Source: Pseudomonadota bacterium (GTDB lineage: Bacteria; Pseudomonadota; Gammaproteobacteria; Burkholderiales; Chitinibacteraceae). From it: a DNA stretch of 64,000 nt. The stretch's first letter is position 1; the number at the start of each line of letters is the position of its first letter. Below are positions 1-64,000 of the stretch, in pieces. The notes under the pieces were generated by a model. That model made no database searches. It was not told the DNA's origin and saw only the letters and a program-made list of their open reading frames with translations. Both the position numbers and the translations under genes were made by a program. The stretch lies in contig JAPLQI010000093.1 of NCBI GenBank assembly GCA_026399755.1, positions 1 to 64,000 on the forward strand, given 5' to 3'.

Positions 1-138
1 ATTACTAGGTACGTTCCGATATATTACTCACCCGTTCGCCACTCGTCAGCGGTGCAAGCACCCTGTTACCGTTCGACTTGCATGTGTAAAGCATGCCGCC
101 AGCGTTCAATCTGAGCCAGGATCAAACTCTTTAGTTTA
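1..138 (-). rRNA. rrs: 16S ribosomal RNA, 5' end (partial)
   Basis: On the minus strand the sequence carries the universal 16S 5' signature AGAGTTTGATCCTGGCTCAG, ending near position 120, followed by the expected start of helix 6 and the V1 region. Only the first ~138 nt are present; the gene runs out of the window on the left. The 5' end is placed by analogy with E. coli 16S, about eight bases before the GAGTTTGATC core, so it is uncertain by a few bases. The leader and promoter lie at 139-351. Confidence 0.97.
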
Positions 139-257
139 ATCGCTAAGCTAGTACTTACTGGCTTACTTTATTCAGAGTAACCATCACTGGCCCCTCTTTA
201 CTAATGCAAGCACTTGTTCGCTTCCGAATCAAGCACTCACACTCATCGACTGTATTT

Positions 258-268
258 TTTTAAAGATC
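258..268 (-). promoter_or_regulatory. rRNA leader boxA-like antitermination element
   Basis: Reading the minus strand, GATCTTTAAAA lies in the rRNA leader between the promoter and the 16S 5' end. It resembles the boxA element (core around CTTTAA) bound by the NusB-S10 complex during rRNA antitermination. No convincing boxB hairpin was identified next to it. The assignment rests on position and similarity to the consensus only. Confidence 0.4.
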
Positions 269-322
269 GTTTCGCTACTGCTAGAACACCGTGTTGCTGT
301 GTGTGCTGCAGCGAGAGGCCGA

Positions 323-351
323 AATATACGGCCCCAGCCGGAGTAGGTCAA
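323..351 (-). promoter_or_regulatory. rRNA operon sigma-70 promoter
   Basis: Minus strand: -35 TTGACC at 351-346, a 17-bp spacer, then -10 TATATT at 328-323. The predicted transcription start is near 316, about 175 nt upstream of the mature 16S end. The discriminator just after the -10 box is GC-rich, as expected for stringently controlled rRNA promoters. No clear AT-rich UP element is seen upstream. Confidence 0.8.
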
Positions 352-442
352 CCACTACCGTGCAACAAAAGCGTAGTAATAGGCTAAGTCGTTGATTCGC
401 ATAAGAAGCCAAAAGCATAAGCAACATCTTATTTACTACAAA

Positions 443-470
443 ACAAAAACGCCGCGAGTAGCTCGCGGCG
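443..470 (-). terminator. Rho-independent terminator of the chitinase gene
   Basis: A perfect GC-rich hairpin (arms CGCCGCGAG / CTCGCGGCG around a 2-nt core) sits at 451-470. On the minus strand it is followed by a T-rich tract (complement of 443-450). It lies about 35 bp downstream of the chitinase stop and would shield the rRNA promoter from read-through. The plus-strand side is also T-containing, so weak bidirectional function is possible. Confidence 0.85.
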
Positions 471-505
471 CTTTTATTACTCTAAACACTTAAATCACGG
501 CTGAT

Positions 506-3292
506 TTAGCGTTTGATTCCATACACTTTGCCATTTGGCAGGGTGATGGTGATATCGCTAGGCACAGTCAGCGGCATAAATACGCGCATGCCGATGGTGA
601 TGGTTTTGCCTGCGCTAAAGTCTGCAACGCCCCAGCCTGATTCTTTCATCGCATACGTTAAGCGATGGAAGCCATTTGGCAAACCGCCGACATTGCCTGT
701 TTTAGTACCGGCGGTTGTGGCTGTCCATGTACCACCGCTATATATATCTACTAAATTCTCAACGCCATTGCCAGCAGGTGGATCGCTAGGTTTGAGGTAT
801 TGAACTTCAGAAGGAATCAGCGGAGTAGATGGTGCGACGTTAAATGAAACTTTGGCTCCGCTTAAGTTAACCGTTGAGTTGTTTTTCAACTTCAGGCCAA
901 TAGCAAGTGGATAGTTATCATCCCCCTTAGGCTTATAGCCAACCATATCAACGCTTACATCCAACAAATCCGCTGGGCGGGCAAAGCTCTCATCACCTGC
1001 TTTAGTGCCGTAAGGTGTAGCGGAGCGCAACTTGGCCGCAGCCAATTTAGTCAGCGTACTACCCATGGAGTAATAACCCAGTCCATTTTCTGATGGCTTG
1101 CTGTAGTCCCCTGCCATTTCCCAGAACATGATCCCGCCAGCGCCTTGATCAATTGCGTACTGAACTTTTGCAGCAAAAGACTGCTCGTTTTCAGTCGACA
1201 AGAACACCTTGGTGGTTGGATTCCATAACCAAGAGGATTTAGCCACATCATCGTAATGCTCTTGATATGTGCCACGTACTTTGGCTTCTGGGCGGCTTTG
1301 ATCATGACCATACTGAGTAAAGTAAGGTGCACTCAAACCATCACGTAGATTATTAACGTGCCACAACGGATTAACCCCGGCAAACATTTCATTGCCAGCT
1401 GCGTCTTTATCGAACCAGAGATTATCAATACCCTGAGCACCCAAGCCGCAAGGAGCGCCCGCTTTTGCGCTTAATGCATCTGGGCCTAGATTACCGCCGG
1501 TGCCGAGATAGCATTTTTTCTGATCAGCCAGAGCAGAAAGCCCCCACAGACCATTAGTGCCACCCGCTACATTTTGCGAACCACGAGTGTAGTACGGCAA
1601 GCCGATATTAATACGTCCACCCGCAAGCGCTGTGCGGAAGTATTTATAAGACCAGTCAATATTCAAATAGCCTTGCGAATTGTAATAATGCGCGTCGCCA
1701 CCCGAGTAAATCTTGGCATCAGCAATCTCATTGTCTTTGCCCGTATCGTAGAGCGGTGCATTATGGCCAACGAAGTGATTCCATGCGCCATGCAAGTCAT
1801 ACGTCATCATATTGACGTAATCAAGATACTTAACCGCCTGCATCGCTTCCATACCGCGCAATAAATAACCGGATGATGGCGATGCAATGGTCAACATATA
1901 ATACTTGCCGCTAGCCGCTGCAGCCTTATCCAATTCGGCACGTAGTGTTTTGGTTAAGGCCATATAGCCTTTCCACAATTCACCCCGTTTTGCATTGCCA
2001 ATCTTCCAGTCTTCCGGATTGCCCGCATCGCTCATTGAAGTCGGATATTCATAGTCGATATCGATACCGTCAAAACCATACTTAGTTACGAACTCAGCCG
2101 CCGACTTAGCAAAAATATCGATTCGATCCTGACGAACAGCGCCTGTTACAGGATCCGTGGTCAGTGCGTAGAAACCACCGCTTACGGTGCGACCATCTGC
2201 TTCATTAAAGAAACCACCCGTTTCTGCCCAGCCACCAACAGACATCAAAAGCTTCACGCCCGCTTTTTTATTCTTTTGCAGCATATTAAAGTGGCCTTTG
2301 TACGGCAGATTTGGATCTAGCGCGTACTTAGGATTGCCGTTTTTATCAGCAAAAGTCAGGCCTGTAGCAGAGTTAGCTGGATTAGCTGTATCACCTACCG
2401 ATACTTTCCAATTGGCATCAACGTGAGCGAAGGCATAGTTCACGTGAGTGACGTCATTCCAAGGAATATCCGCAGCCAGATAAGCATTCGGGCCAGCACT
2501 ACGCCAGCTCGTAAAGTAACCAATACTGCGACGCTTCATATCGTTAGGCAGCTTTTCGCGGCCATTAACATCGTATACATCGCAATACGGCACATTCGCG
2601 ACTTCTGTAACCAAACCTTCTGGCTGACAAGCAACGCTTGGCGCAGGGGTTGGAACGGGGGTCGGTACTGGTGTTGGAACTGGTGTTGGAACTGGTGTTG
2701 GAACTGGAGTTGGTACTGGAGTTGGAACTGGAGTTGGAACTGGAGTTGGAACTGGAGTTGGAACTGGAGTTGGAACCGGTGTAGGTGTAGGCGTAGAACC
2801 GCAAGCTCCCAAATCTAGCCAAGGCTTACCAGCGCCAACATTACTAGATGGCACATCGCCCTGAGTCCACCACTGCGCTTTATAGTTACGACCTGCATAG
2901 GTCACGCTTTGGCCACCTGAATAAGCGGTCGTTGACGTCCATGCCAAGAAACAACCTGCTGGCGTCGGAGCAGGAGTAGGTACTGGTGTTGGTACTGGTG
3001 TTGGAACTGGGGTTGGAGCCGGGGTTGGCACTGGCGTTGGTACTGGTGTTGGAACAGGCGTTGGAGCGGGTGTTGGTGTACCGCCTGCAGTCAACTCCCA
3101 AGGGCCCCACTGCTCAGCACCTGGCACATTGCCCTGTGTCCACCATTTAGCTTTCCAATCTTTTCCGGCATAGCTTACGGCCTGCCCAGCAGTATATGTA
3201 CTGGTGGCAGTCCACGCTGGTGCAGAAAAAGCTTGGGCGGCAACAAAGGCGGCCGGAATGGCTGCCAGCATAAAGCGACTAAATTGCGACAT
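506..3292 (-). CDS. Secreted multidomain GH18 chitinase
   Basis: Hydrolyses beta-1,4 bonds in chitin outside the cell. The 928-aa product starts with a signal peptide (about residues 1-24, ending AFSA). Two CBM5/12-type chitin-binding modules follow (about 27-68 and 117-163, each with the aromatic YKAxWWTQG pattern). They are separated by Pro-Thr-Pro-Val linkers. A GH18 catalytic domain spans about 262-745, with the signature [10 protein letters not shown] and the catalytic acid Glu415. A C-terminal domain of about 160 aa (765-928) was not identified. The ATG at 3292 is preferred over the one at 3307 because a GGAGAG ribosome site lies between them and the signal peptide then starts MSQFSRF. 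The linkers are encoded by 12-bp tandem repeats. The gene is monocistronic, followed by a strong terminator. Function is certain at family level; exo versus endo mode cannot be read from sequence. Confidence 0.96.
2641..2790. repeat. 12-bp tandem repeat (second PTPV linker of chitinase)
   Basis: Roughly a dozen copies of a 12-bp unit, close to GTTGGAACTGGT/A on the plus strand, encode the (PTPV)n linker between the second chitin-binding module and the catalytic domain. Unit length is a multiple of three, so changes in copy number would alter linker length without breaking the frame. Confidence 0.9.
2960..3085. repeat. 12-bp tandem repeat (first PTPV/PTPA linker of chitinase)
   Basis: A second, shorter and more degenerate array of the same 12-bp unit encodes the linker between the two chitin-binding modules. 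The mixture of PTPV and PTPA codons shows more drift than in the array at 2641-2790. Confidence 0.88.
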
Positions 3293-3956
3293 AGTTTCAC
3301 TCTCCATCCATCTTATGAATTGGCGTTATCAAACTGGATCAATTGGTATTGATACAGCTAATACGAATCTATTTTTTTTGTAAGCAACACATCAGAAAGC
3401 CACTTATCAAGCAAGATAATAGATGACTTCCGCATGCGTTACAGAGATTAGCCACTACAGCTTTTACTGTGTCAATAGCCGCTCTAGCCCCCTGCCCAAC
3501 AACAAGCAACACAAACGCAGCTATAAACTAAAATGACTACATAGACTCCGTACATATAGATGTGACACCACAAAAAATACACCGTAACCAATTGATTTTT
3601 ATTAAGACAATCACCAAAAAACATTTGATGCGCTCTTTTTAAATGTAGTAAATAACAAAATATTCATGTAGTAAACATCAAAAAAAGAGAGGATTTTTTG
3701 ATACAAAATGGCAGAAACACATCATTAGCCTTATTCCCAAAGCTTAAAAACCTTTCTTAATTCTTTCTAACACTTCATTATCCTTTTGCAAATATGGCTC
3801 AGCCAAACAACCTTACAAACCCCAGCATCACTCACCGCAATGGACTAGTAAATCCACAGAAAGTGGATCTATCCAAAAAGCGATTGTGATCAATACCTTG
3901 CCGATTGGCGCTGCATCTGATAGAAACCGAGCTGACTCTTTGACCTGCCATTCATT
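3293..3956. other. Intergenic region, chitinase leader and queD upstream DNA
   Basis: About 660 bp without a gene. It must hold the chitinase promoter (minus strand) and probably one for the queD-like gene. The stretch around 3540-3720 is AT-rich with several A and T runs. A weak candidate for the chitinase promoter is TTGCTT, 18 bp, TATTAG on the minus strand around 3365-3395, but it is not convincing. No repeat or small gene was recognised. Confidence 0.5.
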
Positions 3957-4553
3957 ATGCTAATTCGTAAACTGTTTAAATTTGAAAACGCGCACATCGT
4001 GCGCAACTGCTCTAGCGAGCGCTGCCGCAGCTCGATTCATGGGCACAGCTATCGTGTTGAAGTGCTACTAGAAGCGAATGCGCTCGATCACGGCCAGATG
4101 GTTTATGACTTTGGCCTGATGAAAGGCACCATCCGCGATGTGATTGATGCTTTTGATCATGCGGTTTGCTTTTGGGATAAGGACGACGCGGAATATATCC
4201 GCCTGTGCAAGCAATTCTCCACCCGCTGGATTGCCATGCCGGTGTCGCCTTCAGCTGAGCAATTTGCCCGCATGTTTTTTGTGATTATCGATGCGCTACT
4301 ACAGCAGACGGTGATGGCCAATGGCGAAGCCGATGTCACTCTTCACTCTATCATCGCCCACGAAACCGACACCGGCTACGCGCAAGCTTTCCGTGCCGAT
4401 GCTGTGAATGAGCGCATGGGCATTATTCGCTTAGAAGATGTGGTGTTTTCAGAGCAGTGCCAAGCAGAATGGAAAGACCCTGAAATGTATAAAAAGCTTT
4501 TAGACGGTCGCCGGTTTATCAACCCAGCCGTGCCAAGGCAAGTTGAAATCTAA
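3957..4553 (+). CDS. queD: 6-carboxytetrahydropterin synthase / PTPS family protein (QueD-like)
   Basis: Member of the 6-pyruvoyl-tetrahydropterin synthase family. QueD makes 6-carboxytetrahydropterin from 7,8-dihydroneopterin triphosphate in the queuosine tRNA-modification pathway. Candidate zinc ligands are His13 (FENAH) and His28/His30 (IHGHSY). Cys23 is the candidate catalytic cysteine, although its spacing to His28 is one residue longer than in E. coli QueD. At 198 aa it is longer than the compact ~120-aa QueD. The C-terminal HETDTGYAQAF segment supplies the family's His/Glu region. No other queuosine gene is adjacent, so QueD versus another PTPS paralogue rests on family membership. The gene faces kup and shares its terminator. 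Confidence 0.8.
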   Translation: MLIRKLFKFENAHIVRNCSSERCRSSIHGHSYRVEVLLEANALDHGQMVYDFGLMKGTIRDVIDAFDHAVCFWDKDDAEYIRLCKQFSTRWIAMPVSPSAEQFARMFFVIIDALLQQTVMANGEADVTLHSIIAHETDTGYAQAFRADAVNERMGIIRLEDVVFSEQCQAEWKDPEMYKKLLDGRRFINPAVPRQVEI

Positions 4554-4570
4554 TTTGCTGATGGTTGAAT

Positions 4571-4607
4571 AAAAAAAGCGCGCCTCTTGAGGGCGCGCTT
4601 TTTTTTT
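4571..4607. terminator. Bidirectional terminator between queD-like gene and kup
   Basis: A GC-rich hairpin (arms AGCGCGCC / GGCGCGCT) is flanked by an A run on the left and a T run on the right. It can therefore terminate transcription from both convergent genes. It sits 18 bp after the queD-like stop and 23 bp after the kup stop. Confidence 0.92.
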
Positions 4608-4629
4608 GATCCAAACAACTCAAACCAGC

Positions 4630-6525
4630 TTAAATCTCGACCTGCATTCCCATCTCAACCACACGATTAGGTGGAATCTTAAAGAAATTGGTTGCACGCG
4701 TTGCATTGCGGCTCATGATGCTAAATAGATTTCTGCGCCACCAGCTCATCGCAGGATATTTAGCCTCAACAATGGTTTCCCTAGATAGGAAATAAGAGGT
4801 TTGCATGCTATCAAACACCAGCTCAGGCTGTAATTGCTCGACCTGCGCCAAAATGCTCGGCACGCTTGCTTCTTCTTTAAAGCCGTAAGTGGCCACCACC
4901 TGCGAAAAGCTCTCGCCTAATTTACGCACCACAACACGTTCACGCGCAGGCACATAAGGAATATCTGTCGTGAGGATGGTCATAAACACCACCTTCTCAT
5001 GCAGTACCTTGTTGTGTTTTAAGTTATGCAATAAAGCGTGCGGTACAGAATCGCTGCTAGCCGTCATAAAGATGGCGATTCCTTCCACGCGTTGCGGAGG
5101 ATTATCTTCCAAGGCCTCGACAAAACCAGCCAGCGGCAACTCACCATCGTGCATACGCTCACTGAGCAGCTTGCGACCACGCTTCCATGTGGTAAGCATG
5201 GCAAATACGATCAGGCCGATCAACAAGGGGAACCAGCCGCCTTCGTGCAGCTTGAGCAAATTAGCAGAGAAGAAGGATAAATCAATCACCAGCAGGAAGG
5301 ACAACACCAGCCAAATAAGCACGCGTTTCACACGTGAAGCATCACGCCCCAGCACAATAAACGCCAGCAAGGTGGTAATCACCATGGTGCACGTGACGGC
5401 AAAGCCATACGCCGCAGCCAGATTGCTGGAGGTACGGAAAGCCAGCACCAGCAATATCACTGAAACCAATAAGAACCAGTTAATTTGTGGAATATAGATC
5501 TGGCCGATTTCATTTTCAGACGTGTGATGAATATCCATACGTGGGCAGAAACCCAGCTGCACCGCTTGGCTGGTCATCGAATACGCCCCCGAAATCACCG
5601 CTTGCGAAGCGATTACCGTGGCACACGTTGCCAGCACCACCAGTGGCAGCAAAGCCCAGCCCGGAGCCATCATAAAGAAGGGGTTTTTAATCGCTTCAGG
5701 CGTATGCAAAAGCAAGGCGCCTTGACCAAAGTAATTCAGTACCAAAGCAGGCAAGACTAATAAAAACCAAGCGTAACGGATCGCAGGGCGACCAAAATGG
5801 CCCATATCTGCATACAGTGCCTCTGCTCCCGTTAAGGAAAGAACCACCGCACCTAATAAAATAAATGCCAAGCCAGGTTGTGCTGCAAAAAAATGCACTG
5901 CATGGATGGGGTTCATCGCAGCCAATACATCGGGGGATTTTAAAATATTCCAAATCCCCAAGGAGCCCAACACCACAAACCACAGCACCATAATCGGGCC
6001 AAATAGCTTGCCGAGACTGGCCGTTCCCTTAGCCTGCATCATAAACAAGGCAATCAGTACGATAATGGTAACGGGAACAATATAGGCATCCAGCTTATGC
6101 GAGATCACTCCGATCCCTTCCAAGGCGGAGAGCACCGATACCGCAGGGGTAATCATACTGTCGCCATAAAATAGCGCGGCCCCAAACAGGCCCAGACCCA
6201 CGATAACGGCGTATTTACGCGTTCCTGGCACAGCAGAGCGCAATGCCAAAGCCATTAAGGACAACACGCCACCTTCACCGCGGTTATCTGCACGCAAAAT
6301 GAAAACGACATATTTTAAAGAAACCACCAACATCAAGCCCCAAAAAATCAGGGACAAAATACCCAGTACATTAAAAGTGGTTAAGCTCAACTCTGCGTGG
6401 TGAAAACATTCTTTAAGCGTATAGAGCGGGCTGGTACCAATATCGCCGTAGACGACACCGATTGCACCAATCGCCAAACCGGCTACTTTTTTTGGATCAC
6501 GATCCAAAGAAGATTCAATAGACAT
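4630..6525 (-). CDS. kup: KUP-family potassium uptake protein
   Basis: Low-affinity K+/H+ symporter of the inner membrane. The 631-aa length and the N-terminal GVVYGDIGTSPLYTLKECF region (quoted here as the family hallmark) are typical of Kup/HAK/KT transporters. About twelve hydrophobic membrane segments occupy residues 20-440, followed by a cytoplasmic C-terminal domain of about 180 aa. Start is the ATG at 6525 (MSIESSLDRD). The gene stands alone and converges on the queD-like gene. Identity at family level is very secure. Confidence 0.96.
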   Translation of the reverse strand: MSIESSLDRDPKKVAGLAIGAIGVVYGDIGTSPLYTLKECFHHAELSLTTFNVLGILSLIFWGLMLVVSLKYVVFILRADNRGEGGVLSLMALALRSAVPGTRKYAVIVGLGLFGAALFYGDSMITPAVSVLSALEGIGVISHKLDAYIVPVTIIVLIALFMMQAKGTASLGKLFGPIMVLWFVVLGSLGIWNILKSPDVLAAMNPIHAVHFFAAQPGLAFILLGAVVLSLTGAEALYADMGHFGRPAIRYAWFLLVLPALVLNYFGQGALLLHTPEAIKNPFFMMAPGWALLPLVVLATCATVIASQAVISGAYSMTSQAVQLGFCPRMDIHHTSENEIGQIYIPQINWFLLVSVILLVLAFRTSSNLAAAYGFAVTCTMVITTLLAFIVLGRDASRVKRVLIWLVLSFLLVIDLSFFSANLLKLHEGGWFPLLIGLIVFAMLTTWKRGRKLLSERMHDGELPLAGFVEALEDNPPQRVEGIAIFMTASSDSVPHALLHNLKHNKVLHEKVVFMTILTTDIPYVPARERVVVRKLGESFSQVVATYGFKEEASVPSILAQVEQLQPELVFDSMQTSYFLSRETIVEAKYPAMSWWRRNLFSIMSRNATRATNFFKIPPNRVVEMGMQVEI

Positions 6526-6557
6526 ATATTTTTATAGCTCAACAGAAGGTCGCCGGA

Positions 6558-7136
6558 TTATAACGCTGGCTTTTGCAAAGTCACTGACTTTTCGGACAAA
6601 ACTTGTGGCAGTGCAACATGGGACCAATCAAAAAAAGGACCGGGGTCGGTTTTGCGCTCGGGGGCAATTTGGCTATGCCCTAGCAAATATTTGATCGGAT
6701 ACCTGCATACTAGATCGTCCAGCAAGCTGTTTAGCACCGTATATTGTATGGCTTCAAACGGCGTAAAATCAGACCCTTCCAGCTCTATGCCAATTGAAAA
6801 ATCATTGCAACGCTCGCGCCCTTGCCAGCTAGAAACCCCTGCATGCCAAGCCCGTTGTGAACAAGGCACAAACTGCAGCAACTCCCCATTGCGGCGAATT
6901 AAAAAATGCGCCGATACGCGCAGTTTAGATAGCTCCATGTATGTGGGATGCTTATTTATATCGAGTGTATTGGTAAATAAGCGTTCAATATCGTCACCAC
7001 CAAAGGGCTCGCCCGGTGGCAAATGAATATTATGAATTACCACCATATCAATCGGCATGCCCGCACTACGTACATCACAATTGGGGCTGGATACACGCCG
7101 CGCCTGATTACACCAGCCTTGCGCATCAAATTGCAT
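6558..7136 (-). CDS. ampD: 1,6-anhydro-N-acetylmuramyl-L-alanine amidase AmpD
   Basis: Cytoplasmic zinc amidase that removes the peptide from 1,6-anhydro-muropeptides in cell-wall recycling, and so sets the inducer level for AmpR-type beta-lactamase control. The 192-aa protein has the Amidase_2 fold. His35 (VVIHNIH) and the LLGHSQIAPERKTDPG block supply the zinc ligands and catalytic Lys/Asp. RVSSPNCDVR near the N-terminus is typical of AmpD. The ATG at 7136 is chosen over 7169 because AAGGAAG lies six bases upstream and the N-terminus then matches AmpD proteins. No ampR or ampC is nearby. Confidence 0.94.
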   Translation of the reverse strand: MQFDAQGWCNQARRVSSPNCDVRSAGMPIDMVVIHNIHLPPGEPFGGDDIERLFTNTLDINKHPTYMELSKLRVSAHFLIRRNGELLQFVPCSQRAWHAGVSSWQGRERCNDFSIGIELEGSDFTPFEAIQYTVLNSLLDDLVCRYPIKYLLGHSQIAPERKTDPGPFFDWSHVALPQVLSEKSVTLQKPAL

Positions 7137-7181
7137 ATTTACTTCCTTATCAGGCTCCAAGTCAGCCAAGCTAGCTATTAA

Positions 7182-8528
7182 TTACTGAATTCCTAGCCGA
7201 TCTAAGCGATAGCGCAGGCTACGAAAAGTAAGCCCCAAAATCTTGGCCGCCTGAGTACGGTTAAAACGTGTTTTTTCTAAAGCCTCTAAGATCACTTGTT
7301 TTTCTACTCGGTCTAAATAATCTTGCAAAGGGAATTTATCCCCTAAGTCCTGCCCTGCTTCAAGCTCATGCTCGCTCAGGCTGAGTTGTAAATCTGCAGC
7401 TGTAATGGCGTGGCCATCGGCCAAAGCCAGCGCCCGCTCCAATACATTTTCTAACTCACGCACATTGCCGGGGAAGTCATAGCGCTGCAAGGCAGTGAGT
7501 GCATCCGCCGAAAAATCAGGTAATTTTTGGCCATTTAATTTAGCTACTCTCGCCAGCACATGCCGAGCGATCACCAATACATCGCTGCCCATTTCCCTTA
7601 AGGCAGGCATACGCAGCTCGATCACATTCAAGCGGTAATATAAATCCTGACGAAAACGCCCCGCCTCCACGCATTGGCTTAGGCTTTGATGCGTGGCGGA
7701 GATAATCCGCACATCTAGCGTTTCCTCAGCCGTTGCGCCTAATTTGCGCACCTTTCGCTCTTGAATGACCCGCAGGAGTTTGACTTGCATAGACAGGGGG
7801 AGATCGGCAACTTCATCTAAAAACAGCGTTCCGCTATTGGCTGCATGGAAAAACCCATCTCTATCTTCATTTGCGCCGGTAAAAGCGCCTTTTTTATGCC
7901 CGAAAAACTCACTTTCCATAAGATTTTCTGGAATCGCCCCGCAATTCACCGCAACAAAAGGCTGCTTGGCGCGGCTAGAGCTGGCATGAATCAAGCGCGC
8001 CGCACGCTCCTTACCTGAACCCGATTCACCCGTCACATACACGGGCGCTTGGCTTTTGGCGAGTTTGGCAATCAACTCCAGCGCATGCTGCATGGCGGCG
8101 GAGTCGCCCAATAAAGGACGATCGGCCTGAGCCATAGTCGCATCGTCTAGTGCCAGTGCCGATTTAACCAAGGAGCGCAGCTGATCTAAGGCAACGGGTT
8201 TAGCTAGATAATCAAAAGCGCCTGATTTAAGCGCCGCCACAGCATTATCAGTGCTGCCATACGCGGTAATAACGGCGACAGGCACATCCAAACCTTGGCT
8301 TTGGATATATTGAATAATCTCTAGGCCCTCGCCATCCGGCATGCGCATATCGGTCAGGCAAAGGTCATAAGCCACTTTATCTAAGCGCGCACAGGCCTCT
8401 TTTACGCCATAAGCACAATCGACATCTAAGCCCATTTTTAGCAAGGTTAGCTCGAGCAACTCGGCAAGATCGTGCTCATCGTCCACCACCAATACACGCT
8501 TGCTGCCTTTATTGATTTTTTTTGCCAT
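7182..8528 (-). CDS. pilR: Sigma-54-dependent response regulator PilR
   Basis: NtrC-family activator, expected to switch on the type IV pilin gene with RpoN when phosphorylated by PilS. The 448-aa protein has three parts: a receiver domain (1-120, phospho-acceptor Asp60 in CLTDMRMPDG), a sigma-54 AAA+ domain (about 140-375, Walker A GESGSGKE, sigma-54 contact loop GAFTGAN) and a C-terminal Fis-type helix-turn-helix. It lies 93 bp downstream of the pilS stop in the same direction, which is the standard pilSR order. The pilin target is not in the window. Confidence 0.93.
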   Translation of the reverse strand: MAKKINKGSKRVLVVDDEHDLAELLELTLLKMGLDVDCAYGVKEACARLDKVAYDLCLTDMRMPDGEGLEIIQYIQSQGLDVPVAVITAYGSTDNAVAALKSGAFDYLAKPVALDQLRSLVKSALALDDATMAQADRPLLGDSAAMQHALELIAKLAKSQAPVYVTGESGSGKERAARLIHASSSRAKQPFVAVNCGAIPENLMESEFFGHKKGAFTGANEDRDGFFHAANSGTLFLDEVADLPLSMQVKLLRVIQERKVRKLGATAEETLDVRIISATHQSLSQCVEAGRFRQDLYYRLNVIELRMPALREMGSDVLVIARHVLARVAKLNGQKLPDFSADALTALQRYDFPGNVRELENVLERALALADGHAITAADLQLSLSEHELEAGQDLGDKFPLQDYLDRVEKQVILEALEKTRFNRTQAAKILGLTFRSLRYRLDRLGIQ

Positions 8529-8621
8529 CTTTATTTCCTAACACATCGATGTAGGGCGGGCGCTCATAGCCACTGAGTAAAGGGGTGGCTAAATCACTTA
8601 TATTTAATAAGGAATAGGTGC

Positions 8622-10193
8622 TCAGCCCTGCCGAGGGAGGTAGCCAAAGATAATCCGAAAACAAGCACCTCCATCTGGGGGGGCAATGTATTCCAATACA
8701 GCCGAATTCGCAGCACAAATTTCACGAGCAATATACAAACCTAAGCCTGTACCCTTGGTCTCTGTAGTAAAAAATGGCTCAAACAACTGTGTTTGCGCAT
8801 CGCTTGCAACAGGGGGCCCGTCATTGTGCACATCGAGTACCCAGTGCCCATTTTCGCTCCAGACTTTAAAGCTAAGGCTGCCAGGCTTCTTCTGACAATA
8901 GCGCCAACCATTGCGTGATAAATTCCACATAACTTGATGCAAATGCCCCGGATCAAAACGAATTTCAGCATCCATGGGGCAAGCCAGCCCAAGTTCAATT
9001 TTTTCTTGCGCGCTAAATTCCCCAACAAAAGTTGTTAACCAATCGAGTAACTTAATCTGCGTCATTTGCACGCGATCACGACGATTAAGCTCGAGCACAT
9101 CTTTCACCATATGCTCTAAACGCTGACTATTATCATCAATAATGCGAGTTAACCGCTTCATCAAAGGGTTAGCATCAGGCTCTTCACCCAATAATTGCGC
9201 CGCATGGGTAATAGCGCTCAGCGGATTTCTAATTTCATGCGCTAAATTAGCAGTTAAGCGCCCTAATGCAGCTAACTTTAATTGCTGAGCTTCTCGGCGC
9301 AATTTATCTAAATCTTCTAAATAAATAAGCACATTGCCGTGCGAATCATGAGAAAGAGAAATAAACCGTGGTCTTAGGGTTTTACGAGTGAGTGCAGTGG
9401 TAATTAAATTAGGGCTAGCAGAAGGGTTAACTCGCCAGCGAGCCAGAGCCACAGCGACCACCGGCATAGCATGAAGTAATACCCCTTCAGGATGCATTCC
9501 CACCAAACGAATCGCCTGCTCATTACATTGGCGGATAACGCCATGATCATCCACAACCAACACGCCATCAGATACATCTTGCAAGATACGTTGATTCAGT
9601 TGGCCCAAATTAGCCAGATCAATACCGCGCTGCTCGGCCAAAGCCTCGCTCGCCTGAGCAAAGCGCGCCAGTCGATGCGCCAACCAAGCCACCGCAAATG
9701 AGGCCACACACAGTAAGGCGGGGGATAAATAATCGCTACCCGATGCATTGCCTTGCCAAATCTGCCAAGTTTGTTCGCTAAGCAGAGCAATACTCGCCAT
9801 CGCCGCATGAAATAAAGTCATCCGCCCGCGAGAAATTAGCCCTGCCGCCGCCAAATACGGCAGTAACAAAGTACCAATCCCACTGCGCAAGCCACCAAAC
9901 AAATGCATCATGCCGACAATAAACAGCACATCGGTCGCTACTTGAATGCTCAGCTGTATTTCAAAACCGGGACGGCGACGGTGAATACCCAGCGCAAACA
10001 ACAGCGCTAAAACGCTATCGACACTCGCAAGGGCAAGGAAGGAGCGCCAAGATTCCACATCAGAAATCGGCTTATACGCCAGCCAAAATATGCTGCAAAA
10101 AATGCCGATATTAGAAAGTAAACGGAAAACATTCAGTAGCGCCAGCGAGCGCCAATGCATTTCCGTATGAAAAGCGGAGGAGGTATTGGGCAT
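8622..10193 (-). CDS. pilS: Sensor histidine kinase PilS
   Basis: Membrane sensor kinase of the PilS-PilR pair. The 523-aa protein starts with about six transmembrane segments (residues 15-190). A PAS-like region containing DVSDGVLVVDDHG follows, then a HisKA domain with the phospho-acceptor motif LAHEIRNPLSA. The HATPase_c domain follows, with its N box near HQVMWNLSRN and a G box (GTGLGLYI). Start is the ATG at 10193. PilS is known to sense pilin levels in the membrane in Pseudomonas; the same is inferred here. Confidence 0.92.
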   Translation of the reverse strand: MPNTSSAFHTEMHWRSLALLNVFRLLSNIGIFCSIFWLAYKPISDVESWRSFLALASVDSVLALLFALGIHRRRPGFEIQLSIQVATDVLFIVGMMHLFGGLRSGIGTLLLPYLAAAGLISRGRMTLFHAAMASIALLSEQTWQIWQGNASGSDYLSPALLCVASFAVAWLAHRLARFAQASEALAEQRGIDLANLGQLNQRILQDVSDGVLVVDDHGVIRQCNEQAIRLVGMHPEGVLLHAMPVVAVALARWRVNPSASPNLITTALTRKTLRPRFISLSHDSHGNVLIYLEDLDKLRREAQQLKLAALGRLTANLAHEIRNPLSAITHAAQLLGEEPDANPLMKRLTRIIDDNSQRLEHMVKDVLELNRRDRVQMTQIKLLDWLTTFVGEFSAQEKIELGLACPMDAEIRFDPGHLHQVMWNLSRNGWRYCQKKPGSLSFKVWSENGHWVLDVHNDGPPVASDAQTQLFEPFFTTETKGTGLGLYIAREICAANSAVLEYIAPPDGGACFRIIFGYLPRQG

Positions 10194-10250
10194 GGGAGCG
10201 GGGGGAGATACGCGAGCTAGAAGTTGATCTAGCCCGCGTAATAGTTTGCA

Positions 10251-10766
10251 CTAGTGGCCTGAAAACCGCATGGCGCGAGCCACACGTTCAGGTGCTTCTT
10301 CAAAGAAACGCGTCAGTTCAAAAAGGGCAGATTCATACACCGTACGCTTGAATTCAATCACCGAATCCAGTGGTGACCAATATTCAGTCCAGCGCCACGC
10401 ATCAAATTCAGGATGCGTAGTGCGGCGCAAGCACACATCAGAATCGTGCCCTGTCAGGCGAAGCAAAAACCAAATTTGCTTCTGCCCTCGGTACGTACCG
10501 CGCCATTCGCGGCGAACCCAGTTTGTCGGCACATCGTACTTCAACCAGTCCCTTGTGCGGCCAATGATTTCAACATGCTGAGGGCCTAATCCGACTTCTT
10601 CCATCAGCTCGCGATACATCGCCTGTTCGGGTGTTTCACCCTGTTTAATACCGCCTTGCGGAAACTGCCACGAATGCTCTCGCACTCGTTTACCCCAGAA
10701 CACCTGGTTTTGCCGGTTGATGATGATGATGCCGACGTTAGGCCGATAGCCATCACGATCGAGCAT
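10251..10766 (-). CDS. rppH: RNA pyrophosphohydrolase RppH
   Basis: Nudix hydrolase that converts 5'-triphosphate mRNA ends to monophosphate and so triggers RNase E decay. The 171-aa protein matches RppH in length. The N-terminus [17 protein letters not shown] and the Nudix box, from GGIKQGE to REL-MEEVGL (about residues 38-60), are both intact. WQFPQGG precedes the box as in all RppH proteins. The ribosome site AAGGAT lies just before the ATG. It stands upstream of pilS on the same strand, 57 bp away. Confidence 0.95.
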
Positions 10767-10864
10767 ATCCTTACCTGCATAAATTGCTTAGTTAACTGAT
10801 TTTTCCACATCCTACCCTGCTTGGAAACAGGTATTGCGCCCAAACAGCGACTTAATCGCAGAAT

Positions 10865-11647
10865 TTATATAAATAGTTTTCTGTCATTGTGCGGATTCAT
10901 CCTTGCAAGATCACTCACAAACTCCGGAAACTCAAGCCCCAATTGGGTTTCAAGTAATTTAGCACGCTCTGCCAACTTATCCCACGTCGGGTTGTTCTGA
11001 CCACAGCGAAAAGCAAAAGCAATCACATTTCCCTTCTGCCGCGCAGGTAAACACAGTACGCGGCCTTCAAAAACTTCACCTAAACGCTCTAAATAGTGAT
11101 TAAAACGCCGGTCTGCACCCCATAGATTCACCGCCAACACGCCGTTATCTGTAAGCCTTTGCTTGCAAGCAGAGAAAAAATCAACGGTCGCCAATGGCTC
11201 GGCAATCCCCGTGGCAGAGTAAGCATCCATCATAATTAAATCGCTTGAACCTTCTGCCATATTGTAGACATAGGCGGCACCGTCTGTGCATAACACTTCT
11301 AAGCGATCATCATCTGGCGGGAGGCAAAACATAGAGCGCGCCACCGAAATCACCTGCGGATGCAGCTCGGCGCAGGTCAGCTTAGTATCGACTAGCTTGT
11401 GATGTACCCATTTGGCAATTGATCCGCCACCTAAGCCGATCAAAAGCGCTGTTTTAGGCTGCTCAGTAAACAGCAAATAGCCAAACATACAGCGCGAATA
11501 CGAAAGAATCATTTCATTGGGGTCGGAAATCCGCATCGCGCTTTGCGTATCGTCCGCACCAAAATGCAGTTTACGAACACCTTGCGATTCAGACACATCG
11601 ATCATAATTTCATCGCCACCACGGCGGGGAGTGCGTCTACCCAGCAT
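10865..11647 (-). CDS. Spermidine synthase-like protein
   Basis: Rossmann-fold protein of the polyamine aminopropyltransferase/SpeE superfamily. The 260-aa sequence has the glycine-rich nucleotide loop LLIGLGGGSIAKW (about residue 68) and the acidic motif CAELHP that binds the adenosyl moiety. TDGAAYVYN and LIMMDAYSATG follow, corresponding to the catalytic Asp region. SpeD and other polyamine genes are absent, and many such SpeE-like proteins have no proven substrate, so I do not assign a reaction. Its ATG overlaps the ttcA stop as TAATG, implying co-translation with ttcA. Confidence 0.78.
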   Translation of the reverse strand: MLGRRTPRRGGDEIMIDVSESQGVRKLHFGADDTQSAMRISDPNEMILSYSRCMFGYLLFTEQPKTALLIGLGGGSIAKWVHHKLVDTKLTCAELHPQVISVARSMFCLPPDDDRLEVLCTDGAAYVYNMAEGSSDLIMMDAYSATGIAEPLATVDFFSACKQRLTDNGVLAVNLWGADRRFNHYLERLGEVFEGRVLCLPARQKGNVIAFAFRCGQNNPTWDKLAERAKLLETQLGLEFPEFVSDLARMNPHNDRKLFI

Positions 11648-12579
11648 TAGGCTTCTCCACAGGCGGCTTCAACTTGGATCGGCTTTCGGCTATCCATAAT
11701 AGAAATTCGTGCCGGATCGCTAAAGACTTCCTTATCAAATGCCTTATCGCCATCGTCACGCGGCTTGCCATCGGCCTTGATATTGGCAAAGTCGTAGCGT
11801 TTAGGATCAGCCAAATGCGAAGGCACTACATTGCATACGGCAGTAAACATGGTTTCTAAGCGACCAGGGAAGCGCTTATCCCAATCACGCAGCATGTCCG
11901 CAATAATTTGCCGCTGTAAATTCGGCTGAGAGCCGCATAAATTACACGGAATAATTGGAAATTCACGGGCTTCGGCGTAGCGAACAATGTCTTTTTCTTT
12001 ACAATAAGCCAGCGGGCGAATCACCACATGCTTACCGTTATCCGACACCAGCTTAGGCGGCATGCCTTTTAGCTTGCCACCGTAAAACATATTTAAGAAT
12101 AGTGTGCTGAGAATATCGTCACGATGATGACCCAAGGCAATCTTAGTCGCGCCAATCTCCTCGGCTACGCGGTACAAAATGCCACGGCGCAAACGGGAAC
12201 AAAGGCTACAGGTGGTTTTACCTTCTTCGATCACCCGGGTGACGATACTGTAGGTATCTTCCTCGATAATCCGATACTCAACGCCAATACCCGCCAAATA
12301 TGTCGGCAGTATTTCCTCTGGAAAACCCGGCTGTTTCTGATCCAAATTAACCGCAACAATACTGAAGTTAATTGGCGCAGATTTTTGCAAGCCCAGTAAG
12401 ATATCCAGCATGGTATAGCTGTCCTTACCGCCAGACAGGCAAACCATCACCTTATCGCCTTCCTCAATCATATTGAAGTGATTGATCGCATCGCCCACAT
12501 TGTGGCGTAAGCGTTTAGCGAGCTTATTGAAATTGTACTGCTGTTTTTTTTCGACTTCGGAAAGCGTTGAATCAGTCAT
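11647..12579 (-). CDS. ttcA: tRNA 2-thiocytidine(32) synthetase TtcA
   Basis: ATP- and Fe-S-dependent enzyme that thiolates C32 of certain tRNAs. The 310-aa protein has the PP-loop [15 protein letters not shown] near the N-terminus. CxxC pairs occur in [12 protein letters not shown] and [14 protein letters not shown] and supply cluster and catalytic cysteines. I choose the ATG at 12579 ([12 protein letters not shown]) because homologues start here. An open frame extends upstream to 12729, but those 50 codons run through a hairpin and do not look like TtcA. A perfect hairpin (arms AGCAGGGCGC / GCGCCCTGCT, 12597-12619) lies just upstream of the start. No good ribosome site is visible. Confidence 0.92.
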
Positions 12580-12790
12580 ACGGGGCACCAATGCAGAGCA
12601 GGGCGCATCGCGCCCTGCTGTAGATTCTTGAATTAATGCGGATTTTACCCGATTCGGGCCAATTGCCGTAGATTCAGTGCTACTTTTTCCCAATAAATAT
12701 AAACCGCCAGCACCAAGAATCGCAGCCACCCCGCCATATTCAGCCCCTGAGTTCTGTGCTTATCCAAGGCTTCCTCACAGCGTGAAGTGC

Positions 12791-13204
12791 TTACTCGCTC
12801 AAGCTGCTGCTAATTTCAATCGTGCCTGTCAGCAATTTATGTACCGGGCAGGCATTGGCGATTTTCAGCAATTGCCCGCGCTGCTCTGCACTTAAATCCC
12901 CCGTCAGGGTGATCTTGCGGCTGATCACACTATGCTGCGGTGCAGGCTTGCCATCAGGATTGAACTGCAGCTCAACATGCACGTCAGCAAGCGGCCACTG
13001 CTTACGCTCGGCATACATTTGCAAAGTAATCGCGGTACAAGAACCCAAACTGGACAAGAGCAGATGAATCGGCGAAGGCCCGGCATTGGCCCCGCCCATT
13101 TGAACAGGCTCGTCTGCCAGCCAGTGATGACCGGACTCATTTGCAACTGAAATGGTGTACGGCGTTTTACCCGTCTTGGCGGTAACAGTCATCGAGCTTT
13201 CCAT
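12791..13204 (-). CDS. OsmC/Ohr family peroxidase-like protein
   Basis: Small thiol-dependent protein of the OsmC family, which reduces organic hydroperoxides or has related roles. The 137-aa sequence has the two expected cysteines, in [13 protein letters not shown] (about residue 56) and ANACPVHK (about residue 118). The [19 protein letters not shown] block is characteristic of the family. Start could be Met1 at 13204 or Met5 (MTVTAKTG) at 13192. The latter has GGAAAG-like purines directly upstream. It lies between pirin and ttcA on the same strand. Confidence 0.85.
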
Positions 13205-13299
13205 AGAGATACTCCCTTTTTATGTTTCGGATTAATGGGCAAAACGCCCCCATTCCGATTCCTTTGCAGCTAGCTGCCATTGCAAAAAAAGCAGCGCAG

Positions 13300-14166
13300 T
13301 TAAACAGGCATTTGCCCAAATTTGCCGCTATTGAAGTCCGCCATGGCCTGCATGATTTCTTCCTGTGTATTCATCACAAACGGCCCGTGCCCGACTACAG
13401 GCTCATCAATCGGCTCACCACTTAACAGCAGCACCACTGCATCGCTATTGGCCTCGATCGCCACGCTGCTGCCAGCGCGATCCAGCAGTACCATTTGTGT
13501 TTCGTCAGCCACCGTATTGCCATTGATCGATATCGAGCCGTGCAACACAAAGAGCCCCGCGTTCCAGCCCTCAGGGATGGCCAAATCACTGATGCCGCCC
13601 TGATTCAGGCGTAAATCCAAAACATTCATTGCCGTAAAAGTGCGGGCAGGCCCGGTTTTTCCATCGTACTGGCCTGCAATGACCCGCATCGTGCCTGCTG
13701 CATCTGGCAAGGAAAGCGTTGGAATCTGCTGATTAAGGATGGCTTGGTAGCCCGGTTCAGTCATTTTGTCTTTGGCAGGCAGATTGACCCAAAGCTGAAC
13801 CATCTCCAGTACACCGCCCGAGCGGGTAAACGCTTCGGAATGAAACTCATCATGCAAAATACCCGAGCCAGCCGTCATCCATTGCACATCTCCTGGGCCA
13901 ATCACACCGCCATTCCCCGCGGAATCCCGATGCGCCACTTCGCCCTTATAAACAATCGTGACCGTTTCAAAACCACGGTGCGGATGCTGGCCCACACCTG
14001 CCGGCTTGGCAGATGCAGGAAACTCTGCAGGCCCCGCGTAATCCAGCAACAAAAAGGGGCTTAAATGTTTGCCATGATTTGCATAAGAAAACATGGAGCG
14101 CACAGGAAAACCATTACCAACCCAATGCTGACGGGGTGCGCTGTAGAGGCCGAGAATCTTTTTCAT
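13300..14166 (-). CDS. Pirin family protein (bicupin)
   Basis: Cupin-fold, metal-binding protein of the pirin/YhhW family; some members have quercetinase activity. The 288-aa product contains the pirin core with metal-ligand histidines in AGVGQHPHRGFETVTIVY and the second set in GILHDEFHSE. The ATG at 14166 is chosen because AAGGAG lies seven bases upstream and it begins MKKILGLYSAPRQHWVG, as in other pirins. The longer open frame to 14364 runs into the divergent regulator. A divergent LysR gene 122 bp away is a common partner and probably controls it. Confidence 0.9.
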   Translation of the reverse strand: MKKILGLYSAPRQHWVGNGFPVRSMFSYANHGKHLSPFLLLDYAGPAEFPASAKPAGVGQHPHRGFETVTIVYKGEVAHRDSAGNGGVIGPGDVQWMTAGSGILHDEFHSEAFTRSGGVLEMVQLWVNLPAKDKMTEPGYQAILNQQIPTLSLPDAAGTMRVIAGQYDGKTGPARTFTAMNVLDLRLNQGGISDLAIPEGWNAGLFVLHGSISINGNTVADETQMVLLDRAGSSVAIEANSDAVVLLLSGEPIDEPVVGHGPFVMNTQEEIMQAMADFNSGKFGQMPV

Positions 14167-14288
14167 GTAAATCTCCTTGCTTGCTGGACCAAAGTTGAAC
14201 GATGCAGAAAGCATAAACCGGGCAGGTTTCGCTGAATAGATAGTAAAATCTACCCTCATAGTCCTATTTTTAGAACGATAAGGCAGAT

Positions 14289-15194
14289 ATGCAGGATTTA
14301 AATGATCTTTACTACTATGTGCAGGCTGTAGATCATGGTGGTTTTGCCCCCGCTGGACGAGCACTCGGCATTCCTAAATCCAAGTTAAGCAGGCGGATTG
14401 CAATGCTTGAGGAGCGACTTGGAGTAAGGCTGATTCAGCGCTCCACACGGCATTTTTCTGTAACCGAGCTGGGCCAAACTTACTATGAGCACTGCAAAGC
14501 CATGCTGGTAGAGGCGGAAGCGGCGCAAGATGTGATTGCGCAAACGCAGACCGAGCCATGCGGAATCGTAAGGATGAGCTGCCCCATAGCGCTGCTGCAA
14601 GTGAGCGTTGGCCCGATGATTGCAGACTTTATGTCTCAGCACCGCCGCGTAACAGTGCAATTAGAAGCCACCAATCGCCGGGTTGATCTCATCGAAGAAG
14701 GCATTGATTTAGCCATCAGAGTGCTGCCGCCCCCCATCAGGGACAGCGATCTGGTGATGCGCATCTTAGGCGAGCGCAAGCAGTGCTTAGTAGCCAGCCC
14801 TGCACTGCTGGCTGAAAAAGGGATGCCGGATGTTACCGCAGACTTATCAGGCTGGCCCAGCCTTGCCTTAGGCGTGCCACAGCAAGAATTTATCTGGTGC
14901 TTACTGGGGCCGGATGGTGCAAAAGCCGAAATCCATCACCGGCCTAAGCTGATTTGCAACGATATGATGGCCTTAAGAAATGCGGCACAAGCGGGTATTG
15001 GTATTGTGCAGCTGCCCACAATGATGATGCGTGAGCAGCTGGGTGATGGCTCTTTAGTTCAGCTGATTCCGGGCTGGGCACCTAGGCGGGAAATCATTCA
15101 TGCGGTGTTTCCATCCCGACGCGGATTACTGCCATCAGTACGCGCTTTGATTGATCACCTGACGCAGTGTTTTGCACAGCTGGACGAGGATTAG
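14289..15194 (+). CDS. LysR-family transcriptional regulator
   Basis: DNA-binding regulator of 301 aa. It has an N-terminal winged helix-turn-helix (residues 1-60, including GFAPAGRALGIPKSKLSRRI) and a C-terminal periplasmic-binding-like effector domain (about 90-295). It belongs to the large CrgA/AaeR-like group. It is divergent from the pirin gene with a shared 122-bp promoter region, so autoregulation and control of pirin are likely by analogy. The effector is unknown. An AAGG ribosome site precedes the ATG. Confidence 0.92.
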   Translation: MQDLNDLYYYVQAVDHGGFAPAGRALGIPKSKLSRRIAMLEERLGVRLIQRSTRHFSVTELGQTYYEHCKAMLVEAEAAQDVIAQTQTEPCGIVRMSCPIALLQVSVGPMIADFMSQHRRVTVQLEATNRRVDLIEEGIDLAIRVLPPPIRDSDLVMRILGERKQCLVASPALLAEKGMPDVTADLSGWPSLALGVPQQEFIWCLLGPDGAKAEIHHRPKLICNDMMALRNAAQAGIGIVQLPTMMMREQLGDGSLVQLIPGWAPRREIIHAVFPSRRGLLPSVRALIDHLTQCFAQLDED

Positions 15195-15254
15195 CCCTTC
15201 AATCATCCAGCAAATGAGCGCCGCTAACGGGGATGCAATTCAAACAAACCCAAA

Positions 15255-15992
15255 TTACAGCACCACACTCCTCCCCCCATCAACCGGTAAAATCACCCCG
15301 GTTAAATAAGAGGCTTCCAGCAAAAAGTGGATGGCTTGGGCGAGATCTTCGGGGCTGCCGTTACGAGCTAAAGGAATGGTATCGATGATGCGCTCACGTT
15401 CGGCATCATCAAAAACAGACTCGCCTTCGGGCCAAATATTTGCACCAGGGGCAACGGCGTTGACACGCACTTCGGGGGCTAGATCTCTAGCTAGAGACTT
15501 AGTCATTGCCACAAGGCCCGCTTTGGCGATGGTATAGATGGTGTGATTTTTATAGGGGCGATCGGCGTGGATATCGGTGATGGAGACGATCGCACCGCCG
15601 GTTTTTTTAAGCTCCGCCGCCGCAGCTTGGGCTAAAAACAAGGGCGCTTTTAAATTAGAGCCGAGCAAATCCAACCATGCCAGCTCGCTAAACTCCCCCA
15701 TCGGCGTAGGGAAAAAGGACGAGGCGTTGTTCACTACCGCATCCAAGCGCCCAAAAGCGGCCACAGCCGCCGCCACCAACTCGGGTAATCTAGCCGTGTC
15801 CAGTAAATCTAATTGCGCCAGTGCAACAGATGCGGGGCGTATAGCGTTTAGCTCATCGGCCAGCTGCTCTGCAGCAAGTGCAGATGAACGATAGTGCAGC
15901 AGCACTTTCCAGCCGCGGGCGTGCAAATATCTCGCCAAACCTGCACCTACTCTTTTCGCTCCACCGGTAATCAAAACCACTTTGTGCTGCAT
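15255..15992 (-). CDS. Pteridine reductase-type short-chain dehydrogenase (FolM-like)
   Basis: NADPH-dependent reductase of the SDR family, resembling pteridine/dihydromonapterin reductases. It has the nucleotide motif TGGAKRVGAGLARYL (TGxxxRxG, the pteridine-reductase variant of TGxxxGxG), NNAS, and the catalytic YTIAKAG (YxxxK). PVDGGRSVVL lies at the C-terminus. I prefer the ATG at 15992 (MQHKVVLITGG), with GGGA six bases upstream; the ATG at 16010 would add six residues. It is divergent from the MidA-type methyltransferase gene. Confidence 0.85.
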   Translation of the reverse strand: MQHKVVLITGGAKRVGAGLARYLHARGWKVLLHYRSSALAAEQLADELNAIRPASVALAQLDLLDTARLPELVAAAVAAFGRLDAVVNNASSFFPTPMGEFSELAWLDLLGSNLKAPLFLAQAAAAELKKTGGAIVSITDIHADRPYKNHTIYTIAKAGLVAMTKSLARDLAPEVRVNAVAPGANIWPEGESVFDDAERERIIDTIPLARNGSPEDLAQAIHFLLEASYLTGVILPVDGGRSVVL

Positions 15993-16010
15993 ATTCTGTC
16001 CCTGCCCCAT

Positions 16011-16020
16011 ACAATATTGT
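16011..16020. promoter_or_regulatory. Palindrome in the shared promoter of two divergent genes
   Basis: ACAATATTGT is a perfect 10-bp palindrome lying between the divergent starts at 15992 and 16048. It overlaps possible -10 hexamers on both strands (TACAAT on plus). The intergenic space is only 55 bp, so the two promoters must overlap or the messages have very short leaders. Confidence 0.35.
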
Positions 16021-16047
16021 TTTTATGCCCACGATTTTCCCGCCCCG

Positions 16048-17205
16048 ATGACTAATCCGCAACTCCCCACGCCATCTGATGAGGCGCTGCAAGCCAGCCA
16101 AGCCTTAATCTTACATATTAGCCAGCAGATTAAAGAATCGGATGGCTGGATTTCTTTTGCCGACTATATGCGGATGGCGCTCTACACGCCAGGCCTTGGC
16201 TATTACAGCGGTGGCGCGGCCAAATTTGGCGGCGCGGGCGATTTTGTTACCGCCCCAGAGATCTCTCCACTATTTGGTACCTGCGTTGCCAACACCATCC
16301 AACACGTATTACAGGAGTGTGGCGGCGATGTCTTAGAAATTGGCGCAGGTACGGGGCAACTCGCCGCGCAAATCTTACTAGAACTAGAGCGCTTAGATGC
16401 CCTGCCCAGCGAATACTTTATTCTGGAGCTATCTGGCGAATTACGGGAGCGCCAGCGTAAAACACTGCAAACCCTTGTGCCACATCTGGCCCACAAGGCC
16501 AAATGGCTGGATGAGCTGCCTAAGCAATTTGTGGGCGTAATGGTTGGCAATGAAGTGCTCGACGCCATGCCTTGCGAGCTAGTGCGCTTTGACGGCTATA
16601 ACTGGCTGCAATGTGGCGTGGTTGATAATAATGGCGATCTGGCTTTTGAACACCGCGCCATCGAAAATTTAAAGCTAGAAGTGGCTTGTGAAGGCTTTCC
16701 GCATATCCCGCAATACACCACCGAAATTCAGCTAGAAGCGCAGGGTTTTATTACAGCACTGGCGGCCAGCCTGCAGTTTGGTATGATTTTACTGATCGAT
16801 TACGGCTTCCCCGCTGCCGAGTTTTACCACCCAGAGCGCAGCATGGGCACGCTGATGGGCCATTACCGCCACCACAGCATTCACGATCCTTTCTTTTTCC
16901 CCGGCCTGACTGATATCACCTGTCACGTGGATTTCTCGGCGATTTACAATGCCGCCCATCAAGCGGGCCTTAGCCTTGAAGGCTACACCTCGCAAGCCAG
17001 CTATCTGATCGACGCGGGCATTTTAGACCGCGCCGCGCATATGCAGCTCGGCACGAAAGAATACCTAAAGATGTCTACCGCCTTACAAAAACTCACCAGC
17101 AATGCTGAAATGGGCGAGCTATTTAAAGTCATCGCCTTTTCTAAAGAGCTGCAAGGCAAAACTGCACCGGGCCTAGGCGGGCGGGATCGCTCAGGCGAGC
17201 TTTAA
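16048..17205 (+). CDS. SAM-dependent methyltransferase, MidA/NDUFAF7 family
   Basis: Class I methyltransferase of the COG1565 family, whose mitochondrial member methylates an arginine of complex I. The 385-aa protein has the family block starting ISFADYMRMALYTPGLGYYS, then GDFVTAPEISPLFG and the SAM-binding DVLEIGAGTGQLAAQIL (about residue 95). LLIDYGFPAAEFYHPER follows further down. The ATG at 16048 fits the family start; the longer open frame begins inside the divergent gene. The bacterial substrate is not established. Confidence 0.88.
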   Translation: MTNPQLPTPSDEALQASQALILHISQQIKESDGWISFADYMRMALYTPGLGYYSGGAAKFGGAGDFVTAPEISPLFGTCVANTIQHVLQECGGDVLEIGAGTGQLAAQILLELERLDALPSEYFILELSGELRERQRKTLQTLVPHLAHKAKWLDELPKQFVGVMVGNEVLDAMPCELVRFDGYNWLQCGVVDNNGDLAFEHRAIENLKLEVACEGFPHIPQYTTEIQLEAQGFITALAASLQFGMILLIDYGFPAAEFYHPERSMGTLMGHYRHHSIHDPFFFPGLTDITCHVDFSAIYNAAHQAGLSLEGYTSQASYLIDAGILDRAAHMQLGTKEYLKMSTALQKLTSNAEMGELFKVIAFSKELQGKTAPGLGGRDRSGEL

Positions 17206-17253
17206 GTAAAGTTTGCTTCTATATTGGGGAGACGCAGCCACGGCCCCCCTCTC

Positions 17254-17787
17254 ATGAAAGGCATTATTTTTACTGAGTTTCTAGAGCTTGTTGAGCAAAC
17301 TTGGGGCGATGAAATGGCAGATCAGTTGCTAGATGAAACTGATTTGCCATCTGGCGGCATTTATACGGCGGTGGGCACTTATCCGCACAGTGAAATCATC
17401 AGTCTAATCAACGCGCTAAGCGAAAAATCCCAATTACCCGTCGCTAAGCTCTTACATATATTTGGCGAGCATCTTTTTGGCCGGTTTGTAGCGCTCTATC
17501 CCTCATTTTTTATTGATGCACAAGACCCTTTAGATTTTTTACAGGGCATAGAAGAAATCATTCACGCCGAAGTGCTTAAGCTTTACCCTGATGCAGAATT
17601 ACCTCACTTTAGTGCCGAACGCTTAAGCCCAAACGCTCTCATCCTTAAATACAATTCACCACGCAAAATGGGCGACTTTGCCGCAGGCCTGCTCACAGGC
17701 TGTATTCGCTATTTTGGCCAGCCCATTACTTTAATTACCGAAAATCACGGCGATTTCGATCTCTTCAAATTAAACCGCCATGGATGA
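17254..17787 (+). CDS. hnoX: H-NOX heme nitric oxide/oxygen sensor
   Basis: Heme-binding sensor domain protein (HNOB) of 177 aa. The proximal heme ligand is His104 (EEIIHAEVLKLYPDAELP). The heme-propionate motif YxSxR is present as Tyr133-Ser135-Arg137 (LKYNSPRK). Both match canonical H-NOX positions within two residues. Start is the ATG at 17254 (MKGIIFTEFLELVEQTWG). The stop overlaps the start of the adjacent hybrid kinase by 8 bp (ATGGATGA), the usual H-NOX/kinase operon in which NO-bound H-NOX inhibits the kinase. Here that kinase has a nonsense codon. Confidence 0.93.
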   Translation: MKGIIFTEFLELVEQTWGDEMADQLLDETDLPSGGIYTAVGTYPHSEIISLINALSEKSQLPVAKLLHIFGEHLFGRFVALYPSFFIDAQDPLDFLQGIEEIIHAEVLKLYPDAELPHFSAERLSPNALILKYNSPRKMGDFAAGLLTGCIRYFGQPITLITENHGDFDLFKLNRHG

Positions 17788-19108
17788 GAAAGAACTTCTG
17801 CGGCTACAAAAACGGAGCTTAAGAGAAAGATTGGCCCGCAAAGAAGCCGAAGCGCTGCTCGAAGCCAAAAGCTTAGATCTCTACACCGCCAACCAAGCCT
17901 TGCAACGACTAGCCGATCAGCTAGAAGAACGGGTTATACAAAGAACGTAGCAACTCGAAGCCGCCCTTGATGCCAGCCAAGCCGCCACGCGGGCCAAAAG
18001 CAGCTTTTTGGCCATTATGGGCCACGAAATTCGCACCCCGCTGAATGGCATTTTGGGCATTGCCCAATTATTAGAACACAGCCCACTTAACGAAGACCAA
18101 GCCAGCATGCTGGCCACCCTAAGCCGCTGCGGTGATTCCCTTTTAACCCTCATCAATGAGATTTTGGATTACTCCAAGCTAGAAGCCAGCCAAATGACGC
18201 TGGAATCTACGCCGGTAAACCTGCCAGAATTACTACACGATATCGTAAAGCTCTACCACCCTATCGCCAGCCAAAAACAACTATCGCTTACATTAGAAAT
18301 CAACAGCAATGTAGAGCCGTGGATCAAAAGCGACCCGCTGCGCCTAAGGCAGATATTACAAAACCTATTAGGCAACGCGATTAAATTTACCCAGCACGGC
18401 TATGTCTCCATCCTTGCAGAGCAATCCCAACAAACGCTCACTCTTATAATTAGCGATAGCGGCATAGGCATCAGGCAAGAACAGCTCGCCACCTTATTTA
18501 AACCCTTCTCACAAGCCGATAGCACCATCACCCGCCAATACGGAGGCACCGGCCTAGGGCTGGCGATAGTTTCGCGCATCATCGAGCTGATGGGCGGCGA
18601 TATCCAGCTAACAAGCGAGTACGGATCGGGCAGCGTTTTTTTAATCCATTTACCTCTGCAAAGTAGCGAAAGCAACACGCCTACTCGCCTAGGCAAAGCC
18701 GCCACCACCCCACTGCCGCCAGATTTGCATGTGCTCATTGCAGAGGACAACGCCGTCAATCAATTTGTAGCCCAGCGCTGTATTGAGCAAGCTGGCGCAC
18801 GCGCCACCGTGGTGGACAACGGCGAAGCGGCACTGCAAATACTAAAAATCATTCGTTTCCCCGTTGTGCTGATGGATTTATCCATGCCGGTCCTAGATGG
18901 ATTAAGCGCCTGCCGGGCCATACGCGCCCAACCAGAATGCTACGGCCAGCCTTGGATTATCGCCCTCACCGCAAATTCACTCATCGACGATCGCTCTGCC
19001 TGCCTTGAAGCAGGCATGGATGATTTCATCGCAAAACCATTTAATTTTGAACAAATTCAAGCAGCTATCAGCAGAGCCATCTGCTCCCAGCAAAGTGCAA
19101 AAAAATAA
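17780..19108 (+). pseudogene. H-NOX-associated hybrid histidine kinase with in-frame amber codon
   Basis: The frame begins at ATG 17780 inside the H-NOX stop and would encode 442 residues, but codon 57 (17948-17950) is TAG. Upstream is a charged coiled coil ending ERVIQRT; downstream it continues QLEAALDASQAATRAK, the usual linker into HisKA. A single C-to-T or G-to-T change would restore Gln or Glu. After the stop all domains are intact: HisKA (FLAIMGHEIRTPLNG), HATPase_c (DSGIGI, GGTGLGLAI) and a receiver (LIAEDNAVNQ, Asp in VVLMDLSMPVLDG). Restart at TTG 18008 or ATG 18017 would lack the coiled coil. It could be a pseudogene, a readthrough site, or a sequencing error. Confidence 0.88.
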
Positions 19109-19143
19109 AACCACAAAATATCGCCAAATTCTCATAAAGAGTG

Positions 19144-19172
19144 TTGACAGCTAAAATAAAAGAAACCATAAT
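19144..19172 (+). promoter_or_regulatory. Sigma-70 promoter of tRNA-Met
   Basis: A near-consensus promoter: TTGACA at 19144-19149, a 17-bp spacer and CATAAT at 19167-19172. Transcription would start near 19179, a few bases before the tRNA 5' end. No other gene lies between. Confidence 0.85.
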
Positions 19173-19186
19173 GCGTCCCTCTTTAA

Positions 19187-19263
19187 GGCTATGTAGCTCA
19201 GTTGGTTAGAGCACAGCACTCATAATGCTGGGGTCGCAGGTTCGAGTCCCGCCATAGCCACCA
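19187..19263 (+). tRNA. tRNA-Met (anticodon CAT)
   Basis: A 77-nt cloverleaf with encoded CCA. The acceptor stem pairs GGCTATG with CATAGCC. The D arm has AGCTCAGTTGGTTAGAGC, the anticodon loop reads CTCATAA, and the T arm contains GGTTCGAGTCC. The G1-C72 pair and lack of an unpaired C1 indicate the elongator rather than initiator type. Without the modifying enzyme context it could in principle be an Ile2 (lysidine) tRNA, but Met is more likely. Its 3' end is the left boundary of the genomic island. Confidence 0.95.
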
Positions 19264-19332
19264 GATACTTCTCTGGTTAGCGCCAGAGAGAGAAGCCCCG
19301 CAAATCTAACGATTGCGGGGCTTTTTCTTGCC
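19254..19332 (+). repeat. Left direct repeat of island (attL-like): tRNA 3' tail plus terminator
   Basis: The last bases of tRNA-Met, the following spacer and the terminator hairpin recur at 34601-34679. Only about five or six mismatches separate the two copies over 79 bp. Integrases commonly use tRNA 3' ends and leave such direct repeats. The copy here is joined to the intact tRNA. Confidence 0.8.
19293..19327 (+). terminator. tRNA-Met terminator
   Basis: Hairpin with arms AGCCCCGCAA / TTGCGGGGCT and a short loop, followed by TTTTTC. It lies 30 bp after the tRNA CCA end. A diverged copy is at 34640-34674. Confidence 0.9.
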
Positions 19333-19432
19333 TGCTTCTCCTGCCCCCGCCTTAATAATCCCCCAAGTCCTACACTGCTTTGCCAGTTATAATCTGACGC
19401 AACCTTTCGCTAGACATAAAGAATAATTAAAC

Positions 19433-20975
<1,543 letters not shown>

Positions 20976-20986
<11 letters not shown>

Positions 20987-21185
20987 ATGTGAAGAAACGG
21001 TTCTGATTCTTGATGAAATGGTCAACCTTGATAAAACCGAACTGCCCTTTGGAAAACGCTGGGGCGGACAATTGGTGCGATTAACTCCAGCGCACCTTGA
21101 AGCGCTGCAAGCTGGGAAATTTCTCGCCATTGATGACCAAAACGAATATGTGGTTTATTTAGCATTGGAAAAGGATAAATCATGA
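20976..21185 (+). CDS. Small hypothetical protein between hsdM and yhcG-like gene
   Basis: A 69-aa acidic ORF (starts MSFECEETVLILDEMV) with no recognised domain. It overlaps the hsdM stop by 11 bp and the next gene by 4 bp (ATGA), so it is placed as a translationally coupled operon member. The start reuses the TATGAGTTTTGA overlap that otherwise precedes hsdS. It could be a small accessory or antitoxin-like partner of the following nuclease, but nothing in the sequence shows that. Confidence 0.6.
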
Positions 21186-21448
21186 GCGGTCAAACACTCA
21201 GCAGTAGTGAATACACGTATTGGCTCCGCGAACTGAAAAGTCGTTTCTCTAGCCTGCAACTCAAAGCCACCATTGCTGTTAATACCACGCTGCTGCAGTT
21301 CTACTGGGAGCTGGGGCAGGATATTGTGGCCAAACAGCAAAATCACGCATGGGGCGATGGATTTCTGGCGCAGCTAAGCCAAGACTTAAGGCGTGAATAC
21401 CCTGAAATTAAAGGATTTTCGCTGCGAAACCTTAAATATATCCGCATC

Positions 21449-21475
21449 AATTGGGCAACAGGCTGTTGCCCAATT
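21449..21475. repeat. 27-bp palindrome in yhcG-like gene, copy 1
   Basis: Perfect inverted repeat with 13-bp arms (AATTGGGCAACAG) around one central base. It belongs to a family of related palindromes seen only in the island (also 21488, 22253, 26847 and 27728). In the C-terminal frame of the nuclease it encodes GQQAVAQL. Confidence 0.85.
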
Positions 21476-21487
21476 ATCGCCCCCTGC

Positions 21488-21514
21488 AATTGCGCAACAG
21501 GCTGTTTCGCAATT
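21488..21514. repeat. 27-bp palindrome in yhcG-like gene, copy 2
   Basis: Near-perfect inverted repeat (arms AATTGCGCAACAG / CTGTTTCGCAATT), spaced 39 bp from copy 1 start to start, i.e. 13 codons. It encodes AQQAVSQL, a near duplicate of the peptide encoded by copy 1. Confidence 0.8.
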
Positions 21515-22252
21515 ACACAGCATCCCTTGGGGCCATAATTTAGCCATTATTGCTAAGTGCAAAGGCCAGCAAGAAGCGCTTTATTATGTGCAGAACACGC
21601 TGGCTTACGGCTGGAGCCGCAGTGTTTTAACCCATCAGATTGCAAGCGGGCTGTGGCAGCGCGAAGGTAAGGCCATCAGCAATTTTGCGCAAACTCTGCC
21701 AGCCGCCCAATCTGATCTGGCCACGCAAACGCTAAAAGATCCTTATGTATTTGATTTTCTTTCGCTGAGCAAAGAGCACAGCGAGCGGGAACTGGAGCTG
21801 GGGCTAATCCAGCATATCACCCAGTTTTTATTAGAGCTTGGCTCAGGCTTTGCCTATATCGGCCGACAAGTGCCCTTGCAAGTGGGCGAGCGCGATTTCT
21901 TCCTCGATTTACTGTTCTATCACACCCGCCTGCACTGCTATCTGGTAATCGAGCTGAAAACGGTTGAATTTGAGCCGGAATACGCCGGTAAGCTTAATTT
22001 CTATCTAAAAGCCGTCGACGAGCAACTGCGCAGCGAGCACGACCAGCCCACCATTGGCCTGTTGCTGTGTAAAAGCAAAGACAAACTGGTCGCCGAATAT
22101 GCGCTCAGCGACATCCACAAACCCATAGGCATCGCCGAATATCAACTGCTGCGCGAGCTGCCAGCCACGCTGATCAGCAATTTGCCGAGTATTGAAGCGA
22201 TTGAAGCGGAATTAAGTGGCGAGATGGGGAATGGCGATGAGGAGTAAAGCAA

Positions 22253-22275
22253 TTGTGCAAGCGGCGCTTGCACAA
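22253..22275. repeat. Palindrome after yhcG-like gene
   Basis: Arms TTGTGCAAGC / GCTTGCACAA with a 3-bp centre, flanked by AAT/ATT. Its overall shape and the AATTG ends resemble the 21449/21488 palindromes. One of its frames reads VQAALAQI, close to the QQAVAQL encoded by those copies. It could be part of a decayed second yhcG copy. Confidence 0.6.
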
Positions 22276-22351
22276 ATTCGGTATGTCAGCGAGAACAAGC
22301 CCGTATGTAGCTTTGATGAATATACTAATGGAACGATGGGAGGACTGGGGT

Positions 22352-22912
22352 ATGAGTTTTAAACCCTCAATTCATCATCGGCGATCAATTCGCCTGCAAG
22401 ACTATGACTACAGCCAAGCGGGAGCCTATTTCATCACCATTTGCACACAAGGCCGTGAATGCAATTTAGGTGTGATTGAAAATGGCGCCATGCTTCTATC
22501 TTTAGTGGGTGAGTGTGTCTGTGCCGCATATCATGATTTACCCAAACGATTCCCGAATATCTCGCTCGACGCTTTCACCATCATGCCCAACCACCTGCAC
22601 GGTATTTTGGTCATTACCCCCGTAGGGGCGCCGATTGCTGCGCCCTTATCCACTATTGCGCCAATCACAAGCAAGGGCGCAGCAAGCAGCGCCCCTACGG
22701 TCGGCGAAATCATGCGCGCATTCAAATCATTGTCGGCTATTGCCGCAAATCGCCTATTGAACCGTGTGGGGCAGCCGTTCTGGCAACGTAATTATTGGGA
22801 GCATGTTATTCGTGATGAACAGGAATGGCAGACCATTCGTGAATATATTCACCACAACCCACAGCAATGGGAGCAAGACAAGTTGTATGTTTCCATGGGA
22901 GCTGGGGTATGA
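22352..22912 (+). CDS. REP-associated tyrosine transposase (RAYT)
   Basis: Single-strand transposase of the IS200/IS605-like Y1 family, thought to mobilise REP palindromes. Starting at ATG 22352 (MSFKPSIHHRRSIRLQDYDY) it is 186 aa, usual for RAYTs. The HUH metal motif is MPNHLHGILV, and YWEHVIRDEQEW contains the candidate catalytic tyrosine and C-terminal helix. The upstream extension to 22253 runs through a palindrome. Residues about 91-116 are encoded by a REP-like inverted pair (22621-22700), in frame between the HUH motif and the next conserved block. A second copy follows the gene. The start overlaps an hsdM-end-like sequence. Confidence 0.9.
   Translation: MSFKPSIHHRRSIRLQDYDYSQAGAYFITICTQGRECNLGVIENGAMLLSLVGECVCAAYHDLPKRFPNISLDAFTIMPNHLHGILVITPVGAPIAAPLSTIAPITSKGAASSAPTVGEIMRAFKSLSAIAANRLLNRVGQPFWQRNYWEHVIRDEQEWQTIREYIHHNPQQWEQDKLYVSMGAGV
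22621..22700. repeat. REP-like doublet inside the RAYT coding region
   Basis: Inverted pair: left arm begins CGTAGGGGCGC, right arm ends GCGCCCCTACG, enclosing a spacer. The right 44 bp are identical to the copy at 22929-23020, while the left arm has diverged. It is translated in frame within the transposase. Confidence 0.85.
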
Positions 22913-22928
22913 GCTCTGAACACAATGT

Positions 22929-23020
22929 CGTAGGGGCGCTGCTTGCTGCGCCCGCCGTTGTGCCCTTTTCCAATATCGCGCCAATCACAAGCAAGGGCGC
23001 AGCAAGCAGCGCCCCTACGG
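22929..23020. repeat. REP-like doublet downstream of the RAYT gene
   Basis: Perfect inverted arms of about 24 bp (starting GTAGGGGCGCTGCTTGCTGC) separated by a ~40-bp spacer. It lies 16 bp after the RAYT stop. With the internal copy it is the presumed substrate of the adjacent transposase. Confidence 0.88.
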
Positions 23021-23086
23021 TGATTGCACTTATTGGGTATGTGGCTACAGCTTTCTATAAATTTGACCCGCAGAGATATACCTATA

Positions 23087-23152
23087 GCAACGGATACAGT
23101 AATCGATGCGCTGATTCGTCAGAAACTGGGAGGGCTGGGGTATGAGTTCTGA
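23087..23152 (+). pseudogene. Remnant of a second hsdM 3' end
   Basis: The last 21 codons read ATDTVIDALIRQKLGGLGYE then Phe and stop. This resembles the C-terminus of the intact HsdM (LLIRKKLGELGYEF) with the same stop/start overlap into hsdS. No start or upstream hsdM sequence is present. It suggests hsdS came with a different hsdM from the one now at 19433. Confidence 0.6.
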
Positions 23153-24620
23153 GCTTCAAACGGATAAGGCACATGTGCCGTATGAATCAGAGCTACGCCG
23201 TAGGTGGTCTCAAGCTGGCGGTAGCATTCCTGACGACTGGAAAATCGTTACCCTAGAAACTTTACTCAAAGACAATAAAAGTATTGCTGTTGGTGTTATG
23301 TATCCGGGGCCGGATACACAGGGTGGTATTAAATTAATAAAAGTTGGTGATATTAAAGGCGGACTTATTCCGCAGAAACCGAATTATTGTATTTCTCCCG
23401 AAACCAACGAAGAGCACAAGCGCACTCAATTAATTGGTGATGAGTTGTTAATTACACTGGTTGGCAATCCCGGCGAATGCGTTGTTGTCACTCCAGCCAT
23501 GGCGGGCTGGAATCCTGCACGAGCCATTGCAGTTATTCGCTTGGCTGAACCTAGCTTGCGTGTATATCTAAAAACCGTTTTGGAAAGTGCTGCAGGTAAG
23601 CATTTAATTGATGCAGTTTTGAATACCACTGTTCAAAAGACACTCAATCTAAAGGATATTCGCCAGCTTCCTGTTCCAATGCCACGAAGCGAAACTATTC
23701 GCGCAATTTCATCATTTTCGGAGGCGCTTAGTGACCGAATTGGCTTGTTGCGCGAGACCAATGCGACGCTGGAGGCGATGGCGCAGGCGTTGTTTAAGTC
23801 GTGGTTTGTCGATTTCGACCCCGTCCATGCTAACGCCGGCACCAAGCAAATGATCAACCCCGCGTCATCCCCGAGTGATTTTGCCGGGGATCCAGCCGCG
23901 CCACTGGATTCCCGCCTGCGCGGGAATGACGATTTACTCCCGCCCGAACTCCAAACCCTCTTCCCCGCCACCTTCACCGCTTCCCCACAAGGCTTGGTGC
24001 CGGAGGGGTGGAAGTGGCTGGAGCTTGATGAAGCTTACGAACTTAACCCAAAGCGCAACTTGAAGAAAGGTACCTTGGCCAAGTATCTCGACATGGCCAG
24101 CGTGGGTACTAGTGGGCATACCGCAGAAAGTGCAATCAATCGGGAGTTTAGCTCGGGTACAAAATTCATCAATGGCGACACGCTCCTTGCGCGCATCACG
24201 CCATGCCTAGAAAACGGTAAGACTGCCTTTGTTGATTTTCTGGAAGAGGATGAAATAGGTTGGGGCTCAACCGAGTTTATCGTTATGCGGCCAAAGGCGC
24301 CGTTGCCCGCCTATCATGCCTATCTGCTGGCACGATTCCCCGTATTCAGAGAGTTTGCAATTCAGAGTATGTCTGGCACAAGTGGACGCCAGCGAGTTCA
24401 AAACGATGTACTTGGGCGTTATATGTTGGCTGTGCCTGATTCTGCGGTGGCAGAGCTGTTTGGTCAGACAGTTGAAGCAATGCAACAGAAAATTGCGGCC
24501 AATCATCAACAAGCCCAAACCCTCGCCACCCTGCGCGACACGCTGCTGCCGCGCCTCATCTCCGGTCAGCTTCGCCTGCCGGATGCCGATGCGATGCAAG
24601 CGGAGGTCTGTGATGTTTGA
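23142..24620 (+). CDS. hsdS: Type I restriction-modification system, specificity subunit HsdS
   Basis: DNA-recognition subunit, 492 aa, with two target-recognition domains (about 20-195 and 280-440). Each is followed by a conserved helical segment: ETNATLEAMAQALFKSWFVD, and AQTLATLRDTLLPRLISGQL at the C-terminus. It should pair with HsdM and HsdR to recognise a bipartite sequence that cannot be predicted here. The ATG overlaps an hsdM-like stop. Between the central helices and TRD2 (about residues 241-263) the reading frame passes through a dRS3-type repeat encoding SRLRGND. Whether this loop is tolerated is unknown, but the frame stays open. The stop overlaps the next gene by 8 bp. Confidence 0.93.
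   Translation: MSSELQTDKAHVPYESELRRRWSQAGGSIPDDWKIVTLETLLKDNKSIAVGVMYPGPDTQGGIKLIKVGDIKGGLIPQKPNYCISPETNEEHKRTQLIGDELLITLVGNPGECVVVTPAMAGWNPARAIAVIRLAEPSLRVYLKTVLESAAGKHLIDAVLNTTVQKTLNLKDIRQLPVPMPRSETIRAISSFSEALSDRIGLLRETNATLEAMAQALFKSWFVDFDPVHANAGTKQMINPASSPSDFAGDPAAPLDSRLRGNDDLLPPELQTLFPATFTASPQGLVPEGWKWLELDEAYELNPKRNLKKGTLAKYLDMASVGTSGHTAESAINREFSSGTKFINGDTLLARITPCLENGKTAFVDFLEEDEIGWGSTEFIVMRPKAPLPAYHAYLLARFPVFREFAIQSMSGTSGRQRVQNDVLGRYMLAVPDSAVAELFGQTVEAMQQKIAANHQQAQTLATLRDTLLPRLISGQLRLPDADAMQAEVCDV
23864..23930. repeat. dRS3-like repeat inserted in hsdS
   Basis: The right part is ATTCCC-8 bp-GGGAAT, exactly the dRS3 pattern known from Neisseria. The outer ends GTCATCCCC and GGGAATGAC are roughly inverted. 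The element is read through in frame and encodes the recognisable peptide DSRLRGND. Confidence 0.8.
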
Positions 24621-26652
24621 TCTACACACGCTAGATGATCTAAGCCTACTGGCTGAATCTTATGAACTGGAATGCAAGCTGGCGCAGGGGCGAGATGGTC
24701 TAGGGGAACTTCCTAAGGACTTCTGGCCGACGTATTCAGCGATGAGCAACGCCTATGGTGGCGTGGTATTGCTGGGAGTACGCGAAAAACAAGGGCAATT
24801 CACTATTGCAGGATTAGATAATCCGGCAAAGGTGCGTGGTGATCTCTTTAATACCTTGAATAACCCAGCCAAAGTCAGCTCAAACCTTTTATCTGACGCT
24901 CATGTGTATGAAGCATGTATTGATAACAAGGTGATCCTAGTCGTGAATATTCCAGCAGCGACCCGAAAGCAGAAACCGGTGTATCTGAACGGGCAACCAC
25001 TGGGCAATACTTACCGGCGTCTGCATGAAGGTGATCGTCATTGTGATGATGAAACCGTCAAGCGCATGTTGGCCGAGCAAATGGAAGACGAGCGTGATGC
25101 GCGCATTTTGCCTGGCTTTAGCATGGCGGATATTGACACTGAGAGCCTGCGCATCTATCGGCAAATGCTGCGCGATGAAAAACCGGCCCATCCTTTTTTG
25201 GAGCAGGATGATTTCAATTTTCTCGTCAGTTTGCGTGGCTGGCGGCGTGATCGACAAACAGGCGAGGAAGGGTTGACCTTGGCCGGACTGCTGATGTTTG
25301 GCAATTGGTTGGCCATCCAAGAAGGCGTACCGAATTATTTCGTAGATTATCAGGAACGACCAGAGGCAAAAGCCGAGCTACGCTGGGTGGATAGGCTTGT
25401 GCCGGATGGTAGCTGGACTGGCAATTTGTTTGAGTTTTATCGGCGGGTGTATCGCAAATTGGTGGCTGATTTGAAAGTACCATTTGCCCTGAAAGATGGC
25501 CAGCGGCAAGACGATACACCTGTACATGTGGCTTTGCGTGAGGCCTTGGTCAATACGCTGGTACATGCCGATTATAGTGGTCGCCTTTCGGTGCTGGTGG
25601 TGAAGCGCCCTGATATGTTTGGGTTCAGAAATCCTGGCGGTTTGCGCCTACCTATTGAGCAGGTGATTCGCGGCGGGGATAGCGATTGCCGGAATCGCAT
25701 TCTGCATCAGATGTTTTTATTGATTGGCCTTGGTGAACGAGGCGGATCAGGCATACCCAAAATTTATAGCGGCTGGCGGAGTTGCGATTGGCGTCCCCCT
25801 TTACTCTTGGAAAAAGACGAGCCAGAGCAAACTCAGCTAGTGCTTCATATGGCTGATTTGCTACCTAGCCATATTGTTGAACAGTTGCGTCAGCGCTTGG
25901 GGGCAAGATTTGATGGACAGGATCAGGCTGGGCGTTTGATATTGGTGACTGCGGCATTAGAGCGGGCAGTGAGCCACAATCGTTTGCTCGAAATTTGCGG
26001 AGCACATGCGCACGACTTGAGTGTATTGCTGGCGACTCTTGTGCGGGATGGACTATTACTTTCAGATGGTAAATCACGCGGTACAGTCTATTTCTTGCCG
26101 GGAGAAACTTTGCCGACACCTGAGCAGGTGTTTGTTGGTCCAAACATATTATCGTCGGTCATTGGCAATATGGGGAGCAGCTCCGAGTATTTAGAAAGCA
26201 GCTCCGAGTATTTGGTGGGCAGCTCCGAGTATTTGCCCGAAAGCTCCAAACATATAACTCCAGAAACCCATCATCAGTTAGAGGCAAAAACAGAAGCCAG
26301 TCGAGATGGATATGGCCGCTTGCTCTCGCCATTGCTCGATGCGCCAATTATTGATGATCTAGAGGTACTTGATGAAGGTTTCCGTCTTATGTTGGAAAAG
26401 CTCGCAGATGAGCCGAGAACTAAGGCTAAATTGGGGCAACAGCAAATGGAACGAGTTTTACTCACTTTATGCCGCGATCAATTTCTCACTTTATCTGCCT
26501 TAGCATCTTTAGTTAACCGCAATGCAGATGGTCTACGTCAGCAATATCTTAGCAAGATGGTTAGAAGTAGAGTTGTCATGCTGGCGTTCCCAACTAAGCC
26601 AACTCATGAAAAGCAAGCTTACCGTGCTGTAGAGGGGGCTGATTCTGAGTAG
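24613..26652 (+). CDS. AlbA_2/Schlafen-like ATP-binding protein with winged-helix tail
   Basis: A 679-aa protein of the group annotated as AlbA_2 DNA-binding/'putative transcriptional regulator' ATPases. The N-terminal AlbA_2 domain runs to about residue 130 (ESYELECKLAQG, SNAYGGVVLLGVRE). A GHKL-type HATPase_c_4 region spans about 290-390 (LREALVNTLVHADY, FRNPGG, GERGGSGIPKI). Winged-helix-like segments lie near 430-490 and at the C-terminus. Between them is a tandem repeat of SSEYL (about residues 517-540). The ATG at 24613 overlaps the hsdS stop (ATGTTTGA), so it is coupled to hsdS. Such genes frequently ride inside type I RM loci; a regulatory or anti-phage role is inferred, not shown. 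Confidence 0.85.
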   Translation: MFDLHTLDDLSLLAESYELECKLAQGRDGLGELPKDFWPTYSAMSNAYGGVVLLGVREKQGQFTIAGLDNPAKVRGDLFNTLNNPAKVSSNLLSDAHVYEACIDNKVILVVNIPAATRKQKPVYLNGQPLGNTYRRLHEGDRHCDDETVKRMLAEQMEDERDARILPGFSMADIDTESLRIYRQMLRDEKPAHPFLEQDDFNFLVSLRGWRRDRQTGEEGLTLAGLLMFGNWLAIQEGVPNYFVDYQERPEAKAELRWVDRLVPDGSWTGNLFEFYRRVYRKLVADLKVPFALKDGQRQDDTPVHVALREALVNTLVHADYSGRLSVLVVKRPDMFGFRNPGGLRLPIEQVIRGGDSDCRNRILHQMFLLIGLGERGGSGIPKIYSGWRSCDWRPPLLLEKDEPEQTQLVLHMADLLPSHIVEQLRQRLGARFDGQDQAGRLILVTAALERAVSHNRLLEICGAHAHDLSVLLATLVRDGLLLSDGKSRGTVYFLPGETLPTPEQVFVGPNILSSVIGNMGSSSEYLESSSEYLVGSSEYLPESSKHITPETHHQLEAKTEASRDGYGRLLSPLLDAPIIDDLEVLDEGFRLMLEKLADEPRTKAKLGQQQMERVLLTLCRDQFLTLSALASLVNRNADGLRQQYLSKMVRSRVVMLAFPTKPTHEKQAYRAVEGADSE

Positions 26653-26948
26653 ATATCTTTAGATACAAGCGCTTTTGTGAATTTAATGAGTGATTTAATA
26701 CAAATCGCTCACACGGGGAATATTTATCACAAGTCTTTGTTTCTGTTTGAGTAAAGTGCTTTAACGCAAACGGCTGCGCTGGTATCTAGGTGAAGAGTTA
26801 ATGCTGAGAATGTCGATTCAGTCGACATGTACGAGGTTGGGGCGACCAATTGGTCAGCAGCTTGCTGACCAATTGTCATGATCTGTCGATGATTGACGAC
26901 TAGGGAATGAGTACACACAGGCATGTGCTCATTTGAATAGGATATGTA
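26653..26948. other. Intergenic region with palindromes upstream of the DUF6933 gene
   Basis: Contains a 29-bp palindrome at 26847-26875 (arms CAATTGGTCAGCA) and a 19-bp inverted repeat ATGTCGA-5 bp-TCGACAT near 26812-26830. TGTCGAT recurs at about 26885 and again at about 27647 and 27687, flanking the DUF6933 gene. These could be operators or hairpins; no promoter was assigned with confidence. Confidence 0.5.
26847..26875. repeat. 29-bp palindrome of the island family
   Basis: Arms CAATTGGTCAGCA / TGCTGACCAATTG around a 3-bp centre. It shares the AATTG ends and CAG/CTG centre with the copies in the yhcG-like gene. Confidence 0.8.
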
Positions 26949-27635
26949 ATGCAGTTTTATTGCTCAAAAGCCGCCGCTGAGGCGCTGGAAACCACCCACA
27001 AGGGTAAGGTTAAATCGTGGTTAGAGGCTGCTCCCGCTTCCAAGGCAGCTGGGCCGTGGGTGTGGCAGGTGCATGCGATTAAGCTGGCACGGCAGAATGT
27101 GTTTATCGTGATGGAACGCGAAACGCGTTTTTCTATGGTGTTTTGGGGCATCAAGAAAGGCGATGGCGAAACGCTGCTGAAACAGTTTTACGCGCGGCTG
27201 GTGAATTTGCTGCTGTGGATTAACCAAGATGTAAATTACTTATCCGAAGTGGATGCCGTCGCGGCGATTGAACGGATATTGGAACGTGTCCAGCGATACT
27301 GTTTCGTTGCTGGCGTAGACCGCAGCGCGCAAACGCATATCAATGAAGTGGCGCGTGAATGTGACTATGCCTTTCATATGAATGGTTGCCTGCCTAATCC
27401 AGAGGGTGAGGCAGCTGCCTTTGATATGAAGATCAATGACACGCTGCGTAGTGTGCGTGGCGGTGATTATTTTTGGCCATTTGAAGCGTTTTTTTGCTCA
27501 TGGGCGCGTGAATATGCGGGTGCAACTCCAGCGCAATGCGAGGAGTTGATGCAGCGCTTTTTGCAACTGCATCGTGCAAAATCGGCTATTTATGGGGATA
27601 ACTTCATCGCGGATGAGGGCTGGTTGCCTAAGTAA
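26949..27635 (+). CDS. DUF6933-like hypothetical protein
   Basis: A 228-aa protein of unknown function. The N-terminal part (MQFYCSKAAAEALETTHKGK, then VWQVHAIKLARQNVFIVMERETRFS) resembles the DUF6933 family, which has a small domain with a conserved Trp/His and an 'xNRKxxVLVN'-like strand. The middle is helical (LLKQFYARLVNLLLWINQ). An AGGAT ribosome site precedes the ATG. It lies between the AlbA_2 ATPase and hsdR in the same direction, so it is probably an accessory passenger of the RM locus. The family match is from memory of its pattern and moderately sure. Confidence 0.65.
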   Translation: MQFYCSKAAAEALETTHKGKVKSWLEAAPASKAAGPWVWQVHAIKLARQNVFIVMERETRFSMVFWGIKKGDGETLLKQFYARLVNLLLWINQDVNYLSEVDAVAAIERILERVQRYCFVAGVDRSAQTHINEVARECDYAFHMNGCLPNPEGEAAAFDMKINDTLRSVRGGDYFWPFEAFFCSWAREYAGATPAQCEELMQRFLQLHRAKSAIYGDNFIADEGWLPK

Positions 27636-27727
27636 TCAGGCAAACGTGTCGATTTATTGATGTTTTTTAAACATGTTTTGTGAATGTGTCGATTGCATCA
27701 ATATATTTCGACATGATGCATTGCTTA

Positions 27728-27750
27728 TTGGGCAGCAGGCTGCTGCCCAA
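27728..27750. repeat. 23-bp palindrome just upstream of hsdR
   Basis: Perfect arms TTGGGCAGCAG / CTGCTGCCCAA with one central base, 25 bp before the hsdR start. It matches the family at 21449 with C-to-G exchanges kept symmetrical on both arms, which argues that the hairpin shape is conserved. Confidence 0.8.
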
Positions 27751-27774
27751 ATCGGGAAACGCTGGGAGGCGTGA

Positions 27775-30700
27775 ATGACCGAAGACCAATTAGAACAAGA
27801 AGCCCTGAGCTGGCTGGTTGAAACAGGTTATCGCCATCTCTGCGGCTATGATATTGCGCCCGATGGTAAAGACGCTGAGCGTGGCGATTATATGCAGCCG
27901 GTTTTAATTGAACGTCTGCGGTCTGCTATTGCACGATTAAATCCTTTGATTCCCTTGGTGGCGCGTGAAGATGCTATTAAACAGGTGCTGGATTTAGGAA
28001 CACCTGCTTTATTGGCGGCGAATCGGCATTTTCATGGCCTGCTGGTGAATGGCGTGCCGGTTCAATACCAGAAAGATGGCGAAACGCGCGGGGATTTTGT
28101 GCGGCTGATTGATTTTGCAGAAGCCAGCAAAAATGAATTCCTGGCGATTAATCAGTACACGCTAAAAGGCGCAAAACATACCCGCAGGCCGGATATTATT
28201 TTATTTGTAAATGGCTTGCCGCTGGTATTGCTGGAGCTTAAAAACCCTGCCGATGAAAATGCGGATATTTATAAAGCATTTGAGCAGATTCAAACTTATA
28301 AAGCGCAAATTCCTGATGTGTTTCAGTACAACGAAATTCTGGTGATTTCGGATGGGTCTGAGGCGCGGATGGGATCTTTATCAGCTAATGCCGAGCGCTA
28401 TATGCAATGGCGCACGATTGATGGCATTAGCCTTGATCCATTAGGGCAATTTAATGAATTAGAAACGTTGATTCGCGGCATTCTTGCGCCGGAATATCTG
28501 CTGGATTATTTGCGCTTTTTTGTGCTGTTTGAAGACGACGGCACGCTGCTCAAAAAGATTGCTGGCTATCACCAGTTTCACGCTGTCCGTGCGGCGATTG
28601 AGCGGGTAGTCACAGCATCCCGCCCCAATGTGACCGGCAGCAAAAAAGGTAAAGGCGGCGTGGTCTGGCATACGCAGGGGTCGGGCAAGAGCATCACCAT
28701 GACTTGCTTTGCCGCACGCGTGATGCGGGAAGCTGCGATGGAAAACCCGACCATTGTGGTGATTACCGACCGTAATGATCTGGATGGCCAGCTGTTCGGT
28801 GTGTTTTCTTTGGCTCAGGATTTGCTTCGTGAGCAGCCGGTGCAAGTAAGTACTCGGCAAGATTTGCGCGCCAAATTGAGTAACCGCCCCTCTGGCGGGA
28901 TTGTGTTTGCCACTATCCAAAAGTTTGCGCCGGGCGAGGACGAAGATGTATTCCCCCTGTTATCAGACCGGCACAATATTGTGGTGATTGCCGATGAGGC
29001 ACACCGCACGCAGTATGGTTTTGAAGCAAAACTCAAACAACGCCTGCCAAAGCCTATCCAAGCCCCCAATCTGGCTGGCGTCGCTCAAGAAGCAAGCCCT
29101 CCGTATTTAACAAGCAGCTATCAAGTCGGTTACGCCCAACATCTGCGTGATGCACTGCCCAATGCCACTTTTGTGGCGTTCACCGGCACGCCGGTATCTT
29201 CTGAGGATAGAGATACGCGCTCGGTATTTGGTGAATACATCCATATCTACGATATGCAGCAGGCCAAAGAAGATGGCGCAACGGTGGCGATTTATTATGA
29301 ATCGCGGCTGGCAAAATTAAGCCTTAAAGTCGATGAAATGGCCCAGATTGACGATGACGTCGATGAGCTGGCCGAGGATGAAGAAGAAAGCGAGCAAGGC
29401 AAGCTTAAATCTAAATGGGCGGCACTGGAGCGGATTGTGGGTGCTGAGCCACGTATTGCCAGTGTGGCGGCTGATTTAGTGAATCACTTTGAAACACGCC
29501 AACAAAGCCAGTCGGGTAAGGCGATGGTTGTAGCGATGAGCCGCGAGATTTGCGTGCATTTATATAACGAGCTAATCAAGCTGCGCCCGGATTGGCATAA
29601 CGATGACCCAGAGCTGGGCGCGATCAAAATTGTGATGACCGGCTCGGCCAGTGACAAGGCTTTGCTCCGGCCTCACATCTACCCTAAGCAAGTCAAAAAG
29701 CGGCTGGAAAAACGCTTTAAAGATCCAAATGATCCTTTGCAATTAGTGATTGTGCGCGATATGTGGCTCACCGGCTTTGATGCGCCTTGCGTGCATACGC
29801 TGTATATCGATAAGCCCATGAAGGGGCACAATCTGATGCAAGCCATTGCGCGGGTGAATCGGGTATTTCACGATAAGCAAGGCGGCTTGGTCGTTGATTA
29901 CATCGGCATCGCCAACGAGCTGAAAGCGGCACTCAAGGAATACACCGCCAGCAATGGGCGCGGTAAACCGACGGTGGATACGGCGGAAGCGTGGGCGGTA
30001 CTCGAAGAGAAAATCGATATCTTGCAAGGCATGTTGCATGGCTTTGATTACAGCGAATTTATCACTGGCGGCCATCGCCTATTGGCAGGCGCAGCTAATC
30101 ATGTGCTGGGATTAGCAGACGGTAAAAAGCGCTTTGCAGATAACGCGCTGGCGATGAGTAAAGCATTTAGCCTGTGCGGCACCATGGATGAAGCCAAAGC
30201 CGTGCGTGAAGAAGTCGCCTTTTTGCAAGCGGTGAAAGTGCTGCTGATTAAGCGGGATCTGAGCGCAAAAAAACTCAGCAATGAGGATAGGGAACTGGCC
30301 ATTCGCCAGATTATCGGGCAGGCGGTTGCCTCGGATGAGGTGGTCGATATTTTTGATGCGGTGGGTTTGGAAAAGCCCAATATTGGTTTGCTGGATGATG
30401 ATTTCTTGGCTGAAGTGCGTAATCTGCCTGAGAGAAATCTGGCCGTAGAATTGCTGGAGCGCTTGCTGGAAGGGGAAATCAAATCCAAGTTTGCCAGCAA
30501 TGTGGTGCAGCAGAAGAAGTTTTCTGAGCTACTGACTGATGTGGTTAAACGTTATCAAAACCGTAGCATCGAAACCGCACAAGTGATGGAAGAGCTGGTC
30601 GCCATGGCCAAGAAATTTCGTGAGGCGGCTTTGCGTGGCGAAGCCTTGGGATTATCAGAAGACGAAGTGAAGTTTTATGATGCTCTGGCTAATAATGAAT

Positions 30701-30933
30701 CGGCAGTGCGTGAGCTGCCGGACGAAACCCTTAAACGCATTGCCCATGAGCTTACGACCAATTTGCGAAAAAATATCAGCGTGGATTGGTCGCAACGGGA
30801 AAGTGTTCGTGCCAAATTGCGGATTATGGTGAAGCGCATCCTGCGTAAATACGGCTATCCGCCTGATTTTCAGGAAGATGCGATTCAAACTGTGTTGCAA
30901 CAGGCTGAGGCATTGAGTGCAGAGTGGGTTTAA
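27775..30933 (+). CDS. hsdR: Type I restriction endonuclease subunit HsdR
   Basis: ATP-dependent translocase-nuclease of 1052 aa. The N-terminal PD-(D/E)XK nuclease is seen at [20 protein letters not shown] (about residues 141-160). SF2 helicase motifs follow: Walker A TQGSGKS (about 300), DEAHR (about 406), FTGTPV, and later [13 protein letters not shown] and [10 protein letters not shown]. The helical C-terminal domain binds HsdM. The ribosome site GGGAGG precedes the ATG. The last 77 codons are duplicated at 34283-34516. Confidence 0.96.
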
Positions 30934-31209
30934 TAGATGTGTGGGCTTGCGAGTGGTTCATGCCCTGTGTTTGGACAAGATGCGCACTACTGTAGAGGGG
31001 TGTACTTGAAATAGCCGTGCGGCATCGGCGCTAATCTTCGTGCCTGATGTCAGCTGACACAGCACGGGTCGAACTCACTGTCGTTTGCAGAGCAGTTTTA
31101 CGCGTTAGCAGTAAAGGTGCGCCCAATTTAAAAAGGGCAAGGGGTCGATTCAGGCAAGCTCGGCCTCTCAAAGCTAATGCGACAGATACAGAATTAGGGT
31201 GGAGGGCGT
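30934..31209. other. Intergenic region between hsdR and the nuclease-transposase fusion
   Basis: No gene. It holds an inverted repeat around TGTCAGCTGACA (about 31057-31068) within a larger CGTGC...GCACG hairpin. From 31111 it contains the left terminal repeat of the putative IS66-like element. No clear promoter for the fusion gene was identified. Confidence 0.5.
31111..31165 (+). repeat. Candidate left terminal inverted repeat
   Basis: Begins GTAA and includes CCCAATTTAAAAAGGGCAA and GGGGTCGATTCAGGCAAGC. It pairs imperfectly with the complement of 34018-34072. About two thirds of positions match over the outer 31 bp. Confidence 0.45.
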
Positions 31210-33978
31210 ATGAATGCGAAAAATCAAGAAATACGTATTTCAGAAGTTGTTGTTCGGGCTCATCTCGACTGTGCGCGGAAAAGCTTCTTGCTCATGTTTC
31301 ATCGTGATCAAAGAAAACCCACCGAATATGGGGTGATGATAGGCGAGCGAAAAAGCCGTGATGTTACAAATTATCTCAGCAAACATGAGATTAGAGGGGC
31401 TTTGAGCCTGGACGTTATAAGTGGAGAGCATCATTGGGCCGCAGGCGACATTTCTATCAATCAAATCATTTCTAAGCGACTTGAAACTGAAAACGTATTT
31501 TTCGAGATAGTCAATAACAAATCCAGAATAGAAAAACTTTCTATTTCCCCTGTTATTTTTTCGGCATCACACACTCTCCGCCAAGAAGAACGGATTGAGC
31601 TTGCGTTTGCTGCCCATGTTTTGGACCAAATTCACAAAACTCAGACACTTTCAGGAAAAATTGTACTGCTCGGCGGCGAGGAAAAATCGGTTCGGCTTAC
31701 GGATTTCGCCCAAAAATTTCATCCAGCAATAGCTCTGCTCAATGGCTGGCTGGCTTCGAGTCAAGATCCGCCTCTGGTGGTGCTGAATAAACATTGCGCC
31801 GAATGCGAGTTTCAGCATTTATGCCGACCTATAGCCGAGAGCGAAGACAGTATCAGTCTCTTGGCTAGAATCGGGCCAGCAGAACTCGCCCGCTATACAA
31901 GGAAAGGCATTTTTACTATCAAGCAACTGTCATTTCTTTATCGGGCCAGAAAGCGTAATCGACGTGGTAAGACGCCTCCGGTTAAGCACCTTTATGAGTT
32001 ACAGGCATTGGCTCTGCGTACTGGAAATGTCTATCTCCACGGGGACGCAACACTAATTCCCAGCGCCTCGGTGGAAATCTTTCTTGATATAGAAGTACTT
32101 CCAGAAACTGAGTTCCACTACTTGATCGGTATTGTGGTCGCAAATCAAGACAGCTTGGAGCGCCACCAATATTGGGCGGACTCGAAGGCTGATGAAGCCG
32201 CCATCTTTGCTAAGATGATCATTCTTTTAAATTGTCACCCAACAAGTCCGATTTTTCATTATGGTAACTTCGAACGTGTAGTCATCACCAAACTTGGAAA
32301 AACGTACGATACGCCAATTGATACTATTCTTACACGTTTGTTCAACGTCAACACCTGCATATTTGGGAAAATTTATTTCCCTGTTAGATCAAACGGCCTA
32401 AAAGAAATATGCAATTTTATTGGATTACCCTGGAGTTCCCCAGGCGCATCAGGACTGCAAAGCATTGTTTGGCGATATAGGTATGACGAAACACAAGATG
32501 AAAAATTTTGCAATTTGCTGTTGGCGTATAATTACGAAGACTGTGAAAATCTTCGGTTACTTGTGGTGCGATTACGTGAAATAGCGACAAATGGGAAACA
32601 CTCTGTCGATATTCGATTTGCTGAAATTGAAGGTGGGTCATTATCTGAGCAAGCTTCTACCATCGTATTTCAATTTAAAAAATTATTGGTTTCTGCTCAT
32701 GGAAAATATGAGCAGTCAAAAATTATTCTGAAAAAGGTGTCTAAAGCTAATTCTTCATCCGTTTTGGCTGGCAAACAGGCAGGAGTACTGGCACGGGAAA
32801 ATGCACGCAACAAACACAATACTAGAAAAGTGGACAAAACAATAAAAGTCCGACGTGGAAGAACATGCCCGAAACATCCAGGAAGATTACTGAAGCCAAC
32901 TGAAATTGAATCGACAAGAACAATTATCGATCTTATATTTACGCCTAGGGGCGTAAAGAAGGTGGTAACTCGGTATATTGGAAAACAAGGATATTGTTCA
33001 GCCTGCCATAGTCAATACAGTCCACCTGCAATTCGGCGGCTTGGCTCGGTGCAAAATTATGGACATGGTTTTCAAGCATGGGTAGCTTATCATCGCATGG
33101 CATTACGCCTACCGATTGATAAGATTACACAACTTATTGAGGATGTTTTTTTTGAAAAAATATCTTCAAGTCAGGTATATGCTTTATTCGAGCAACTAAG
33201 CCGATATTATGTTTTTTCAGAGAATTTGTTGTTAAAAAAAATACTAAGCAGTGCGATTATCCACGCAGATGAAACAACAGTAAATATCTTAGGTTCATCG
33301 CAATATATATGGGTAATCACTGACGGTACGCACGTAGTTTTTAGACACACTGAAGGCAGGGACGCAACTGTAATTCATAAATTACTGGATGGATATAAGG
33401 GCGTTTTATGTTCTGACTTTTATTCAGGATACGATTCAGTTGAATGTGCACAACAAAAATGTTGGGCTCATCTGATTAGAGACTTAAATGATGATCTACG
33501 AAAATCACCATTTGACATTGAATTAGAAACTTTTGTTTCAGCTGTGCGAGACCTAATTGTCCCAATATTTGAAGCGACTGAGAAATACGGATTGAAAGTT
33601 AGAAATTTAGCGAAATTCCACAAGAGCGTTGATCATTTCTATGATCACCAAATCATTGGGAAAACTTATCGATCAGACTTGATGATTACTTACCAAAAAC
33701 GCTTCTTGAAATATAGAGACAAATTATTTGTTTTCCTTGATAGAGATGGAGTTCCGTGGAACAACAACATGGCCGAAAGGGCTTTGAGGCATATAGCGGT
33801 TCAGAGAAAAATATCAGGTTCATTTGGGAAGGGGGGTACATTGCGTTATCTCATCTTTCTTGGCATCACTCAGTCATGTCGATTTCAGGAGAAGTCGTTA
33901 CTACAATTCCTACTTTCTGGAGAAAAAGATATTGATGAATTCAAGGGAAAAGGTGAGTTTGTTGGCTGGCGGATGTAG
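31210..33978 (+). CDS. Fusion of Cas4/RecB-like nuclease, DEDD RNase-H-fold nuclease and IS66-type transposase
   Basis: A single 922-aa frame with a strong ribosome site (GGAGGG). Residues 1-250 resemble the TM0106-type RecB/Cas4 nuclease: Cys21 plus Cys196-x2-Cys199-x5-Cys205 reproduce the four-cysteine Fe-S pattern of Cas4. Residues ~285-465 resemble the YprB-type RNase H fold, with Asp293-x-Glu295 (FLDIEVL) and Asp444 (YNYEDCENL). A basic linker (~500-560) leads to a zinc-ribbon-like CPKHPG...CSACHS. An IS66 DDE domain follows: Asp687 (HADETT), Asp736 (CSDFYSGYD) and Glu856 (NNNMAERALR). All catalytic residues are present. TM0106 proteins normally carry a helicase in place of the transposase. 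The gene is more AT-rich than its neighbours, a sign of transfer. Confidence 0.85.
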   Translation: MNAKNQEIRISEVVVRAHLDCARKSFLLMFHRDQRKPTEYGVMIGERKSRDVTNYLSKHEIRGALSLDVISGEHHWAAGDISINQIISKRLETENVFFEIVNNKSRIEKLSISPVIFSASHTLRQEERIELAFAAHVLDQIHKTQTLSGKIVLLGGEEKSVRLTDFAQKFHPAIALLNGWLASSQDPPLVVLNKHCAECEFQHLCRPIAESEDSISLLARIGPAELARYTRKGIFTIKQLSFLYRARKRNRRGKTPPVKHLYELQALALRTGNVYLHGDATLIPSASVEIFLDIEVLPETEFHYLIGIVVANQDSLERHQYWADSKADEAAIFAKMIILLNCHPTSPIFHYGNFERVVITKLGKTYDTPIDTILTRLFNVNTCIFGKIYFPVRSNGLKEICNFIGLPWSSPGASGLQSIVWRYRYDETQDEKFCNLLLAYNYEDCENLRLLVVRLREIATNGKHSVDIRFAEIEGGSLSEQASTIVFQFKKLLVSAHGKYEQSKIILKKVSKANSSSVLAGKQAGVLARENARNKHNTRKVDKTIKVRRGRTCPKHPGRLLKPTEIESTRTIIDLIFTPRGVKKVVTRYIGKQGYCSACHSQYSPPAIRRLGSVQNYGHGFQAWVAYHRMALRLPIDKITQLIEDVFFEKISSSQVYALFEQLSRYYVFSENLLLKKILSSAIIHADETTVNILGSSQYIWVITDGTHVVFRHTEGRDATVIHKLLDGYKGVLCSDFYSGYDSVECAQQKCWAHLIRDLNDDLRKSPFDIELETFVSAVRDLIVPIFEATEKYGLKVRNLAKFHKSVDHFYDHQIIGKTYRSDLMITYQKRFLKYRDKLFVFLDRDGVPWNNNMAERALRHIAVQRKISGSFGKGGTLRYLIFLGITQSCRFQEKSLLQFLLSGEKDIDEFKGKGEFVGWRM

Positions 33979-34017
33979 TGAGTTGTGTTTCGAACCAATC
34001 TGCCGTCCCGGCATGTT

Positions 34018-34072
34018 CGCGCTTACGTAATCTTGACCCCGTTGCCGAGATTTGATTGGCCCACGCTATTAC
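34018..34072 (-). repeat. Candidate right terminal inverted repeat
   Basis: Read on the minus strand from 34072 it begins GTAATAGCGTGGGCCAATC and includes GGCAACGGGGTC, GATTACG and AAGCGCG. These match the left end with small gaps. Confidence 0.45.
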
Positions 34073-34169
34073 GTTGAAAGCCATTGAAGCTTATTGGAAG
34101 ATACGATCTTTGGGTGGGTCGAGCCAAATATCGGCATCCCCGAGGGTCAAATTTCAATCGGCGTGAATA

Positions 34170-34282
34170 CTCAAGCCCAAACCCTCGCCATTCTGTGCGA
34201 CATGTTGCTGCCGCGCCTTATCTCCAGCCAGCTGTGCCTGCCCGATGTCGATGCGATGCAAGCGGAGGTCTGTGATGTTTGA
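34170..34282 (+). pseudogene. hsdS: hsdS 3'-end remnant
   Basis: Encodes AQTLAILCDMLLPRLISSQL and then DAMQAEVCDV, closely matching the last ~37 codons of the intact HsdS (24510-24620). Everything upstream of this block is missing. The C-terminal sequence, including the GATGTTTGA overlap, is retained up to about 34281. Confidence 0.85.
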
Positions 34283-34516
34283 TCGGCGGTGCGTGAGCTG
34301 CCGGACGAAACCCTTAAACGCATTGCCCATGAGCTTACGACCAATTTGCGAAAAAATATCAGCGTGGATTGGTCGCAACGGGAAAGTGTTCGTGCCAAAT
34401 TGCGGATTATGGTGAAGCGTATCCTGCGTAAATATGGCTATCCGCCTGATTTTCAGGAAGATGCCATTCAAATGGTGCTGCAACAGGCTGAGGCACTGGG
34501 TGCGGAGTGGGTGTAA
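34283..34516 (+). pseudogene. hsdR: hsdR 3'-end remnant
   Basis: Encodes the last ~77 residues of HsdR ([20 protein letters not shown] ...) with only a few changes from the copy at 30703-30933, mostly synonymous. It is joined directly to the hsdS remnant, so hsdS-hsdR intervening DNA has been deleted in this copy. Confidence 0.88.
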
Positions 34517-34600
34517 TGTCATTACCCATTAAAATGCTCGGCAGCGCTTAGGTCAAAACTTAGGGATGCAATTCATTATTTAAAAAATATATCTAGCAAA

Positions 34601-34679
34601 ATAGCCACTAGATACTTCTCTGCTTAGTGCCAGAGAGAAAAGCCCCGTAAATCTAACGATTGCGGGGCTTTTTCTTGCC
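34601..34679 (+). repeat. Right direct repeat of island (attR-like)
   Basis: Diverged copy of 19254-19332 that starts with the last eight tRNA bases (ATAGCCAC) and includes the full terminator. No tRNA body precedes it. Confidence 0.8.
34640..34674 (+). terminator. Terminator copy at right island end
   Basis: Hairpin arms AGCCCCGTAA / TTGCGGGGCT with one G-T wobble in the stem, followed by TTTTTC. It is a copy of the tRNA-Met terminator and could end transcription from the island. Confidence 0.8.
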
Positions 34680-35022
34680 AGAAGTAACTGCCACATCGTT
34701 AGGCCGCAGTTGTCGCCCATCCCCTTTTTAGCCTTACCCATCTTGCGGTTTTTTTTGCCGTTATCACCTCTGTTGCTCGCAAAAAACAATGCGCTTAAGT
34801 CCTCTACATTTCATCCGATATAGCGTATGACGATGGCTTTAATTTCGTCTTTTAAATGGCACACTTAGTTTTTTTAGTCCGGCTTTTTAATGAAGAAAAA
34901 CGAAAACGATTTAATTTGAAGCCTGCTTATTTAGGCTTCAAAACAGCGATTAAATGGCCCTGCTCGGTTCAGTGTTTGCTTGGTTTTATGCGGCGTAACA
35001 CCGAGAACATCAGGATAGGAAA

Positions 35023-36924
35023 ATGGCGATAAGCCTTAATACCAATCTTACGGCGATCAGTACTCAGCGCAGTTTGAGTACGTCGCAAAGTGCTTTGGCT
35101 ATTTCCTTAAATCGCCTTTCATCCGGCCTGCGTATCAATCGTGCACAGGATGATGCAGCTGGGCTGGCGATTAGCAGCCGTATGACGTCGCAAATCAAAG
35201 GTACGAGCCAAGCAGTTCGTAATGCTAATGACGGTATTTCCTTGCTGCAAACCGCCGAAGGGGCAATGAGCGGTATCAGCGACAATCTGCAGCGCATGCG
35301 CGAGCTAGCCGTTCAGGCGGCCAACGCGCCGGTTTCTAGCTCAGATCGCAAACTCATTAATGCCGAGGTGCAGCAGCTCAGCGCAGAAATCCAGCGTATT
35401 GCCAGCTCGGCCCATTTCAATGGAATCAAGCTGCTGGATGGGAGCTTTAATTCGCACGCCTTTTATGTTGGCGCAAACTCAGGCGATGCAATTAGCATCA
35501 GCACGATTAGCAATATGCAAACCACGCATTTGGGCAGCACCGGCTCTTCCTTTGAGGCAACACTTAAAAGCGAGTCGGTCGCGTCCTCGCTCAGTGCTGG
35601 AGATTTGCTGCTGAATAATATCTCGGTCAACGCTTCAACACTGGGCGCAGCGGCTGGGCAAACGGCTGATAGTGCTTTTGCGATTGCGGCGGCCATTAAT
35701 GCCAGCACCGCAACGTCAGGTGCTAGTGCCAGCACCGCAACGTCAGGTGCTAGTGCCAGCGCCAACACAAAATTAATCAGCGCGGCGCCTAGCTCATTCA
35801 GCAATATTGCAGCATTTAGCATCAATGGCGTGGATATCGGCTCGGTCAGCGCGGGCACGGATGCCAGCAGCCAAAGCACTAACCTTGCCAATGCGATTGC
35901 GGGGTTTGCAGCGCAAACGGGTGTAACAGCCAGCGCCAGCGCAGGAATCGTGACGATGAGCGCGGCAGATGGGCGCAATATTAATATCGGCTTAAACGGT
36001 ACGGTGGCTAATGCTGCAGCCGCAGCAGCAAATAAAGCGGCGTTTCTGAGCCAAACAGGCTTGGCAGCTGGGGCGGTAGGCTCGCAGGGAACTGCGGCGG
36101 TGGCGGCTCAAAACACCTTTAATATTGCGGCTAATGTGGGAGCGGGGGCGCAGTTTGTCGTGAATGGGATTAGCTTTACTGTGCGTAATTCGGCACTGGC
36201 ATCGGCGGTGGTGGATGCCAGCCATGTAGATTTGAATATTTCTGGCGCGAGCAATAATGCGGCAACGGTTTCATCGGCGCTCAGTAGTGCGATCTCTTTG
36301 GCGCAAGGCAATGGGCTCACCTCAGCCGCTCTCAGTGCTTTTAGTGTTGCAGATGGCGGTGGCACGGTGGTGCTTAATGACAATACGCCCGGCGCTTCAA
36401 GTACCAGTATTTCCAGTAGCGCAGGATCTGTCACGCGTAATATCACGGGGGCCGCTACCAGCAGCGGCAGTGCGGCCAGCAGTCGTGGCACGGTTACGCT
36501 TTCATGCTCTTCACAAGACGGCCTTAGCGTTGCAGGGGCCGCCCCCGAAAACGCAGGATTGAAAGCAGGCATCACCGCGGCCACAGCCATTGCCAGCATC
36601 AGCGGCATTACTTCACTCAATACTTTAACGGCGTCGAATGCGCAAAATGCCATTTCCTCACTTGATAGCGCGCTAGATATTGTAAATGCTGCCCGTGGCT
36701 CGCTGGGCGCTTACCAAAATCGTTTTATTTGGGCGGTCGCTAATATGCAAACCAGCTTAGAAAGCCTAACAGCATCGCGCAGCCGTATTCAAGATGCCGA
36801 TTTTGCCGCTGAAACGGGCAGCATCACCCGCGCTCATATCTTGCAAAAAGCAGGCACGGCGATGCTTGCCCAAGCCAACACCACGCCTTATATGGTGATG
36901 GCCCTACTCAAAGGCGCGCTTTAA
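35023..36924 (+). CDS. fliC: Flagellin
   Basis: Structural subunit of the flagellar filament, 633 aa. The conserved N-terminal D0/D1 helices (residues 1-140, including LNRLSSGLRINRAQDDAAGL and FNGIKLLDG) are intact. So is the C-terminal D1/D0 (about 545-633, including SRIQDADFAAET and LQKAGTAMLAQAN). The central 400 residues are very rich in Ala, Ser, Thr and Gly and lack aromatic residues, as in surface-exposed variable domains. A 27-bp tandem duplication lies at about residues 228-246. No other flagellar gene is adjacent, so it is an isolated, possibly extra, flagellin. It begins about 340 bp after the island's right end. Confidence 0.93.
   Translation: MAISLNTNLTAISTQRSLSTSQSALAISLNRLSSGLRINRAQDDAAGLAISSRMTSQIKGTSQAVRNANDGISLLQTAEGAMSGISDNLQRMRELAVQAANAPVSSSDRKLINAEVQQLSAEIQRIASSAHFNGIKLLDGSFNSHAFYVGANSGDAISISTISNMQTTHLGSTGSSFEATLKSESVASSLSAGDLLLNNISVNASTLGAAAGQTADSAFAIAAAINASTATSGASASTATSGASASANTKLISAAPSSFSNIAAFSINGVDIGSVSAGTDASSQSTNLANAIAGFAAQTGVTASASAGIVTMSAADGRNINIGLNGTVANAAAAAANKAAFLSQTGLAAGAVGSQGTAAVAAQNTFNIAANVGAGAQFVVNGISFTVRNSALASAVVDASHVDLNISGASNNAATVSSALSSAISLAQGNGLTSAALSAFSVADGGGTVVLNDNTPGASSTSISSSAGSVTRNITGAATSSGSAASSRGTVTLSCSSQDGLSVAGAAPENAGLKAGITAATAIASISGITSLNTLTASNAQNAISSLDSALDIVNAARGSLGAYQNRFIWAVANMQTSLESLTASRSRIQDADFAAETGSITRAHILQKAGTAMLAQANTTPYMVMALLKGAL
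35702..35758 (+). repeat. 27-bp tandem duplication in flagellin
   Basis: Two consecutive identical copies of a 27-bp unit encode the peptide ASTATSGAS twice, with a partial third start (GCCAGCGCC). It is in frame and lies in the variable domain. Confidence 0.85.
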
Positions 36925-36939
36925 CACGCCGCTCCGCGC

Positions 36940-37845
36940 TTATTTACCCACCCCAATCATGGCCGTGGTATTGGCTCCTAGGCTGGTGGTAGGCAGTTGC
37001 CCATCCCACTTCTCAATCCAAAGCGTTTGATTTTTAATTTGTGCCGCTTCTACGCCAAATTTCTTGATTGCCTCCCCCACTACTTCCAAAGCACGCGCAT
37101 CGCCTTGAGCGACCGCTATTTTTGCATCTGCCTGCCCTTTAGCAACGGCCACCGCATTGGCAGCATCGGCAAGATTCTTGCGCAACATGGCTTCAGATCT
37201 TAATGCCTCTTGCGTCGCTTGCAGCTTGGCATTGATGGCCGATTGAATATTGGATGGCAGACGCAGCTCGTTCACAAAGCCAAATTGCTCGACCATGATG
37301 CCGTAGTGATTCATTTCATGATTAATCTTGGCGCGAACTTCTTCGGCCAATTTAATTTTCCCCCCTGCCAGCAAGCCTTCAGCATCGTATTTGCTGCCGT
37401 AATTATTCAGCGCATTGCGAATGCTGTTGCGGATAATCTGACTGGTGATTTCTTCATAACCACGCTTGTATTTCTGATACAGAACCGGTGCTTTGCCCGA
37501 ATCGATACTGTATGAAATGCTGATATCCGCGTTAATCACGATGCCGGACGCTACTTGGAAATTCATCGACTCATCGGTAGGCGAGCCTTCAGTGGCCGAT
37601 TTTGTCCATGTATAGGTCTGAGTAAACGTCGGAAACTCAACCACACTCGTGCCAATCCCAATCAAATGCCAACCGCTAGAAAGCGGCACAGGCTCGACCT
37701 TGCCATCAATCCGATTGAACTCCACCCCCACATGATTAGCCGACACCGAAGCCACAAAAATATGCAGCGTAATATACAAAGCCAGCGCCACAGCAAGCCC
37801 AATCACAATACGGATATGCTGAAAAACACCCATGAAATTCATCAT
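36940..37845 (-). CDS. SPFH/Band 7 (prohibitin-like) membrane protein
   Basis: A 301-aa protein with one N-terminal transmembrane helix (IRIVIGLAVALALYITLHIF), then an SPFH domain (about 40-220). An Ala/Lys-rich coiled coil follows (ATQEALRSEAMLRKNLADAA ...). Such proteins form oligomeric membrane scaffolds that control proteases or membrane domains. The start could be any of three nearby Met codons (MMNFMG). It converges on the flagellin gene, with only 15 bp between the stops. No protease partner is adjacent. Confidence 0.85.
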   Translation of the reverse strand: MMNFMGVFQHIRIVIGLAVALALYITLHIFVASVSANHVGVEFNRIDGKVEPVPLSSGWHLIGIGTSVVEFPTFTQTYTWTKSATEGSPTDESMNFQVASGIVINADISISYSIDSGKAPVLYQKYKRGYEEITSQIIRNSIRNALNNYGSKYDAEGLLAGGKIKLAEEVRAKINHEMNHYGIMVEQFGFVNELRLPSNIQSAINAKLQATQEALRSEAMLRKNLADAANAVAVAKGQADAKIAVAQGDARALEVVGEAIKKFGVEAAQIKNQTLWIEKWDGQLPTTSLGANTTAMIGVGK

Positions 37846-38172
37846 TTGCTCTTTTAAAGGAGTGATCTAGCGAGAAAAAGCTTAAACCCACATCCGTGCA
37901 TTTATGAACACGGCATGCTTGTCGCCTTTATACGCTTACAGATTCTTACTCACAACAAACAGAATAAAAATACAACACTCTGAAAAATGCCCCACAGAGA
38001 ATGCCCATTTATGCCGACCATATAAGGCGCGCTAATCTGCTAAAATGCAGCGCATTCATGCTATGCAATTGATAGCCGCAGCCGCTTTTACACATGCTGT
38101 ATCGTCCCTCATATAGTCCGCTCTACCCGCCCAAAATCAGCAGATTTCGGCGCTTTTACCGTAAGGCTCGTC
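37846..38172. other. Intergenic region between divergent SPFH and flavoprotein genes
   Basis: About 327 bp that must contain promoters for both divergent genes. No repeat, RNA or small ORF was recognised, and no promoter could be assigned with confidence. Confidence 0.4.
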
Positions 38173-39405
38173 ATGACCACTACTTCTACTCCGCGCAAAT
38201 CTGTCACCATCATTGGTGGTGGCCCTGCTGGCCTGATGGCCGCTGAAATTCTTAGCCAAGGCGGGGTAGACGTGGATATTTTCGACGCCATGCCATCGGT
38301 AGGCCGTAAATTTTTATTGGCCGGTGTGGGTGGATTAAATATCACTCACTCCGAAGCTGCCGAGCCATTTTTAGCGCGCTACGGCCAGCGCAGTGCTGAG
38401 CTACGGCCTTTGCTGGCGGGCTTTGGCAACGAAGCCTTGCAAGAATGGGTACATGAGCTTGGTATTGAAACCTTTGTCGGCAGCTCTGGCCGCGTGTTTC
38501 CAAAAGAAATGAAAGCAGCCCCGCTCTTACGTGCGTGGATTTCCAGATTACGCAGTAGCGGCGTACGCATTCATGTGCGCCATCGCTGGCTGGGCTGGAA
38601 TGAAGCGGGACAAATGCGCTTTGCAACGCCAGAGGGCGAAATCAGCCACAGCAGCGACGCCACCATTCTGGCCTTGGGCGGCGCAAGCTGGGCCAAGCTA
38701 GGGTCTGATGGCCTGTGGCAACCGCTGCTGGTAGAAAAAGGCATCGATATCGAGCCTTTAACAGCCGCTAATTGTGGCTTTGATATTGGCTGGAGCGATC
38801 ACTTAAGCGAGCGCTTTGCTGGCTCGCCGCTGAAAGCGGTTGCCATTGAATTTAAAGGCGTACGTAAACTAGGTGAATTTGTGCTGACTAAGGGCGGCGT
38901 AGAAGGCAGCTTGATTTACACTTTTTCAGCCGCCATCCGTGATGAAATCAAAGCCAATGGCAGCGCCGATATTCTGCTGGATCTGGCCCCAGGCAAATCG
39001 CTGGAACGTGTATTGGAAGACCTAAAACGCCCACGCGGAGCGGATTCAATGGCCAGCCATTTGCGCCGTAAATTAGGTATCGAGGGCGTAAAAGCGGGCT
39101 TGCTGCGCGAAGAAATTTCCCGTGATGATTTTAATGATATGAATAAGCTAGCCGCCGCCATTAAAGGCCTGCCGCTCAAATTATTAGCCACACGCCCAAT
39201 CGACGAAGCCATTAGCAGTGCAGGCGGCGTGCGCTTTGATGCCATGAGCCCAGAGCTGATGCTAGAAAAAATGCCCGGCGTATTTTGCGCAGGTGAAATG
39301 CTGGATTGGGAAGCGCCCACCGGCGGCTATTTAATTACCGCCTGCCTTGCCAGCGGCAGACAAGCTGGATTAGGTGCTTTGGCTTGGTTGAATCAAATTA
39401 ATTAA
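38173..39405 (+). CDS. TIGR03862-type NAD(P)/FAD-dependent oxidoreductase (HI0933/YhiN-like)
   Basis: Flavoprotein of 410 aa. The FAD-binding Rossmann motif is TIIGGGPAGLMAAEIL (about residues 12-27). The family blocks GRKFLLAGVGGLNITHSE and, near the C-terminus, EMLDWEAPTGGYLITACLASG close the FAD site. The shorter length and RKFLLAGVGGLN variant fit the TIGR03862 branch of HI0933-like proteins. The substrate is unknown. The ATG at 38173 is a fair choice; upstream is intergenic. A hairpin follows the stop. Confidence 0.87.
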   Translation: MTTTSTPRKSVTIIGGGPAGLMAAEILSQGGVDVDIFDAMPSVGRKFLLAGVGGLNITHSEAAEPFLARYGQRSAELRPLLAGFGNEALQEWVHELGIETFVGSSGRVFPKEMKAAPLLRAWISRLRSSGVRIHVRHRWLGWNEAGQMRFATPEGEISHSSDATILALGGASWAKLGSDGLWQPLLVEKGIDIEPLTAANCGFDIGWSDHLSERFAGSPLKAVAIEFKGVRKLGEFVLTKGGVEGSLIYTFSAAIRDEIKANGSADILLDLAPGKSLERVLEDLKRPRGADSMASHLRRKLGIEGVKAGLLREEISRDDFNDMNKLAAAIKGLPLKLLATRPIDEAISSAGGVRFDAMSPELMLEKMPGVFCAGEMLDWEAPTGGYLITACLASGRQAGLGALAWLNQIN

Positions 39406-39411
39406 ATTTAT

Positions 39412-39439
39412 AAAGCCAGCTCAATTACTTGAGCTGGCT
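39412..39439 (+). terminator. Terminator-like hairpin after flavoprotein gene
   Basis: Perfect stem AGCCAGCTCAA / TTGAGCTGGCT with a 4-nt loop, 7 bp after the stop. It is not followed by a good T run (CATCCTC), so efficient intrinsic termination is uncertain. Confidence 0.6.
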
Positions 39440-39595
39440 CATCCTCAATCAATCTATTTCGCCATTCCACTATTCGTATTTTTATCATCACACTAACCCA
39501 GCCAATTAGTCTAACGTCATATTTGCGATTATGATCTATGCCGGATGTAATAGTGGTGATATACAGTCACGCTAATACACCATCCCATTCCCCCA

Positions 39596-39976
39596 ATGAG
39601 TAGGTTTAGCGTGACGATCAAAACTATTGGCTGTGTATTTGTACTTTTATCATCATTCGCTCAGGCAGAAAAAATTGATGCAGGGCAAAGGATAGTGAGC
39701 GAAGCAATTGCTCAATGGACGAAGTGCATCAACACCGAATTAACCGAAAAAATTCAATTTATTGCATCCCCTAGCTATATTGCCGAGCAAATACTGGAAC
39801 AATGTGACGAGCGCTATTTAAAATTAAAGCAACTGATGCTCAGCGATATGATGGAAAGAAACCATCATCAGGACGATAAAAAAATAGAGCAAATTGTGAC
39901 CGACAGCCTGAGTGATACCAAAGATAATCACAGGGCAAAAATCATTTCTTTAGTGATCACACATCGCAGAAACTAG
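39596..39976 (+). CDS. Hypothetical secreted protein
   Basis: A 126-aa ORF with an N-terminal signal peptide (VTIKTIGCVFVLLSSFAQA, cleavage near AQA-E). A helical, charged mature part carries two cysteines (KCINTE and EQCDER). No known domain was recognised. No clear ribosome site precedes the ATG at 39596; a GTG at 39611 is an alternative. It stands alone between intergenic regions. Confidence 0.6.
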   Translation: MSRFSVTIKTIGCVFVLLSSFAQAEKIDAGQRIVSEAIAQWTKCINTELTEKIQFIASPSYIAEQILEQCDERYLKLKQLMLSDMMERNHHQDDKKIEQIVTDSLSDTKDNHRAKIISLVITHRRN

Positions 39977-40666
39977 CATTACTACATTTTACTTTTGCAC
40001 GGCATACCCAGCACTTGGACGTAAAAATTTAATCAAAACCAATTCAAGCACAGCTACAGGCAAGTTTAAAATTTACACAGAAATAAAACTGACCGTTCAT
40101 CAACAGCCACAAACCTAATTTTTGGCACTGCCAACCTATCCATTCAAAGACGCAAGCTGCTTATTTTTGATTGCTGTTTAACACTTGTTATTTGTAAACT
40201 TAAGTAATAAAACTTCAGTCAGAGATACCAGACACCAACTACACCTCTAGGCAAACACCCCTTAATTGCATTATTTATTTAGGCATTACTCTTGGTTTAT
40301 AAGAAAAACCAGCTCATCCAGGGCAAAACCTCTACTACCTGAGCTGATTTTCTTGGCTTGCAAGCTACTCTTATGCTTACTAAATATTCAATCCAACCGC
40401 AGCTTCTCACCTTAAATATCTTAGCCAGATTACTCTTCGCCATACAAAACGCTTAAAACCTTACAAAAATACGTTTTAATTCAAGCAGCTTGCTTTTGTA
40501 AGCCAAGCCATCAAACCCAACAATAACGCCATTTAATGCAAAAGCCCTGCGTAAGGCACGTTTATGCTCTGGTGACCTGCTGTCAGCAAAAAAGAAATCC
40601 TGCACCTTTGTTATAACTGCTCAGTCATAGTAAGCATCAACAGTAACCATAAAATGGTGGTGAGAA
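39977..40666. other. Long intergenic region
   Basis: About 690 bp, AT-rich, with no open frame resembling a gene. GCTTGCTTTTGTAAGC near 40489-40504 is a small imperfect inverted repeat. The leader of the chemotaxis receptor ends with GGTGGTGAGAA. Otherwise I see nothing. Confidence 0.5.
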
Positions 40667-42370
40667 ATGTCTTCCTTCCAAAAAAACCTGATAGCGTCTA
40701 TCGGCTGCTTAATTACGCTAGCCATCTTGTTTGCCGTGTATGTCAGCCTGCAAATCAGGGTGGACGATGCTAATTTGCAGCGCTACCAATCTTATTTACT
40801 CGCCGATGAGCTTCGCCAGTCTTCCGATGATTTAACTCGACTAGCCCGCACCTATGTGGTGTCACGCGATCCCGCTTATGAAAAACAATATATGGACATT
40901 CTGGCGATTCGTAATGGCGAAAAAACACGGCCAGAAAACTACAACCGTATCTATTGGGATTTTGTAGCTGCCACAGGAACAGCGCCAAGGGCAGATTCAG
41001 CCGTTAAACGCCCTCTGTTAGAAATGATGAAAGAGTTGGGTTTTACCGATGAAGAATTTAGCAAGCTCACTGAAGCCAAGAAAAACTCCGATGGCTTAGT
41101 AAACACCGAAGTAGAAGCCATGGGCCTAGTCAAAAAAACAGGTGAAGGCGCTGAAGAAGGCTACGCTAAGGCGCGGGCCATGATGCATGACAAGACTTAT
41201 CATGCGAATAAAGCAAAAATTATGCAGCCTATCGATGAGTTTTACGCCCTGCTAGAAGCACGTACAACCAAAGCAGTGATAGATGCCAACCAGCTCGCTA
41301 GTATTGCAAAGCTGATTTTTATTTTAGTAGGACTCGCCACCCTATTTATGCTGTGGCGTACTTTTGTGGCTTTGCGCAATACAATGGGTGGCACGGTAGA
41401 AGAAGCTAGGCAACATATATCCTATATGGCCGCCGGAGATTTTGCCCACCGCATAGATATGAGCGGGCGCATTCCTGATAGCTTTCTAGCGCTGATGGGC
41501 GATATGCAAATCAAACTCAGCCACATTATGCAACAAGTTTCCCATACTGCCCAAGAAATCGAACAGGGTGCAGATGCAATTAGTGAGGCCTCGAATGAAG
41601 CCGAAGATTTGGTTAAAAATCAATCTGACTCGATGCTCGCCATGCGTGAAACTGTGCAACAACTCGTAGCCAGCATCAGCCAGATATCAAGCAGCGCCAA
41701 CAATGCCAGCGACATGACCAAGTCTTCCAGCCAAACATTGAGCCGTGGTGATCAAGTCATTCGTGAAACAGTAGATAGTATCAAAACCATTGCCGCCACC
41801 GTTCAAGAGGCCTCTGGTAGCGTAGCCATGCTCACTGGCCATGCCCAGCAAATATCTGTAATTGTGCAAGTGATCCGGGATATTGCCGATCAAACCAATT
41901 TGCTCGCCCTAAATGCCGCCATCGAGGCGGCAAGGGCTGGCGAGCAAGGGCGTGGCTTTGCCGTTGTTGCCGATGAGGTAAGAAAACTCGCCGAGCGCAC
42001 TGCCAGCTCCACACAGGAAATTACCGAGAAGGTACGAAAAATTCAGGAAGGCACTGAATACACAGCCGTGCATATGAATAATGGTGTGAACAAAGTAGAA
42101 ATAGGCGTTGAGCTGGCCAGCCGCGCAGGAACAGCCATTGAAACCATACGTGTTGATGCGGGGGCCATGGGAGACGTGATTAGCGATATCAGCAGCTCGC
42201 TCCACCGGCAATCACAAGAGGCGAATAAAGTGGTCGATAATATCGATCGCGTTTCACAGCTAGCCTCTGCCAGCAGCAGTGCAGTAGAAAAAGCCGCCGG
42301 CAACGCCCGCCGCCTACGTGAGCTATCCAAAGCGCTCTCTGTAGAAATGCAGCAATTTCATTTGGTTTAA
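40667..42370 (+). CDS. Methyl-accepting chemotaxis protein
   Basis: Transmembrane chemoreceptor, 567 aa. A first membrane helix ([20 protein letters not shown], residues 6-25) is followed by a periplasmic/ligand region of about 185 aa. A second helix (about 213-232, [15 protein letters not shown]) then leads to a HAMP-like segment and a long cytoplasmic signalling hairpin. The tip sequence [21 protein letters not shown] is the family hallmark for contact with CheA/CheW. No C-terminal CheR-binding pentapeptide is seen. The ligand is unknown. Confidence 0.94.
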
Positions 42371-42440
42371 CGCTAAAAGTCCCCTACTCCACCGGTCCTA
42401 TGCGCATCAAGTTAGTACAAAAACATAGCCGCTGGTTCTC

Positions 42441-42509
42441 ATAGGGTGTGCAAGTCGTTTTTCTTGCGCACCGTTTTCTGCGCTCCGACTGCGTCGTTGT
42501 ACACCCTAT
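42441..42509. repeat. Inverted repeat between convergent genes
   Basis: ATAGGGTGTGCAA and TTGTACACCCTAT flank a 43-bp centre rich in TGCG/CGCA steps. It looks like a short REP-like or MITE-like unit between the chemoreceptor and the efflux operon; no other copy was seen in the window. Confidence 0.55.
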
Positions 42510-42552
42510 ACAAGCCGATTCGTTCCATAGCTTTAGTGATACCTACCCCTCC

Positions 42553-43905
42553 CTACTCCACCGCCCCGCCCAAAGCTTTATAAATGGCCAGCAGATTACT
42601 CGCCTGATCGAAGCGATTTTGTAGCAGGCTGGTTTGGGCGCTGCGGCGGCGGGCGGCGGCGTCTAACCAAGGCTGGATATCGGTGGCCCCTGCTTCAAAA
42701 CGTGCTTGGGCGATGCCATCTAGCTTAGCCGCCAATTGTAATGATTTAGCCAACTGCTGATTTTGCTCACCAAGACGGGCTCTTGCATCCAGCGCTTGTT
42801 CGGTTTCGGCCAGCGCTTTATAAAGCCCCTGCCTAAATGTAGTGAGCAATTCTTCATACTGCGTGCGGCTGATCTCCAGATTAAGCTGATGCTTTTCCCA
42901 ATCTAAAAAAGGCAGCGCCAAATTTAATCCAGCAGACGCGATGGGGTTCTGAAATAGCTCGGCTAAAGCAGAGCTACTACTACCTAGGCTGGTAGTGAGC
43001 GAAAAGCTGGGGTAAAACGCGGCTCTAGCCACATCAATTTGCGCCAAGCTCGCCCTTAATCTGGCCTCCATCGCTTGCAAATCGGGGCGTCGCCCTAGTA
43101 CTTCGCTGGGTACTCCAGCCGCAATAGCCGGTAAATCGCCCTGCGGCAAGCTGGCCCCAGCCAGAGTAAAACTCTGCGGTGGCCGATCAAACAATAAACT
43201 CAGGCTATAAAATGCAGCTTTCCGTTGCTGCAAAAGCTGGGTGTGATTGGCTTCTTCACTCAGCAAGCTTTGCTCAGCACTCAGCGCCTCACTTTTTGCC
43301 AAAGCACCGGCCTGATTTTTAGCCTGAGCAATCGCCAACACTTGCCTTAGCTGCTGCAAATTTAGCGAGCTAGCGGCTAGCTTCTGATCCAATAAGGCGA
43401 TCGTCCAATATTGGCTGGCCACCGATGTAGAGATCGACAATTTAAGCGCCTGCCTGTCAGCTTCAGTCGCAATACGCTCTTCTCTGGCTGCCGCTCGATC
43501 ACTCGCCAAACGCCCCCACAGATCAAATTCATAGCTGGCCGTGGCCGATAGGTTGTAGCTTTGGCGATTCACCACCGGATCAAAACTTCGATTTACACTG
43601 CCGCTACCGCTGCCACCCAAAACCGGCAAGGCCGCGTGCTCGCTCACGCCCTCTCTAAGATGGGCACGACGTAATCTGATCGCCGCGACAGATAAATCAG
43701 CATTGCTTTGCAAAGCATCGTCGATCAGCTGAGTTAGCGCAGCATCATGTAACGCCAGCCACCATGCGCCCTGAGACACGCTAGCGGCCTGATTTTGCTC
43801 GGCCCATTGGGCGGGCACAGCGGGCAAGGGTGCGCTAGTGCTGGGGCTAAGCAAGGAGCCGCATGCGCTGAGGAAAACCGTTGAAAGTAATAAGATTCTT
43901 TTCAT
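42553..43905 (-). CDS. Outer-membrane efflux lipoprotein (NodT/TolC family)
   Basis: Outer-membrane channel subunit of a tripartite pump, 450 aa. The N-terminus MKRILLLSTVFLSAC is a lipoprotein signal with the lipobox LSAC. Two OEP repeats (about 60-245 and 265-445) form the alpha-barrel/beta-barrel. It starts 2 bp after the macB stop, so it is the third gene of the macA-macB-OMF operon and presumably serves that pump. Confidence 0.92.
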   Translation of the reverse strand: MKRILLLSTVFLSACGSLLSPSTSAPLPAVPAQWAEQNQAASVSQGAWWLALHDAALTQLIDDALQSNADLSVAAIRLRRAHLREGVSEHAALPVLGGSGSGSVNRSFDPVVNRQSYNLSATASYEFDLWGRLASDRAAAREERIATEADRQALKLSISTSVASQYWTIALLDQKLAASSLNLQQLRQVLAIAQAKNQAGALAKSEALSAEQSLLSEEANHTQLLQQRKAAFYSLSLLFDRPPQSFTLAGASLPQGDLPAIAAGVPSEVLGRRPDLQAMEARLRASLAQIDVARAAFYPSFSLTTSLGSSSSALAELFQNPIASAGLNLALPFLDWEKHQLNLEISRTQYEELLTTFRQGLYKALAETEQALDARARLGEQNQQLAKSLQLAAKLDGIAQARFEAGATDIQPWLDAAARRRSAQTSLLQNRFDQASNLLAIYKALGGAVE

Positions 43906-43907
43906 TT

Positions 43908-45860
43908 TTATTCTCGCGCCAAGGCTTCAATCGGGTCTAAACGCGCAGCATTGCGAGCGGGCAAAAAGCCAAAGAACACACCAATCAGGGTCGAACAGAT
44001 AAAGGCGGCGATAAAAGATCCTAGAGAGAAAATCATTTTCCAATCGGGCACAAAAAACTGCACCAAAGCGCCAATACCTAGGGAAAGCAGCACGCCGATC
44101 ACGCCGCCAATAAGGCAAACCAGCACCGATTCGGTTAGAAACTGCTGCATGACATCGCTTTGCCTTGCGCCTACCGCCATGCGAATGCCAATTTCGCGCG
44201 TTCGTTCGGTAACCGACACCAGCATAATATTCATCACGCCTATCCCGCCCACCACTAGGGAAATCAGCGCAATCATCGATAGCAATAGCGCCAGCATCTG
44301 GCTGGTTTGCTCGATTTTTTTAACGATGCTATCCATGTTGTAGATAAAGAAATCCTTGCTGCCATGGCGCAAGGTGAGCAGCTTTTCTATGCTTTGCTCG
44401 GCAGCAGCGGACGATTGGCCGTCCTTTACCCGCACGGTGATATTGTTAAAATATTGCTGACCAAACAGGCGATTAGCCGTGGTTGTAAAGGGCAGCCAGA
44501 CTTGCAAAGATTGCCCGCCACCGCCAAAGCCGCTCTTATTTTCTGCAGCCACACCAATCACGGTGGCTGGCAGATTACCCACTAAAATCACCTGCCCCAG
44601 CGGATTACTTCCATTAGGAAACAATTTGCGCTGGGTGTTGTGATCAAGTACCACCAATTGCGCCTGCCTTGCGACATCTTCACTATTAAAAAACCGCCCC
44701 AGCGCAGGCTTCAGCCCACTCACGCGAAAATAAAACTCCCCTACCCCGCTCACATTACTACTGACATCCAAAGCATGATGACGTAAGCGAAAACTAGAGC
44801 TAGTACTGGGAGTCACGCTGTCAATAAAAGGCATCTCTTGCAGCGCGGTAATATCCCCCGGCAGCAAGGAGCGCAAACCACCCGCCTTATCGTCTCCCCA
44901 GTCTTTTCCGGGGTAAATATTCATGGTGTTGCTGCCAATTTCACCAATATTTTGCAGAATCTTGCGCTTAGCGCCCTCGCCAATGGCCACAATAGACACC
45001 ACAGAAGTAATGCCAATTACCACGCCCAGCATAGTGAGCAAAGTGCGCATTCGATTTGCCGACATCGCTCGCCAAGCCATATTTAAAGCGGCTCCAAAGC
45101 GATCAAAGATCACCCGCAAAGATTTAACTTCCCGCCCGTGCGGCGCAACTTTGCCTTCAACCAACACTTCAACCGGCTTGCTCCGATCGCTGATAATGCG
45201 GCCATCGCTGATCTCTACAATGCGCTCGGCGCAATCGGCCACTTTATGATCGTGGGTAACAATAATCACGGTGTGACCCTGCGCGTGCAGCTCACGCAGG
45301 ATATTCATCACCTCTTCACCGCTATGGCTGTCGAGCGCGCCGGTTGGCTCGTCAGCCAGAATCACTTCTCCGCCATTCATCAAAGCGCGGGCAATACTCA
45401 CCCGCTGCTGCTGGCCACCGGAAAGCTGGCTGGGGCGGTGCTCAAATTTATCGCTTAAACCAAGGCGGCTGAGCAACGCTTTGGCTCTATCCTGCCGCGC
45501 ATCCTTAGCCAGCCCCGAATAAACCGCAGGCATTTCCACATTGCCCTGCGCCGATAAATGCGGCAATAAATGGTAGCGCTGAAAAATAAAGCCAAAGCGA
45601 TCCCGCCGCAGCCCAGCCAGCTCGTCGCTATCCAGATCTGATACATCGCGGCCATTCACCAGATAAGTGCCCGAAGTCGGCTTATCCAAGCAACCCAGAA
45701 TATTCATCAAGGTGGATTTGCCCGAGCCGGAAGCGCCCACAATCGCCACCATTTCGCCAGCATGAATACACAGATTTACCTGATCCAGCACCACGGCCAC
45801 ATCGTCGCCAGCCGGAAAACTGCGCACAATATTGGCTAACTTCAATAAGGGTTTTCGCAC
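43908..45860 (-). CDS. macB: MacB-type ABC transporter
   Basis: Fused ABC ATPase-permease of 650 aa. The ATPase (1-230) has Walker [10 protein letters not shown], signature [15 protein letters not shown] and Walker [14 protein letters not shown]. Transmembrane helix 1 follows at about residue 275, then a large periplasmic MacB_PCD domain (290-500). Three C-terminal helices carry the FtsX domain ([15 protein letters not shown]). Family members export macrolides, lipopeptides or heme precursors by mechanotransmission; the substrate here is unknown. Starts 2 bp after macA. Confidence 0.94.
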
Positions 45861-45862
45861 GG

Positions 45863-47026
45863 CTATGCTCCAATCGACACGGAGCTATCTGATTTACCTA
45901 GGGCCGCATCGCCTGTAACCACCAGATCGCCTTCTTTTAAGCCTTCAAGCACTTGCACCTGCACATTATTATTCAGGCCAGTTTTGATCTGCCTATCGAC
46001 GGCAATGCCATCCACGCCCACCACCCGCACGGTATAGCGGCCATCTTTGGCCTTAATCCCTAGGGCAATAGTGGGGATGCTTAAAACACTTTTTGCGTGA
46101 TCCAGCACAATCGCCACCTGTGCGGTCATATCCTGACGTAGCGCGTGCGTTGGGTTGGGCACTTCAAACAGCGCATTATAAAAAATAGCGGTCGCTACTT
46201 TATCTGGAACTTTCTCTGGCATAGGCTGAATCGCACGCAGCTTGCCGTAATAGCGCTTATCCGGCTCGCCCAAGGTGGTGAAATACACCACTTGCCCAGC
46301 GTGGACTTTCATCACATCCGCCTCAGAAATCTGCGCTTTAACGGTGATGCTGCTTAAATCGGCAAGCGTTAAAAGATTGGGTGCTTGCTGAGCGGCAATC
46401 ACGGTTTGGCCTTCAAGCGTGGTAATTGCCACCACTTCGCCATCAATCGGCGCAAGAATGCGGGTGTAGCCAAGGCGAGTTTTTGCAGAATCGAGCGTAA
46501 GCTTGGCTTTTTTAATATCGGCATCGCGCAGCGCCAAATCGGATTGCAGCGTTCTCTGCTTTAAGCTCGCGTCTTCTACCGCCTGCTTGGATGTAGCTTC
46601 GCGGCTCAGCATAGTTTGCTGGCGGGCTAAATCTATTTGGGCCTGCTCTAGTTGCAGCAGCGTCGATTGCCTTTGCGCGAGCAATCCTTCCAACGATGCC
46701 TCGGCATTAAGCGCCTCGTTTTGCGCCAGCTCTGGATCAATCGTTGCCAACAGCTGGCCTTTCTTTACTTTGTCCCCCAGCCCAACTTCCAGCTTTTGCA
46801 ACTGCCCGGAAACCTGCGCGCCCACATCTACCTTGCGAAAAGCCTGCAAAGTGCCCGTCGCCAGTACCGCGTTTTCTAAATCAGCCTTAGCGGCCTTCGC
46901 CGTGGTGTACTGAGGGGCAGCTTTACTTGGGAAGAAAATCGCCTTTACTCCCCAACCCAGTAAAGCCAGCAGGAGCAAAACCATGACAATCCGCAACCAG
47001 GACCAACGTTTAAACTTCCAAGCCAT
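45863..47026 (-). CDS. macA: MacA-type periplasmic adaptor
   Basis: Membrane fusion protein, 387 aa, linking MacB to the outer-membrane channel. The N-terminal membrane helix is LRIVMVLLLLALLGWGVKAI. The lipoyl halves are GTLQAFRKVDVGAQVSGQLQ and TRILAPIDGEVVAI, with a coiled-coil hairpin between (about 105-185). The ATG at 47026 (MAWKFKRWSW) has AGGAAG nine bases upstream and is preferred over the 19-codon extension to 47083. First gene of the efflux operon. Confidence 0.92.
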   Translation of the reverse strand: MAWKFKRWSWLRIVMVLLLLALLGWGVKAIFFPSKAAPQYTTAKAAKADLENAVLATGTLQAFRKVDVGAQVSGQLQKLEVGLGDKVKKGQLLATIDPELAQNEALNAEASLEGLLAQRQSTLLQLEQAQIDLARQQTMLSREATSKQAVEDASLKQRTLQSDLALRDADIKKAKLTLDSAKTRLGYTRILAPIDGEVVAITTLEGQTVIAAQQAPNLLTLADLSSITVKAQISEADVMKVHAGQVVYFTTLGEPDKRYYGKLRAIQPMPEKVPDKVATAIFYNALFEVPNPTHALRQDMTAQVAIVLDHAKSVLSIPTIALGIKAKDGRYTVRVVGVDGIAVDRQIKTGLNNNVQVQVLEGLKEGDLVVTGDAALGKSDSSVSIGA

Positions 47027-47142
47027 CGCGTTTTCTTCCTGCCAGTCAACAAAACAAGAAGGCAAGCATAACATTCGATGCAATCAATCTCTGTCGTAAA
47101 AAAGTAGCAAGGCTGCATACTTTTACGACAAAACACATCCAT

Positions 47143-47481
47143 TTAGCCGTGCATAATCAAGCTATCCTCCGGCACCTGATCACGCTCATTCAAGCCATAA
47201 TCCCGCACCACCGCTGCCACGCGCAGGCGGTAATCAGTGAAAACTTTCTTGCGCCCAAGCGATTGCGCATCTCTATGCTGCGCACTACAACGCCAGGCCT
47301 TCACCGCCGCTTCATCGCGCCAGAAAGACAAAGACAGCAGCTTATTTGGCTCGCTTAGGCTGCTAAAACGCTCAATCGAGATAAAACCATCCTGCTGAAC
47401 CAATTCACTGCGTAAATCGGCAGCAATGTTCAAATAATCCTGCATTTTCGCAGGCCAAACTTCAAAAATAACGGCAATCAT
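47143..47481 (-). CDS. Antibiotic biosynthesis monooxygenase (ABM) domain protein
   Basis: A 112-aa dimeric alpha-beta barrel protein. MIAVIFEVWPAKMQDYLNIA and the GFISIERFSS / LLSLSFWRDEAAVKAW blocks are typical of ABM proteins with His-containing active sites (SAQHRDAQ). Family roles range from cofactor-free oxygenation to heme handling. It lies 116 bp upstream of macA in the same direction and may be co-transcribed with the pump; the substrate is unknown. Confidence 0.85.
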   Translation of the reverse strand: MIAVIFEVWPAKMQDYLNIAADLRSELVQQDGFISIERFSSLSEPNKLLSLSFWRDEAAVKAWRCSAQHRDAQSLGRKKVFTDYRLRVAAVVRDYGLNERDQVPEDSLIMHG

Positions 47482-47898
47482 AGGGGGTCCTTTTAAATAG
47501 GGGGCGGATATTACGAAGTGCTTATCTTTTTAGTGCCTTCGGCACGTTGATTTTGGAGCGGTAGCCACCGCGGGCCCTTCCTTTCTTGCTTCGCCAAGAA
47601 ACGAAGCCAAGCGACAACAGCTAAACACGAAAGCCCCTGCTCTGCGGACAATCGAGGCGGCGGCGGGCGGGATTAGCTCGTTCCTCGCTCCCAAGCGATC
47701 CCCCGCCCCGCTTGTTCCTCGCTTCGGCGTGTTTCAAGGGGATATTTAAGCCCCGTACTGGGAGTCACGATATAAACCCATTTGACTGAGGTTGAAACTA
47801 CTCAAAACCCAATCAAACAGCTCAGTTCAAAATGGTTTTCTCCGTGAAACTCCGTGTTCTCAGTGCCCTCCGTGGTTCTAGGTTTGGGTTTACGCTAG
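47482..47898. other. Intergenic region with degenerate repeats
   Basis: About 417 bp. It holds a small hairpin GTGCC-TTC-GGCAC (about 47532-47544) and a GC-rich stretch with duplicated CTCGTTCCTCGCT / CTTGTTCCTCGCTTCGG blocks (47670-47730). At 47829-47891 is half of the ACCACGGAG-type repeat that is complete at 58082-58218. No gene was recognised. Confidence 0.5.
47829..47891. repeat. Partial copy of the ACCACGGAG intergenic repeat
   Basis: Contains GGTTTTCTCCGTGAAACTC, CGTGTTCTC and CCTCCGTGGTTC followed by GGTTTGGGTTT. This corresponds to the right arm of the element at 58082-58218. Confidence 0.75.
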
Positions 47899-49023
47899 CT
47901 AACATTCCTGAGGACTAATAAACCTTGGAATTCGCCCATTGACTGAGGCTTGATACATCCATTGCAAGGGCCCTGCCGTACCCCCTTGCGCCAGGTAATC
48001 GCTCAAAATAGCCGTCGTTATTTTGATTGCCAGCACCTGCCCGGGGCAGCTATGCCGGCCATGGCCGAAGCTCAGGCTGCGGCGATCTGTGCGGCTTAGT
48101 GCAAAATCATCACCCTTGGCGTTAAAAGCAGCATCACGATTAGCAGCCGCAAGGATCAGCAAAATAGCGTCGCCTTTTCGCAGCAGTTGGCCGTGGATTT
48201 CGAAGTCTTGCACCACAAAGCGCCGAGTGCTTTGCACTGGCGGATCGTAGCGAGCGACTTCTTCGACGAAGGAGGTTAGTGGCAAAGTATCCGACACCCC
48301 ATGCTGTTGCAGCGCAATCAGGCAATTGCCAAGCAGGCCCGCCGTTGCTTCATAGCTTTGTGTAAGCAGGCCAATCAAATTGGCCAATAAGGCTTGGCGA
48401 TCGGGGCACTCAGAGTCTTGCAAGAGATTGGCCAGCAGGCTGCCTTGCGGCAAATCACCCTCCAAAACTCCAGTGAAATGCACCAATAAACACTGTGCCG
48501 CCACGCTTGCCCTCGCAATATCTGCCTCGGAGCTTAAAGGGGAAAGGCAAGCTACAAAATCGGCAATCCAGCCCATTATTTCGGGGCGAGTATCGGGCGC
48601 AAAACCCAGTAAGTCGGCCAATACCGCCACCGGCACAAAATGGCAAAGCGCGTGCAGGTCGCACTCAGCTGAGCGCCATTTTTTAACGAGCTGTGGCAAA
48701 CACGCCGTATCGACCAAGGCTAAGCTGCGTTGAAGAGCCCGCTTTAAATGCAGATGCGCCTGCCCCTCATTCATCCGAATCAGGCGGGCAAAAACTTCAG
48801 CCGCGGCTGATCCAACAATGGCCGCAGGAACCGGCTCATTCGGTGGGCGCACCACACAATGCGGGCTTTGCATCAGCTCCATAATCAAATCTGCCCTGCT
48901 CACCACCCATATTTTGTGCTCCGCATCAAAGAAGATGGGCGCTTCATCTCTCAGTGCCGCGTAATAGGAATAAGGGTGAGCATGTGACGCCGCAGCCAGC
49001 GGGTGAATCCTAGTAGTAGCCAT
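47899..49023 (-). CDS. Cytochrome P450
   Basis: Heme-thiolate monooxygenase, 374 aa from the ATG at 49023 (MATTRIHPLAAASH). The heme-binding loop is FGHGRHSCPGQ (Cys about residue 330). The K-helix ExxR is EVARYD (Glu-Val-Ala-Arg). The PERF-like region is RTDRRS. The I-helix segment LTQSYEATAGLLG lacks the usual acid-Thr pair (A/G-G-x-D/E-T), so proton delivery may be atypical. It is divergent from an ArsR-type regulator. No ferredoxin or reductase gene is nearby. Confidence 0.92.
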   Translation of the reverse strand: MATTRIHPLAAASHAHPYSYYAALRDEAPIFFDAEHKIWVVSRADLIMELMQSPHCVVRPPNEPVPAAIVGSAAAEVFARLIRMNEGQAHLHLKRALQRSLALVDTACLPQLVKKWRSAECDLHALCHFVPVAVLADLLGFAPDTRPEIMGWIADFVACLSPLSSEADIARASVAAQCLLVHFTGVLEGDLPQGSLLANLLQDSECPDRQALLANLIGLLTQSYEATAGLLGNCLIALQQHGVSDTLPLTSFVEEVARYDPPVQSTRRFVVQDFEIHGQLLRKGDAILLILAAANRDAAFNAKGDDFALSRTDRRSLSFGHGRHSCPGQVLAIKITTAILSDYLAQGGTAGPLQWMYQASVNGRIPRFISPQEC

Positions 49024-49084
49024 CGCATTCCATCCAAGCTTGTTCAATCAAGTCGACATTGTGTAGATTGCAGCCATGCCTTAC

Positions 49085-49100
49085 TTCGCTCCGGAGCGAA
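49085..49100. promoter_or_regulatory. 16-bp perfect palindrome, candidate operator
   Basis: TTCGCTCCGGAGCGAA is a perfect palindrome in the 120-bp space between the divergent P450 and ArsR-type genes. It is placed where it could overlap a weak -10 region of the P450 promoter on the minus strand. Its length and symmetry suit a dimeric winged-helix repressor, most simply the adjacent one. Confidence 0.55.
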
Positions 49101-49143
49101 ATATGAAATACGCCCTACTATTCAACACTCCTTGGAACCGACC

Positions 49144-49830
49144 ATGGAAGACTCCCGCCTAGCCAGCGTTGCCGCCGCAATTGCCGAACCTGCCCGAGCC
49201 AGAATGCTTTGCAGCTTGCTTGATGGCAAAGCCCGTACCGCAACCGAGCTGGCCATCGTTGGGGAAGTGAGTGCATCCACGGCCAGTGCCCATTTAGCGC
49301 GATTGAAAGCCGAGCAACTCGTCAGCCTGCTGACTCAAGGCAGGCATCGCTACTATCGTCTGCATAATCACGATGTGGCATCGGCACTCGAAGCGCTGCT
49401 GCTGATTTCAAACACGCCCAAAGCGCCATTTAGCCCCAACACCCCCCATTATTTGCAAGCGGCGCGCACCTGTTACGACCATATGGCGGGGACTGTGGCG
49501 GTGCAATTACACGATCGCTTATTTGCAATGGGCTGGCTGCTCGCCGACGCTGGCGATGCATCCCAATATGTTTTAAGCGAGCAAGGCCAACAGGCCCTCA
49601 GTAAACTTGGCGTGGATTTGTCTGAGCTAGCAAAAAAACGTCGCCGTTTTGCCTGCGCCTGCCTCGATTGGAGTGAGCGCAGCCCCCATCTGGGTGGCGC
49701 ACTTGGCGCGGCCCTGCTGCTTTTAGCCAAAAAACGCGGCTGGGTAGAGCAAGATTTAGACAGCCGCCGCCTGCAAATCAGCCGTACAGGACAAAGCGCC
49801 ATGAAAGATTTATTTGGCGTCATTGTGTAA
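49144..49830 (+). CDS. ArsR-type winged-helix transcriptional regulator
   Basis: A 228-aa regulator. The N-terminal winged helix covers about residues 5-85 (RARMLCSLLDGKARTATELA, SASTASAHLARLKAEQLVSL, RHRYYRL). The C-terminal extension of about 140 aa contains CACLDWSERSPHLGGALGAA, shared by a group of long ArsR-like regulators. No metal-binding CxC is present in the DNA-binding helix. The ATG at 49144 gives the family start; the longer frame overlaps the P450 gene. Likely controls the P450 and/or itself. Confidence 0.88.
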   Translation: MEDSRLASVAAAIAEPARARMLCSLLDGKARTATELAIVGEVSASTASAHLARLKAEQLVSLLTQGRHRYYRLHNHDVASALEALLLISNTPKAPFSPNTPHYLQAARTCYDHMAGTVAVQLHDRLFAMGWLLADAGDASQYVLSEQGQQALSKLGVDLSELAKKRRRFACACLDWSERSPHLGGALGAALLLLAKKRGWVEQDLDSRRLQISRTGQSAMKDLFGVIV

Positions 49831-49852
49831 CTCTCTTACTTCTAGGCCCGCT

Positions 49853-50998
49853 ATGTCTCTACTCAATGCCGCTCTTGCACAAGAAATCGTCAATCGCACC
49901 ATGGCGATTATTGGTAGCAATGTGAATGTGATCGATGCCTCGGGCACGGTGATCGGCAGTGGTGATGCAGAGCGGCTGGGCAAGCAGCATGAAGGCGCTT
50001 TGCTGGTATTGTCTCAGCAGCGCACGGTAGAAATTGACGATGCCATGGCGCAGCAGTTGCATGGCGTACGCCCCGGTGTGAATTTACCGCTGCGCCTTGC
50101 CGGGCAAATTGTGGGCGTGGTCGGCATCACTGGCCAGCCCAATGCGGTACGCCACTATGGCGAGCTGGTGCGGATGACGGCTGAAATGAGCTTAGAGCAA
50201 GCAAGGCTGATTCAGGCACTAGGGCGTGACACCCGCTACCGCGAAGAGCTGGTTTTGCAGCTGATCAAAGGCGAAGCTGCGCCGCATTCAGACTTAGAAG
50301 CCTGGGCGCAAAAGCTAGGGGTTGATATCCAGCGTCCGCGCGTGGTGGCGGTGATTGAAGTAGACAGCGGAACGCTGGGTATTGATGCGGCATTGGCCGA
50401 GTTACAAGAGCTGCAAACCCTGCTGAGCACGCCAGAGCGGGATAATCTGGTTGCCACCGTTTCTTTAACCGAATTAGTAGTGCTCAAACCAGCACTGGAT
50501 CATCAGGGCCGCTTGAATCCGGAAGAGCACCGGCTGCGCGTACACGATTTACTCACACGGGTCGCCAGCAAAAGCAGGCTGGGGGTACGCATCGCGCTGG
50601 GGCAATATTTTAGCGCCGCCAATGCCGTGGCACTGTCTTATCAAAGCGCCATCACCACTTTGCAAATCGGCAAAACACGCAAGCCGGAGCAGGCCTGCTT
50701 TTTTTATCAGGATTTAAGCTTGCCGGTGCTGCTGGCCGGATTAAATTCGGGGTGGCAAGCCGCACAACTGCGTATTCCACTTAAAAACCTAGAGCGCCAA
50801 GATAGCAATGGCCAGCTGCGTAAAACATTGCAGGCATGGTTTGCCTGCGATACCCGCCCAGTAGAAACAGCGCAGTTTTTGCATATTCACCGCAACACTC
50901 TGGATTACCGCCTGAGCCGGATTGAGGCCATTACCGGCCTTACCCTCAGCAAAACAGACGAGCGATTTTTGCTCTACGCCGCTTTGCAAATTGCATAG
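49853..50998 (+). CDS. cdaR: CdaR-family sugar-diacid/glycerate-use regulator
   Basis: A 381-aa activator. An N-terminal sugar-diacid recognition domain (1-135, ALAQEIVNRTMAIIGSNVNV, GVRPGVNLPLRL) is followed by a GGDEF-like middle region. A C-terminal PucR/CdaR helix-turn-helix is seen at HRNTLDYRLSRIEAITGL. CdaR activates glucarate/galactarate/glycerate genes in E. coli. Here it is directly upstream of a GntP-type permease and a glycerate kinase, which fits. ATG at 49853; 49814 would overlap the preceding gene. Confidence 0.92.
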   Translation: MSLLNAALAQEIVNRTMAIIGSNVNVIDASGTVIGSGDAERLGKQHEGALLVLSQQRTVEIDDAMAQQLHGVRPGVNLPLRLAGQIVGVVGITGQPNAVRHYGELVRMTAEMSLEQARLIQALGRDTRYREELVLQLIKGEAAPHSDLEAWAQKLGVDIQRPRVVAVIEVDSGTLGIDAALAELQELQTLLSTPERDNLVATVSLTELVVLKPALDHQGRLNPEEHRLRVHDLLTRVASKSRLGVRIALGQYFSAANAVALSYQSAITTLQIGKTRKPEQACFFYQDLSLPVLLAGLNSGWQAAQLRIPLKNLERQDSNGQLRKTLQAWFACDTRPVETAQFLHIHRNTLDYRLSRIEAITGLTLSKTDERFLLYAALQIA

Positions 50999-51147
50999 AA
51001 ACAAACCCATCTGTAATAAAGTCCAAAAATAACCGTAATCACCTTCGTTATTTCTATGCATCCGCACGAAGATATCCCCTGATAGGGCGTTTATCCTGTT
51101 CAACATCCACTATCCGCAATACCCAGCCTAAACAGGAGTTTCAAGCG

Positions 51148-52404
51148 ATGGAAGTCAGCACTCTAGGTGCGCTCAGTGCGCTCGTTGTTGCCATTTTTCT
51201 GATTTTACGAAAAGTGCCCCCTGCCTACGGCATGATCGTCGGCGCTTTGGTTGGCGGGATTGTAGGTGGCGTGGATTTATCCAGCACCGTCAATTTAATG
51301 ATGGGCGGCGCAAAAGGGATTATCCCTGCCGTGATGCGGATTCTGGCGGCCGGTGTGCTTGCGGGGGTGTTGATCGAATCAGGCGCTGCGGCCAGTATTG
51401 CTGACACCATCGTCAAAAAAGTGGGCGAAACCCGCGCCCTGCTGGCCTTAGCGATCGCCACCATGATTTTAACCGCCGTTGGCGTATTTATTGATGTGGC
51501 GGTAATTACCGTTGCCCCAATTGCCCTCGCGATTGCGCGCCAAGCCGATCTATCCAAAATGGCGATTTTGCTGGCCATGATAGGCGGCGGTAAGGCGGGC
51601 AATGTGATGTCGCCCAATCCGAATGCGATTGCGGCGGCCGATGCTTTTCATGTGCCACTCACCTCAGTGATGGCAGCGGGGATAGTGCCGGGCTTGGTTG
51701 GCTTAGTCGTTGCCTATTTCATTGCCAAAAAGCTTGCCAATAAAGGCAGCAAGGTAGAGGCCAGCGAAGTGGTCGCTTTTGACCGCAAGGCCCTGCCTTC
51801 CTTTGCCACCGCCATTGTTGCCCCGCTGGTGGCGATTATTTTGCTATCGCTTCGCCCCGCGTTTGGCATTGTGATCGACCCATTGCTCGCCCTCCCCCTC
51901 GGCGGCTTACTCGGTGCGCTGGCGATGGGCCGCTTTAAAGACAGCAATCAATTTGCCGTGGCGGGCTTAGGCCGCATGGCTCCGGTTGCGATTATGCTGC
52001 TGGGCACGGGTACTTTGGCAGGGATTATTGGTGCGTCCAGCCTTAAAACCGTACTGATCGAGGCGCTGCAAAGCTCCGGACTGCCCGCCTATATGCTAGC
52101 CCCAATATCCGGTGCGCTGATGTCGCTGGCTACCGCATCCACCACCGCAGGCACCGTGGTTGCAGCGCAGGTATTCAGTAGCACCCTACTAGAGCTGGGT
52201 GTGCCAGCCCTTGCCGGTGCGGCCATGATTCACGCAGGCTCTACCGTGTTTGATCATATGCCGCACGGTAGTTTCTTCCACGCCACGGGCGGTGCCGTCA
52301 ATATGAGCATCACCGAGCGGCTGAAAGTCATTCCTTACGAAACAGCGGTTGGTTTGTCGATTACGATTGTCTCTACGCTGATTTTTGGTGTGTTTAAATT
52401 TTAA
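51148..52404 (+). CDS. GntP-family permease (gluconate/glycerate type)
   Basis: Inner-membrane H+ symporter of 418 aa with about twelve hydrophobic segments. KVPPAYGMIVGALVGG, GGGKAGNVMSPNPNAIAAAD and the C-terminal AGSTVFDHMPHGSFFHATGG are GntP-family blocks. The neighbouring glycerate kinase suggests D-glycerate or a related hydroxy acid as substrate. CAGGAG precedes the ATG. 149 bp after cdaR. Confidence 0.9.
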   Translation: MEVSTLGALSALVVAIFLILRKVPPAYGMIVGALVGGIVGGVDLSSTVNLMMGGAKGIIPAVMRILAAGVLAGVLIESGAAASIADTIVKKVGETRALLALAIATMILTAVGVFIDVAVITVAPIALAIARQADLSKMAILLAMIGGGKAGNVMSPNPNAIAAADAFHVPLTSVMAAGIVPGLVGLVVAYFIAKKLANKGSKVEASEVVAFDRKALPSFATAIVAPLVAIILLSLRPAFGIVIDPLLALPLGGLLGALAMGRFKDSNQFAVAGLGRMAPVAIMLLGTGTLAGIIGASSLKTVLIEALQSSGLPAYMLAPISGALMSLATASTTAGTVVAAQVFSSTLLELGVPALAGAAMIHAGSTVFDHMPHGSFFHATGGAVNMSITERLKVIPYETAVGLSITIVSTLIFGVFKF

Positions 52405-52416
52405 GGCCTGTTGATC

Positions 52417-53565
52417 ATGAAAATTGTCATTGCCCCCGACTCCTACAAAGAAAGCCTCTCCGCCCTTGAAGTGGCCACGCAAATTGAAGCGGGTTTCAAA
52501 GAAGTGCTGCCCGATGCGCAATATATAAAAGTGCCGGTAGCGGATGGCGGCGAAGGCACGGTGGAAGCCATGGTTGCCGCCACGGGCGGGCGGATTATTC
52601 TGCAAACCGTCACTGGCCCGCTTGGTGAATGCGTGCCGGCATTCTTTGGCCTGTCTGGCGATGGTCATACCGCCATTATCGAAATGGCGGCGGCTAGCGG
52701 CTTAAGCCTCGTGCCACCTGCATTACGCAACCCCATGCTCACCACCAGCTACGGCACTGGCGAGCTGATTCTGGCCGCGCTTAACCTTGGCGCAAGGCAT
52801 ATTATTCTGGGTATAGGCGGCAGCGCGACGGTCGATGGCGGCGTGGGTATGGTGCAGGCTTTAGGAGGACGGTTTTTAAATACAGCAGGCAAGCCGCTAG
52901 CTTTTGGCGGCGCAGATCTGGCCCAACTCGCTAAAATCGACCTTAGCACCGTCGATAAGCGGGTTCAGGAGTGCAAATTTGAAGTGGCTTGCGATGTAGA
53001 CAATCCACTCATTGGCGAGCAAGGTGCTGCCGCGATCTTTGGCCCGCAAAAAGGTGCAACGCCTGGAATGGTCGCCCTGCTCGATACGGGCCTTGCCCAT
53101 TACGCCCAGCAAATCAGCCAGGATTTAGGTATTGAAGTGGCACATGCAAAAGGAGCTGGCGCGGCAGGCGGAATGGGCGCGGCGGCCTTGGCATTTTTAA
53201 ATGCCAGCCTGCGCCCCGGCGTAGAAATTGTATTGGAATCCGTGCAGTTTGCCGCCCTGTTGCAAGGCGCAGATTTAGTCATTACCGGCGAAGGCCGCAT
53301 GGATAGCCAGACCATACACGGCAAAACGCCTATGGGCGTGGCGCAAATGGCCAAGGTATTTAATATTCCCGTCATCGGCATCGCAGGCTGCCTCAGCCCC
53401 GACGTAGGCGTGGTGCACCAGCATGGCATTGAAGCCGTATTCAGCGTACTCAACCGCGCCGTATCGATTGAAGAAGCGCTCGTTCATGCAGCAGAAAATG
53501 TAAGGCTCTGCGCCAGAAACATCGCCGCCACCATCAAGCTGGCGCAAGGTTTGCCTAAGTTATAA
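52417..53565 (+). CDS. Glycerate 2-kinase (GarK/GlxK family)
   Basis: Phosphorylates D-glycerate with ATP, feeding glycolysis. The 382-aa protein has the family N-terminus [20 protein letters not shown], then [26 protein letters not shown] (about residues 131-145) and the [20 protein letters not shown] block follow. The true start is ATG 52417, 12 bp after the permease stop; the TTG six bases earlier is not needed. It forms an operon with the permease, probably under CdaR. Family members are 2-kinases (garK/glxK), but isoform cannot be decided. Confidence 0.93.
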
Positions 53566-53972
53566 AAGCAATCCATCGCGAGGCTTGATTAGAAAATATC
53601 AAACGAAACCTGCACAACATCCTTGCTGAGTGACTAAGTCCCCCTATAAGCCAATGATTATTGACTGCGTTGGAGGACTAGCCTGCATGGCAGATCAGTG
53701 GAGTAAACGCGATGTGTCCCATGACGTAAATCAGGGCTCGACTGCAACCAAAGCACTGTCTGACCTCGGAAAACGCAGGGAAAATTGAGTTAACTTATGC
53801 GGCTTAAATCTTAGAATAATTCCCATTATCATTACATTTATCGGTACAATTCACATGCGTTTTGCATGAAAAATACACTTTTATTACGGGGTTTATCTCT
53901 ATAAAAAAGTTGAACAATCATACCACTCAGCAATTCAACCTCAACTCTTATCAAACATCGGAAATATAATTA
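53566..53972. other. Intergenic region before the AT-rich lipoprotein gene
   Basis: About 407 bp. The second half (from about 53790) becomes AT-rich, matching the following gene. No terminator with a T run was found after the glycerate kinase gene, and no repeat was recognised. Confidence 0.4.
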
Positions 53973-55106
53973 ATGAAATATCGTAGTTTATTTATTACGC
54001 CATTTATTCTAGCATTAGCAGCATGTGGTGGTGGCAGCGAATCAAGCTCTCACACTGAAGTTATAAAGAATGAATATCCAGTTGTTACAATTAAAGCTCC
54101 GGAAAAAATCCCCCAAGTCGCTCGTTTAACCATGACAGCAGAGCTTGAGAGCTATATATCTCCGATTGAAATATCATTAAAAGATAAAAACAATACTATT
54201 CTAACTACACAAGCTTATTCTGGATCAATGACTTCTATTGATGGTCTTGAAAAATTACAAGCCCCAGTGATAGTACAAGCCAAACCTTTAAACAATGCGG
54301 AAGGACGCACTTATTACAGCGTACTATTGGAACCACCTTTACTAGGCGAGCAAAAAAACATTAACATTAATGCAATGACGGATGGTGTTCTGCGACAAAG
54401 CATACAATCAGATCTCGAAGATATTTTCTTAAATCCTACTAAAATAAGCCAACTTGACACAGGAAAACTGGATCAAAATAGAAAGAAACTACAGACATCG
54501 TTAATTAATTATTACAACATTCTAAACATTAACACCGAAACAGATAATATTTTCTATTCAATACACAAAGAAAAAAACCGTTATTCAGACAGTGAAACAG
54601 GATTTATTCAATTACTTAACATGGTTAAAATCATTCCAAACAAAGAAGATGGTCAAACCACCCTAAAATTAACTGATCAATACAGCCAAAAATTCATTAA
54701 AATAGGGGCTAACATTCCAGTTGAGAAACTAGATCCACCGTCAACAGATGCCATAGCACTAGACTTTGCTCGTACTTTAGATTTTTTTGCCCGCTTCAAT
54801 AGCTACTTTACTAGCAATGAAACGTTAAAATCTTCAATGTTTTCAGCTTTTTTTTCCGATGACTACTTATTCAATGGCTATAAAAAATATGACATCTTAC
54901 CCATATACTGGCATAACCTAGACTTCCCAAGTGCTAAACTAATAAATTACAATATTACAGGATGTATTAAATCAATATGCAAAGTAAATTATGAATTTAT
55001 TGACAACAAAGGCATAAATAAGAAAGCAGAAGATTTTATTAAATATGATTCATCTGAAAGTTATTTCAATTGGCGCTGGATAGGCAACCAAATCCCTAAG
55101 AAATAA
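53973..55106 (+). CDS. Hypothetical lipoprotein, AT-rich orphan
   Basis: A 377-aa predicted lipoprotein with signal MKYRSLFITPFILALAAC (lipobox LAAC) and a Gly/Ser-rich tether GGGSESSS. The mature protein is rich in Asn, Lys, Ile and Ser and has no recognised domain. Its base composition is clearly more AT-rich than the flanking genes, and it has its own terminator, so recent acquisition is likely. C-terminal CIKSIC could form a disulfide. Confidence 0.75.
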   Translation: MKYRSLFITPFILALAACGGGSESSSHTEVIKNEYPVVTIKAPEKIPQVARLTMTAELESYISPIEISLKDKNNTILTTQAYSGSMTSIDGLEKLQAPVIVQAKPLNNAEGRTYYSVLLEPPLLGEQKNININAMTDGVLRQSIQSDLEDIFLNPTKISQLDTGKLDQNRKKLQTSLINYYNILNINTETDNIFYSIHKEKNRYSDSETGFIQLLNMVKIIPNKEDGQTTLKLTDQYSQKFIKIGANIPVEKLDPPSTDAIALDFARTLDFFARFNSYFTSNETLKSSMFSAFFSDDYLFNGYKKYDILPIYWHNLDFPSAKLINYNITGCIKSICKVNYEFIDNKGINKKAEDFIKYDSSESYFNWRWIGNQIPKK

Positions 55107-55120
55107 GCAATCGGCTTTTA

Positions 55121-55155
55121 TCAACCGCCCAAGTGGCGGTTGTTTTATTTTCGCC
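55121..55155 (+). terminator. Terminator of the AT-rich lipoprotein gene
   Basis: Hairpin CAACCGCC / GGCGGTTG with a 5-nt loop, followed by TTTTATTTT, 14 bp after the stop. Confidence 0.88.
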
Positions 55156-55322
55156 TCTTCAACGGCAAACCACACGGCTAAAGAAGCCGTAGTGGTAAAA
55201 CCTACAGCCACACGTCTTTAATTCACGCGAAAACCTAGTTTTCACACCCACGAAAATCAGTCTGCGCTTTCAATACGCCCGCTAGCTTGTTAGCATTGCG
55301 GGTTTTACTGGCGAGAATCCCC

Positions 55323-55649
55323 ATGCCTAAGTTCTTGTTTTGGCTAGCGCTTGCAATCAGCAGCCATAGTTACGCCGCTCGTAGCCTACCCAATCAAGGC
55401 CAGTTGGGAGATCTGGAAGCCGCAGCCCTGCCTGAAATCAAAATTGACGGCAAGCTCTACCGCACCGCGCCCGGGCTTAGAATCTACGGCATCAATAATG
55501 CCCTGATTATGCAAAATCAAACCCCACAAAAAGCCTCGATCTGGTATCAGTTCGAAGCCACTTCCGGCAATATCTGGCGAATTTGGCTACTCACAAATGA
55601 TGAAGTCGCCACCTTAAAAGCCCGCCCGAAAGCGATCATTACAGAATAA
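55323..55649 (+). CDS. Small hypothetical secreted protein
   Basis: A 108-aa ORF starting at ATG 55323 with signal peptide MPKFLFWLALAISSHSYAA. The mature part contains YRTAPGLRIYGINNALIMQN and a C-terminal strand-rich segment (SIWYQFEATSGNIWRIWLL). No known domain was recognised. The frame is open upstream to 55287, but those codons precede the signal peptide. It may be a small exported protein unrelated to its neighbours; a REP-like repeat follows it. Confidence 0.65.
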   Translation: MPKFLFWLALAISSHSYAARSLPNQGQLGDLEAAALPEIKIDGKLYRTAPGLRIYGINNALIMQNQTPQKASIWYQFEATSGNIWRIWLLTNDEVATLKARPKAIITE

Positions 55650-55661
55650 CTTGCATGACTC

Positions 55662-55720
55662 GTAGGGCGGGTGAAACCCGCGAGCCATACTAAGAAATAC
55701 GCGGGTTTCACCCGCCCTAC
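55662..55720. repeat. REP-like inverted repeat (GTAGGGCGGG family)
   Basis: Perfect 20-bp arms, GTAGGGCGGGTGAAACCCGC and its complement, separated by a 19-bp spacer. Related but less perfect copies lie at 62258-62318, about 59420-59479 and about 57247-57287. Confidence 0.9.
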
Positions 55721-55764
55721 AAGATTAAATAAGCACTAAAAAATACGATTCGTATCAGTGTAGT

Positions 55765-55853
55765 GATGTAAAACTTAACAAGCAGAGCACGCAATAATGA
55801 GCAAGAAAGTATTTCATTAAAATATTTTGTTGCCAGATGAGCGAATACGATTC
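55765..55853 (+). pseudogene. Decayed duplicate of the miaB leader and first codons
   Basis: Closely matches 55867-55954, which is the miaB leader plus its first ~19 codons. The copy has the ribosome-site region and start (MSKKVF at 55797), then a one-base insertion and a stop after seven codons. Base substitutions are scattered throughout. It is a tandem duplication of about 90 bp. Confidence 0.85.
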
Positions 55854-55898
55854 AATCAATAAATTTGATGTAAAACTTAACACGCAGAGCATGTATCA

Positions 55899-57233
55899 AT
55901 GAGCAAGAAAGTATTTATTAAGACCTTCGGTTGCCAAATGAACGAATACGATTCGGACAAAATGGCCGACGTACTCCACGCGTCCGAAGGCTTAACGCAG
56001 ACCGACAATGTCGAAGAAGCAGACGTCATCTTATTTAACACCTGTAGCGTGCGCGAAAAAGCACAGGAAAAAGTCTTTTCAGACCTTGGCCGTGTGCGCG
56101 AGCTGAAGCTTAAAAATCCAAATCTATTGATTGGTGTAGGCGGCTGTGTGGCCTCGCAAGAAGGCGCAGCCATTGTAAAACGTGCGCCCTATGTGGATAT
56201 GGTGTTTGGCCCGCAAACCCTTCACCGCCTGCCGGATCTCATCGCCCAACGCCGCAGTAGCGGTATTTCTCAGGTGGATATTTCTTTCCCTGAGATCGAG
56301 AAATTCGACAATATGCCGCCAGCCCGCGTTGAAGGCGCAACGGCTTTTGTTTCCATCATGGAAGGTTGCAGCAAGTATTGCTCGTTCTGCGTGGTGCCTT
56401 ACACCCGTGGCACCGAATTTAGCCGCCCGTTTGAAGAAGTACTAGCCGAAGTGGCTGGCCTTGCCGCGCAAGGCGTTAAAGAAATCACCCTGCTGGGGCA
56501 AAACGTCAACGCCTATCGCGGACCGATGGAAGACGGCGAGATTGCCGACTTTGCTACCCTTCTCGAATACGTGCACGAGATCCCTGGCATTGAGCGTATG
56601 CGCTACACCACCAGCCATCCGCGTGAGATGACGCAGCGAATTGTGGATTGCTACCGCACCCTGCCTAAGCTCGTTTCGCATCTGCATTTACCAGTGCAAG
56701 CGGGATCGGATCGCGTACTGGTGAATATGAAACGCGGCTATACCACGCTGGAATTCAAGTCCTTGGTACGCAAGCTAAAAGACGCCCGCCCAGATATTTG
56801 CCTGAGCTCTGACTTTATTGTGGGCTTTCCTGGCGAAACCGAAGATGATTTTGAACGCACCATGAAGCTGATTAACGATGTGGGCTTTGATGCCTCGTTC
56901 AGCTTTGTTTACAGCCGCCGCCCCGGCACGCCTGCTGCCGATTTGCCGGACGATGTGCCTGAAGAGCTGAAACTCACTCGCCTCAGACGCCTGCAAACAC
57001 GCATCGACGAGCTAGCGCTAGACGTAAACAAAAACATGATAGGCACCGTGCAACGCGTGCTGGTAGAAGGCATGGCGCGTAAAAATCCTGAGCTGCAAGA
57101 ACTGGCTGGCCGCACAGACAACAACCGCATCGTTAACTTTGCTGGTAACCCGCGTCTGATTAATCAGTTTGTAGAAGTGCTGATTACTGAAACCTTTCCA
57201 CATAGTCTGAAGGGCGAGATTGTTGTTAAGTAA
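55899..57233 (+). CDS. miaB: tRNA-2-methylthio-N6-dimethylallyladenosine synthase MiaB
   Basis: Radical-SAM methylthiotransferase that makes ms2i6A at tRNA position 37. The 444-aa protein has the N-terminal UPF0004 domain with three cluster cysteines ([29 protein letters not shown]). The radical-SAM CxxxCxxC (CSKYCSFC, about residue 155) and a C-terminal TRAM domain (about 375-440) follow. It opens the conserved miaB-phoH-ybeY-corC-lnt cluster, here interrupted by other genes and repeats. Confidence 0.96.
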
Positions 57234-57459
57234 GAATAGATTTTTGGGAAGGGTGAAACCTGCATGCCTAATTTCACCCGACCTACATCACGATTACAAG
57301 ACTAAAACTACTTGTTAGCGGCCTGAAGCCTTATAAGATATTAATTACTGCGCTGATTGTCATCAACGCATCCGCCAAAAGCAGTAGGATATAGGCGGGC
57401 GGCCTGTTCATGACAGGCTGCAAGCACTACCCTAAAGCGCATTACCCAAGGAAAACACC

Positions 57460-58077
57460 ATGCTATCGCCAAAAGATGCTGAACTTTTTGCCGTACTAAG
57501 CGACGACGACCTCGACCTATTAGCCGATTTTTTAGAATCAGATGCAGCACCAGAGCAAGCAATGGATTTATCCATGTTGCATGGTTTCTTAACTGCTCAA
57601 CTGATAGGCCCAGAAGGGGTCGATGCAGATAAATGGTTTGCTCAGGTTTGGGGCGAAAATGGCGAACGCCCGAAGTTTGCGTCTGTAGCCGAACAAGAGA
57701 AGATCGAAGGCCTGATTCTGCGCCTATATAACCAGCTAATGGACGAGCTGGCCGACGCTGAAAACGCATTTAGCCCGATTGTGTATGTAGACGAAGAAAG
57801 CGGCCAAGATATCTCGCAGCAATGGTGCTACGGCTTTACTCTGGGTACATCGATGAACCCAGACGCTTGGCAAGAAATGATGGACGACGAAGAATACGCC
57901 CAGCTTGTCTACCCGATTCTAGTTTGCGCTGATGACGAAGGCCGCGCTAATCTGGAAAGCGACGGACAAGATATGGCCGAATTCGAACACGAAGTCGCCG
58001 CGTCCTTGGTCGATATCATCCCGGAAATCCGCACATTCTGGCTAGAACGCCGCGAAGTGCCAAAACATATGCACTGA
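57460..58077 (+). CDS. UPF0149/YecA-like family protein
   Basis: A very acidic 205-aa protein of the UPF0149 family. The N-terminal AMDLSMLHGFLTAQLIGPEG and the central SQQWCYGFTLGTSMNPDAW match the family's helical core. It has no C-terminal SEC-C zinc motif (ends EVPKHMH). Its function is unknown. A purine-rich ribosome site (AAGGAAAA) precedes the ATG. Confidence 0.85.
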   Translation: MLSPKDAELFAVLSDDDLDLLADFLESDAAPEQAMDLSMLHGFLTAQLIGPEGVDADKWFAQVWGENGERPKFASVAEQEKIEGLILRLYNQLMDELADAENAFSPIVYVDEESGQDISQQWCYGFTLGTSMNPDAWQEMMDDEEYAQLVYPILVCADDEGRANLESDGQDMAEFEHEVAASLVDIIPEIRTFWLERREVPKHMH

Positions 58078-58081
58078 TTGC

Positions 58082-58218
58082 AAACCCAAATCTTGAACCA
58101 CGGAGGGCACAGAGAACACGGAGTTACACAGAGAAAGGCTAAGGAAAAATCAATTCGAATTGGTTTTCTCCGTAACACTCCGTGTTCTCCTTTCCTCCGT
58201 GGTTCAGGATGTGGGTTT
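58082..58218. repeat. ACCACGGAG-type inverted repeat element
   Basis: Large inverted repeat. The left arm contains AAACCCA, GAACCACGGAG and GAGAACACGGAGTTAC. The right arm contains ACACTCCGTGTTCTC, CTCCGTGGTTC and GTGGGTTT, with a central AATTCGAATT palindrome. Half copies lie at 47829-47891 and about 59250-59300. The element ends about 30 bp before the likely phoH start. Confidence 0.85.
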
Positions 58219-58249
58219 TACTTCTCGATTATTTGAAAAGAGCTCGCTT

Positions 58250-59227
58250 TTGAATAGCCAAATCATCCATTTCACGCCTGTTGATAATCGTCGCCTCGCC
58301 AATTTTTGTGGCGCTCTTGACGAAAACCTGAAGCAAATCGAAATCGCGCTCGATATCACCATCGTCAGGCGCAATGAGCAGTTTCGGGTCAGCGGCAGCG
58401 CCAAAAATTTGCAGCAAGGTATTAGCCTGCTAGAGCATTTTTATGCGATGGCTGAACAGCCACTAGAGCGGGATGATTTACAGCTATCGATTATCGAACA
58501 CACGCAAAATACAACTCCAGCTTACATCGAAGAAAACACCACGCCGCTGCGCACCAAGCGCCATGATTTGCGCGGCAGAACGCCCCGCCAAACGATCTAT
58601 ATCAAAGCCATTCAAGATCACGACATTACTTTTGGCATTGGCCCCGCCGGCACAGGTAAAACTTATCTGGCCGTCGCTTGCGCCGTCGACGCACTAGAGC
58701 GCGATCTGGTTAAACGCTTAGTTTTAGTCCGCCCCGCCGTAGAAGCAGGTGAAAAACTCGGCTTTTTACCAGGTGATTTAGTACAGAAAATCGACCCTTA
58801 TCTGCGCCCGCTTTACGATGCGCTCTATGATTTAATGGGCTTTGATAAAGTCACCAAGCTGTTTGAAAAAGGCATTATCGAAGTCGCCCCATTGGCCTTT
58901 ATGCGCGGCAGAACCTTAAACAACAGCTTTATTATTCTGGACGAAGCGCAAAACAGCTCGCCAGAACAAATGATGATGTTTCTAACCCGCATCGGCTTTG
59001 GCTCAAAAGCAGTTATCACTGGCGATCCAACGCAAATCGACTTGCCCAAGCATCAAAAATCTGGCCTGAACGACGCACAAGAGGTACTCGTCGACATCAA
59101 AGGCATCGCCCTGCACCATTTCACCAGCGAAGACGTGGTTCGTCATCCGCTGGTGCAAAAAATCGTCAACGCCTACGCAAAGAAAACGCAAGAACGTGAA
59201 GCGGCATCGGCAACACGCAAAAGATAG
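58250..59227 (+). CDS. phoH: PhoH-like ATPase (YbeZ)
   Basis: PhoH/YbeZ ATPase, a partner of YbeY in ribosome maturation/quality control. It has the P-loop GPAGTGKTYLAVACAVDALE (about residue 130), then RPAVEAGEKLGFLPGD, FIILDEAQNS (Walker B) and GDPTQIDLP. I place the start at TTG 58250 (then NSQIIHFTPVDNRRLANF), giving 325 aa and an AAAAGAG purine run upstream. The open frame back to ATG 58160 lies inside the repeat element. A GTG at 58211 is a third option. Cluster order miaB-phoH-ybeY-corC-lnt supports the call. Confidence 0.92.
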   Translation: MNSQIIHFTPVDNRRLANFCGALDENLKQIEIALDITIVRRNEQFRVSGSAKNLQQGISLLEHFYAMAEQPLERDDLQLSIIEHTQNTTPAYIEENTTPLRTKRHDLRGRTPRQTIYIKAIQDHDITFGIGPAGTGKTYLAVACAVDALERDLVKRLVLVRPAVEAGEKLGFLPGDLVQKIDPYLRPLYDALYDLMGFDKVTKLFEKGIIEVAPLAFMRGRTLNNSFIILDEAQNSSPEQMMMFLTRIGFGSKAVITGDPTQIDLPKHQKSGLNDAQEVLVDIKGIALHHFTSEDVVRHPLVQKIVNAYAKKTQEREAASATRKR

Positions 59228-59820
59228 CATCTGCGTGATAGAGGTCTAAGATCCGTAGACACAGAGAACATTGAGTTTAAAAGCAAAACACGGAGAAAAC
59301 CTGAGGAGTAAAGGCGCTAGAAACGCCATTTTATTCCTTGGTCCAAGCATCTAGTAGGGTGGGCAAACTTTTATACCCACTATGCATATCAAGCCAACGC
59401 CATGCACTTTCTTGCTTTTGTAGGGAGAGCGCAACCCGCAAGCAATGTTAAATAAATCCGCGGGTAAGCATCCTCCCTAGGATCATTCAATGCTTACAAG
59501 CACTTGGGCACGGGAAGCCCTGTCCGCCATCCTAATGGCGCATTTTTTGGGCGAAATAGCGCAAATTAAGCAGAAATTACAACAATTTGTTTGATACAAG
59601 CATAACAAGACAATGCGACAGGATATTTTGCTGTTAAATACAGAAGCCTGAAACAATTTGTCAGTTTTCGGCCTGCAGGCAATCTGCCCGATGCTAACTG
59701 CAAATCAACACATCCAGTCCCTGACCTTGCATTTGATCCGTACTGGAATCTGCTTGAGTTAAGAAGAATTGCGCGCTCAAGAATATTTAAACAAAAGCCT
59801 AACTTTGGAGAATATTTCTA
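59228..59820. other. Intergenic region with degenerate repeats
   Basis: About 590 bp interrupting the phoH-ybeY cluster. Contains ACACGGAGAAAA (partial ACCACGGAG element, about 59290), GTAGGGTGGGC...ACCCAC (about 59354-59380) and the imperfect pair TAGGGAGAGCGCAACCCGC ... GCGGGTAAGCATCCTCCCTA (59420-59479). No gene was recognised. Confidence 0.55.
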
Positions 59821-60624
59821 ATGCTAACGCCTCACCCACACCACGCAACCCTCCGCCAACTTTCTCTCACCCTTTTTGCCAGCCTTGCCCTGAGTTTGCC
59901 CGCTTTGGCCAACAACGCGGCCTTGCCCAAAGCAGGGCAATATAATGCCCACAACAAACTATTTGAGCGCACCCTAGTCATTTCAGAAAATGGCCAGTTT
60001 TCGCTGGAAATACTTGGTAAATCGGCCGAGACCAGCAGCCGTTCCGGATCAGGCGAAGGCAAACTAAAGCTTGTGAGTGATGGCTGGCATTTCAGTGAAG
60101 GTAACTGTCAAATGCACTTGAACCCAGCCAAAGATGGCTTATTGATGAGAGTTGAGGGTTGTTCTAGCAATTGGGGCGATGTGATGTTCAATGGCCTCTA
60201 TCAGTATAGAGGCGCCAGCGCGACCCCAACGCCTGCGGTCAGCAGCAAACCTGCCGTAAATCCTAAACTGGCAAAAACGTTCAATTGCCAAAATCTAGAA
60301 TTTAACAATGCAGGGATTCCCATTTGGCTGGCTCAGATGGCCAATTTGCCGCTAAATCAGGTTTGGGGCAAAGAACTAAAAGTAACAGCGGGCTACACCT
60401 TCCAAGGCTTACCGGTACAATCCGCGATCTTGTTTGAAAGTGAAATTCCATTTCTGGCCATGCTGGTAGACGGAGACAAGGCGGCATTAACGGCCGCAGT
60501 TAAAAAATCTAAACAGCAGAAAAATGCTGGCGTGGCACGCTTACGCAAAAATGGTGAGTTATTGACGGAAGGTTTTGCAGGCAAAGGGCCAGAAGCGTTG
60601 TACATCAGTTGTGCCGAGCGTTAA
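59821..60624 (+). CDS. Hypothetical secreted protein
   Basis: A 267-aa exported protein. The signal peptide is TLRQLSLTLFASLALSLPALA (cleavage near residue 30). Two lobes are separated by a Pro/Thr/Ser linker (ATPTPAVSSKPAVNPK, about 137-152). Cysteines are in EGNCQMHLN, VEGCSSN, FNCQNLEF and YISCAER, suggesting two disulfides. No known domain was recognised. GGAGAATATTTCT precedes the ATG. It sits between phoH and ybeY. Confidence 0.7.
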   Translation: MLTPHPHHATLRQLSLTLFASLALSLPALANNAALPKAGQYNAHNKLFERTLVISENGQFSLEILGKSAETSSRSGSGEGKLKLVSDGWHFSEGNCQMHLNPAKDGLLMRVEGCSSNWGDVMFNGLYQYRGASATPTPAVSSKPAVNPKLAKTFNCQNLEFNNAGIPIWLAQMANLPLNQVWGKELKVTAGYTFQGLPVQSAILFESEIPFLAMLVDGDKAALTAAVKKSKQQKNAGVARLRKNGELLTEGFAGKGPEALYISCAER

Positions 60625-60744
60625 TTCACACAGGCTGATCTGAAGCCAGACGCAAAGATCAGCCGTTTTACACATTTTGTATCGCAATCCGCATCAAACC
60701 CGTATCGCCAAATATTTAAGCGACAACATTTACAAAGATCATTT

Positions 60745-61215
60745 ATGAAGCAACGTTTAGAAATCTGCCATCAAGTAGAAAGCTCCGCCACTGGCCTACC
60801 TAGCACAGAACAATTCCAAGCTTGGGCAGACGCCGCGCTGCTGCCTGATGTGGCCACGGCAGAAATTACTTTTAGAATTGTGGATACCGAAGAAGGCCAG
60901 CAGCTAAACCGCGATTACCGTGGCAAAGATTACGCCACCAATGTGCTGACATTTACCTTTGATGAAGACATGCCCGATATTGCTGGCCTGCCGCTGCTTG
61001 GCGATATTGTGTTCTGTGCGCAAGTGGTAGAGAAAGAAGCGCTAGAGCAAAACATTAGCCTGATTGATCACTATGCCCACCTCACCATCCACGGTGTGTT
61101 GCATTTGCAGGGCTATGATCATCTTGAAGAAGATGAAGCCATCGCAATGGAAACACTGGAAACCCAGCTATTGGCAGGCCTAGGCATTAGTGATCCTTAT
61201 TCTGAAGAGAAGTAA
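60745..61215 (+). CDS. ybeY: Endoribonuclease/rRNA maturation factor YbeY
   Basis: Zinc metalloprotein needed for 16S 3'-end maturation and ribosome quality control. The 156-aa protein has the diagnostic HGVLHLQGYDH (H3xH5xH zinc site, about residues 115-125). It also has the conserved RGKDYATNVLTFTF and GDIVFCAQVV blocks. It is in the usual order before corC and lnt. Confidence 0.96.
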   Translation: MKQRLEICHQVESSATGLPSTEQFQAWADAALLPDVATAEITFRIVDTEEGQQLNRDYRGKDYATNVLTFTFDEDMPDIAGLPLLGDIVFCAQVVEKEALEQNISLIDHYAHLTIHGVLHLQGYDHLEEDEAIAMETLETQLLAGLGISDPYSEEK

Positions 61216-61388
61216 AGCTTACAAAGGGAAAGTAAATCTTGAAGCAAAAAAAACGCTTTCCCTCGTAAAAACAGGGCACGTAAGAACCTCAGTACAACAA
61301 TCCCAATATCACCAGCAAGGCTGTAACCCAAAAAGCACGATCTTCCGGTATCATTCGGGCATCTTTATCACTGGATTTCTACGCCACA

Positions 61389-62255
61389 ATGGATGATTAT
61401 CCCTCGGGATCACCGAAATCGAATATCCCCAAGTCATCTTGGCTTGAACGTTTGACCCATTTTTTATTACGAGAGCCTGAAGATCGAGGCCAGCTCGTAG
61501 AAATTCTTCACTCTGCTTTTGAGCGCCAGCTACTTGATGCCGATGCACTGGGCATGATTGAGGGCGTACTAAACGTCGGCGACATGCAAGTGCGCGATGT
61601 GATGGTGCCGCGTAGCCAGATGGACATCATCGATATCAATGATGCACCCGCCAAATTTATTCCCTTTGTCATCGAAACCGCCCACTCGCGCTTCCCTGTC
61701 GTCGACGGCAGCAAAGATAAAGTATTAGGTATTTTGCTGGCCAAAGACCTGCTGCGCTATTACGCCAGCGATGAGGAATTTGACGTGCGCGATATGCTGC
61801 GCCCCGCTGTGTATATCCCAGAAGCCAAACGCCTGAATGTGCTGCTCAAAGATTTTCGCAATAATCGCAACCATATGGCGATTGTGGTCGATGAATACGG
61901 TGGCGTGGCAGGCTTAGTCACCATTGAAGACGTGATGGAGCAAATTGTTGGCGATATCGAAGACGAATTCGATTACGACGAAGCCGAAGACAATATCATT
62001 CCAGACCGGCGCGGTAACTGGCGTGTTAAAGGCCTCACCGAGATCAACGATCTGAACGAAGAAATTGGCTCTGAATTCTCTGATCAGGAATTTGATACCG
62101 TAGCAGGCTTAATCACCCAGCACTTTGGCCACCTGCCAAAACGCGGCGAGATTGTGGCTTTCGACGGTTACCGCTTCCAAATCCTACGCGCAGACAGCCG
62201 CCGGATTTATTCTGTACTGATAGAGAAATTAACAGATACGCCAGCTGAAGAATAA
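61389..62255 (+). CDS. corC: CorC/YbeX-type CBS-domain protein
   Basis: A 288-aa protein with two CBS domains (about 70-195; QVRDVMVPRSQMDIIDI and MAIVVDEYGGVAGLVTIEDV). A C-terminal CorC_HlyC transporter-associated domain follows (about 210-285). YbeX/CorC has been linked to Mg2+ efflux and ribosome metabolism. No transmembrane domain is present, as is normal for this branch. It lies 173 bp after ybeY and upstream of lnt. Confidence 0.93.
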   Translation: MDDYPSGSPKSNIPKSSWLERLTHFLLREPEDRGQLVEILHSAFERQLLDADALGMIEGVLNVGDMQVRDVMVPRSQMDIIDINDAPAKFIPFVIETAHSRFPVVDGSKDKVLGILLAKDLLRYYASDEEFDVRDMLRPAVYIPEAKRLNVLLKDFRNNRNHMAIVVDEYGGVAGLVTIEDVMEQIVGDIEDEFDYDEAEDNIIPDRRGNWRVKGLTEINDLNEEIGSEFSDQEFDTVAGLITQHFGHLPKRGEIVAFDGYRFQILRADSRRIYSVLIEKLTDTPAEE

Positions 62256-62257
62256 AA

Positions 62258-62318
62258 CGTAGGGCGGGAGAAACCCGCGAGCCATGCTGAAAGACACACG
62301 GCTTGCACCCGCCCTACG
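62258..62318. repeat. REP-like inverted repeat (GTAGGGCGGG family)
   Basis: CGTAGGGCGGGAGAAACCCG ... GGCTTGCACCCGCCCTACG. Same family as 55662-55720, with a partly diverged right arm. It lies between corC and lnt. Confidence 0.85.
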
Positions 62319-62368
62319 GTTCCATGTTTTACACTCCCCCAAACAGGAACGGTCACAGGCCGTGTCGC

Positions 62369-63844
62369 ATGATTTCAAAACTTAAAAACCTCCTGCCCCA
62401 CCTCCTGCTGGCCCTGTTTGGCGCGATCAGTGTTTTTTCTTTTGCTCCGTTATATTTATTCCCCATCATGTGGCTGTCTTTAGCCGCGCTGACTTTTGCC
62501 ATACAAAAATCCCCCTCCCCCAAAGCAGCCGCGTGGCGTGGTTTTAGTTTTGGGCTGGGATTTTTTCTCGCCAATATCCATTGGATTTTTATCAGCCTGA
62601 ATACCTTTGGTGGCATGCCTGCACCGATGGCTGCAGGCGGGATTTTGGTGCTGGCCGCCTATATGGCGCTGTTTCCCGCTCTTGCTGGCTGGCTAACGCT
62701 CAGGCTGCCCTGCCCTGATTCGCTGCGCGTTTTACTCCTGCCCACGGTATTTATTCTGACTGAATGGCTGCGCGGCTGGCTGTTTACCGGCTTCCCTTGG
62801 GCCAGCGTCGGCTATTCGCAAAGCCCGATGACACCACTTGCAGGCTACGCACCTATTGGCGGCGTGTATCTGATCGGCTGGCTGCTTTGCCTAAGTATTG
62901 CGCTGATTGTCAGCAAGCCTAAGTGGCTGAAGGGCTGGGGCATTGTGGCTAGTATCTGGCTGGCAGGCTGGGGATTGAACCAACTGGAGTGGACAACAAA
63001 GGTAGGCGCGCCGGTGAGGGTGAGCTTGGTGCAAGGCAATATTTCACAAGCAATCAAATGGGATAGCGCTTTTTACTTAGATAGCCTGAAAAGCTATTTG
63101 GAGCTAACCCAAAAAGCACGCGGCCAGCTGGTCGTCTTGCCCGAAACCGCAATTCCTTCCTTTATTAGCGATGTGCCAGATTGGTATCCGCAAATGCTGC
63201 GCGATGCCGTTGCGCCACGCAAAGCAGATTTAATCCTAGGGATTCCGATCTTAGGCAGGCATGAAACGGAGTATTACAACGCAGTCACCGTGATGTCTGA
63301 ACCTGAATTGCCGCTGTATAAAAAGCAGCATCTGGTACCCTTTGGTGAGTTTATTCCGCTGCCTTGGTTATTCAACTGGATCTATCAGTTTATGGATATG
63401 CCGCTCTCGGGCTTTAGCCGTGGCGCAGTGAAGCAAGCACCTTTCTCGCTAGCATCCGGCCAGATCGCCGCCAATATTTGTTATGAAGACGTGTTTGGCC
63501 GAGAAATCATCAACGCCCTGCCCGAAGCCACCATGCTGGTTAATTTATCCAACCTTGCATGGTTTGACGGCTCTTGGGCGGCAGCGCAGCACGCACAGAT
63601 GAGCCAAACCCGCGCCCTAGAAACCGGCCGCTATATGCTGCGGGCCACTAATACAGGCGTAACGGCGATTATCGATGAGAAGGGGCGCTTTAAAGGCGTA
63701 TTGCCAGAAAGGACAGCAGGCATTTTGGAAGGCACAGCCCAAAACCGCAGCGGCATGCCCCCCTATGCTTGGGGCGGCGATTACCCGCTGCTGATTGCTC
63801 TGGGGGCAATATTGCTGGGGCTGGGCTTGTTAAGGCGGCGCTAG
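62369..63844 (+). CDS. lnt: Apolipoprotein N-acyltransferase
   Basis: Inner-membrane enzyme that adds the third acyl chain to lipoproteins. The 491-aa protein has about six N-terminal membrane helices (residues 5-205). A nitrilase-type periplasmic domain follows, with the catalytic triad in VVLPETAIPSF (Glu), YKKQHLVPFGE (Lys) and ANICYEDVFG (Cys). A last membrane helix precedes LLRRR. I start at ATG 62369 (MISKLKNLLPHLLLALFG). The open frame to 62303 runs through the end of the repeat. Confidence 0.95.
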   Translation: MISKLKNLLPHLLLALFGAISVFSFAPLYLFPIMWLSLAALTFAIQKSPSPKAAAWRGFSFGLGFFLANIHWIFISLNTFGGMPAPMAAGGILVLAAYMALFPALAGWLTLRLPCPDSLRVLLLPTVFILTEWLRGWLFTGFPWASVGYSQSPMTPLAGYAPIGGVYLIGWLLCLSIALIVSKPKWLKGWGIVASIWLAGWGLNQLEWTTKVGAPVRVSLVQGNISQAIKWDSAFYLDSLKSYLELTQKARGQLVVLPETAIPSFISDVPDWYPQMLRDAVAPRKADLILGIPILGRHETEYYNAVTVMSEPELPLYKKQHLVPFGEFIPLPWLFNWIYQFMDMPLSGFSRGAVKQAPFSLASGQIAANICYEDVFGREIINALPEATMLVNLSNLAWFDGSWAAAQHAQMSQTRALETGRYMLRATNTGVTAIIDEKGRFKGVLPERTAGILEGTAQNRSGMPPYAWGGDYPLLIALGAILLGLGLLRRR

Positions 63845-63894
63845 GCGGGCACAAGCCAGCTTTGCGCAGGGCTAATGCCCACGCAATACTTTGC

Positions 63895-64000
63895 TTAAGC
63901 CTTGGGTGGAGCAATCAACAGCTGCGTTCCCGCCAACCTGTCATGCAAAAACCGGCGTTCTTTATCAAGCAATGCCCATAAAAAGGGCAGAAAGAACAAG
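63895..64000 (-). CDS. RDD-family membrane protein, C-terminal fragment (partial)
   Basis: The last 34 codons of a minus-strand gene run off the right edge. The translated tail contains FFLPFLWALLDKERRFLHDR and LAGTQLLIAPPKA before the TAA at 63897-63895. The pattern 'R-x-x-H-D-x-x-A-G-T' after a membrane helix is typical of the third segment of RDD-family proteins. It converges on lnt, with 50 bp between stops. Confidence 0.75.
   Translation of the reverse strand, partial: LFFLPFLWALLDKERRFLHDRLAGTQLLIAPPKA

Follow-up and report, generated by a model that had tools for sequence, protein, structure and literature searches.

The fusion gene and its surroundings

Located behind a type I restriction locus in the window, the 64,000-nucleotide stretch of DNA analyzed here, is an open reading frame that starts with ATG, encodes 922 residues, and contains no internal stop codons. 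GGTGGAGGG is situated a short way ahead of the ATG, in agreement with the ribosome site proposed in the initial annotation. The features of the gene and its flanks are as follows.

30699..30934, + strand: 3' end of hsdR, the first of the two copies that make up a 236-bp direct repeat
30968..31047, no strand assigned: left-flank segment, 72.5% identical to a stretch of one same-family genome (G342)
31210..33978, + strand: fusion gene, present in a single copy in its own genome assembly
31222..31845, + strand: predicted Cas4-like PD-(D/E)XK fold (residues 5-212), with Cys 21, Cys 196, Cys 199, and Cys 205 kept and the (D/E)xK motif lost
32068..32592, + strand: predicted DEDD-type 3'-5' exonuclease fold (residues 287-461), with Asp 293, Glu 295, Glu 355, Asp 444, and Tyr 440
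32707..32820, + strand: predicted disordered linker (residues ~500-537; pLDDT below 50 at 499-537)
32827..33924, + strand: IS66-type transposase module (residues ~540-905), with Cys 553, Cys 596, and Cys 599 and the DDE triad of Asp 687, Asp 736, and Glu 856
34011..34163, + strand: repeat-like segment, 68-75% identical in three same-family genomes
34172..34281, + strand: remnant of an hsdS 3' end, resembling window positions 24510-24622 and the hsdS ends of congeners
34282..34517, + strand: second copy of the hsdR 3' end, 95% identical, to the right of the fusion gene

The repeat-like segment begins 33 bp past the stop codon of the fusion gene and, as judged from the sequence comparison, is probably an insertion-sequence end. 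The left-flank segment is perhaps debris of another mobile gene. In a congener (G310), hsdR and the downstream flank are not separated by the insertion. That comparison does not define the element, however, because the insert in the window also holds the hsdS and hsdR remnants and the IS-like end. The restriction-island setting described in the initial annotation is evident, in that both the type I restriction locus and the candidate defence genes PDC-S02 and PDC-S63 precede the fusion gene. The idea of a guide RNA or an array was set aside: no Rfam family reached its gathering score in window positions 26000-38000, and inspection of 58 fusion genes and their surroundings out to 4 kb revealed no repeat array. 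The flanks of three of these 58 contain 14-mers at three to four copies, none of which is array-like.

Domain architecture and active site residues

A sequence search of the PDB with a four-row profile yielded no match, and thus all statements about folds rest on the predicted model. This model supports three folds within the chain, arranged from the N-terminus as the Cas4-like fold, the exonuclease fold, and the IS66 transposase. Together with the TIGR03491 and IS66 profile matches, it upholds the earlier description of three modules in a single frame, and the residues named therein (Cys 21, Cys 196, Cys 199, and Cys 205; Asp 293, Glu 295, and Asp 444; Asp 687, Asp 736, and Glu 856) all occur at the positions given. 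The 922-residue frame is one real protein in which a TM0106/COG2251-type module is joined to an IS66 transposase. Matches to the Bud32 and DDE_Tnp_IS240 profiles scored below their own cut-offs and were set aside.

Two nuclease-family profiles cover the N-terminal part. The NCBIfam model TIGR03491 (TM0106 RecB-like nuclease) aligns with residues 16-445 with an E-value of 1.3e-56 and a score of 192.5 bits (curated cut-off 97.45), and Pfam RNase_H_2 aligns with residues 290-455 with an E-value of 2.1e-21. In the predicted model, residues 5-212 align best with the Cas4 part of the solved Cas4/1 fusion 7mi5 (VIA-align Z 17.2 over 187 residues, rmsd 3.1), and the Cas4 chain 8d3l gives a Z of 16.0. 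When three fusions were scanned with PADLOC 2.0.0, Cas4 profiles matched the N-terminal part (best values 6.1e-7 for locus L003 and 6.4e-4 for the window), and no defence profile was found beyond it.

The putative Fe-S cysteines are retained in an alignment of 61 fusion rows, which counts one gene twice (L049 = L123): Cys 21 in 60 rows, and Cys 196, Cys 199, and Cys 205 in all 61. None of the 61 rows has an aspartate, glutamate, or asparagine at window position 116 or a lysine at position 118, the places of the (D/E)xK motif. The upstream aspartate at position 96 is a valine in the window protein and is present in 38 of the 61 rows. To judge from this alignment, the Cas4-like module is catalytically degenerate, having lost its cutting motif. 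The initial annotation had held that all catalytic residues are kept. This is correct for the DEDD and DDE sites, which are conserved in 61 of 61 rows, but not for the Cas4-like module, whose PD-(D/E)XK motif is missing from every row. Likewise, where that annotation spoke of nucleases in the plural, one plausible nuclease, the DEDD exonuclease, is left beside the DDE domain. Stand-alone TM0106/COG2251 proteins (TIGR03491) share both N-terminal modules with the fusions, and the cysteines and DEDD residues are common to the fusions and nearly all of the 13 stand-alone relatives. In contrast to the fusions, four of these 13 keep the (D/E)xK motif, and two more have N-x-K. The COG2251 partners given in the accessible text of one survey are DUF83 and AAA (PMC3985635).

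In the predicted model the second fold superimposes on family B DNA polymerases, in their exonuclease region, with Z values of ~15-16. Asp 293, Glu 295, Asp 444, and Tyr 440 are present in all 61 rows. The third acid, at position 355, is a glutamate or an aspartate throughout and a glutamate in 56 rows. Tyr 440 precedes Asp 444 by four residues, which corresponds to the DEDDy pattern. MrfB/YprB is likewise a DEDD exonuclease and, according to the available text on MrfB (PMC11194089), has a histidine ahead of the last aspartate (DEDDh), whereas all of the fusion rows have the tyrosine at that place.

The NCBIfam model transpos_IS66 (NF033517) aligns with residues 536-901 with an E-value of 6.2e-57 and a score of 193.4 bits (cut-off 180), and Pfam DDE_Tnp_IS66 covers residues 617-874 with 130.6 bits (cut-off 23.1). 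The intact DDE triad claimed earlier is present in the window protein and in all 61 rows. With the whole predicted model as the query, the best Foldseek match was the ISCth4 transposase 6xgx (E-value 4.8e-8, 11% identity in the alignment), a member of a different IS family that we take to be IS256; most rows of the VIA-align list were taken by the exonuclease domain, and the structural match for the transposase comes from Foldseek. The DDE domain, its triad, and the cysteines of the zinc finger-like region are shared with IS66 transposases. What distinguishes the fusions is the Cas4-exonuclease module in front, together with the lack of a zf-IS66 profile match in the four fusions scanned, as compared with matches in five of five plain IS66 proteins. 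The profiles for the N-terminal leucine zipper (PF13007) and the C-terminal IS66 element (PF13817) find nothing in the window protein and three other fusions. This absence does not set the fusions apart, because these profiles, although present in plain IS66 proteins L171 and L193, are likewise missing from the other three (L174, L175, and L194).

Distribution, origin, and selection

In one GTDB scan the best 80 of 321 relatives were examined (a total that counts relatives rather than fusions), and an unbroken one-frame fusion was observed in 54 of these 80 loci. The fusion also occurs in one frame on two complete plasmids. The same unbroken frame in many assemblies refutes the notion that separate genes were merged through faulty sequencing or assembly.

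The tree rows with a named host (n = 52) represent 12 phyla, some of them archaeal. Along the tree there are 20 changes of phylum label, as compared with a possible minimum of 11 and a shuffled mean of 32. The fusions form one clade in the IS66 tree with a support of 0.95 (58 fusions and eight plain IS66 proteins from a few genomes), and one clade in the nuclease tree with a support of 0.84 (58 fusions and 13 stand-alone proteins). The trees of the two halves agree with a Mantel r of 0.85, a value reached by none of 500 permutations. One clade for each half and agreeing trees indicate one old fusion. The family most likely spreads horizontally.

In nine close pairs dN/dS is below 1 in every module, with ranges of 0.09-0.23 for the DDE, 0.09-0.29 for the DEDD, and 0.18-0.60 for the Cas4-like module, showing that all three are under purifying selection. 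Broken copies of the gene exist, which would be expected if the gene is mobile. A phage origin was considered and rejected: among 50,697 phage records there was a single tblastn match, to the transposase part only, and one scan of viral contigs contained no relative of the fusion.

Two database records name members of the family differently, as a transposase in one and a nuclease in the other. No description of a Cas4-like/DEDD/IS66 fusion was found in the open-licence literature, and the word "transposase" is absent from the main text of a Cas4 survey (PMC5704561).

Possible mobility of the gene and roles of the protein

The initial annotation suggested a self-contained transposase. In favor of this are the absence of TnpA/TnpB-like neighbors, the short shared flanks in many close pairs, and the spread across phyla; against it, the searches found neither terminal inverted repeats common to the whole family nor a duplicated target, and close copies were not seen within genomes. 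As judged by frame length, there is one fusion-like match per genome in 31 of 35 genomes, and where there are several, the compared pairs are 34-54% identical. No near-identical copies were seen inside one genome, although draft assemblies may hide recent ones. One genome carries a single fusion beside sets of plain IS66 copies whose scores are identical. The behavior of the fusion gene, mostly single copy, is not that of an IS66 element that multiplies. A search with probes from three classical IS66 operons in a single genome, which do detect each other, gave no TnpA/TnpB-like frame among 1,650 neighboring frames. Certain IS66-like elements lack these helpers.

Of 12 close pairs, five were drawn from one group of four loci. 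In 10 of the 12, homologous DNA stops no more than 60 bp from the ATG and no more than ~105 bp from the last conserved codon. Longer shared flanks occur in L016/L024 and L026/L029. L012/L080 share ~580 bp and L039/L051 ~735 bp on the left, and L017/L018/L073 share ~600 bp on the right.

The initial annotation also asked whether homologues lie between inverted repeats, and no terminal repeat common to the family emerged from a search of low sensitivity. A pairwise search that took in 700 bp to the left and right of 50 loci revealed nothing family-wide; L014 and L066 scored far above shuffled sequences, and L012, L024, L062, and L083 barely so. With 1500 bp, two of 40 fusion loci exceeded the shuffles by more than 3, and the two repeats are unrelated. 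Among 12 plain IS66 controls, no more than four passed the same margin, and one of these hits probably lies inside coding sequence. In a search of four genomes, the 111-bp inverted repeat of L014 was present nowhere but at that locus. When own and foreign ends were compared for 55 loci, left-right matches were no better than composition explains: the small excess of inverted repeats (p 0.01-0.06) is probably compositional because direct repeats show it too (p 0.02-0.07). L016 and L024 share a 3.85-kb unit with imperfect inverted repeats at both ends; among 1000 shuffles each, eight did as well for L024 and 64 for L016. An integron-type site there was discarded, since by eye the right side has no consistent core site. 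Synonymous-codon identity (0.495, 0.528, and 0.591 at the 5' end, in the middle, and at the 3' end, respectively, with 30-codon bins from 0.46 to 0.62) provides no clear signal that the reading frame itself conceals the end of an element. IS66 elements duplicate ~8 bp of the target. Neither a clean empty site nor a target duplication was recovered; this covers L027/L056, the relatives of L135 (in part through match tables), and the match tables of L093 and L023. A segment to the right of L135 is not a tRNA according to ARAGORN.

Terminal repeats might simply be short or degenerate and have escaped the search, in which case the protein would belong to an ordinary IS66 element carrying the fused nuclease as a passenger. 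The insensitivity of the repeat search, the repeats of the L016/L024 unit, and the three of five plain IS66 proteins in which the zipper and C-terminal profiles are absent too are compatible with this explanation. We consider it improbable, given that neither helper-like neighbors nor near-identical copies were seen, and given the long co-evolution of both halves, and the strong purifying selection on the exonuclease.

A second alternative, raised in the initial annotation as a domesticated defence protein, is that the protein has been recruited, no longer moves itself, and works for its island, with defence against foreign DNA as the likeliest task. The DDE domain would then serve as the endonuclease, and its product would be degraded by the DEDD domain. 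The position of the window copy behind the restriction locus with PDC-S02 and PDC-S63 would fit such a role, as would the low copy number, the negative search for common terminal repeats, and the conserved active sites. In the accessible part of the Cas4 survey, moreover, a UvrD-Cas4-like fusion protein often adjoins restriction genes (PMC5704561). Among 149 of 220 neighboring ORFs, hand-picked and mostly the longest, the first 25 Pfam families listed include integrases (6 of 149), HigB-like Gp49 (5), helix-turn-helix proteins (4), and PIN and PemK frames, and the PADLOC matches listed include scattered methyltransferase and HEC hits. On the other side, these defence matches amount to at most two per model among the first 25 of 141 families, with no control set; no conserved partner gene was found within 2.2 kb; PADLOC in three fusions reports Cas4 profiles over the N-terminal part alone; and shared DNA often stops near the reading frame. 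Recruitment is a reasonable possibility, with a probability that we place well below even.

The best explanation of the whole, held tentatively and at slightly less than an even chance, is an old, horizontally spreading IS66-derived family that combines a degenerate Cas4 fold with DEDDy and DDE chemistry. The Cas4-like fold would bind and position a DNA end or junction but leave it uncut, the DEDDy domain would trim the 3' strand, and the DDE domain would cut and join strands, all in one polypeptide. Whether this activity still moves its own gene is close to an even call, leaning toward yes.

There are parallels in CRISPR adaptation, where, in the available text of PMC10284694 and PMC10504553, the Cas1-Cas2/DEDDh trimmer-integrase and the Cas4/1 fusion serve in capture, trimming, and integration. 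The likeness lies in an integrase that is paired with a DEDD exonuclease or forms one chain with Cas4; here the integrase is a DDE transposase rather than Cas1, the Cas4 fold is degenerate, and no array was seen within 4 kb of the 58 genes inspected. Casposons are integrase-bearing mobile elements, some of which, in the accessible portions of PMC6563490 and PMC4046053, carry Cas4 homologues or a Cas4-helicase fusion. Their integrase is Cas1, and they have terminal inverted repeats as well as a gene for a DNA polymerase, whereas the fusion is one gene with a DDE domain. The protein could be a non-CRISPR "trimmer-integrase", an independently assembled CRISPR-adaptation kit in one chain that uses the Cas4 fold as a DNA-end reader and mobilizes or captures DNA without classical terminal repeats, an idea that we regard as rather doubtful.

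If the preferred explanation is correct, bacteria and archaea would possess a DDE transposase whose polypeptide also includes the enzyme that trims the ends, a natural parallel to the preparation of DNA before integration in CRISPR adaptation. With its members filed under differing names, such a family is easily overlooked. A Cas4 fold that is under selection without its cutting motif makes a non-catalytic role for Cas4 directly testable.

The fusion gene, its locus and its predicted fold

The frame at 31210-33978 (+) is, as initially annotated, open over 922 codons. The assignment of a TM0106-type nuclease module and an IS66 transposase module was likewise borne out, with the NCBIfam TM0106-family RecB-like nuclease matching residues 16-445 (192.5 bits, cut-off 97.45) and the NCBIfam IS66 transposase matching residues 536-901 (193.4 bits, cut-off 180). 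The Pfam families RNase_H_2 and DDE_Tnp_IS66 are positioned at residues 290-455 and 617-874, respectively. The gene gives a single match within its own genome assembly, and no DNA matches to it are listed in the eight other genomes of the genus. In one congener (G310), the end of hsdR is separated from the downstream flank by only ~180 bp. The surrounding features are as follows.

Directly ahead of the fusion gene: type I restriction locus hsdM, hsdS, hsdR, with candidate defence genes PDC-S02 and PDC-S63
22253-22912: REP-associated tyrosine transposase-like gene between hsdM and hsdS (by eye; no PADLOC match)
34011-34163: IS-like repeat segment, right of the fusion gene
34172-34281: hsdS end, right of the fusion gene
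34282-34517: duplicate hsdR 3' end, right of the fusion gene, 95% identical to 30699-30934
35023-36924: flagellin-like gene, 633 aa, adjoining the island (by eye; long Ala/Ser-rich insert; 27-bp tandem repeat at 35697-35750)

An AlphaFold2 model calculated with 57 family sequences displays a mean pLDDT of 86.3 and a pTM of 0.56, so that the individual domains are predicted with confidence but not the way they are arranged. Residues 5-212 of the model match the Cas4 structures 7mi5 (Z 17.2, 187 residues, rmsd 3.1 Å) and 8d3l (Z 16.0, rmsd 4.2), and for residues 287-461 the matches are to family B DNA polymerases, in their 3'-5' exonuclease region (Z about 15-16). For the whole model, the top Foldseek match is the ISCth4 transposase (E 4.8e-8), followed by Cas4 chains.

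Active sites

The initial annotation held that all catalytic residues were kept. This is true of the DDE triad, Asp 293, Glu 295 and Asp 444, which are present in 61/61 aligned fusion rows, but the PD-(D/E)XK motif has been lost, with (D/E)xK found in 0/61 at both motif positions of the Cas4-like module. The four cysteines of that module are kept in 60 or 61 of the 61 rows. An acid occupies position 355 throughout (Glu in 56, Asp in 5), as does Tyr 440 its own position (61/61), four residues ahead of the last aspartate in the DEDDy pattern; in MrfB, by contrast, a passage of PMC11194089 places a histidine there.

Among the stand-alone TM0106 relatives, which lack the transposase, (D/E)xK is kept in only 4/13 and NxK occurs in 2/13, and many of these proteins are therefore degenerate too. 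The decay of the motif may be older than the fusion event. Stand-alone proteins of cyanobacterial genomes (L124-L133) mostly carry altered versions such as S-x-E or N-x-K. Purifying selection persists on the Cas4-like domain of the fusions, albeit weaker than on the other two domains (DEDD and DDE). For the archaeal virus TTV1, PMC5704561 mentions a Cas4-like nuclease that is inactivated.

A family of fusions and its phylogeny

The fusion is a family, not an accident. A GTDB genome scan yielded 321 stretches encoding relatives, and an unbroken fusion frame (at least 850 aa and reaching window residue 880) is present in 54 among the best 80. Among the remaining 26, some run into contig ends and others are shortened or broken by stops or frameshifts; L076 falls below the cut-offs, and L075, a duplicate identical to L077, was dropped. 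One contig (L061) carries two interrupted copies in tandem at 559-3318 and 5977-8746. By tblastn, two plasmid records cover at least 80% of the protein, namely one of Calothrix, with 98% covered at 43% identity and the gene filed as 'transposase IS66, putative', and one of Acaryochloris, with 88% covered at 33% identity and the gene filed as 'TM0106 family RecB-like putative nuclease'. With the nuclease half as the query, 10/274 same-class genomes matched; the fusion is demonstrated in the window's own and in G068, the other eight being nuclease-half matches. One scan of viral contigs revealed no relative.

The fusions form one clade both in an IS66 tree of 58 fusions and eight plain IS66 transposases, which lack the nuclease half (support 0.95), and in a nuclease tree of the 58 and 13 stand-alone TM0106 proteins (support 0.84). 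Patristic distances of the two halves correlate at 0.85, with 0/500 permutations equally high. Together, these trees show a single origin of the fusion. Closest to the window protein are two betaproteobacterial bins, a Nitrosomonas and one alphaproteobacterial bin. On a 59-row tree with 52 rows labelled (12 phyla, as named in the record titles), 20 phylum changes are needed versus a minimum of 11 and a shuffled mean of 32. The phylogeny is clustered by phylum, yet with many crossings, some of which may be false and due to misbinned contigs. Comparison of loci L026 and L029 gives a synonymous divergence of 0.82 for the exonuclease domain versus 0.06-0.16 for the other modules, a pattern that suggests a domain swap through recombination.

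Possible mobility and a possible mechanism

In 10/12 close pairs, five of the 12 being drawn from four related loci, homologous DNA begins at most 60 bp from the start codon and stops ~105 bp or less from the last conserved codon; one of the ten (L078/L087) has a contig end nearby. In the two exceptions, the shared DNA continues across a PIN-toxin/antitoxin pair (L016/L024) or extends 248 bp on the right (L026/L029), and further loci with longer shared flanks are L012/L080, L039/L051 and L017/L018/L073. Many pairs are consistent with a mobile unit that would barely exceed the open reading frame, and the same short flanks could be obtained through fast turnover of island DNA.

The L016/L024 segment (L016:1226-5067, L024:5842-9692), from an alphaproteobacterial bin and a Nitrosomonas, spans 3.85 kb at 85% identity, contains the fusion, toxin and antitoxin genes, and has imperfect inverted repeats at both ends. 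In L135 (7582-7692), from Nostoc flagelliforme, the fusion-gene end abuts part of another gene, whose frame extends further upstream in three other genomes. The abutting part comprises ~30 codons forming the C-terminal end of that frame, and a tyrosine-recombinase-like frame follows. In L014, a 111-bp inverted repeat (5618-5728 and 9167-9277, 97% identical, nowhere else in its genome) encloses a small helix-turn-helix-like gene together with the fusion gene.

The plain IS66 transposases L171 and L193 match the leucine zipper, zinc finger, DDE and C-terminal profiles, and L174, L175 and L194 match the zinc finger and DDE profiles and neither of the others. The window protein and three other fusions match only DDE and RNase_H_2, plus a faint Cas4 match in one. 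Despite there being no zinc-finger match, the zinc-finger-like Cys 553, Cys 596 and Cys 599 are kept in 61/61 rows. No TnpA/TnpB-like frames occur among 1,650 frames neighbouring the fusions. A family-wide terminal repeat was not found, with 2/40 fusion loci scoring and their repeats unrelated; at the same margin at most 4/12 plain IS66 controls scored, and thus this absence is only suggestive. By the criteria of frame length and extent of the match, 31/35 genomes have one fusion-like match, and G283, G289, G290 and G301 have two or three; the within-genome pairs compared (G290 second copy left out) are 34-54% identical. One single-fusion genome contains plain IS66 copies in sets of 4, 3 and 2 with identical scores. 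Such copy counts are subject to the possible collapse of identical copies in draft assemblies.

In two surveys of these domains, the partners given are other ones, namely DUF83 and AAA domains for COG2251 (PMC3985635), and helicases and Cas1 for Cas4-like domains (PMC5704561); the word 'transposase' is absent from the main text of the latter. A search of open-licence papers revealed none on the fusion. Individual fusion proteins are present in databases, and so the sequences are already known, although we found no published description of the architecture.

Established for the fusions are the architecture, the conserved DEDD and DDE sites, the lost PD-(D/E)XK motif, selection and spread. In the proposed mechanism, DNA ends would be bound by the Cas4-like fold, trimmed by the exonuclease domain, and cut and joined by the DDE domain. 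The nearest working analogues, from the abstracts of PMC10284694 and PMC10504553, are the CRISPR trimmer-integrases and Cas4/1 fusions. The fusion is not itself a member of either group but, by analogy, we hypothesize that it may function like them.
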